Below are positions 1 to 64,000 of a DNA stretch of 64,000 bases, piece after piece. The notes below the pieces were generated by a model. The model did no database searches and had not been told where the DNA came from. It saw only the letters and a list, made by a program, of their open reading frames with translations. The stretch is from contig NC_044029.1 in assembly GCF_900496995.4 (NCBI RefSeq), positions 3,968,001-4,032,000 on the forward strand. Direction: 5' to 3'. The DNA comes from Aquila chrysaetos chrysaetos. Its lineage: Eukaryota; Chordata; Aves; Accipitriformes; Accipitridae. A program made the position numbers and the translations under genes. Each line of letters opens with the position of its first letter. Position 1 is the first letter of the stretch.

Positions 1-800
1 AAATGAGATGCAGGAGGGATCCGAAGTGCTCACGCTCCGCATCAAACCACCACCGCTTGTTTATCGTGCCGAAGCAGCAGCACACACCTTCCCCACGACC
101 AGGTTCTGCAATCGCTAGCAGCACCGTGCACCATCTTTCTGGGCAGGTTCATATAAACCAAAAGCCAACCTGCTTGAGCGTGGATGCAGAAAATGACATC
201 AGCCCAGTCGGGGTGGGGAGTTTTCACCAGATACCTCTTGCCCCAAAACACCGGCAGCCTGTGCTCGGCTGCCCAGTACACCCCGGGGCAGAGCAGAATG
301 CGTGCGCGAGTGTAAGTTAACTCAATTCAGGACGAGCAGAACTGGAAAGCAGCTAAGAAGAGCTGGCCGCGCTTCAGAAACTGTAGCTGTAGAAGGACCT
401 GTGTAAAGACGCTTCAAGTTTACGAAACAGGCCATCTGCAGGATGTGAGTTTACAAGATTTCGCCTATTTAAGTTTCTGTAATGAAACCCGAGACTGAAA
501 AAGTACTCCATAGATGGGTAACCGGGGCCCGATAAGAGCTTTTTTTTTTCTTTCCCCGGAGCTGCCTCGCGGAAGTTTCCACAAACAACAGACCCAGAAG
601 AGTGCTAAGGAGTCTCCCCGGCCGAGATCTCCTGCCGAGATCTCCTGCACGGTGTCTTTGACCGTCAGGTCTTGCCAGAGGGAGCCCAGGCCCCTCTTCT
701 TCCCCGCAGGGTACAGACCCACCTCAGGGAAAACAGGTGCCCTGCGGGCACAGGCCGGGGGCAGAAGAAACACCTCGGTGCCTCGGGAACCCGCTCCCGA
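1..800. other. Gene-free left flank
   Basis: I see no supported exon, RNA gene or recognisable transposon in the first 800 bases. Short open frames on both strands lack splice context and similarity to anything I recognise. Base composition rises steadily in G+C from about position 600 toward the CpG island that follows. Confidence 0.5.
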
Positions 801-817
801 CGCCCGCCCGCCCGCCT

Positions 818-969
818 CAGCCCCTCACAGGAGGGCGGCGGCGGGCTTCAGCCCCTCACAGGAGGGCGGCGGCGGGCTTCAGCCCCTCACAGGAGGGCAG
901 CGGCGCCCGCCGCCCGCCTCAGCCCCTCACAGGAGGGCGGCGGCGGGCTTCAGCCCCTCACAGGAGGGC
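818..969. repeat. 31-bp GC-rich minisatellite, five units
   Basis: The core CAGCCCCTCACAGGAGGGC recurs at 818, 849, 880, 920 and 951. The spacing is 31, 31, 40 and 31 bases, the third unit being followed by a 9-base insertion. Units are joined by a GGCGGCGGGCTT-like spacer. The array lies a few hundred bases before the likely USP44 transcription start. Confidence 0.9.
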
Positions 970-1099
970 ACGCCCGGCTTCCTGCTCCCCGCTCGGCGGG
1001 ACCGGCCCGCTTAACCCAGCCGCGGGCTTGGCGGTGTGCGGCGGGAGGCGGGCGGGGGGGAGGCCGGGGGAGGTGGGAGGAGACGTGGGAAGGACTTCG

Positions 1100-1174
1100 G
1101 TTGCCACTACAAATCTGGTGACAGACCCGCCGCCGGCACATGGCGATCGGCCCTTCCCGCCCCGCTCTCGGCAG
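1100..1174 (+). other. USP44: Candidate non-coding first exon of USP44 (5' boundary unknown)
   Basis: A good donor, CTCGGCAG|GTAGGT, follows position 1174 inside the CpG island. Splicing from here to the coding exon beginning at 7015 or 7021 would give a 5' untranslated leader, as is usual for this gene family. The start at 1100 is only nominal; the transcription start cannot be read from sequence. A second possible leader exon uses the donor after 1978. Confidence 0.35.
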
Positions 1175-4100
1175 GTAGGTGCGGGGGCGGCGGCCCGACC
1201 CGGGGGCTGCCGTGGGTGGGTGGGTGTGAGGGGTCCCTAGCGGCGCGGCTCCTACGCCGCTCGTTTCCCCGCGGTGCCTTTCCCCCACACCACCCCGGCC
1301 CCGACGCCCGCTTCCCGCCCGTGGGTGAGCGGCCGCGGCTGAGGGGAGGCGGGAGCGGGGACCCCCGCGCCGGGCGGGGGGTACGGGGGGGGGGTGTGTG
1401 TGTGTGCGGGGAGTGAGGTGAGGGGGGGGGGCGGCCTCTGCGCGGCGCTGACGTCGCCGAGGGGCCGCTCCGAGGAGGCTGCGGCTCGGGGCGCCCAAGA
1501 TGGCGGCAGCGGCGGGTGACGGGTGCGTGCGGGGGCGGCCGGCGGCAGCGGGACGACGGCTTTGCTACCCCGCCGGCCGGGGGACGGTCGGCGGGAGACC
1601 CGCGGACGAGGCGGGGGGGGGGGGGGCAGCCTTTCCCCCGGGCAGGGGCGGCGCGGTGCCCGCCGTGGGGCACCTGAGGAGGAGGCGGTCGTTGCCGCGG
1701 GGGCGAGCCGGGCACGGCGTGGGGCCGGGGGAGCCGCCCGGGGAGGGAGCGGGGGGGGGCTGCGGCCGTGCCAGCGGCTCCGGCGGGGGAGCGGGGCCCT
1801 CGGGGCCGTGTCCCGTCCTTGTCCTTCCTCCCCCCCCCCCACGCCCGCCGGCCGCGGGCAGGAGGGCGTCCTGCCGCCTCCCCGCCGCGCTCGGTGTGTG
1901 GCGGCGGGCAGCCCGCCCGGGCAACTGCGTGGGGCCCGGTCCCCTCACCCGTCGCGGAGGGGTCGGAAAGGCGTCGAGGTGAGGGAGACCCTGGGGAGGA
2001 GGAGGAGGAGGAGAGGGTGGCGGTGAGCCGCGGGGGCAGCGGGGCTGCCAGGCCAGCCCCCTCGCTTCTCCTCCGTTGTCGGCGAGGGGCGAAGAGTCGC
2101 GCCGTGTCGCGAGGCGCCTGGACCTGCTTAGCGAAACGGCATCGAGCCGCGGGTGAACTTAACCTGGAGTGTCTTTACCTGGAAGGGCTGTCAGAACAGG
2201 AGCCAGGCGTTGTCCGGGGAGCTGTCAGAGCAGTCAGAGATGCTTCTTTTTTTCTAAATGGGAAGAACTGTCGAGTGTAAATCCAGGCTAATAAGAAGTG
2301 CTGGGTTCTTTTCGTGCTTCTGTGAAAGCGCTTCAATCTGAACTATTTGTTTACCTTGAACTCTCAACTGCAGGAAATGCGCGGTTATTTGCAATAAGAG
2401 ACATTGAATGTCATGCTGTACCGGTGTTTGGCGTCCTGGTGTAAATGGCTACTTCTGGGTAGCATACTGTACATACATTCCTTAGCTGGCGAAAAAAAGA
2501 GAAAAAAGTTAAATGAGGAACTGTATGGCTCCGAAGAAAGGAGGCTGGGGGGGGTTCTTGTCAAAGGCTGCACTGTTAAAAATCGCAAATAATTTACAAA
2601 ATTTCCTTTTGAAGTGCTGCTTTGATTTTTAAGTCTTACTGTTATGCCTGCAGGACTGTACTGCAGCTTGAAGTTACGCACATCAACGTTTTGTTGGGCC
2701 GTTTTCTTTTAAAAAAAAAAAAAAAGAAAAATTGTTTAAGAAAGCGGTAAAGCAGTACAGCTGCCTTCTAGTTAGCATACTTGTCGAAAACTTTCAGTTG
2801 TTCAAGTACCCATGATTCCTGTTTTTTCAGATATTAAACAGGTACTCTGAAACTGGTGAAAATCAGTTGGTAAACTGTCATCTGATTTAGAAGCAAGAAT
2901 GTTAATGGGACACACCAGCACACACACACATGTGTGTATATATATTGGTAAAACTATGTACTGCATTTCTAGTCTAACGCTCGAGATAGGCTGTTTGATT
3001 TTTCATTTCTGTGCCAAGCAATTAGTTACAAAAGTAGTGACTAAGGGAAAAAGATTTCCTTTTGTTTATATTTAGAATACAATTTTAAAAATTATCAGCT
3101 GTGAAGATGTTTACATTGTTTACATGGAACACAAATGGAAGAAAACCATCTATTTCCTTGACTTCTAAGTTGTTTTTTGACATCGAGTACTTCTTCAGCT
3201 TATGAGTTACCCCGAAATGTACATTTTGCCAGCCATTCTTTAGTGAAACTAAAGAAATGAGCATGTCAAAAAGGTTGAAATACGGTTCAATGAAAAAAAA
3301 TAAACCTATTCCGTATATCTTTATTTCTAGCTTGCAAAACTTTGGTGTAAGAAAAGACTTTTGTATATCTCTGTTTTCCCAGGCAACTTAATGCTTTCAG
3401 CAGTGCTATTCTCTATGTTAGTACTTGTTATTTTGCTTACTACTTCAGCTCAGGTCTGTGCTAAGAACACAGGGGGGCTTGATCTCTGAAGTGCTGGTCA
3501 ACTAATTCACAGTTTCTTTGTGTGTGTGCACAGAACTGAACCTCGGGAGAGAAGAATGCAGAAAGTAGCGCTGAATAACTTTCTTTAGGGAATTTTAACA
3601 TTGGAGCATTGGCTTGTACTATTTTATTCCAGCTGCAGCTTTCTAGTAGGCATGGGAATGAGTATGCAGGACTTTTTAGTTTTCTTCCACCATTATCTGT
3701 CACTTCACTCCTGTTTTTTCTCTGAGCTATTCTGTCTTGCCAAGTTCTGGTTCTAAGGTAAAGTTTTAAAATTTTGTGACTTGATGTAATCTCAGTACTT
3801 CAGTGCTCCACATCTTAAAACATTCATGCTGTCAGTGTGCTGCTTGACATTCAGCTGAAGTTTTCTTGGTCTCAGTTTTGTACTTTTAGCTTTTTCACAG
3901 TCTTTTCAGATATTTCTGTCTTCTTGACCAAACTCTGCATTTTGATTTCTTCGCGTTTTCTTCAAAGAAAGACTTCTCCCGTGCCAGGATGTTTCCTCCC
4001 CCTCCCCCCTTCCACCCCATCTCCTTTCTCCACACATCGATGTAGGTGGGAAAATGTCATGCTGGCTTGGTTGCTGGTGGGGGAGCTGAGATTTTAGGTT

Positions 4101-7014
4101 TTTCTCTTCAAGGCGCTGATCTTGTGCTTTCGTAGAATCGTGTTGCTTTTGCATGAAGAGCTTGATTGTGCAACTATGGTTTACACAGTGGTCGTCCTGA
4201 AATCAGCAGACCACTTTTGTCCTCAGTCCAGTATCTGCTTACTTTGAGGCATGTAAGTAGTTTCACTCTTGGTAATATTTTTATATGGAGAAAAACAAAT
4301 TTTCTGACCATATAATATTAAAAAGAAGGAAAAATAAGGCACAGCGTTTATACAGTGACTTTAACAAAACCAGACAGGGTTGACCTGTCAGACTCCTGAC
4401 TGACAGCATTGCTGTGTGTGACAGCCCTATGGGAAGGCAGGGTTTAGTGTTCTTTTCTGGCCTGCTGGAAAGGACTGTTACTAATACGTTATGCAGGAGA
4501 ATCTATTTCTGTTAGCCCAAAACCACAAAGATGAGTCTTGTCTTTTAAAATCCTGTCTATCATATTTAATTCTTGCAGCACACTTTACATAGGTATTACT
4601 TTAACAGTCCAGAAAAAATTAGCATACATAGTTCAACTCTGAAATTTATGTGAATTTTATCCGTGTTAGAAAAGCTCAGCTGTGTTGGGAAAAACAGGTT
4701 GTCAGACTAGGAGAAGACATGGGATAGCACTAGTAGTCTTATTTATAAAGACAGTATAAAACGCAAATTTAGTATGCATGGCTATTTGTAAAAGAATCTC
4801 ATTAGCAGCCTACGAATAGACTGTCTTTTAGAAGGAATGAATGTTATGGATGCTAGCAAGCTGAAAAAGTTCAGCAAGCCATTATTTTTGTGATCTGTTG
4901 ACCATAGCACATGAGGGATCTCCACCACCTGTAATACACTATGGCTGGTACTTAATCTGGGAATTACTGAATGGGTACCCAGAGGACATGGCGCCTGAAA
5001 TTCTTCAGTGGAGCGAGTATGGACTGGAGACAACTCTTAAATAAATTGAATGAGAATTATTAGTATGGGCATGTAAAACTGTGCGTATGTTATTAAGTTT
5101 CACTACAGCTGGCTCAACGTTTTCTGTATTACGGAATAAGACCTGCACAACACATGCAATGCTGGATGCTGATGTGCTTAGAGAGTTATTATAGCTCTTA
5201 TGCTGGTATCTGTATTGTAACGTTTTAAAAGGCACTAGCCATGGGCCAATTAATGAAACAAAGCCATTTTTTGTTAAATCTTTTTACTACAGTTTTTTTA
5301 TCTAAGTACCAGATGAAAATTAAAGCTTCTTTCCTATCCAGCTGCAACTTTTTACCTGTTTCCATTCCTTAGTGGTGTCATGTCATTGTATGTTAGGGTT
5401 CTCTCAATCTAATGCTTATCCTAACCTAAGACATCTGTTCTAACTTGAGTAACCTATTCTTGTGTATTTCAGAACTGTAAAAATGGAGAAATATCAGCAT
5501 ATTTAAGGATGATAGCTGGAATATAATTTTTTGGGTTCTATCCAGAGTTGTCTAGATCACTCAGTATTTTTGTAGCATGGTTTACTTATCTGTAAAACGT
5601 AGAATCCTGGACCTTGATATTGTAAAGCCTAGGCCAAGTCCACAGTATGCATGCATTTGTCATGGCATAATTTGTCTCGCTTGGCATAGCCTGGATATTT
5701 GACGAACCCTTGGTGCTCCTCAGATGGATTAACTGTTTCATCTGGCAAGTACCGTGCATAATGATACTGGTGCTGTGTGCTATTTAGCCCTTCTAGTCAG
5801 TGACATCATGGGCACAAACACCCCAGATCAAATATAATCACTTCCTGACGCATCATTTGTCTCTAGATGGTATCTGTCAACTAGAGATAGTCAAAAGAAA
5901 GATGGTAAAAACATAAAGAAAGAATGAATCACTGTCTCTTTAATTTTTGTTAGTCAGAGCCTGCCTGTTTGTTTTAGGTAAATGCATCTTATAGGAGAAA
6001 GCAAATACAGCAGCTTTGAACAAATAAATGCCACCACATAAACTTATTAAAGGATGTAAGCCAGTGCTAGCCGAATTTTTAAATTATTTTTTGAAGACAT
6101 GGATTAGAAAGAACTGTTCAAAATGCAGGTTTTTCTAAAGTTTGCTGTACCTGAGGTAGATATCTAATGGTATTTCTGTCTTATGAAGAAATCAAGTTCT
6201 GCTTTTCCAGGTCACTCTTTTTCTTTCAGAGGTGTTAGGATGACATGTTAAAATGTACATATTGAAGGTACATGATTGGAGAAAGCACTGGTATAATGGG
6301 CTTGCCTGAGCACAAAGGTGCAGTGATTTAATTAAAGGTGTGGTTTAATTAAGGGTTTGAGTTGTATAAAGCCTCATTTGTCTGAACTGTTTGCACTGTG
6401 CAAACATAATAAATTTAAGTGAACTTTGCACTTCTGCACCTGTATGCTTAGGGATAGAATTAATAGGAGCATTTTAGAATCATAGAATCACAGAATGGTT
6501 TGGGTTGGAAGGGACTGTAACGGTCATCTAGTTCCACCCCCCTCCCATGGGCAGGGACACCTTCCACTAGACCAGGTCGCTCAAAGCCCCATCCAGCCTG
6601 GCCTTGAACACTGCCAGGGATGGGAAACGCACAACTTCTTTGGGCAACCTGTCCCATTTTAAGTTGTGTTTTGTATCAAAACTCTGCAACAGTGTCTTTT
6701 AACTAAATCAGTGCTCCTTTGAAAAAAATGAGCCTAATCTAAAGTGTAGCTAGTATGCTTCAGTCCTGAGCCAGAAGGTACCAGGAGTATAAACAGTGGT
6801 GTTCAGACCATTTAGTCTGAATCTTGAACTGCTGTTGATGATGTTGATTGTGGCTCTGCATAACTGATTGTCTTTATGTGTTTGGTGGGACTTAGTTGGA
6901 TGGCGATCATGATCTTAACCTCAAGCATGCGTCTGGTATACTGACACCTGTAAAAATGATACAGTTGGGTATTTATGAACTGTAACTTACGACTTTTTTT
7001 TTTTTTTTTTTTAG
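1175..7014 (+). other. USP44 intron 1
   Basis: This is A+T-rich intronic DNA with a short CA/TA microsatellite near 2910-2945 and one small CR1 remnant (6470-6661). It ends in a run of about 20 T followed by TTAG, with a second possible acceptor TTGCAG at 7015-7020. I found no other supported feature. Confidence 0.6.
6470..6661 (-). mobile_element. CR1 LINE 3'-end fragment, antisense, with short flanking repeat
   Basis: From about 6477 the text AGAATCATAGAATCACAGAA, then a GGTTTGGGTTGGAAGGGAC block, is the reverse complement of the classic avian CR1 3' end. It continues through the conserved CAGCCTGGCCTTGAACACT block and stops after about 180 bases, so the element is strongly 5'-truncated. 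The heptamer CATTTTA flanks it at 6470-6476 and 6655-6661 and looks like a target-site duplication. Confidence 0.9.
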
Positions 7015-7095
7015 TTGCAGATTGAAATATCATGGACAGAAAATAGTTTGGATTATGTGTTTTGCCAGCATATCTCTGCAGTTTCAGTTTTAACA

Positions 7096-10000
7096 ATGGA
7101 TAAGTGTAAGCACATCGGACGTCTGCGACTGGCCCAAGATCACTCCATTCTGAATCCTCAGAAATGGCATTGCGTGGACTGCAATACTACCGAATCTGTG
7201 TGGGCGTGCCTCAGCTGCTCACATGTGGCGTGTGGAAGATATATTGAAGAACATGCACTAAAGCACTTTCAGGAGAGCAGTCACCCAGTGGCATTGGAAG
7301 TAAATGAGCTGTATGTTTTCTGTTATCTCTGTGATGAGTATGTTCTTAATGATAACGCAACTGGTGATTTAAAACTGTTGCGAAGTACGTTAAGTGCAAT
7401 CAAGAGTCAAAACTATGAGTGCACTACTCGAAGTGGGAGGACTTTGCGTTCTATGGGTACAAGTGATGATTCTTACCTTTCACATGGTGGTGCCCAAGCC
7501 TTGCTTCGGAATGAAGATCGCATGTTCACAGCTCTCTGGCACCGACGGCGTGCATTCCTGGGCAAAATATTCAGATCATGGCTTGAGTTGACGCCTACTG
7601 GAAAAAAGATTCTGGAAGAAGAAAGGCGTCGGGAAGAAGCAGAGGAAAGAAGGGAGAAAGCTAGGAAGAGAAGACAAGAACGAAAGCGTGAGCTGAAAGC
7701 AGAGATGGAAAAGATGCCTCCAAGAAAGAGCAGTCGTTTACAAAATCAGATTAGAATGTCCTCAGAATCAGCACCCTGCCTGCAAAAGACATCACAGAAC
7801 ATGGAATCTGTGGCAGAGTTGAAAAAAACATATACCTCAGATGAAGTAAGATTGAAAAAAATAAGTGACTCTCCAATTAAGCGAAGGCCCACAGTGACTC
7901 CTGGGGTAACAGGACTGAGAAACCTAGGAAATACATGCTATATGAATTCTATCCTGCAGGTATTAAGTCACTTACTTATTTTTCGAGAATGCTTTTTAAA
8001 GCTTGATCTCAACCAAACTCAGGAACTGCTGGCAACAGCAACCAATGGTAAAACCAGATCTTCATCTAAACACCTGTCAATAGCTGCCTCAACATTACAT
8101 GTGAATGAGAGCCAAGAGAAAGTAAAGGGATCATCTTCTGTGAGGCGGCCTAGTTTATCCTCTGGATTAAGTGGAGGAGCATCAAAAAGTAGAAATATGG
8201 AACTTATTCAGCCCAGGGAGCCCAGTTCAAAGCATATTTCTCTCTGTCATGAGCTGCATACTCTGTTCCAAGTTATGTGGTCTGGCAAATGGGCGCTGGT
8301 GTCTCCTTTTGCCATGCTTCATTCTGTGTGGAGACTAATTCCAGCCTTCAGAGGATATGCCCAACAAGATGCTCAGGAATTTCTCTGTGAACTTTTGGAT
8401 AAAGTGCAGCAGGAACTGGAGACTACAGGGACCAGATACCCAGCTCTCATCCCTGCCTCTCAAAGAAAACTTATAAAACAGGTTTTGAATGTGGTTAACA
8501 ACATTTTTCATGGACAGCTATTAAGTCAGGTATGTTTTATAATTTATATTTTTTAAGGTGTGTAATGATTTGTAGTTATGGATTTATACTGGTCAGTGAT
8601 GGGCATACTTCAAAGGTTAATACATTTATAACTACTGAGGAGGGATGGGGAGGAGGATATAGTACACACAATTTCAGAAGAAAGGTCATTTGGGTACTCC
8701 TAAAACTTGCAATAGAAGAGTCACCTGATAAACATAAAAGTGTTAAATTTGGTATTTTAAAGCACATGGTTGCAACTCCTGAGAAATATCTGACTTCACT
8801 ATTAAGCACCAACTAATTTGGAGGAATAAAGAATTTACAATTTTAAGCACCTAATTGATCACTGTAGTGATGCTAGATAAAAGGTGTTAAGGAAGGTGTT
8901 AATCTTGTCTAAGTGGAAACTGATTAGGTAATGGATGCCAAGCAGGGAATTATTTCAGTAAATAGCTTGAATTAGAGATTCATTATTACAGAGTAATTGC
9001 CTGTCATGATGCTGGAATACTACTTTTCTGTTACAATGCAAAGATATAGAAGGCTCTGTCAACACAGGAACCAAATTTGTGGGGTGGAGGCAACGGTGGT
9101 TTTCCTTTTTTCTGCCTGACTACTCTCATTTTTTTCTTTTTCTTCTCGGCTTCCTGTTAAGTACTTCAATGTGTCCACTTACTATCACACATATCCCAAC
9201 TGTGTGCGTGTACAAACATCTGAGAACTGACTGAAAAAACAAATGCTGGGTTCTGCTGAATTAATCTAAAAACTAACTACACTGCAGCAGGAACAGCAGC
9301 TGAGAAAGTCTTGGTGCCCTGGAGTTGGTCTTTAGTATGCATGCACATGTTACTGAGGGAGTGCAGAAGCATTTAATAGATATGTTGTGTGAAGGAGTAG
9401 AGGTTTAACACAAATTAACAAAAATCTGGATGTTCCAATTATTCTATTTGATTGATGGTTTAATGTTTTAGTATGTGAAGCTAGAAATCCAAGTGGCTTT
9501 TGGCTAAGGTAGGATTGTTTACTGCTATAAACTTTATAGTAAGATAACAAGACTTTTAAAATTAGGATTGTTTGCAGCATGTGTTAGTTTTTAGGTCATC
9601 TTAGGTTTTGCATAACTACTAGAAACTCTTATATCTACTAATAAAACCAGATCATCTTCTACCTTCCATTTGGCCCAGTGTAAGAACATTTCTGTTGGCA
9701 TGCTTCCTTTCCTTGGGGTAGTTAACATGTCTTGTATCCAGGCTGTGCTAACATAAGTGTCTAGTATATTATGTCATTAAAGCTTTCTGTTTGAAAATCA
9801 CATTCTGCTCCAAAATAGTAACTTTGTTGTTAGTAAAACAAAGTAATTGCTTAAGTATACTGACAAGGCTTGGTTGCATTCCAAGCCTTCTAACAGGACT
9901 CATTTTTTGGAAGAATTTTCAAGTCTCTGAAGACATGAAGCATTATTTCAGCTGTACCATTTCTTCTACGTGTTGTGTTTTTAGCTTCCTTAAGTGAGGA

Positions 10001-13000
10001 GGCTTGTGACTAGAAACCCTCCCACCTTCCTGAAACCAAGGAGGGGAATAGTGAGAATTCACTCAATTCTTATTCAGTCACTGAGTAAGACTGAAAGGGA
10101 ATTAAACAGTTTTGAGCTATCCTGTGACTTTTGTGACTGCAACACACAGCTCTTTTATTACAGCTGGTCAGTGTCTGTGTGCAAAATACAGCCTTGATGA
10201 ACTTCAGAATGCCTCAAGTGAGAGGAACAAGGAAAAGAGTATTGAAGCTGTTATCTGTAGTAATTTCTCCCCGCCTCATTAGGCAGTTCCCACAGACAGT
10301 GTCCAACACTTTACCTCCTAATGGTTCCCTTTGTCTTCTGCCACTCCTTTGTTCCAGTTTAGTCTTCACTAGCACTTTTGAACATGATAAATATTAAAAG
10401 CAAAAGGTAACCCCTGAAGATTTACATTTCCTCCTCAATAAAATTTATTCAGGTCGTCTTAATGATTCAGGCCCTGGTGTTTGCACAGGGAAGGATGAGC
10501 TTTAAAAACTCTTATTAGGCAATTACTTTCCTCTCCTCAGTAACATTCCTGCATCATGATTTTGCTAGGAGTTTGTCAGAACTGGCACAAACTGCTATAA
10601 TGAAGTTAACAAAAAAGGCACAAAAACATCCATGCGGGGCTGAAGAAAAAATATGAAAGACTTCTTGCTATATCACCATATCTTTGACAATGTGAGCTCT
10701 TAAAAGCAAGGAGTGTACGCTTTGTCCTTGTATGCTTAACTTTACCTACAAGCCGTAACAGTATTACAGTTTCTCTCTAGAAAATAGTTGGAGCCATAGC
10801 CTGCTGCATTTATTAAAAACAGGATGGGATTTTAGTCTAGAGTTATATTATAAACTACATCTTAATTCAGTGAATAAGAGGAACTCTAGAAGCTTGTTTC
10901 TGTGCAGCAGTTGCCTTCTGGTTTAGGATCACTAAAAAAGTTATTATATTTACTGTCCCTTCGTACTGAAAATATTAGTTAAAGATATTTGATTCTCTGA
11001 GATACTCAAGCGGAGTGAAGTCAATCCTCTTGACCTTCAAGCCTCAAGAATACTATGAACTACTCTTGATAACAGTACACAGAGGATCACTTACAATGCA
11101 GATAAGCTGTATGTTTACTTAGGTTTCACATTACTTTCACATGTGCAATAAAACATTTTCCCTCTTCTTCTAGCTGTTCTATTTTAACTTGAAGGGAAGT
11201 CATAATCCTGAGTTTGCCATCAGTCTGTTGCTATTGAAATGGCTGCCTGGTTCAGCACTGCAACTGAATTTAGAATACAAGATTAAGAAAGGAGAAAATG
11301 GGGTGTGTGAGATTTTATGCAGATTACTTTTTGATAACTAGAAAAAGCTTTAGGTGATGTCAAAACAATTGTACCTTTTATATGAGTGAGTTGGTTTTGT
11401 TTTGTTACGTTTTCAGCTGATTTAAAGTAAGTCTTCCTCATCTACTACTTGAAATCTTTTAGTATTTTATGGAATATTAAACTAGGTAATGAGTAACTCA
11501 AGGAATGGCATGGGTGGGTGGTGGTTTCCCTCTTGACTTTTTTTTTTTTTTTTTTTATTCCAATATCCTTTTTAGGATTGCAGCTTCTTGCTCTGCAGTA
11601 CAGACTGTGAAACTTCAATACCTAATACATCTAAGGGAAGTAAAGATAGGATATATAGCTACAAAACCCTTCCCCTCTATTATTTCCTTTTTCACATGCT
11701 AGTCCTCCTCCAGTGATTGCCTGGAGAAGGTTGTGCTATAGCACTTATTGGGCAAAGGAGTCTGTACCTTGTAAACCCGTGCCTTCAGAGGCAGATCTGC
11801 TGGAACAGCGGCTCAGCACTCTCAACCCAATTGGGACTGTAAGCAGATGCCGCAATCCCAGTTGTTTTCAGTACCTCAGTGCTTGTACTGTTGTGGAAGG
11901 TACCCACTGTCTCCTGTCCTCGATCCTTCAACGGGAAAGGAGAAACTACTGCACTATGAAGTTATGTGCCAGTGTTAAACTGGCATACTGATCCACAGAT
12001 CTTTGAAGTACGCTTCAAGAGCTCAAGTAGGTTAGCTACTGTCTTTCTCAAGAGTTTTTTGGCTTGTGTTTTTTTTTAAATGGTCCCAGCTAAATAGCAC
12101 AGTATGCAACAATTTTTACAGTATCTTTATTTCAAACTTTGTCCATATTGAGTGAGGAAGTGGGCAGGTATATTTTTAAAAATCCAGAAATTGAAATAGC
12201 AGATTTTAGCTTCCAAAGCAAATGTATATTTTCAGCACTGCTTTGGGAAAATTGTCCCACATGTCCACAGAAATCATACTAGCAGAAACTCTGGTGTGTG
12301 TAACTATACCAGTATTAAAATTTTTGCCAAGATGATTTATACCAGGAGGGAGGGAGACAGGGAAACTAGTATGGAGTATTTGTGAAAGCTGATCTAGACG
12401 ACCTAGCTGATCTACAAAACTAGCCTAGCAGATTTAAGAAATTTGTAGATATTTATGCTGGCAAAATCTTATGTGTAGACACAGCTTTTACCTCTTGAAA
12501 TTAAGCTTTTTAACTAAATTGGTTTACCCTTAGGATAATGTTGAGTGCACAGGTTTTGATTGCTTGAAAGATAGAGGGCCATTTTAGATCATATTTTTTA
12601 AGATTTTAATATTAACAAAAAGTCTGAGTCAACACTATCAAGATATCAAAAATGGTGAAAGAATAGAAATGTGTTTCTGATAAGGCTGATTTGGAGGCAC
12701 TTTTGTCATTGGAGTATAGCACATATATGTCCCAAATGAATTGCTCAGTGTAACTGTCCCCCAGTTCAACCCATATAGTATGAAGCTTTCTGGAAGAAGT
12801 GGTAGTTACTAAGCAAAAGAGATACTGGATATTTCATATATCTTGTGCTTTTTGGCCACTACGTTGATAAAACCTTAAAAACTTCCTGAAGTTCAAAATA
12901 AGCCTCTTGTTATTAGAATTGCCAGGAAAAAAATGACTTTTCTGTAAGCCAGACAGGATGATTCTAAATATTTTTACCTACTCTTAAGTAATGTCAAAAT

Positions 13001-16000
13001 AATAATTCAGATTATTGAATTTCTTAGTATTCTTAATTTTGTGTGTGAAGAGATGTAAAGGTATATTTGAGTCTAATAATAACAAAATAACTTGTCAAAA
13101 TAGTCACTGAAAAACAAATAATCATTTTAGAAAACTTTTTTCTTACCAAAGATTGATTGTCTTCCCTCAGCTGCTCGCCTTCCATTCTTCATTTTTAAGA
13201 TAACTTCCTGACAGTTAAGTTCACATGCACTTGTGTACATGCACATACACGCATGCATGCACAGAATTGTTGAGGTTGGAAAGGACCTCTGGAAATCAGC
13301 TTGACCAACTCTGCTCAAAATGGGATCAAGTCGAACAGGTTGCTCAGGGCTGCGTGCAGTCGGATTTTAAATAGCACCGAGGATGGAGACACCACAACCT
13401 CTGCGGGCAGCCTGGGTCAGTGCTAGACCATCCTCCCAGTAAAAACAGTTTCTTCTTCTGTCTAAATGGAACCTCCTGTGCTGCAGTTTGTGCCTGTTTC
13501 CTCTTGTCCTGTCGCTGGGCTCCACGGAGAAGAGCCTGGCTCCGTCTTTTTTACTTCCTCCCGTCAGGTATTTACGCACGTGGACAGGATCCCCCTGAGC
13601 TTCCCTTCTCCAGGCTGAATGAACACTCCCAGCTCGCTCAGCCTCTTCTCACGTGTCAGATGCTCCAAGCCCTTTCATCGTCTTCCTGGCCCTTTGCTGG
13701 ACTCGCTCCAGTAAGTCCGTATCTTGTACTGGGAAATAAACGCGGCGCTGGACCCAGCCCTCCAGCTGTGTCTCCGGGGCTGAGGAGAGGGGAAGGATCA
13801 CCTCCGTCGACCTGCTGGCGATGCTCTGCCTCCTGCAGCCCCGGAGGCCGTTGGCCTGCTTTGCTGCAGGGGTGCATCGCGGGCTCGTGGTCGGCTCGTC
13901 CCCCGGGTCCTTCTCTGGGGAGCTGCTTCCCAGCCTGTACTGGTGCCTGGGGTTACTCCTGCCCAGGCGCGGGACTCGGCGTTTCCCTTCGTGGAGCTGC
14001 GTGAGGTTCCTGCTGGCCCATTTCCCCAGCCTGTCCCGCTCCCTCTGGGCGGCAGCGAGACCCTCTGGTGTATCAGCCACTCTGCCTAGGTTTGAGTCAT
14101 CTGTAAACTTGCTGAGAGTTTAAAAGAATTGGCTCCAGTATTGACCCCTGGTGTACACCACTAGCGGCTGGGCTCCAGCAGCATTTCATGCTGCTGAACA
14201 CAACTCATTGAACCTGGTATCTCATTCAGTTTTCAGTTCATCTTATTGTCCATTTATGTAGTCTGTACTTCATTTTTTTCTGTGAGGATGTTATGGGATA
14301 CAGAGCTGAAGGCCTCACTGAAGTCAAGATAAACAACATCCACTGTTTTCCACTCATCCACTGGTTATCTGTACCAGTCATCTCATTGTAGGAAGAAGGC
14401 TATCAGGTTGGTCAAGCATGATTTTTCCAATCATAAATCCATGGTGGCTGCTCACAATCATCATTTTATTCTTAATACCTTTGGAAATGGTTTCCAGGTT
14501 TTGCTCCATCAGCCCTCCCACAGATGAAGGTGATGCTGACTGGCTTGTAGTTCCCCAGATCCTCCTCCTTGGAGACAGGAATGTCACTTGTTTTCTTCCT
14601 GTCCTCCCCTGATTGCCAGGACCTTTCAAAGATGAAGAACAGCCTTGCGACATCATCAGCCAGCTCCCTCTATTCTTACAGTTTAATCAGGGATAGCTTC
14701 TAATTCAAGGCAAGTGGAAGGAGAAGGGCAATCAGTATTTTCTGCAGCTAAAAAAGACCCAGTAAGGGAGGGGAAAAAATAAGGTTTGTGCTGATTTATG
14801 TGAAAGCTGCTTGGGTACCTAATTCAAGGAAGAAAATTAACGTTGCATGTTGCAAAGCAATAAGTAGTTGTTGATGATTTCTTTATAGAGTACTGTTGAG
14901 TAAATTCAAATTTAATGTAAGTTATCAAACAAAATACCTAGGCAATGTAATTTTAACAAGTTTTTGGAGTGGTGAGGAACCCTTTAGAAACTATTTGGGG
15001 TGGGTTTTGAAAGTCTCTTGTGAGGATTCCACTGCTTTTGAATCTGGTGTCTGAGGTAAAGCTCTTTGCGTAGATTTCTGTTACAGCAACACCAAACATA
15101 GCAGTGAAAGTGAAGAGCACTGGCTATGCTGATTTAGTAACGAGTTTCCTCTACAGCAAAGTTGTGATTAGTTACCGTTTCTTCTTAGGACAAACCTGTC
15201 TTGGGCTGTGGGTTTTTTTCCCAATAATTCACCATTTATTATAGCAATGCCTAGTAAAACTAGCTTTTGTTATCTCTTGGCATACTTAAAAAAACCCAAA
15301 CAGTTTGATTACTTCCTGATCATGTTTAAGATGGAATCTGAGCAAAATGCCTCTCCCTGGCCCCACTCAGCACAGCAGAATAACAGTGTGCAGTGCTCAG
15401 AGTATGAGTATGTCAAGACCCAGAGAGTGAAGTAGGTTCTAACCAATGTACTGTGTAAACTGTTTAAAGTTTTAAAAGGCAGTGCCTCTCCTTGCAAGTC
15501 TTGCTCCATTTACTTGCTCAACTGGTGTATTTCAGGACAGATTGGCTGATAGAAGGGGAAGTGTGCAATCTTTGGGTTGTTTGAAGCCCTTCAGCTTTAG
15601 GTAGTATGCTGTGAGTTAAAGTTTGGGGGAGAATGCTGATGGTGACTCGTGCAGTGCTGGGTATTAAGTCTCCCACTGAATAGACTATTAAAAACCATGA
15701 GAACTTCAGGTAGGTAACAGGAGGATTTGCGCTTAAACCAATCCAGGACCTGTATGCTGATTTCTATACTCTGGTATTAGTCTCTCTGCTCTTATGTGTA
15801 GCCTGAATCACAAAATGGTTGCCAAGTTGCTTTCCAACTAGATGAAGGTGATGATATTTAATCTATAAGAGGCCATCGAATCACAGACCACGGTTTGCTG
15901 TGGTTATGCTTATGTTATTTTGTTAAATGGATACAGATCATTTTGATGATGCTGTATGCTCATCACGATGAAGTTTAGGGTTTTTTATAACTGAGGAAAT

Positions 16001-19000
16001 AGAGTACGGACTGTCATGTGGAATTCCATACTATAGCAGTATCCTAGAAATCCCCGTCTACTTTGATTACTTTGCTGTGGAAAAATTTCATCACTAGTCT
16101 TTGTATATATGTCTCATATAGTGAAAACTTAAGTAGTAGTGAAAGCACAAAAATGGGACTGGCCATCTTACTGTTCTTAAAAACCAAAAAAGAATTAGAG
16201 CAGAGATGGTAACAGTTGTCTTTCTTCCATGCACGTGCAGGGACCGTAGGCAAAACATTTGATGATGGAGTTAGCTTCTTCTGCAGCAATATGTTAACTA
16301 TTTTCTTTGGCTGCATTTAAGCTGAATGCCATCCAGGGCAGTGGCTGTCCATCAAATTATTGTGGGCACAATGATGCTTGTCTGAGTGGCCTCCATGCTT
16401 AGCTTGAATCAAGCAATTTGATCCAGCTCTTTTCAGTCTGGCCTTTGGCCCATGATTGAATACTGAGCTTTAACCAAACAATTGTATATAGTACCAGTGT
16501 TTCAAGGCGTGAGAGGGTGGCCAGGGCAGAACATAAGGTAGAGATTTCAGACTAGCTAAAACCAGTAATTTACTTTCTTTGCTCTAATGTAAACTTCTCA
16601 TGTAGCTTTGTTATAGACTACAGCATTAAGGCCTCCTAAAATAGCAATTATGGAATATAATGGGGAGGTGAAGTCAAACTCTGAATTTGTAAAATATAGT
16701 CATAAAAAGATACATGTCACTAATCAGATTGCTCGAGCAGACTCACTTCCCTATTACTGTCATGCATACTCGTACCATAAAAAGTTACATTGGACAGATG
16801 CATAAAGTTTTTGCCAGCCCTTTGAGTTCATGTTTGGGTTTGTTTTGGTTTTTTTATAAAAACCTCACATCTTGTTCAACCAACTTTTGAGCAGTTTATA
16901 CTATTTCAGTACTTTTAATGAAAAAAGAAAATCTGGGTTGCACTGTGTGAACGGTAGGGCAGTGTGAGATAAAGGAGTCCCACTTAGGATAGAAAGAGAG
17001 GTGATGGGAGTGTTGTAAAGCCGGTACTGATGGAGAGGCCAGTGCAGATGGATTCCACAGAAGGGTAGGGATCCTCCTACTTGTTGAGTAATTCAATTTG
17101 TAAGCTCAGGCCTGGCTAAGAAAAATACTTCCAACCTTAGTTCCAGCCCTGATTTACCTCTTACTTACCATTGAGTGAGAGTGCGTACAGGAGCAGTTAG
17201 CACACTGCGGCTGATATGGTTGGGCATGTGCTTATCTGAACGCCTCAGGTTACTTGGCTGTTGACAAGTATGCAAATCCCAGACAACTCTTGAGAATTTA
17301 ACTCTGCTGCAGCCTCATGGTGAGGAGGAGTGTCTTGCATTTGAGGAAATAAGCGCACCTCTCTATCAGTACAAGAATTTGTCAACACAGATCAGCTTTG
17401 CTCACAGTTGCATGATGAGATGATAAGCAGCACTATTGCATCAGTTTATCTTTTTTTGGTTTTTTGAGAGGCAAAAATTGGAAGCTGGATCAATTATTTG
17501 TTTCTTTTTCTTTGGGATAGTACTTATTAACTAGCTGGGAAAGAGGATCTTAAAATAACCTAGATTATTAACATTACACACTAAATTTAAAACCTCAGAA
17601 CTTGTTAAAATTATCTTTACTGAGTTCATGTATGTACTTTATCCTGAGCCCATTAATCTTCAGTGTGCATTCATGTGCAACAAATTCTTAAGTAACTCGT
17701 CAATTAAATAAACTTTTGGCCCAACAAAATCACCCATTTGTACAGCAGAAATCTATTAGTCATTCTGTGTTTATGCTGGAGTTAGCTTGAACTCTGGCCA
17801 AACATATCATTTTGTCTCCAAGTCTAGATTTCAGCTCTGAATTACTAATAGTTCGTGGCTTTGAAACGTTGCCAGATGTTAGCACTTACAAAAGAAGCTC
17901 CTGTCAGTGTAAATTAAAACAGAAGATTCTCCTCTTTTCTGCCATGTAAGTTCAAAGTTCTGTTTTCTAAGAACAAGGCAGTAGCGTTTTCTTCTTGGAA
18001 CTTAAAGCAACTAACAACTTTCCTAACTAACTCCACTGCTAAACACAGTGCTGGTACAAAAATACCCATGTGCATTAGGTAGCTAATGCATAGGTCGTGT
18101 ATAAGCTGTTGTACTGAATGAATGCATTAAATAATTACTCACAAGAACACCTAGAAGGAAGGTACAATAAGGTGACAGATCTGTCCTTATATAAATGATC
18201 ATGAAATAACAGACAAAGCAGGGTGAATAATTATGTAACAGCAAACCTTCAGAGGAAAATAAAGGAGCTCCTGAACAAAACTGAGTGTATTTTTACACTT
18301 GAGTAGGCTTACTAACCTAACTGAAGAGAATTACACTGAATTTATGTAGAAAAGCAACACAAAGGCGTGCCTGTGAAATCACAATATTTGGATCCCTCAT
18401 GGATTTTCATTCTTTTTTTACTACGTCTTTGTATTAGTTGTTCCAAACAACTTGTGGTATTTTCCTGAACAGGAAGCATGCTTATAGAGATTTAATTTGG
18501 CAATTATTTACCCTTGCGGTGCAAACTTAAGATGATATTTGATATTCCATTTACTGTAAAACATAACTGGCTGTTATTCTGAGCTGATAAATAATAGTAT
18601 CTTGACAATAGGTCCTATATGAAAATTTTGAGTTCCTTTAATCTTTTTGGTGGGGAAAGTTTAATTGTTGGGGAAGGGGGTGGGAACATGTTGGATGTTT
18701 CTGGAAGTTCTGTCAAAGCCATCTATCTGAGCCCAATTAAAATTCAACTTATTTTCAGAATGCATCTTTTCTAGAGCAGTGAGGTTAGAGCTGCTTGAGT
18801 TAGTGGTCAACTGCAACTTTTAAGCCAATAAATACATCAACTGTAGAAAACTCAGGTAATTACTTTCAGGATTGTATTGCACTTTGTTGCATTGAACATA
18901 CCAAGGTTCGATATCTTTAGTCTCACATGCACACACTTGATATTTACTGGTATTTCTTTAGAGCCTTTATGAACTATGTTTGTTACAGTCTAAATGGAGT

Positions 19001-22000
19001 TTCACCACTGCATAGGTTCAGCTGCTGATAGAAGTTATTCATTCACATGGATCGTGGAAGGGTGGAGGTCCTTTGGAGGAAGACTCAAATGACGTGACAC
19101 AAAGCAGCTTGAGCTGGCTTTTAGAAGACTGCATTGCAAATCAACATAACGTGTTGCCATTCCAGCGTAGAAGAGCTACTGCTTTTAACTTAACTTTCCT
19201 AAATATTGAATGTTATTGTAAATTAATTGTCCCCTGCTGTATTATCTGCATTTTCCAGGTTGACTCACTTCACTTCTTGACATTTTATTTATGTTGTCTT
19301 ACTGCTTGTCCTTTCCCTAGTGTGACGATGGATCCACTTACTGAAAGAAGAAATAAATTCTTTTTACCTGTTAATTTTTCTTTGAAGAAGTGTGCTTCCT
19401 AATCCAGGCTTCCCTGGAAGACTTACAAAGTAAGAAGGATATGACTTTAAAATCCCCAGCTGTTGGGGTTGTTAGTTTTTTGGTTTTGTTTTTTTTCTTT
19501 TTAAATTAACCTAAACGATAGTTTTTCTCTTTTATGTACATTTTCCTTTTGGAGTGATTCTTTTTGGAGAAAAGACTCCTGAGATTCCATCAGCTGCTTT
19601 CTCTTGGACAGTCCCAGACAGACCATTTTGACACTGCTTTTCTTTCTCAGTAAAACATAAGAACACTTGCCTATTTGTGATAACAGTATTGGACATGCTG
19701 CTTCAGAGAAAATAAATTAGGTGTATAATTTCTTTTGTTAAATGACTATGTCTTGTCTTTGGTTGCATCAGTTATCTCTAGGAAAAAAACGTTTTGTTTT
19801 GGGTTTTTGAGACCTATGTTATGGTATACTTTTACTAAAGTAAGTTTTTGAGTGTAAGCAACTGGTGAAATATTGTTTTACAGGTTACATGTCTTGCCTG
19901 TGACAATAAATCAAATACTGTAGAACCTTTCTGGGACCTGTCCCTGGAGTTTCCTGAGAGGTATCACTGCAATGGCAAGGAGATGTCGTCTCAGTATCCA
20001 TGTCTGCTGACAGAAATGCTGGCCAAGTTTACAGAAACTGAAGCTTTGGAAGGAAAGATATATGCGTGTGATCAGTGCAACAGTGAGTAAAGGCAGTATG
20101 TACTCATGCATACATTCTCTGTGTAAAATATTAAGTAAACTGACAGTGAAAGTGTAGAAGGAAAATACTAAAAGCCTTAAAAGTGTGTTGCAAACAAAGT
20201 CCTCCTCCTTATGTCCTGGTGTGGTCACTTAACAGTCATTACTCATCACCTAGAAGATGGAATTGTTCACAGAATGTTTTGAAGTGTGATGCTTCTCTTA
20301 GATAAAGTCTGATCACACACTAATGGGTATTCTGATACTTCCAGCTGAAGAACCCATCAGCTTTTTTAATTAAGGTGACTAACCTAAGTGACCACAAGTA
20401 TTTTATACTTACATCATACAATCCTTGCAAAATAGCTCTGAGAGTGTATCCTTTTTGAGGAGGCACATACAGTAGCTATTTAGGTCCACGCAAACTTGGT
20501 GGATAAATCTTAGACTGAAATACAAGGCTGTTATCGAGATTTGTATTGTGTAACTGTGTGTTTGGCCTCAGCAAAACGAAGGAAGTTTTCTTCTAAACCA
20601 GTTATACTCACAGAAGCTCAGAAGCAGCTTATGGTGTGTCGACTACCTCAGGTTCTCAGATTACACCTTAAACGGTTTAGGTAAGTAGTGCCACAACAAC
20701 CAGCGTTGCAAACTGACCAATTCAGTCGTGCTCTTCCATTGTTTGGGATCAATGCTTTTCAGCATCAGTTTAATTTCTGTTTACTAGTATGATGATAAAT
20801 AGTTATTAGAAATTTCTTTTTCTTGTTTCATTTAAACATCAGTAAGATACACTATAAGTAGAGAATTGACCTTTTGGATTCCAACTACTTGCTACCTTAA
20901 TACCAAAATGATTTCATCCTTCTTTTCAGTCAAAACCTACTAACCTTGCTGTGAACTCTGTCGGTAAAAATTAATCTTGTGTTATCGTCAGGTAGAGTAA
21001 ATGCTCATATTCACTAATGTACAAACCGAGATTGTATTCATTGGAAGTCTCCCGTAACCTTCATATAACCAAATACATTAATGCATTAGCCGGAGAGGAA
21101 GGAAGTGGAGACTGCATCTCTGTGAACTCTTAGTCCACGCATTAGTACAGAGTCTGTCCTCAATACAAAGGAAACCGAAAATCAGATAAAGGAGAAATAC
21201 CAATTGAGATATAATATGTGGAAAATACTTCCCACTCACCATTACACAGATCTTGAGATGGATTATTTCAGAAGATGAGAATAGTAGGTACTGTAGACAC
21301 ATTCTAAAAGGCCTTGAGATAAAGCAGAAGTGAAAGAGGAAGCCTAGAAAAAAAAATATTAGCATTTATTTTGTGCACAAAGACAATAGTGAAGATAACA
21401 TATGTTATATTAGAACATAATTCAGAATGCTGTGTTCTTTCTTTGAAAAAATGTAAGTTTACTTTTGACTTAACTTTCCAGGTGGTCAGGACGCAATCAT
21501 CGTGAGAAGATTGGCGTACATGTTAATTTTGATCAAATGCTGAACATGGAGCCTTATTGCTGCAGAGAATCCCTCAAGTCCCTCCTACCCGACTGCTTTA
21601 TCTATGACTTGTCTGCTGTGGTAATGCATCATGGGAAAGGATTTGGCTCAGGGCACTACACTGCCTACTGCTACAATTCAGAAGGAGGTAGGAATCGGCT
21701 GTGAAATAAGGAGTGTGGGAGAAAGGGATGTTTGTAATTCTAAACTGTTAAGCTTACTGTCTTTTCTCAAAAGCAAATGGGAATCACCTGTAGCTGAACT
21801 GCCCGGAATGAGAATTGCAGTTCTGTAGGCCAAAACAGTTCAATTTTTGTATTGGCTTGTTAAACGTGTTCTGGCTATAAACTCTCCTGTAAATCTGAGG
21901 AAGCTAAGCTGGGCTTTTAAAACATAGAGGCAAATATACTAGATCAACTGAAACAGTATACTATTTCTACACAACTCGTTAAATGGGACTGAACACTAAA

Positions 22001-22275
22001 TAATTATTAAATATAATGCAATTACTTCAAGTCAGTGTCCTGATAACTTTTTTTTGATGTATTTCTTCACTGCAGGATTTTGGGTACACTGCAATGATTC
22101 AAAACTCAACATGTGCACTATGGAAGAAGTATGCAAGGCTCAAGCCTACATTTTGTTTTACAGCCAACGACTTACTCAGGCAAATGGACATGGTAAAATA
22201 CCACGTCCTAGCACAGCTGAAAGTCAGCAGCACACAGAATTAGCTGACTGTTCCATGGCCAACAGTAGCAGCTAA
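7096..22275 (+). CDS. USP44: Ubiquitin carboxyl-terminal hydrolase 44 (USP44), complete, six coding exons
   Basis: USP44 is a nuclear cysteine deubiquitinase. Family knowledge links it to the spindle checkpoint (CDC20) and to H2B deubiquitination. Coding exons are 7096-8529, 19884-20082, 20572-20680, 21482-21687 and 22076-22275, plus the leader; all junctions are GT-AG and in phase. The sum is 2148 nt, or 715 aa; human USP44 is about 712 aa. An N-terminal zf-UBP finger (Cys4, His6, Cys26, Cys29, Cys38, Cys41, Cys46, His53, His63) is followed by a basic, charged helix (about 170-220) and the USP fold. The USP Cys box is GNTCYMNS with Cys281. The His box is GSGHYTAY with His639, followed by Asn656-Asp657 in VHCNDS. 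The ATG at 7096 begins MDKCKH as in other vertebrates; the upstream frame is open but has no ATG. The gene is convergent with METAP2, as in human. Confidence 0.96.
8530..19883 (+). other. USP44 intron 2 (11.35 kb)
   Basis: The intron begins GTATGTTT and ends TTTTACAG. Apart from the large CR1 fragment at 13262-14697 it is unremarkable A+T-rich sequence with poly-T runs (for example 11538-11557). I saw no additional coding exon with credible splice sites. Confidence 0.6.
13262..14697 (-). mobile_element. CR1 LINE fragment, antisense, about 1.4 kb (copy 1)
   Basis: Read on the + strand, it starts at the reverse-complemented 3' end (AATTGTTGAGGTTGGAAAGG) and runs into the reverse-transcriptase region. 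The late part (about 14290-14640) contains the familiar antisense CR1 phrases around GCCTCACTGAAGTCAAGAT and CAGGTTGGTCAAGCATGA. The reading frame is broken by stops and indels, so it is a dead copy. Positions 13326-14055 are nearly identical to 25363-26079. Confidence 0.88.
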
Positions 22276-23490
22276 TCCAAAGCCAGTTAACTGTGTGTAT
22301 GGTAAAAGTTTGAATTGTCATAACTATATATTTTTAAATGAAATGAAAGTACAGTATTGTACTTTTTTACTTTGAATCTGTGTACAATGTTTATATACTT
22401 TTGTATTAGTTAAAGTACTCTTTACAATTGTTAGTAAAGGTTTTTATTGACAGTAAGTAACTTTCTAAGTACCTAGAATTTCAATACAGCTATTTTTTTA
22501 AGAAAAAGATTGCTATTTGCATTTAACTCTTACCTCAGGCTGTTTTTTTTAAGCTGGTTTTGTATTTTGATAATCTTTTTGAATTGGTTTAGAAAATTGA
22601 CTTTCAATGGGCAACTGATGTTTCTCTGGTTAATTTTCTATATATGCTTGTGTACATTTTATAGTATAGTCCTAATGATATCATGATTCTTACTGTCTGC
22701 AGGAATGGCTACTAGGTCTTAGAATATTAACATTCACCAGCAAGGAATGTTTTACCTGTCAAACAGTAACTGAAATTTTTGTAGGAAACTTTCTGTATAT
22801 TCTTGATGACTAAAGTGAAATTATTTTGCAAGCTTCAAGGGGACTACACTAAAGATATGTTGACAGAATTTCTTAAAATCTGAAATTGAGGAAATAGAGC
22901 ATGTACTTATATGAAAATAAGTGTGTAAGAGGAGCGTTTAATAGCACAAGAATATGTCTTTACCAAGACTTCCATGTTTTAGCCTTAACAAGCCTGACAA
23001 CTCAAGTGCCAAATTCAGAGTACTAACTTTGACAACCAGGGGCTTTTTATTCCAGTAACTTAAAAAAACTTTCTTAGTAAAACCCAATAAACCACACTCA
23101 CCCACCCCACTTTCACTGCTACAAGAATGTTAGCACCCTCTTTCTTGCATTGGACACGCTTACTTTAAATTGTAGCAAGCGTTGTCCATTTCAGTAATCT
23201 CTAACACAAACCACTGAAAAGAAGCTGTAAAATTTGTATGAAAGCATTTTCAACCTGACTGGTTTTCCCTAGCTACAACTGCTGTACCTTCTCCACGGTC
23301 CTACCACTAGCATTAACAGAACTGTGCATTGAGGAGACTCTAACAAGCAGGAATTATCAGTCTTTCTCCACATACAGTAGTTAATGCCAAGTAAATTTTA
23401 ATTGTGAAGTTATTTTGCATAAGTCTTATGCAAATTGTTACCTCATCTTCTGCAAAGTGTATACCTCAATAAAATGCCTTGATGTGGACA
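22276..23490 (+). other. USP44: USP44 3' untranslated region
   Basis: After the stop at 22273-22275 the sequence is A+T-rich. Polyadenylation signals AATAAA occur at 23086-23091 and 23468-23473; the second is the likely distal end. The exact cleavage site is not determinable from sequence alone. Confidence 0.6.
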
Positions 23491-25294
23491 GAAAACCACG
23501 GGTGTACTGGAACTAGTTTCTACATTACCATTATAATCTTTTGTTTTTAAATTATTTTTAAACTTTGTCTAACATGGGTTAAGGCATTAACTATAAGACT
23601 GCTTTGGCCACCTGTCACTGATTTAACAGCTGGTTTTATTCATGACTTTTCCTACCCTTTCTCTCTATGTTTCTGAAAGATGCCATATTGTAGCGAGCAC
23701 ACAGTGGCCTCAGATCTCAAACTTTCTTCACTTTGTGCTCATCCTAATTAAGTCTGCAAAAGCAGTTTGGTCCTTTTTTTTTTCTTTTTTTTTTTTTTTT
23801 AAGCCAAGGGCCACCTGCTGAAGTGAGATGATCTGACAATCTACTTGCTATGGCTGTGCAGTCTTTCAAATACTTTCCTTCTCTGCTCTGCTCTACTTTA
23901 TAGGTAGGTAGTTCAGAGGAATAGAAAGGAAAGGGAAAGAGTTGTGCTGATTAGGGGGATTCGTTAGCCCCTCAATCATCAATATTAAGCATATACCCAA
24001 GTCCCACAGAAAGAATCTTGGCCTGCCATTTTTTCTAGAAGGATTGTGTAGGCTGTGCTTATGGCTGTTCCCCTGCGTTTCCTTTCACTGCAGCAAGCGT
24101 TACTAAGTCTCAAGGCTTTCTCTAAAAGAAAGACATCATTAGCTTAGCAAAAGCAAATTCTGCTCTCTTCCCATTGGTGCTGCCTTGGGTGGAACAAGGG
24201 AAGGAGAAAGGACACACTCAAACAGAGTTCTAGTCCGAATCCAAGGAGCAGGGACCATAAATTACTGCAGTCCAGCATAAGGATGAGCTAATTCAGGTGC
24301 GCTTCTCAGCAGCTTCTGCTTTGGTTCTTAATACGTGCTGGTTTGTGTAGCTAGCTCTGCATCCTTTATCTAGAGTAAGGCTTAAGCACAGTGTGAGTCT
24401 ATGTGCTTATATTCTGCCTTGCTTCACGCTAGTAAGTATTTAAAATCGAGCTCTAACTGGAGCCAAGGAAGTGGCAATGTAGGCAGAAGCCTACACTGTG
24501 CTGTAGGCCTTAGGAAACCAGACAGCTACTTGATCGAAGGCCGCCCATCCGTTTTGGCAGCAGCTGTTCCGGGGATCCACAACTCGCTGGCTGGAGTTCT
24601 GCAGAGCAGCAAAGCTAAGGCTCCAGCAACTCGGCACCTGTATCAGTGACGGGTATAGTTAGGTGGAGTGGTCTGTTATATCAGAAGAGACCCAGGTAAA
24701 TGCAGCTGATGGTTCCAGAGCTCCCTCCGTTATCAGCAGGGAGCTGTTCTGGTAGCTAAGTTACTTGCATGAAAGACTAATCACGTGAAAGCATCTCAAG
24801 AAACCATAACCCTCGTCTCCTCTACTCTCCACCTTCATTTTAATCTCCATTCAGAAAAAGAGTTTCAGGTTGAAGGTTCACCTCCATTGCTACCTTGCTA
24901 AGAGCTGTCTCCAGCCCAGATACCTGCTACCCGGTTCCCTAGAGCTCCATACGCTGCCCTTGCTGAATTTCCCCTGATTGCACAAGCAATCAGTGCTTGC
25001 AGGAACTCTGTGAAGCAATTGTGCAGCCATTAACCGTTAATCAAAGGTTCAGGACCCCCTCACACACATGGTAGCACCCTGTAAGTAGTAATTTGGCGGC
25101 CAACCACAGTGTGAACAGGCACACAGACTTACTCAAGATAGAAACATTTCCAGTTATTTTACATGCATTTTTGAGATCACTTACCGATTCCCTTCCTCAG
25201 TCCTTCAGAAGAGAGGCTGGATTTTTTTCCCCAGACGCACAAGGAAGGTGGTACTGTGCCTTACCTAGTCACCTACCAAGTACATTTGAGGGGA
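23491..25294. other. Intergenic, USP44-METAP2 convergent gap (left part)
   Basis: It contains a poly-T/poly-A tract at 23776-23802. I see no exon, RNA gene or repeat family that I can name. Short open frames lack splice context. Confidence 0.5.
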
Positions 25295-26170
25295 GCGCAA
25301 AAAATTGTAGCTGGTGGAAGGGGCCTCTGGAGACTGTAGAGTCAACTCTGCTCAAAACGGGGTCAAGTCGAACAGGTTGCTCAGGGCTGCGTGCAGTCGG
25401 GTTTTAAATAGCACCGAGGATGGAGACACCACAACCTCTGCGGGCAGCCTGGGTCAGTGCTAGACCATCCTCCCAGTAAAAACAGTTTCTTCTTCTGTCT
25501 AAATGGAACCTCCTGTGCTGCAGTTTGTGCCTGTTTCCTCTTGTCCTGTCGCTGGGCTCCACGGAGAAGAGCCTGGCTCCGTCTTTTTTACTTCCTCCCG
25601 TCAGGTATTTACGCACGTGGACAGGATCCCCCTGAGCTTCCCTTCTCCAGGCTGAATGAACACTCCCAGCTCGCTCAGCCTCTCCTCACGTGTCGGATGC
25701 TCCAAGCCCTTTCATCGTCTTCCTGGCCCTTTGCTGGACTCGCTCCAGTAAGTCCGTATCTTGTACTGGGAAATAAACGCGGCGCTGGACCCAGCCCTCC
25801 GGCTGTGTCTCCGCGTGGCTGAGGAGAGGGGAAGGATCACCTCCGTCGACCTGCTGGCGATGCTCTGCCTCCTGCAGCCCCGGAGGCCGTTGGCCTGCTT
25901 TGCTGCAGGGGTGCATCGCGGGCTCGTGGTCGGCTCGTCCCCCGGGTCCTTCTCTGGGGAGCTGCTTCCCAGCCTGTACTGGTGCCTGGGGTTACTCACT
26001 CGGCGTTTCCCTTCGTGGAGCTGCGTGAGGTTCCTGCTGGCCCATTTCCCCAGCCTGTCCCGCTCCCTCTGGGCGGCAGTGCCCCCGCCTGGTCCACCAG
26101 CCACTCCTCCCTGCTTCGGTTCATCTGCGAAGCTGCTGAGAATGCGCTGGCGCTGCGACACATCCTGCAG
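25295..26170 (-). mobile_element. CR1 LINE fragment, antisense, about 0.9 kb (copy 2)
   Basis: It is in the same orientation as the fragment at 13262-14697 and begins with a diverged 3'-end block near 25295. From 25363 to 26079 it matches copy 1 at roughly 99 percent: I count four substitutions, a 2-base insertion with a change near 25814, and a 15-base deletion near 25996. The homologous flanks on both sides differ by roughly a quarter to a third. It stops at about 26170. Confidence 0.88.
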
Positions 26171-29100
26171 GTCAGATTAGCCCATTCTGAAACTGAAAAC
26201 CAATACCATTTTCCAGTCCCAGGTGGTAATGGATACATGCATCCAGACAGCACGCCGTGGGATTATGCGTCTTCACTTGTGTCTAGTGGTAAATAAGGCT
26301 TCCATAGAGCTCTCTCCAATATAAGGCATTCAGAGATTTGGCCTGAGAAAAAATGGTAATTTCAAGAACTGGGGAAGCAGACTTCTAAAGCTCAAAACCA
26401 ACCGGGCAACAGGCTTGCTTTATTTTAACTGCTGACTAGTCTACGCAGGTTTGTTGTTGTTCTTTAAAGCGCTGTAGCTTTGCAAAAGAGAGAAGTCAGC
26501 GTCAGTATAAAAGCAAAGGTAAAAGCTATACGACTTTTAACCTTAGTTATAAGAGTTGGGTAGCTGTCGTGACAAACACGCAAATCAATTTTTGCTACAA
26601 AAATCTTGAAAGAGTCACAGCACAGTTGTCTAATTATTTTTTCTTTTACTTTAAAAGTACTCAAACATTTCAAATTATACAAACAGGACTGCCTCTTGTA
26701 GAATAAAAAATATTCTCTAGAAAAAATTTGTATAAAAATAACATCCTGCTTCAAAGCATGCTATGATTTTCTCAAGTTACATGGTCTTTATCTCTAAACA
26801 CACCTTCATAAAACCATTTGGCAGGAACATTATTTTGTGAATAACTTAAGAAGATATACTGCCTGCCTTTGTTTATGGGCAGCTGATTGATGTTCCACGG
26901 AATGCCGAGTACCAACAAGTTGGAAGTGCAAAATCCTGGCAAATGATTAACTATAAAAACCCTAACTTTCTTCTTCCTTCCTGTAAGAAAAATATTTGAA
27001 ATAAGTAGGATTTGGCAAAGTTCCTCTACCTTCAAACACCACCTGTAAAAATCAAACGTACAAATTCCAGTCATGTTTACACATCACATCATTAGGTTTC
27101 CATGACACCATCTTACTCTGTTTTAGTACTGTTATATAGTATGGATGTTATTTTGATATGCTGAAGGTAACATGACACAATGAAGTTGGAAGATGCAATA
27201 GCAGTTTTCTCACTGTAACAGCAACGTTGCCTCCCTCCCCGGATGCCCCATTTCGGCCTCCTCTTTGAAAAGTTAATAGTTATACTCACCCTTAAAATAC
27301 CTGCTCCCTGGCAAGCCAGGCTGCTACACAGCAGCTTCTGCTAGAACTGCTTCGTTATTTCACAAGCTAGAGTCTGAAGCAGAAGAGTATGTCCCTAGGG
27401 ATATACCTTACAGTTGCTACTTAGCACCAAGTTCACTTCCATTTTTAATAAAATCTGCCACTAATAGGGGAAAACCCTAATTTTTCTTGTAAGGTGGTAC
27501 TTTTAAGCCAAAACGTGAAGTGCAAAACTCCAGGGAAATCTACCATCGACACACAAGCAGAAAAATAGTTTTAAAAAGGAGACCTGCGACACTGAATACT
27601 ACTACCTTTTTCGATTCAAGTAAAAGCAGCAGAATCTGGCCTTTAGATGGAAAGCCCCTGGAGTTTTAACAAAATTTTTTATTTTCTACAGAGCACCCAA
27701 GCTCCAGAAGCTTTGAGAAACAAAGACGACCAAACCCATCACTCCACGCAAGACTTCCACTTCACGGCTGGCTGTGTTTGTATCCACCAGCCCTCCGTTT
27801 TCCCCGTCCCACGCTGCAAAAGGCATTCGACACGGCCTCCCGCGCTGGGCGTCCCGCGCCCGGCTCCAGCCACAGGGCACGCTGCCCAAGGGAAAGGGCC
27901 AGGGCAGCTCCGGCGCTCGCCGTTTGCTGCAGGCGGTCGCTTTCTTGGCAGCTGCTAGAGGTTTTCACCTGAACTCTAACGCAACAAGAGCTTTTTGTTT
28001 TGGGACAAAGTCAAGTTCGCTTTGCTTTTGCAAGCTGCCGTCAAAAGTTTCTGCCTCATCCTGCTCCTTTCGTGCAGGTGGAGGAGGCAGGCTTCAAACT
28101 TTTCAACAACCTGGTAAAGACTGCCGCAAACTGACAGCGCCTGCTGCCCACAGCGAGCGCCTGCACTGCATTAGGGTGCTGCTAATGCAGTTAAACACAA
28201 GACGAAGTAACTTTTGCTGTTTTACAGTCACAAAACTAGTACAAGGCTCCATGAAATTAACAGAAGACTTACTTAGGTTGAAGACTTAGTCAAGCAGGTG
28301 ATCAAAAAGCAGGGGAAAAAAAACCAAAACCCAAACCCAAACCCCCACATCTAAGAGGAGAAGCATGTTGTTTGAGACTAAACTTAGTCTCCTGGTTAGG
28401 AAAATGTTAGGCCATACCTTCCTCAAAAGGACAGATCATACAAGGTCCAGCCGTACATTCTCTAATGACACGTGTGTCTCAAGGTCTGCATGAAGGAAAA
28501 ACCCTGCAGAGTAAGTTCTGAACTCTCTACTTTGGCACCTCTGATAAATGTACTCTCTACAAAAACTACTACCACTTCTGGTGCTGCACGTACTCAAGGA
28601 ACAAGATGATTCCTGTCTTCTGGGTTCGATAAGCTTTTGATTTTGTCCAAGTGACAAGACAGCACAGTCCAGTTATCAGACAGCATGGCCAGGACTTTAT
28701 AACTACATGTACAGCAATAGGAAAAGGCAGTCTGCAGAGCATAAAAGCAGTAGAGGAATTTATTTTTTTTTTTAAATGCAAGGAGGAGGTGGAAATAGGG
28801 CTTGCTTTCCATACTGACAGGTGTAAACGCAGGGTGGCCACCAGCACAGGAAGCATGTATCCAGACAAACCCAATTAAATTTAATGACAACAAATAATCA
28901 TGTTCTGCAAGTATTTTTCTGAGGCATTACCTCTACAATCTGTTATGCATGAGTATCAGCTTCCATATGTGAATTAGCAAACAGCCAGAAGTTAAAAAGT
29001 CAAAAGAATGGGCCATAGTCCAAAGTAGCTCTGCTAGTCTGGATCTTCCTATTATGTTCAGGTAAAAGAAAAGACAAAGGGAGGAAAACAAATCACTGTT

Positions 29101-30740
29101 CAGGTAAAAGAAAAGACAAAGGGAGGAAAACAAATCACTGCCCTGTAATACTGTGTTCTTGAAGTAACGGTCAGTGAAAATAAAAAAGTCTTAAGCTGTG
29201 CCACTGAGCTACTAACAGACTCTTTCTAGAGAGAAAAGTCTGGAATTAGCAGATAAGAGGCTGAGAACTGAAGCAGATTTGTCTTACTTGTTTCTAGCAG
29301 AATTTGTAGTAACCAGGCTTGTTACAAAACCTGGTAAGTGAGCTGGAAGCCATCCATTTTACCAGAACCTGCTCGTATCATGTCAAGAAGTGCATCAGCA
29401 GTATGGTCCTGTTCGCACAAATAAAAATAGCAGCAGCTAACGTACCCAGCCACCCCGTTCCTCACAGATTCTTTCAAGTGCCAATTTTTACTTTGCAATG
29501 TACAAGCACGTACACTAGTTACCGTTTGTTTGGAAGTTGAGACACACATGCCCACACAGCTGCATAAATTACTTAAAATTCATTGCTGGGATGCCAAGAC
29601 TCCCAAACAGCAACAACAGAAATACACATTTCAGTGTCCTATTTCATCCATTTCTACAAGTTTAAACAGTACTAAGTTTAAACAATACTTACAATCAGGG
29701 AAAAAAACCACCAATATCTATTATTTTTAAACTGTAGGCAGTACATGACATTGCTCCCCTCGAAACCGCAGCTCACATACACGGGTTTTAAAGGACAAAA
29801 AATGCAGCTTTTACCCAAAAACAGAGGGGGAAAGAACTGGTATTTCTAAATTAGTATGAACTCCTCTACAAATAAACACAGGCTGTCACTATAAAGGAGC
29901 AGGTGAAGTGTCTCTGTTTCCTAAGCAGTAATGTTTAAGGCACTGTTGTAGACCTATTAAAGAAGCTGTCATTTTTGTTACCAGTAACTATGTAAAATTT
30001 TAATATGCAAGTCATGAGGTAAATATACATCACTGGAAGACATTGCGCATCTAGGCCTGAAGAGCCACGGGATTTAATTTACCTTTACAAACGAGATTCA
30101 ACAGTCAGATTCACTGCAGCAGGAAGACAGATCATGACCTCTTATGTCAAGAAAACATCAAATACTCCAGATTGGTTTGCCGGTATGGAAGAACTTTTTA
30201 ACACTCCAAAAAAATTGTTTTGATTGTCCCCACGAATTGTCCAATTGAATGTGAACTTTAAGGACACTAGGAATCATGACGGAAAATTTTACTCCATGCA
30301 AGAGGGCATGCCAATGGCAAAGAAAATGTAAGGATATATACTAATATTCACAGGTGACTTCAGCCCGAAGTTGCATGCTGCTGCTAACAGCAACAGAGAC
30401 CATCAAATGCGTTTGACAGGTTCTAATACAGCTGAAGTCTAAACTGAAGGCTGGCACACTCAAAACCAAATCGCACCACGCACCTTTACTGAAGTTGTCA
30501 CATTCTGTCCTGCAAAGAGTTGATGACTTCTTGCCCTGTATCCCAGCACTGACAAGACTATTTAAATCAGCACTGAAAGGCCAAGTTTCGTATTAAGGGT
30601 AAGACAGGTCCAGTTTCAAGACAAGAAATGGCAAATCAAGTTTGTAAAATATTTAATAGAGCAGTTTCCCAGCAGACTCCTGACCAGAATCATAACCAGA
30701 CTTCTAAAAAGTATATATATTTTTAGATCTGAAAATTTGT
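26171..30740. other. Intergenic, USP44-METAP2 convergent gap (right part)
   Basis: No supported gene. A small G+C-rich patch lies at about 27780-27960, a (AAACCC)-like run at 28323-28345 and a 42-base tandem duplication at 29057-29140. Overlapping open frames around 27647-28289 occur on both strands without splice signals or recognisable protein character. Confidence 0.45.
29057..29140. repeat. 42-bp perfect tandem duplication
   Basis: A unit starting TTCAGGTAAAAGAAAAGAC is present twice head to tail (29057-29098 and 29099-29140) without a mismatch that I can see, which implies a recent event. Confidence 0.9.
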
Positions 30741-30741
30741 C

Positions 30742-31173
30742 TTTATTTTTTACAAAATGGATTCCAGGAAGTTTAAAAGGCAATATCATAGAGGACTTGG
30801 GCGCAGAAATCAGGTGTCGTCATTCAAAGCATTCAAGTAGGAATATGGTAATATAAATATTTGAAAAGCATCTTTTATCATAAATGTTCAAAACAAAATG
30901 TATAACTCATTCCAAACTAAAAACTGAGCTTTATAGCACATATTTCCCTGAACAGAAAAAATAAGTAACTTTTGAAATATTTCTAAAGGCCTGAAAGCTT
31001 TTTCCTTGGTTAGTTACATTAGAAGACTTGCCTTTGATTAAATTCCTTCCTTTCCAAATACGGAAAGTATTACATCAGTCCACTGTTAAAACAGACAATA
31101 TGTTGCAAATTAATTCTGGTATAGTATGTTCCAACAAAGCCTAGGATATAAAGGTGCTGAGGTGGCTTTGAGT
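30742..31173 (-). other. METAP2: METAP2 3' untranslated region (proximal estimate)
   Basis: Reading on the - strand, the region follows the TAA stop at 31174-31176. A polyadenylation signal AATAAA (TTTATT on + at 30742-30747) lies about 430 bases downstream, with an ATTAAA variant near 30651. The true 3' end could be farther left. Confidence 0.5.
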
Positions 31174-47562
<16,389 letters not shown>

Positions 47563-48306
47563 GTCGCCGCGGCCGCGCCGCCTCCCACACACGGGGCGAG
47601 CGAGAGGGAGGGAGCGAGCGGCGGGGCCGGCCCTCCGCTCTATGGTGAGCGCGGGGCACGCCGGGAAGGCTGGAGGACTCCGCCAGGGAGGGGCGGAGGA
47701 CGGAGGGAGGGCTTAGGGAGCTGGCAGGTTTTCTGCTGGTGTAACCATGCTGGCTAAAAATACTACTTTTTTTTCTTCCTCGCCGGTATATTTTAACACC
47801 TCTTGCCTGAGGTGTATTTATAGTATATAGTATAACGCAGTTTGTAGCTTAGAAAGGTTATAAATGGGTCTCACCTTGCATAACTTGGGTTTTTAAGTGC
47901 CTTTGCAGCCCGGTCTTTGCTTAGGAAAACCGGTAATGCCTTGTTACCTCGCTGAGGCACAAGTTGGGCCCCCCTGGCCCTGCTGGGGCTGGCCGCTGCC
48001 TTCGTTATTCCCCGCCATGGCTCAGCCCCAGGGGCCCTGTCCCGGCCTGCTACGATCCTCGGCTTCGAACAACTAAAGCAGACGTCCAGCGCTGACCAAA
48101 CAAACGCCATCCCGGCCTGCGCCGCGGTGTGTTCTCCGGTGGTTTTGTCTGTAAGAGCAGTGGAACGTGGAAACGTCCAGCTGGGCCTTTCGTGGCCGGC
48201 AAGCTGGCTTCCCTGGGCTTGAGGCACGTTCAGGGCAGCGAGACGTGCCCCACCAGTTGGGAACTGCTGTGGTAGCACTGGTTCCCCATCTAAACCACGT
48301 CATTCT

Positions 48307-48396
48307 ATGTCCGTATCAATTAATATAACCGGACCACCTCCAGGAGGGTCCTATTACGGTGGCTTCAAGCAGAATAAACCTTGCACAATAGAGCAG
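48307..48396 (+). CDS. Tentative first coding exon of the FAM194-like gene
   Basis: An ATG at 48307 opens 30 codons (MSVSINITGPPPGG... ending CTIEQ) and runs straight into a strong donor GAGCAG|GTGAGC, phase 0. It lies 745 bases from the METAP2 start on the opposite side of the CpG island. The next firm exon needs phase 2, so one or two exons between 48.4 and 50.4 kb are missing from the model. A chance open frame remains possible. Confidence 0.35.
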
Positions 48397-48958
48397 GTGA
48401 GCCATTTAATGCTCTGCTGCTATTTTCCTGCTGTTTTGTTGCCAGTCAGAATTGACTTTGTCTGATGAAGAGAGCCGTGGAGGAACGGCTCTTTCTCATA
48501 CTGAGAATGGATGGCACACAAGCATGTGCACTGATGTTGCCTAAAACACTTTTTTTTGTGTATTGCTTTCCATTCTAGTTTTCTAATCAGGTAGAAGAGG
48601 AATCTACAGAGCTGGGGGTTTTTTTTGTGGTTGACGGCAGGGGGACGAGGAACACCAGGGGTCATGTTCACTAAGTTCTCCATTTTGAGTCATCTTAGAT
48701 CTTCCTGTTGTACATTTATTGTAGCTGGGCACTGTAATGGTCTCAAGAGACCCAATAAGAGTGTTTCTACTTTTGTGTTTGATTTTAATCCATTAGTCTC
48801 TCATGTACCAGACTGTTCTTACCCCTCACTATATCCCCTTTGGTGCCTTTGACAGCCTGAAAAAGAGAGTTGTGCTCCTAGCTTGTGCTCCTGATCCATT
48901 CACTCTAGTAAGTGCCAAAACAGACAAGTTGCCAGACCATGGATTTTGTTGACTCTAG

Positions 48959-48995
48959 AACTGAAGTCACAGATAAAGGAGGCCATGAAGTCTAG
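48959..48995 (+). CDS. Tentative small exon of the FAM194-like gene
   Basis: The acceptor TTGTTGACTCTAG and donor TCTAG|GTAAGC bound 37 bases. Only the phase-1 frame is open, giving LKSQIKEAMKS and leaving phase 2, exactly what the exon at 50401 needs. Support is limited to splice sites and phase because the exon is so short. Confidence 0.42.
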
Positions 48996-50400
48996 GTAAG
49001 CCCAGGGAATACAGAAGGCGAGATATTGACCAGAGATAGATAAAGGAAAAATAAGGTAGGTAAGAATACATCTCGTGCAGTGGCTGCAGACAAGAGATCC
49101 AGGAGTAAGGGCATCAGAGGAAAAGGGACAACAAGTAGAACAAATATTTCTGTGATCAGCTGAATTAATGAAGCCAGTTTTCTCAGAGGGTTCTTTCTTT
49201 CCTCCCCAGAATGACTCCAGCACCATTCGTAATCACTGAGGTACACCAATGAAGAGAGAGGTGGCTTGTGCTTTAGTACTACGTGTGCAGTTGGCCAGCT
49301 GACTGGTGCCAGACAGTTCAGCAGAGTTTGGCCTGCCTTTTTTTTTGGTGGGGACGCTTCCCTGGGCCTCTATTTTCTACCCAGCTGCTGATTTTCATGA
49401 AGTGTGTCCAGGCATCATTATCTTTGGGTGTGTTGTTCTGCAAAATCTGCCTGAAATCAGACATTTGCATAAACCTCCTTTCCTTAAAAAACTAGGCTGA
49501 AAATAAATTGTAGCGGGGAGTCACACTTTACTTAACAAAGAATATGAATAAAACCTAGCAGAGTGAAAGAAAATAGGCAGTGAGCTGGAAGAGTCAGTAT
49601 TAACAATGTGTCTCTACAGTTTGAAGTGATGCTACACTCTAAGTGCTGTTACTGGACCCAGGAGCACTCCATAAGCTGTGTTCATTAGGCTTGCAGAGAA
49701 GAGAGCATGATGGAAGGAGCAAAGTTAAGCACCTTCCAGATTGCATTGCTTCCAGCCCCAGAATTAGCGGTATACTCTATACAAGAGAATACAGATAGCC
49801 AACAGGATAATAGCATGATAACCGATGTGCAAAAACAGGAATGCTGAATGAAAAAATTGCAAAGTGGGAGTAAGAAGCTGGACTGACTGCTTTAACAAAG
49901 CAAATATTAACATGAACAGACTGACAACTGGACTCCATGTTCCCCACATGGCTGCTTTTAAGAGGGTCTGGTCTCTTAGAAGCAGAGACAATGATCCACG
50001 TCTTGTAGCATGTCCTTACCAGCGCAGATTTTTTTTGGCTGCCTTCTGTTATTGCCTCTCAGCGGTTCCTAGCAGGTAATACACATTATATTAATAAATG
50101 CTACATTTTCCAATTTCATGCTATACTAGGCAGGATGATCAGAAGACAGTATCGGACAGGCCATAGGCCAGAAGAGACATGCGAATACCATTTTTAGGTG
50201 GAGAAAGATAGTGGGTTTTTTTGTTTTCTCACAGTGGCTATTCCTTTTTCTTACCCAGCCTCCCGGACAAAGGCAGGCAGTGGCTGGGGAGTTAAGGGAA
50301 GGGCCAAATGCAGTCCAAAACATGTGGTAACTAAGCAGCAGGACTTGAAACCCTTTCCTGAAAGACAACACAGAGACTCACCTCTTCTTTTTCTTTCAAG

Positions 50401-50470
50401 GAGGCAGCTCCCATTGCACTATTTTCCTAGCAAAAGAAGTTATGATCTTCAGGAAAAGACTTCTTTCAGG
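50401..50470 (+). CDS. FAM194-like gene, exon with SKRSYDLQEKTSFR
   Basis: A strong polypyrimidine acceptor (CTTCTTTTTCTTTCAAG) and donor CAGG|GTATGT bound 70 bases. The phase-2 frame is open and basic and ends in phase 0, matching the following exon. The phase-1 frame is also open but would hit a stop in the next exon. Confidence 0.6.
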
Positions 50471-53400
50471 GTATGTTGTGTTTTCTTTTGTGTTTTCTTT
50501 TCAAGCTGTCTGTGTCAAGAAATGGCGTGGAATGGAGTGGGGGAGCTGTCTCTGACAGCTGCGCTTTAATCCTGGAAAGAGGGGGAGGAAGGACGACTAG
50601 GGAGTAAGTGGCCTGTATCAGTCCCAAGAAGAGTTGAACAGAGGGATGTTATATTTGTTTCTGTTTGTATTTCTGGGACTGATGCCATTATTTATGTGTT
50701 TATGACACTTTAATACTCTTTTTCCTAGCTTAGGGCCAAAACTCATAGTCCTTACTCAGCTCTAAAAATCCACTGAAATCAATGGGACAATTTTTGTGAC
50801 TAGAGGTTTAATATTGGGCCTAAAGTCTGGATGTAGACAAAGAAAATGTTTCTTGCATGAGAGCAAATATGTCTTATGAACTGTAGAAGGAAAGATATTC
50901 CCCCTCACCAATTGCTGAGGACAGAGGACACTTGTACTTTCTCAGCCATCATCACCCATAGCATTTACTATGGGAATGACAGCTGTCACCAAATAGTGTC
51001 TTCCTTAGCATAGGCAAGATGAAGGGCTTCCTTAATTCTGAAATCACTCCTTCTCTAAGATTTTACCTAAAACCTAGAGGCAGTAGCTAAAGCAAAGTTA
51101 AAAGTGACAAAAGCAGACAAAGAATTCACATTTAAAACTTCTTTCCACATTCCTTGGCGATTTCTTTTTCTTTTTACCAAACACGAGTTTGATTACAGCC
51201 TGTCAGCCGTAATCCAAACATCCTGGCTTGCATCAGCTAGTGTCACAACATCAACATCCTTTGGAGGACAGATTTTCAAAGGGTGCAAGGAGTGCTTCTA
51301 AAAAGAAACAAATTTAATCTGTCTTACTGCTGAAAGTCACCTTGAGAAGCACAGACCGCTGTTTGTGCACTCAGACTGGGACAAAGAGAATGCTTTTCAG
51401 TTTGCATGAATAGATGCATGCTGTGAAATATAAAAAATAGGTTAAGTTTATTGCCTTGTCTGGAGCTCATTTTTGAAATTGCTTTTAAGCGACAAGATTC
51501 ACATGAACAAAACAATCCATTGTCTGGACCAGTGCTTCAGAAAGACTCCTTATATTTCTGTGATAAGGAGCTATTGCATTAGGCATGTATGCGGATACGT
51601 GCATTAGGATGTGCTACAGTGAGCGTCTCCCTGACAGCAGATCTCTGTGCCTGTGTGCAGTCTTGGTAGGGGATGGAAGGCTGCACAGAGTCAAGGGGCT
51701 CCACACTGGTATCTTTCAAACAAATTTTTCTATGTTTATGATAGAGTCATAAAACCCCTTTTTTAATAAAAGCATATTTATTGATGTACTCACTGAGTCA
51801 TAACTGCAGATGCAAGCCGTCTTCTTTTTCAGATAACAAACTGAGATATTGCCTATCCTCAGAAATAATTGTAGGTTGTATCTCATGAAAACACTAGTTT
51901 AGAGTAGTATGAACCTAAATTATAAAAAACTGATATTTTGATCTTCAGTTTTGTAATCAGCTTCATATAATTTAATCCACTGACGCATGAATGTATTCCC
52001 ATTCATACAGTGGTGGTTCCTGTATTATTTGAAGTGAACTTTCAAGGCCTCACACAGAAAGTAATACCTCAGCTTCACTGTTAGTGTAAAAAAACGTAAA
52101 CAGTTTCTTTCTCACAGCCTGCTGACATAAGTGTTTTCCTCTGGGGTGCTCCACCCCTTCTTCATTCTAGGGAGTAATGGAACCAACGTTTACAGCTGCA
52201 GCGCTGGAGGCAGGACCTGTGTATTTCTTTGACCAGGTATTTTCTTTTCTATCCAGGATATTCTTCTGCTTCCCTCTTCTCCCTCACACCTCCTCCAGTC
52301 TTAAATTGGAAACATTCATTTCGTTGTAGATGAAAACTAGAATGAAAGAGAGGGGCAAGAAGATACCAGAAGAACTGTCCTCATATCTCACTACAGACCT
52401 TTGCCTTGGCTTTACTCCCAGGTAACAGTGTGACACCAGTGGTGGTGGGAGCAGGGAAGTTTCTGTCAACTAGTTTTTCAGGGAAGACACAAAAAGGAGT
52501 CCCAAGGTAGATGTGGCCAAGGCAGAACGAGAGAGATGGGGGAGGCACATGACCAGAACTGGCACCCTGCCACACAGCGTGAGCCAGAGGAGACAAGGGA
52601 GAAGGTGCCAGTGTCCTATACGTAACCCTAACTCCCTGAGGTGTAGTACCTAATGTTCATTTCTGCTGTCAGCATTTCATGAGTTTAATATATTTAACAT
52701 ACAAACCTTGAGCAGTTAGTTAAAGAATGCCACATAATAGCCTTGTTCTACTGTTTTGGCATGGACCGAACAACAGCACATTGCTAGGTGCAGAGCGCTC
52801 TGGATTTCATGAAGTTCATGTCTGCTGACTAATGTACCGGGAGCCAGTGTTCACAGCATTCCTCTGGGCTGTGACTCCTCTGGATAACTGGGTTTTAAAC
52901 TTAGGTTTCATTACATTTGCTTTAAACTGATATTTTTCTTCCAAGAACAAACCTTGTTTTGCCTAACTTGCTTTTGGATTTCAGAAATTTATTCCAGGTT
53001 GTTTCAGTCTATGAACACGTTTGTGTGCATTCAACTTAAAGAGTGTAAGAAGTTACCATTGAAACTGGGGAGGATTACCACGTGGTTACAGCTAAGCTTG
53101 TGTGTGTTTAGAAGCCTGAGGACTAAGACTTTTTTGGTAAACTTTCTTTGAGTTTTAGATTTCAAAACTCCTAAAACTTGTTAATAAATTTTCCACATTG
53201 GCAGTCCTCTAACTAAACTGTTATAGTTTAAAATAAAGCTGGTCCTCTCACAACCATGGAAGATCTGAGTTTCCAAACTGGAGGAAAAAAAAAAAGCCCA
53301 ACACAGAATAGGGTATATAGAATCAGCAGCTACTGAAGAAAACTTCTTTAGACACTCAAAGTTTTATTACACCTAAAAGTCCTTTGCATGTCACGTCTAC

Positions 53401-56400
53401 AAAAGCAAAATTTGGGTTTATTTGATTACCATTGTACTGAGGCAAGAGAAAATAATTTTACATAGGAGAGAAAAAATCAATCAGCATGTTACATTACATT
53501 ACATTACACTCCGGCAGGCATAGTCCAAAGCCTACACTGTCAGTGCAGAGACTCCCTGGTTTGGCAATGGCTGCACTAAATCTCCTCGTGCTGCTCTGCA
53601 CGGGTATTTCTGAGCTTGATCTAGGAGTGTCTTCCCTGGGAGGAAATGTGGCTCAGTCTCAACTGTGAAAGGGAGCACTGCCAGCCTGTCCACATACGTT
53701 TCAGGCAGCAAAGATAACAGGTCTTTTTTCTGTGTTCTTTAACTGTTACTGCACTCACTTAATGGTACAGCTTTTTTTTCTCCTCAGCCCAGCTGAAGGC
53801 AGGAGTGCCATCTGTACAGGTGAGCATACAGAAAGACATGAAGATGGTTTCTTAAATGATGATACAACAAGAAAAGAAAAATATCCAGTATTGCAACAAG
53901 TGTCTTGTCGTTCCCTGTGTAAAACCACTATGGAGGACTCAGACCCAAAAATCTCCCAAACGTCTTTGATCCCACAGGCAGATGAGGACTCACCACTGAA
54001 CATGTTGAATGAGTCTGTGGCTGCCAACATGTTACAGGAACTTGGAGAGAAGTTGCAGCTCCTTGCTAGGTATGAGACTGGTTTCCCTCAGGGACTTGTG
54101 AATCTGCTAACCTGTAGCTGGAGAGAAATCACTGAGGGGGTTGATTACCATAAATGGCACCAGGAGTCACTACCGTACAAAAGTGTGAGATCCAGGAGAA
54201 GCCAAGCCTCAGAGGAAGTTAAGAGTGGTGCTCTGGGGTCCAAATGTACGGAGTGTGAAATCACTGCCATCAGAAAAGAACCACACAAGAAAAGCTTTGC
54301 TCTACCAGCCTGTACTACAAAGGGAAAAAGAAAGCCTGAGACAGCATCAAACATGCCTCTAGGAAGTAAAGGTAACGTCGTGCTGTGTAAATGTGCTGTG
54401 TTGTAATGTTTAGCTGCAAAAGGGAAAAAAGCACTTTCTGTTAAGACTATACTCTGTTGGCTGGGTAGGCCAACATGCCCCACTTTATAGCTTGTTATAC
54501 TGCAGTTCTCTGCAAAATATTGTTTTAGGACATGATGAAATAGCTTTGCAGCTGAAGCAAGAGGTACAAACACTTAAAAGAACAAAGCCGGTGAAACTGG
54601 GCAATGTTTCAAACCATTTATCAAAGCATTTTTAGTCTCCTCTTTCAAGGTGAGTGATAGAGTCATAACATATTGCGCCAGTAAAAATCATTTGCATCCA
54701 GAGCATTTCATTCAGGAAGTGTCAGTAATCCTCAGTGCAGAACCAGAGGTTGGGGTCAAGCCTGTTCCAGCTCTCCAGGTGCTACTGCAGTCTTCCTCTT
54801 TAAAAAAAAAAAGAATAATCTTTGGGTTTATGTTTTTGAAAGCTGACTCACCCTTGCCTGTATGATCATAAGCATTGCACTCTGCTTTCTTCCTGTCTAG
54901 CTCCTGTTGTGCAAAATGATGTTGGCCAATCACCCGTCACAATCAGCTTCTCGCTCTCATCCAGCATTTGTGAGGAAAGAGGTAAGAGTAGTAGGCAGCT
55001 CAGCTGGATGGCTGGTGCTTAGCAGAGGTGGCTAGAATTATGTAGTACCTGGACAGCTGTTCTTGATGCCTGGATTTACTAAAGTATGGATTAGCATGAG
55101 GAGGGAGTAATTGTCAAGCAATAGCCCTCTCACCCCCCTGCTTTTTGGATATAATCTATTTTTAAATACCCAGTCCTTCTCTGATTATCTCTGATCATCT
55201 GCCAATGAGGTTTTCTACATAGCCACTGCTCTTTGCTAGCAGAATACAGGGGGAATAACTGCTTTGGGATTTTAAGCCTTTCTCTACTGGAAACTGTCTG
55301 ACCACATATATTTGACTTAATAACTTTTGCTCTGAATGGGAGCACTAATGCACTAACTGAAAAGTTCTTCACAAGGCATTATGCCAGTTCTGCCTAAAAC
55401 GTGGACAAATTTGATGATCTGAAGGGAAGAACTGCTTACTCTGCACCTCTTTTTGGATTTCTTTAAGAACTTTGCCATGTGGGGGAAAAAAAAAAAGCGA
55501 GCATTTGTGCATTTTCTTCCTCATCCTGGCCATGAAGTTGGTCAGGTGCCACCAGGACTGCAGAACTGAAATTCCTTGGCTGGTGAAGGTTAAAAGTGCT
55601 GCAGAGACACCCAGCATTTTAGCGTGGAGGAACAGCTCCGTAAACAAATACATAGGCACTGAAGGGAATTATACCCTCTTTTGTTGTTTCCTGAAAAGGT
55701 GGCATCCAGTTTCTTCTAGTTGTAACAAAGAAACAGCACTTCTGAAATGCTTTGCTGTGGAGTTGCGTGCTCTTGGTGTCTCTGAGCTATTAAGTTTGCA
55801 AGAGTATTGATTCCACCTTTAGCTCTCGTGCTCACAGGCAGCCTCTTTATTCTTCTGTCTCAGTGGTCACAGATGAACGTCTAAAGGGTCCTGACAACCA
55901 GCTTCCACTAAACTGTCCCTACCCGTTCCTATCTCTTGGGAGCTCCCATTTGCTTGGTCTGTCATCACAGGTTTATTTTTTATTTGGTGAAGGGAATGCC
56001 CAGCAGCAGGTCATGCATTTCTGTGACCACAATTCTGACCCACCGAGTTCTTGTTTCTGACTGAATTGCTTTCCAATTTGTTCATAGTGAAACAGTAAAT
56101 CCAGGGAAACTGAGCTTCTCTGCATTAATTTTAACAATTGCTTGGCCCATTCTGTAGCAGTCTGTGTCTGTAGCCATTTTTTATTAACTTATTGGGACTT
56201 TCGCATCAAGTAATCTAATTTCTTGATAATAACCATTGCTACAGAAGATGTTCAGGCTGAATAGAGATTGCATCCTGACCATTCATCTTGGTCGTTCTCA
56301 CCTTTTTAGAAAATCAAGTGAGAATAACTGAGAATCTCCAGAAGTTAAGGAACTTCTTCCTCCACACTCCCACAGGCCTTCTGAAATTACCCACAAATGC

Positions 56401-59400
56401 TGCAAATGTAAACTAGTAAAATATACCTGCCCTAGTGCAGCTGCAACCACAGATGTCTTACAGAAATACACACTAAAAGAACTTTGTGCCCCTGCTGCTC
56501 AAAGTGATGCATAGCTTAATTTTCCAACTACCTCTCCAGATGGTTGCTGAGAATAATTAGAGTCTGCATTACCTGCATCCTTTTTCAGCAGCAATCCTGC
56601 ACTGTACACAAATCAGTGACTGTGAGTGATGTGGGAAGTTAAGGTAGTTCATATGAGGGTCTCACCTGGAATTTATCTGAATAATCAATTTTTCTGGATG
56701 CCCACCTTCTTCCTAGACATAATTTTCTGTTTTTCAATTGAAGGCGCATACAAGGCACATTCCCTCTTTCTCCCATTGTATTCTTCAAGGCAAAGGATCT
56801 GTTTAATCTGTTTAAGAAGGCAATTCTCAAAGCTTCGGCAATTTGCGTTCATATGAATGAACCTTACTTTCTATTGACAGATGCCATAGAACAGGACTGA
56901 CATTAATTAACATTAGTCTTTACTTATGCATCCAATTCTATTCTCTCATTCTGTTTCTCTAGGTTGGATTTTCCAACTTCCTGACTCAAATTCTGAAGAT
57001 ATTCACCAGAACCTGCCTTATGTGTGCACACTGGAGAGACTAGAACAAATTCAAAAACAAATGTAACAAACTGAGGTTTTTTACTTCCATAAGCAAAATT
57101 AGAATAAATGTCAGTGTTTTCATGATGTAGAATATGGATTGTGGCAGACCACTTAACCAAACCAACACACTAGTCTGGAGAGCATTATTGCTTTGAAAAC
57201 TTATAAAGTTCTGCTTAACATTTCACTATTCATGAAAGAGAAACATATACTTTTATTTTAGCTACTGTAATGGTAGATAAGAATTATCTCAACAGAGACA
57301 TTTTCAGGGATTAGTGGTGAGACAATATTTTCTGATTATTATTAATCTGCAGATAAACTTCCCAATAGTTGTGAAAAACTGTTTGAATATCTTTTGCAAA
57401 AGAAACCATGGTCCATGAAAACCATGTTGCATTTTGGTAATTTGCTGCGATCTGTAGCCTGTTGCCTTGCCAGGGCCTGAAAGAAGATTGTCATAAGATA
57501 CTGTGGCCAGATTCAGGCCTTTAGACTTCTTCATGCTGCTTATACTTCTTCATGCTGCTTATACTTAAGCATTCCATTCTTACATGGCACCCTGGATGCT
57601 CCCCACAGAGAACTGTACACGTGTTTAAAATGTATGGTAGCTTCCCAATACATCAGCCATTTTTTGAGTACCAACTATAGTGCTAAAATAGTATCAAGAG
57701 ATGGAGGAGGTGTCAGAAGTAGTTAAGATTTACCCTGCCTGATCAATTCTCTGAGGAAGAAGTACTGGAATTTATAAAGCAGGCTAGGTTTAAATGAAAA
57801 AAATCTTTGCTGATAACTAATTATAAGAATTAATTACTTACAAGGACAGTTATTAAAGTTAACCTGTATACTTTTGTATCTACAGGACAATTTCTGAATT
57901 TCAGCTGTTACATATCCTGCTATTTAACTGACAGTTCCTGTACACTGGCAAAATTATAAACTTATTCAGATTTAATAAAATCAGCATTGTATCTTAGGTG
58001 AAAAATCATAATTCATAATAATAGGTTTAGCAGCTAGTAGCTCTATAAAATCAAGCAGTTTTCAGTGTGTAAGAGAGTATATGCTACGATGTACAATATA
58101 GTACACTAGCATATTATTCCTCGTGGAATGGGTTATTATCACTGCTTTATTCCTTGGGGAACTGAGTAGCCCAAAGTCCAAAAGATTGAGGCTGCAGCAA
58201 AAACTGGAGTTTGCATTGTTTGACCAGCCTCTGTATGTCACTCTCCAATAGCTATATAATGTGTTTGCAAAGCCAAGAAAAAGAAAAGCAACAAAAAAAG
58301 TTTAATATTTGAAGCTTATACTGGAAAGATCGTATTTTCTGATTATTTAAATGAGTGCTGTTGTCTTCCCACCCATGAGACATATCATGTCTTAGAATTA
58401 CCTGTTTTAGAGAACACTCTGAAATGTATCTGTCACTTATCCTCCTGGATTCAGGGTTTTGATACACCCCAGCCTGCAATTGTTAAGAACTGGATGGAAC
58501 TTATCCAAACACTGAGGATACCTGTGGTTGTCTGTGGTGCAGTTATTCTGGGGTTTACCATATTACTGTTCCCAAAAGCTCTGCAGTCAGCTGATTTAAT
58601 CATCTAATTGAAGACAACATTTATGCCACAAATAGGGTCATAGGATCTGCCTGCAAGCAAAGTGTTCCCTTTCACAGGACCTGAGCACGTCTGCAGGATT
58701 TGCAGACCCTGTTGGCTCATCAGGTTGGAAGTAAAATGCTGCTCCTCATATTGCAATACCCTGATGCTGTCACCAGATTCCTGTGTCAGTTCCGTCAGAG
58801 TTGGCTTAGTGTTCTTGAATATTTATGCTTAGCCTGGTCAGCAAAAAGTTTATACTGAACAATATTTTATGGCAAAATTGAAACAGCAAGAAATACTGGC
58901 TTGAAGACAAAAATATTCCTTTGATTTCTATCAGCTGATGTTTTACATAATTAGCTATTCTCAAAATTGACCAGCTTTTGTGCTCATTTTTGCCTTTAAT
59001 GGTTTCATTTACCTAATACTACTGTGATGACCTGCACATTTTTATAACTGCTTAAAGACAAACAGATGAAAGTATGGATGCATGTGCTCATATATACATG
59101 TAGAACAGTACACATAGAATGTCTAATTGAAAAGGATGTCAGCCAAAGGCTGGCAGGACTAAATAGCTGTCTCCTAGGTTTGGGTTAATTTAGACAGCCT
59201 CAAACTCTTTCTGCTTCTTTCTCAAGATCAGTCATGGGACTGAATTAGATATAAATTTGGCTGTTAGATAAAGAAATTTTAAATATTTAAGTATTGTTCT
59301 TTCTCAGAAGGATGAAGTAAGCAATAGCAATGAAGAGTAGCACAATAGGCATATGGAATACAGGATGGTGAAGGTGAAGAAATAAAATCAGGTAGACAAA

Positions 59401-61338
59401 CTTTCAACAGGGGTAAAGTTGATTGCTCCTCCAAGTCAAAGGATCTCTGCTATGTACATGTGTAGAGGGCTGGTGCAGTCGGTTCTAGTGCCAGCTTAAC
59501 CACGGGTGGCTTACGTGATCTTGGGCAACTTACTTAAACCCTTTCTATCTGAGAGTAATGTGTTTAATAATATCCGTCATCAGTGTTTACAAAGCTGCTC
59601 AGGATTCTCAAGTGAAAAACAATTTAGAAGAGAGCAAAATCATATCATTAGCTGTAGAGAGGTTGTAATGAAAGGTTATTGATGAAACAAAACAGAAATC
59701 TGCCACTTCAGGCTGATATTGCTTGGCGAAGGAATTGGGAAATCAGCAGGTTCTTCTGCATTAAGTAGGAAGGGGGAGATTAGAGAAGAACAAATATTTG
59801 GGCACATCTTACTCAGCTGAAAATATAAACGTAGTGACTTGCTAAGATAATTGTAAGTGTAAAATAGCTGAGACTTTAAACCAGAAATTTTCACTGTCAC
59901 TCACACTGGCCATGCTGATCAGTAAGAAGTCTGAACCTCCACTCTCTACTGCAACTCATGGGCTGAGTCCATTGACAAAGCACTGAAATGTCTGTGACAG
60001 CTTCAACAGGCAATGGGGCTGTTTGCTGATGTTTGTGAGGCTGCCTGAATTCCTAGCTAAATTAGTAATCTTGATCATTTCTTTCTCAGCTGACTTGCAA
60101 ATCAAGGTATGTTTTCTGCTTAGGTCATACTTCGTTCTAAATTAATGGAAGTCTTGCCTGAGGATTTTGCTTAGCAAGAACTAATCAGAGGTGTAATTTT
60201 TTTCCTCCCTCATGTAAACAGAGAAGAGCAAACATCCAAGCTGAAAAAAGTAGGATTTGACAAACCAATTATTCTCCGGCATTATGGTGATCACAAAGAA
60301 GAAACTTTCTCCAAGACATGGAAAGTTCAGACTGGCATGACTGTCACACCAGAGCTGACACATGGCAAACCTCAGATCCCAGTGCTCAAGAAAGCAGGCA
60401 CAGCACAGAGAAAACTGCACTACGGGCTGAATGATGGCTCATCTTTCATTTAATATCCTTTCTGTTTACACAGCACATGTGAATTCCAGCAAGAGTGTGG
60501 GGGGTAATGGGAAAATTTCTACAGGGGGAAGACTCAGACTTAATGTGTAGCTGAACAGCTTCCAAGACTCGGCTGCATGAAAAGGAACAAGACATCATTC
60601 GTTTGTTTGTTTCTTATCACACTGTATTTGTATGGTACCAGAGCTATAGCCAGGTAGTCAGATTGTAACAACAAAGCCCAGTATGTGTCAGGTGGGTGGA
60701 CATGCCTCAGAAAGAAATATTCCAGAATGAAAAATGCAGTTACAAGTTAACGGCATTAAACTGCAATCCATTTAGAGTATAACCTTGTCTTGAACAAAGA
60801 TCACTTTGTCAGTCACAGTCATCAAACTGGATTAGGAACAGTCTGCTCTGTCACAGAGAAAACCACCAAAGATATTGTGCTTCATAAACATGTTTCTGAT
60901 TCATATGTTGCTCCTGCAAAGGTCACTTTTGGCCTGTACCAGCCATGTTAGCTTAGTCAGGTGGGTGGATTCTGTACTGAGAACCCATCCTCCATCTCTC
61001 CCAACCCTCTGGTTCAAGGAAGGACACAACTGGCTTAGTAGCCTCACTTACCCATATGCACCTGGACCCAATACCCAGGATACAGAGCTGAGAGAAAGCT
61101 TTAGTCCCTGTGTTCTCTGCAGGGGCATGTAAGAGAAGCCATAAAACTGGAGAATGATACCAAGTTTACTCCTTGACTTTCATTTTAGCTATCCTTCTGA
61201 GTATCTTGCTGTTTGCCAAAGCTGCTGCAATCTCCCATGTGGAGGTTTCTATACCAACATATTTAGCCCTTCTCCAGATCACTCTATAGTTGGAACTTTC
61301 ACCCCTTTTGGACATGGCAGCATCTGTCTTCCTACCAG
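50401..61338 (+). CDS. FAM194-domain gene (C3orf20-like), multi-exon, 5' and 3' ends unresolved
   Basis: I assembled this gene from splice signals and phase. Block 1 exons are 50401-50470, 52171-52236, 52330-52421, 53788-54371, 54901-54981 and 55864-55986. Block 2 exons are 58455-58536, 58678-58730, 60090-60106, 60222-60452 and 61189-61338. In block 1 phases run 2-0-0-2-1-1-1; in block 2 they run 0-1-0-2-2-2. About 517 codons are visible. The C-terminal exons read DGSSFIYYPSEYLAVCQS, then GGFYTNIF and TPFGHGSIC, which I recognise as the FAM194 domain shared by C3orf20, ERICH6 and ERICH6B. No biochemical role is established for this family. Block 1 is charged and Ser-rich with a helical NMLQELGEKLQLLARYE segment. 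The link between blocks and the ends are uncertain, and the domain call is from pattern memory, not a search. Confidence 0.72.
52171..52236 (+). CDS. FAM194-like gene, 66-bp exon
   Basis: The acceptor CCCCTTCTTCATTCTAG and donor CCAG|GTATTT are both good. Phase 0 to 0 gives a 22-residue segment ending GPVYFFDQ; the two other frames contain stops. The following intron is short, at 93 bases. Confidence 0.62.
52330..52421 (+). CDS. FAM194-like gene, 92-bp basic exon
   Basis: The acceptor TTCGTTGTAG and donor CCCAG|GTAACA bound an exon open in phase 0 that exits in phase 2. It begins MKTRMKERGKKIPEELSS, a lysine-rich stretch. Phase 2 is what the large exon at 53788 requires. Confidence 0.62.
53489..53509. 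repeat. (ATTAC)n microsatellite
   Basis: About four units of TTACA in a row, perfect. Confidence 0.8.
53788..54371 (+). CDS. FAM194-like gene, large 584-bp exon
   Basis: The frame is open across the whole exon, from the acceptor CTTTTTTTTCTCCTCAG to the donor AAAG|GTAACG (phase 2 in, phase 1 out). The product is charged and Ser/Lys-rich, with a likely helix NMLQELGEKLQLLARYE and then LLTCSWREITEGVDYHKW. The latter looks like the structured core of this part. A strong internal donor-like CAG|GTGAGC at 53819 could produce a shorter isoform. An antisense open frame (54145-54573) overlaps but has no splice support. Confidence 0.75.
54901..54981 (+). CDS. FAM194-like gene, 81-bp exon
   Basis: The acceptor CTTTCTTCCTGTCTAG and donor GAG|GTAAGA are excellent. 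The frame demanded by the preceding exon (phase 1) is open: APVVQNDVGQSPVTISF followed by SLSSSICEER. The exon is symmetric (phase 1 to 1), so it can be skipped without a frameshift. Confidence 0.72.
55864..55986 (+). CDS. FAM194-like gene, 123-bp exon (donor uncertain)
   Basis: The acceptor TTATTCTTCTGTCTCAG is strong. The phase-1 frame is open through CPYPFLSLGSSHLLGLSSQ. Two donors are possible: TTTG|GTGAAG after 55986 (phase 1) or CACAG|GTTTAT after 55970 (phase 0). The second would join directly to the phase-0 exon at 58455. Without splicing, the frame stops at 56060. Confidence 0.62.
56963..57066 (+). CDS. Possible alternative terminal exon of the FAM194-like gene
   Basis: After the acceptor CATTCTGTTTCTCTAG the phase-1 frame reads WIFQLPDSNSEDIHQNLPY, continues acidic and helical, and stops at TAA 57064-57066. 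A canonical AATAAA follows at 57103-57108. This would give a short isoform without the FAM194 domain. A chance open frame of 33 codons is not excluded. Confidence 0.38.
57353..57436 (+). CDS. Possible 84-bp exon of the FAM194-like gene
   Basis: The acceptor TTATTAATCTGCAG opens a phase-1 frame KLPNSCEKLFEYLLQKKPW and continues to a moderate donor TTTG|GTAATT, phase 1 out. It looks protein-like, but the next firm exon needs phase 0, so it does not fit the simple chain. Confidence 0.28.
57526..57563. repeat. 19-bp tandem duplication
   Basis: ACTTCTTCATGCTGCTTAT is repeated twice without change at 57526 and 57545. Confidence 0.85.
58455..58536 (+). CDS. FAM194-like gene, exon with KNWMELIQTLRIPVVVC
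   Basis: The acceptor CTTATCCTCCTGGATTCAG leads into a phase-0 frame GFDTPQPAIVKNWMELIQ and on to RIPVVVCG. The donor TGTG|GTGCAG is weak; if it is used, phase 1 joins cleanly to the next exon to give VVVCGPEHVCRICRPCW. Without splicing, the frame would run on into a hydrophobic tail and stop at 58608 or so. That reading I consider an unspliced artefact. Confidence 0.5.
58678..58730 (+). CDS. FAM194-like gene, 53-bp cysteine-rich exon
   Basis: The acceptor GTGTTCCCTTTCACAG is strong and the donor GGAA|GTAAAA moderate. In phase 1 it reads PEHVCRICRPCWLIRLE and exits in phase 0, matching the 17-base exon downstream. Together with the preceding exon the cysteines are spaced as if to bind metal, but this is inference. 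Confidence 0.5.
60090..60106 (+). CDS. FAM194-like gene, 17-nt microexon
   Basis: A very strong acceptor (GATCATTTCTTTCTCAG) and donor (CAAG|GTATGT) enclose 17 bases, CTGACTTGCAAATCAAG. Phase 0 in and 2 out joins exactly to the exon at 60222, reading LTCKSREEQTSKLKK across the junction. The intron between them is 115 bases. Confidence 0.6.
60222..60452 (+). CDS. FAM194-like gene, exon entering the FAM194 domain
   Basis: In phase 2 the exon is open for 76 codons. It starts EEQTSKLKKVGFDKPII, passes ETFSKTWKVQTGMTV and ends KLHYGLNDGSSFI plus TA. A TAA directly at the boundary would end the frame, but the text there is TTTA|ATATCCTTT, a full U12-type 5' splice site. Joining TA to the C of the next exon restores FIYYPSEYLAV, the expected motif. 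Confidence 0.8.
60453..61188 (+). other. U12-type (minor spliceosome) intron, AT-AG
   Basis: The 5' site ATATCCTTT (60453-60461) fits the RTATCCTTT consensus completely. A branch site CTCCTTGAC (61169-61177) matches TTCCTTRAY at all but the first base, and its branch A lies 12 bases before the exon. The intron ends TTTTAG and is 736 bases long. Terminal dinucleotides are AT-AG, a rare U12 subtype. Confidence 0.85.
61189..61338 (+). CDS. FAM194-like gene, FAM194-domain exon
   Basis: In phase 2 the exon reads YPSEYLAVCQSCCNLPCGG, FYTNIF and GTFTPFGHGSICLPT and leaves through donor CCAG|GTAATT in phase 2. Cys/Gly-rich YPS...AVC, GGFYTNIF and TPFGHGS are the strongest family marks in the whole gene. 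The domain is not finished here, so at least one more exon must follow. I found none with the right phase before the window end. Confidence 0.8.
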
Positions 61339-64000
61339 GTAATTAGATGCACTATGAGCACTTGCTTGATGCTGCAAATTAGAGCAGAGAGCATGAAGCT
61401 ATACAAGGACGAGAACAACGTTCAAAACCACAATGGACGTGAGAAAGGTGATATGTTGTGCAACACAGTTTTTCTTCTGCAGCTTAGAGTCATATCTTAG
61501 TTGGATGTCTAACAATGGGTTGGTTTATTTTGGTTGGTTTGGTTGGTTTTCATCTACCCTCTTCACTCAGAAAAATAAAGCCAGGCACAGTCTTTAGCGA
61601 CCAAACTTTTGTTCAGACAGACTGATAGTCCATGGAGAGTTTGGCATTGGAGGAGATTGACATCTACATGTGTGGGAAGATGAAAAACACCACTTTCATC
61701 TTGTTTGCAGGTGACCTGGAGGTGCAGGAACCTACAAGTCCCCTCCAGGAGTCAAATGCCACCATTTTTTCAAGCAGACGAAAAGCACTATGTTATCTAA
61801 ATTGCTAAGCTAGTCAGAAATCACTTTGAATTTCCCATTTGTGAAACCAATGCTGTGAGGACAGGATGCACTTTGGCTTACTAGAAAATTTACACATACA
61901 AAGGAGACAGCAGGCAATTGGGAGCCAGCCTTCTGGCTGCCTTGAATGCATGACATGAGCTGCAGATGGATATTCCACACAGACAAAATGCAGACACCCT
62001 CTTCCCCCCTCCACCCCTGCTACTTCTTAGTGCCTCAGAATGCAGTGCATTATACAGGTCATAAAAGAGCTGATGAAATGCTATTTGTTCTATGTATTGT
62101 TCAATAATCGTTATGATTTTCTGTATTAAAAATAATTGGCATAACTTTATGGAGAAATTGGAGCTACTGACCTAATCTGGAATAATTTACACACAACAAA
62201 GAACTTTGTTCTTAAAGAATCTTTGTGCGAGGCCACCACCAAATATTTGCAGAGTTGTTTGGTCCCTCCCTCTCTTTAAATGTGTCTGAGTGACTTCTCT
62301 AAGTCCCTTCCAGCTCCTTTTGCTACGGTCTGCTTTTAATAGGGATGGAAATTAAGACTATAATTGCCTTCACTAGATCTTAGATGCATGTTTTAAGAAG
62401 AGTCCTTTAAAAAGTATTGCTCATGGTTTTACGTTTTCATCTTGATTCTGTTTCTTTCACTGGGTTTCATTTATTCGCCCAGGTTTGTGTTACACCATCT
62501 TGTTAAAACAGTTGCAAGGATTTGTTCGGATATTTATCCTTCTATACAGCTTACTTCCTTTTGTGGGTGCGTCCCCTATCTAAAGGCGCATAGATTGGTC
62601 TGTCATTAAAAACTTATCTCACAAAAGCTGCAGGATGAACACTGATATTCTCAGTATCATCTCTGTCCATTTCGAATGCAGCTGTAAAGAGCAGATCCCC
62701 ACTCGTGGAAAGCATACACACAGGTGATTTCCTCTGAAGTTTCAGGCCCACCAGAGCATGTAAATTGAACATCAACAGTTCTCTTCTGGGTAGTGTTACT
62801 ATCTGTTTATATCTCTCTGTGTAGTTCTCTGCACCTTTACATGATATGAACAAAGATTATCATTGATTCCTACTTACAGCACAGTCTTTTCCTTGGTCTT
62901 CCTCTTTTATGCTCCTTTAGTGACTTTGGAGTACTCAAGACATCTGGGATCAAAATTTCAGACTCTGCAGAGAGGAATAGTAGCTAAAAATGAGGGACAC
63001 ATTAACTTGCAGCTGCCTTCATTTTTAAAGAAATCAAGTTCATTGGCTTACCATCCTGAATGAGCTCTTGGGATTGGAGGAATATGTTTTACTGGAGCTG
63101 TGCAGAGAAGGATTGTTCAGCTCTTGTATAAAATGACTTTAAAAGGAGTTCAATGCCCTCATAGCTAGTGGAAGGAGCTGGCCCTTGTTTATTAAAAAAA
63201 AAAGTCTAGGAGTCCAAAATATTAAAAAAAACCCTTTTAAACAATTCTTAATTAGGATATAAAATCAAACCAAGCAAATTTACCTACACTGACCAACCTT
63301 ACATTATGGAAAAGCAAGCAAAAATACATAGAAAATACAAAGTGCAAGCATTTACTCTCAGGATTCCTGATGCTTCTTGCTTTGTCCTTGTTAATATGTA
63401 TGTATTTATTTTTCAAAACCCAGTGGAAACTCAAGAAAAACTTACCTTTTATTAAAGACTCAGTTGCTGTATTGAGTTAAGTTGTGAGAAAAAACCAGCA
63501 AACTCAGGACTATCTCTGGTACTTTAAACAATAACCCCCAAAATTCTCCAGTCCCCTGTGTCCAAGGAAGACCATCAACACACAGAATCCACTTGAAAAA
63601 ACTTTTGATGATCTGTGGACCTTTTATATGTGTTTCAAAATTTATATCTTTCTGCACATCACCAAGTGTTATTTGCTTATGGGTAGATAAAAGAAGCATC
63701 AGAACACATATTATTCTTAATAAATATTAAGGATAGACACATAAAAATGTTCCTGAAACTGTCAACTGAAGGCTCGTACATGAATGGCATCTACATGCCG
63801 TTTTACCTTATTTGTTTCTTCCTTTAAATTTACAGTAGAATTTGAAGTTGTTTAGAACTCCTAGGAATGTACTAGTAAGTGGAAATGGCATTAATATCAC
63901 ACCATTTGACACCAGTTTCTTTTTAATTTGAATTATTAAAACAGGAATTTAACCCAATTCTTTTGTCTGTATCACAGGGATAATAATTTATACCTGCCTC
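61339..64000. other. Right flank, probably intron of the FAM194-like gene
   Basis: No exon continuing the FAM194 domain in phase 2 could be found. A low-complexity TTGGTTTGGTTGG run sits near 61520-61550. A 59-codon ATG frame (61632-61811) and a 66-codon frame (62863-63063) were examined and not accepted. Confidence 0.45.

Follow-up and report, generated by a model that had tools for sequence, protein, structure and literature searches.

A probable third FAM194-family gene between METAP2 and VEZT in Aquila chrysaetos chrysaetos, with a putative U12-type AT-AG intron

Judging from its sequence, the locus between METAP2 and VEZT in Aquila chrysaetos chrysaetos very probably holds a real FAM194-family gene, one that codes for protein across several exons and appears to be intact. 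It is counted as the third such gene found, since the genome also has ERICH6 and ERICH6B, and it is a further member of a known but poorly understood family. The window, i.e. the whole stretch of DNA that was analysed, comprises 64,000 nt (NC_044029.1:3,968,001-4,032,000, forward strand); positions given without a contig refer to it. The gene starts near METAP2, in head-to-head orientation with it, and runs toward VEZT. The predicted protein of ~624 residues consists of a long N-terminal half without a known domain, the FAM194 domain (residues 397-552) and a short tail.

Inside the window, eight exons running from the ATG at 48307 to the donor at 61338 give 464 codons in a single frame. Together with three exons just right of the edge they make up the full model of 11 exons and 624 codons, with start and stop, in one frame:

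48307..48396, + strand: coding exon 1, 90 nt, ATG at 48307; open frame, donor CAG/GTGAGC, phase 0; METAP2 CpG-rich region upstream
52171..52236, + strand: coding exon 2, 66 nt; consensus acceptor and donor, phase 0/0
52330..52421, + strand: coding exon 3, 92 nt; consensus sites, phase 0/2
53788..54371, + strand: coding exon 4, 584 nt, open throughout; N-terminal half, no known domain; phase 2/1
54529..54649, + strand: optional exon candidate, 121 nt; good acceptor and donor, in-frame stop
54901..54981, + strand: coding exon 5 of the main model, 81 nt; consensus sites, phase 1/1
56963..57062, + strand: coding exon 6, 100 nt; phase 1/2, donor AAT/GTAACA
60222..60452, + strand: coding exon 7, 231 nt; phase 2/2; FAM194 domain starts here, at profile column 9
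61189..61338, + strand: coding exon 8, 150 nt; FAM194 domain core; donor CAG/GTAATT, phase 2; joins the exons beyond the window
C26:4032157-4032277, 4034018-4034149 and 4038428-4038655, + strand: exons right of the window, completing the 624-codon frame

The first exon past the window was located with a paralogue as query, and it also appears in the whole-genome profile search as a match below the cut-off (C26:4032155-4032259, 18.9 bits, E 0.445). The candidate at 54529-54649 was rejected from the main transcript, into which it introduces an in-frame stop; it is probably optional or unused, and if included the protein would end before the FAM194 domain. Transcription and splicing as modelled are predicted from these sequence features.

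A preliminary description of the locus had reported exons with good splice sites and agreeing phases at this place. Such exons are indeed there: one with the ATG at 48307, the 584-base exon, the 231-base exon and the Cys/Gly exon 61189-61338. It counted at least eleven exon candidates; the model, too, has 11 coding exons, of which just eight fall inside the window. The two chains of six and five exons that it proposed found no exon-by-exon match in the model; the break between them may reflect the optional exon 54529-54649 or the AT donor at 60452. The gene is neither "split", as had been stated, nor does it end at 61338: there is one continuous frame, with an apparent U12-type AT-AG intron between 60222-60452 and 61189-61338, and the end lies ~6.7 kb beyond the right edge of the window. 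METAP2 and VEZT, both named in that description, were identified as the flanking genes.

The start of the gene lies in a region that it shares with METAP2:

47000..48399, no strand assigned: CpG-rich region with the METAP2 start and exon 1 of the FAM194 gene

In six overlapping 400-base windows across this region the GC content is 0.56-0.77 and the CpG observed/expected ratio 0.66-1.08. The ATG of METAP2 is found at 47560-47562 on the minus strand, and 744 bases separate it from the ATG of the FAM194 gene. A simple scan of 47400-52300 turned up neither FOXJ1 nor CREM sites; for RFX it gave no X-box close to the start and a single X-box-like match, at 51878.

The kinship with FAM194, for which the preliminary description had named a search with the Pfam profile PF14977 as the check, is borne out. 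The complete 624-codon protein matches the profile with 93.7 bits (E 1.3e-26; curated cut-off 27 bits), and the exons in the window alone reach 37.2 bits, which is above the cut-off. Taken singly, the reading frame around exon 61189-61338 scores 18.5 bits and exon 60222-60452 gives no match in the profile search. The match of the complete protein covers columns 9-166 of 202, in correct order across four exons (60222-60452, 61189-61338 and the next two outside the window); the last 36 columns (167-202) are unmatched, and nothing in the last exon matches FAM194 in that search. No entry of NCBIfam was matched at E up to 1. Among solved structures the gene models gave no match and the domain chance-level matches only.

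That the model is a chance assembly of unrelated open stretches, with no gene behind it, can practically be dismissed. Such a reading could point out that the exons were selected for openness and that exons 1-6 and the last exon are without a homologue; for these seven the support consists of frame and splice sites only, and exons 1-3, for which no homologue was found, are the least certain of the model. Stops occurred in every one of 1000 dinucleotide shuffles made from the joined sequence (mean 32.6, fewest 15), and when exon 4, with its 584 bases, was shuffled it stayed open in 0 of 2000 trials; but because the exons were picked by eye for being open, such counts make the case look stronger than it is, and the 93.7-bit profile match is the safer measure. 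It is this family match, in correct order over four exons, and an intron position common to this gene and ERICH6B that argue against chance. For the four domain exons the sequence comparison refutes a chance assembly, and exons 1-3 remain candidates.

It also seems improbable that the gene is a decaying copy, a unitary pseudogene in the making whose frame is open but no longer under selection. The domain is indeed highly divergent, its C-terminal 36 profile columns are unmatched and the exon candidate 54529-54649 carries an in-frame stop. Against this stand 624 codons in 11 exons without stop or frameshift, with usable splice sites, and a rare intron type kept with near-consensus signals; neutral decay would be expected to break the frame in time.

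The intron in question separates exons 7 and 8:

60453..61188, + strand: proposed U12-type AT-AG intron, 736 nt, proposed from its 5' splice site, a branch-like site, a frame test and a parallel in ERICH6B

The published U12 consensus is ATATCCTT for the 5' splice site and TCCTTAAC for the branch site (PMC2831892, excerpt). Exon 60222-60452 ends at ATATCCTTT (60453-60461), a U12-type 5' splice site, and a branch-like TCCTTGAC is found at 61170-61177, one base off TCCTTAAC and near the acceptor AG that ends at 61188; the intron shows both U12-type signals. Ordinary GT donors were tried for the exon ending at 60452: in the scan of 60300-60560, with 61189 as the one acceptor considered, 0 of 10 keep the frame, whereas the AT donor does. 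The intron looks like a U12-type intron with AT-AG ends and would be a substrate of the minor spliceosome. Such ends are rare among U12 introns; a table row in PMC7367187 appears to put the share of chicken U12 introns with "other" ends at 3.4%. One intron seems to need this rare splicing type, and for that reason the gene appears as two halves in simple scans.

The two paralogues of the same genome are located as follows:

C14:30683564-30686223, - strand: ERICH6B (FAM194B), FAM194 domain 182.5 bits
C10:541174-543813, - strand: ERICH6 (FAM194A), beside SIAH2; 211.6 bits, broken stretch left out

ERICH6 was named by the adjoining SIAH2, and ERICH6B owes its name to a CBY2-like gene (Chibby, 28.2 bits, cut-off 24.8) at a distance of ~46 kb; the human ERICH6 and ERICH6B lie beside SIAH2 and CBY2, respectively. 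By locus, the gene between METAP2 and VEZT is not the orthologue of either, as the SIAH2 and CBY2 loci hold FAM194 genes of their own. ERICH6B resembles it in the FAM194 domain and in an intron at the same position and in the same phase (phase 2) with U12-like signals, a GTATCC donor and the branch site TTCCTTAAC. The two differ in the intron ends (GT-AG in ERICH6B versus AT-AG), in that ERICH6B has one exon where the present gene has two (C26:4032157-4032277 and 4034018-4034149), in locus and in a domain identity of 21%. ERICH6 shares the domain, at 24% identity; its intron at the homologous position is likewise in phase 2 and has a different donor, GTATATCCTTT. A phase-2 intron just before YPS, which is not part of the Pfam definition, is thus common to the three paralogues of this genome. 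The domain of the gene between METAP2 and VEZT is divergent in score as well (95.6 bits versus 211.6 in ERICH6 and 182.5 in ERICH6B). In the three-way alignment 20 of 161 columns are invariant, with the common core residues DG, YPS, LA, W.W, N and V.I. In the 40 kb around ERICH6 (C10:530001-570000) no convincing counterpart of the N-terminal half was found; the best weak matches were one at E 0.005, which lies beyond the domain on its far side, and one at E 0.32.

As for the fold, the two paralogues match MORN_2 at E 6.8e-5 and 1.3e-4 (23.1 and 22.3 bits, below the curated cut-off of 29.6), and the third gene gave no MORN_2 match. A PDB search with the three-way paralogue profile returned only non-significant matches; among the 15 chains listed, Sas-4 or CPAP appears four times (E 0.22-0.95), once in first place, and unrelated proteins score alike in the list. 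The G-box domain of these two proteins is TCP10_C. Both likenesses may serve as a lead for the fold only.

Where the gene comes from is suggested by its neighbours. C3orf20 is FAM194C, a member of the same family that lies in human 3p25 beside FGD5, in an FGD5-NR2C2 block. The gene described here is flanked by METAP2 and VEZT and then by FGD6 and NR2C1, identified by domain, and not by FGD5, the neighbour by which a C3orf20 orthologue would be recognised. The VEZT/FGD6/NR2C1 neighbourhood seems to mirror an NR2C2/FGD5/RBSN-like block on C20, where the names are inferred from the type of domain, the gene order and the strand. In both places zf-C4 exons lie beside FYVE exons (C26 4237678, 93.6 bits, 12-70; C20 25080860, 93.3 bits, 12-69). 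The match at C20:25.04 Mb, taken at first for FGD5, was re-read as RBSN once an NR2C2-like exon was found between two FYVE matches. Among the RhoGEF matches listed there is none on C20 near 25.1 Mb, which either speaks against FGD5 there or shows the limits of that search. In chicken the order NR2C1-FGD6-VEZT-METAP2 is given in Table 2 of PMC6339939.

Because the neighbours seem to mirror the FGD5-like block, and human C3orf20 stands beside FGD5, the gene may be the partner that C3orf20 gained in a whole-genome duplication, retained in this bird and, in mammals, lost or moved; we regard this as the likeliest origin, at slightly less than even odds. The likeness to C3orf20 lies in the mirrored neighbours (FGD5/NR2C2 in human versus FGD6/NR2C1 here) and the difference in the chromosome block, the two genes being compared by locus and not by sequence. 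Rather doubtful is the reading that the gene is the bird C3orf20 orthologue itself, moved to the METAP2-VEZT interval or moved away from it in mammals. It would agree with the fact that this is the only third FAM194 locus seen and that no C3orf20 was found elsewhere; yet the gene lies in an FGD6-NR2C1 block and human C3orf20 in an FGD5-NR2C2 block, and a duplication partner left in place explains the locus without any move.

The searches for C3orf20 itself in the genome, by profile, paralogue query and DNA pattern, found no such gene, but they were weak and left the expected site beside FGD5 unread. The ERICH6B query gave seven matches, among them ERICH6B, one ERICH6 exon and three places taken for chance; the gene between METAP2 and VEZT was not among them, so an equally divergent C3orf20 would escape this query too. 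A single degenerate DNA pattern, designed to recognise where the YPSGN exon starts, hit 30 places in a whole-genome scan, including ERICH6 and ERICH6B (reversed control: 1), and none on C20; the present gene reads YPSE and cannot match, and C3orf20 might not either. A weak relative at C26:6315529-6315753 (E 0.118) was rejected, no FAM194 motif being seen in the 8 kb read.

On the duplication-partner reading a wider proposal can be built, which we hold more tentatively: that this is a fourth, unnoticed vertebrate FAM194 gene, an ancient duplication partner of C3orf20 that mammals lost and that birds, which would lack C3orf20 itself, retained in the METAP2-VEZT interval, with a product that depends on a minor-spliceosome intron older than the split of the family.

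Whether annotations of current bird genomes already include the gene, for example under the name "glutamate-rich protein 6-like" or as a LOC entry, we consider evenly balanced; if so, little here would be new but the splice-site reading. Automatic annotation with testis RNA-seq normally finds an 11-exon gene of this kind, and FAM194 is a catalogued family. By the human gene order, CCDC38 would be expected in this neighbourhood. Against prior annotation, Tables 1 and 2 of PMC6339939 list 45 genes in 43.05-46.79 Mb of chicken chromosome 1 and none between VEZT, which ends at 45489126, and METAP2, which starts at 45535393, but this table dates from 2019 and seems incomplete, CCDC38 being missing. 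Among titles and abstract beginnings no report of a gene between METAP2 and VEZT was found.

Functional literature on the family was almost absent from the same titles and abstract beginnings; at least one paper names a FAM194 member in its title (PMC9028963). FAM19A4, also retrieved under "FAM194", is a different gene. ERICH6 is described as testis-specific in humans (PMC7436996, excerpt) and mouse mutants of C3orf20 as male-infertile (PMC7054227, excerpt). By analogy with these two, the product of the new gene may act in male germ cells, perhaps in spermatogenesis, and the FAM194 domain may be a binding module, rich in beta structure, that forms part of the sperm, centriole or axoneme. The minor spliceosome would have to remove the intron inside the domain, and its activity may limit the amount of full protein made.

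A further, apparently intact FAM194 member at a defined bird locus gives the domain another sequence to be compared with, and through its AT-AG intron the gene illustrates how simple scans may take a gene for broken. Should it prove to be the lost C3orf20 partner, different vertebrate lineages would keep different copies of a fertility gene, and such reciprocal loss would let the two genes swap roles between lineages.

The proposed plus-strand gene between METAP2 and VEZT (here, the window gene) could be read as a single full frame of 1875 bases, or 624 codons, in a spliced model of 11 exons whose phases agree throughout. The window covers 3968001-4032000 of contig C26. The preliminary description had proposed at least eleven exon candidates on one strand; eleven coding exons were indeed joined in one frame, but only eight of them lie inside the window and three beyond its right edge.

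Coding exons of the window gene (window positions, or positions on its contig, C26; 1 to 8 joined in frame)
48307-48396, plus strand, coding exon 1
52171-52236, plus strand, coding exon 2
52330-52421, plus strand, coding exon 3
53788-54371, plus strand, coding exon 4
54901-54981, plus strand, coding exon 5
56963-57062, plus strand, coding exon 6
60222-60452, plus strand, coding exon 7
61189-61338, plus strand, coding exon 8
C26:4032157-4032277, plus strand, coding exon 9, right of the window, located by tblastn with a paralogue exon as query
C26:4034018-4034149, plus strand, coding exon 10, right of the window, read from the sequence
C26:4038428-4038655, plus strand, coding exon 11 with the stop codon, right of the window, read from the sequence

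Exon 1 lies at the margin of the CpG-rich region of METAP2, with an ATG-to-ATG gap of 744 bases, and an ATTAAA is found 192 bases 3' of the stop codon (position 70847, window numbering continued). A further candidate, 54529-54649, stands outside the main model and has an in-frame stop despite good splice sites; it could be a poison exon that reduces the amount of full-length protein.

In profile searches against PF14977 (FAM194; curated cut-off 27 bits) the translation of the window exons scored 37.2 bits (E 2.4e-9) and the complete protein 93.7 bits (E 1.3e-26), the latter match spanning four exons, residues 397-552 and profile columns 9-166 of 202. This bears out the FAM194 domain proposed for the joined translation. 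The frame around exon 8 by itself scored 18.5 bits and exon 7 by itself had no match, so the score depends on the proposed joining. Exons 1-6 and the last exon are without homology support. Open-frame shuffle tests agree with a real gene, albeit with a bias, because the exons were picked for being open. The last exon weakly matches two Pfam families, 3-PAP (15.3 bits against a cut-off of 23.3, E 0.018) and TetR (E 0.099), both taken for chance.

Searching the genome (1.23 Gb, 144 contigs) with PF14977 at E <= 10 gave ten matches from ten scored candidates: five in a gene on contig C10, three in a gene on C14, one in exon 9 of the window gene (18.9 bits, E 0.445), and one on C21 that has an internal stop and was taken for chance. 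The C10 gene adjoins SIAH2 (PDB 5h9m, 412 bits vs 370 for SIAH1), and a CBY2-like gene (Chibby, 28.2 bits) is found about 46 kb away from the one on C14. Since human ERICH6 is beside SIAH2 and human ERICH6B near CBY2, these genes are identified as ERICH6 and ERICH6B. As judged from sequence, the window gene is the third FAM194 gene of the genome beside these two, its domain differing from theirs (24% identity to ERICH6, 21% to ERICH6B). A tblastn query of 601 residues (the model minus its last 23) gave 13 matches at E <= 1, 11 of which are the gene's own exons; of the other two (E 0.118 and E 0.861) the former was rejected as a relative on examination. Nothing convincing was found elsewhere in the genome at this threshold, and ERICH6 and ERICH6B were missed as well, so distant relatives escape such a search. 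Within ERICH6 (C10, about 542287-542465, minus strand) a short GTAAA-like insert with stops interrupts what is a single FAM194 exon in ERICH6B, and the halves on either side match PF14977 in different frames; ERICH6 may be damaged in this bird, the insert may be a variant of the individual, or the assembly may be wrong here.

On read-through, a TAA stands in frame directly 3' of exon 7, and none of the ten GT donors scanned in 60300-60560 keeps the frame open when joined to the next exon. Exon 7 ends in TTTCATTTA, followed by ATATCCTTTC, and CTCCTTGACTTTCATTTTAG precedes the CTATCC with which exon 8 begins. Donor and branch site fit the minor-spliceosome (U12) consensus, given as ATATCCTT and TCCTTAAC in the available text of PMC2831892, the branch site differing by one base. 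Counts in the window are 2 observed vs 0.91 expected for ATATCCTTT and 4 vs 2.48 for TCCTTRAC-N(8-14)-AG, so the motifs alone prove little and the weight lies in their exact placing. ERICH6B has an intron at the identical place and phase, whose donor is GTATCC and whose branch site is TTCCTTAAC, and ERICH6 has GTATATCCTTT, a less typical donor, at the corresponding place. This common position suggests that the intron inside the FAM194 domain probably predates the split of the family. The ends of the candidate intron (60453-61188) are AT-AG, a rare type; in chicken, U12 introns are 77% GT-AG, 18% AT-AC and 3.4% other, by our interpretation of the columns in the part of PMC7367187 available. The gene's supposed split may reflect the AT donor at 60452 or the candidate exon 54529-54649; one frame runs through both halves via the candidate U12-type intron. 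At PVIAQ/VNEYITV (C26:4032157-4034149) the window gene has two exons, whereas ERICH6 and ERICH6B both have one; the extra intron was either gained in the window gene or lost in both relatives.

The neighbours are as had been proposed: METAP2 on one side (minus strand; ATG 47560-47562; PDB 1r58, E 6e-55) and VEZT on the far side, beyond the right edge of the window and likewise on the minus strand (two of three open frames tried match Pfam Vezatin, at 88.9 and 98.6 bits). Left of METAP2, an open frame at 21474-21704 (plus strand) looks like a USP44 exon. The chicken order includes METAP2-USP44, which fits this frame, and NR2C1-FGD6-VEZT-METAP2 (PMC6339939, Table 2, as far as available). Two similar stretches found by tblastn, 13392-13815 and 25429-25811, are apparently copies of one interspersed repeat. 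A repeat tail at 67761 (continued numbering) is presumably of the avian CR1 kind.

Domain exons of the block right of VEZT (C26) and of a second block (contig C20)
C26:4165114-4166612, plus strand, RhoGEF exons (FGD6)
C26:4185590, plus strand, FYVE exon (FGD6)
C26:4237678, plus strand, zf-C4 exon (NR2C1)
C20:25041313, plus strand, FYVE exon, fits RBSN
C20:25080860, minus strand, zf-C4 exon, score and span near-equal to the C26 zf-C4 exon, fits NR2C2
C20:25123375, minus strand, FYVE exon, fits FGD5

The C20 block fits RBSN-NR2C2-FGD5; the name FGD5 we infer, as the RhoGEF search listed no match near the block at about 25.1 Mb. NR2C1/NR2C2 and FGD6/FGD5 look like pairs from early vertebrate genome duplications. 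Human C3orf20, a member of the FAM194 family, adjoins FGD5, so that the window gene occupies the equivalent position in the C26 block. That it is the duplication partner of C3orf20 is a tentative reading, to which we give somewhat less than even weight. C3orf20 was not found by profile, tblastn or pattern searches of the genome, the site beside FGD5 lying outside the sequence read; as the profile search caught only one exon of the window gene and the query with ERICH6B did not detect that gene at all, a C3orf20 that has diverged could have escaped them.

FAM194 is a known family, of which the window gene is a new member, possibly already annotated under a generic name. The available table of chicken chromosome 1, 43.05-46.79 Mb (45 genes; PMC6339939), which seems incomplete, has none between VEZT and METAP2.

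The MORN_2 matches of ERICH6 and ERICH6B (E 6.8e-5 and 1.3e-4) are significant by E-value but under the curated cut-off, and the Sas-4/CPAP G-box gave non-significant profile matches, among unrelated proteins. These matches suggest that the FAM194 fold may be an open beta meander binding partners. In the available parts of the sources, human ERICH6 is listed as testis-specific and ERICH6B as ubiquitous (PMC7436996), and C3orf20 belongs to a set of genes specific to the reproductive tract for which mutant male mice are infertile (PMC7054227). By analogy, our best guess, evenly balanced, is that the window gene would act in male germ cells.
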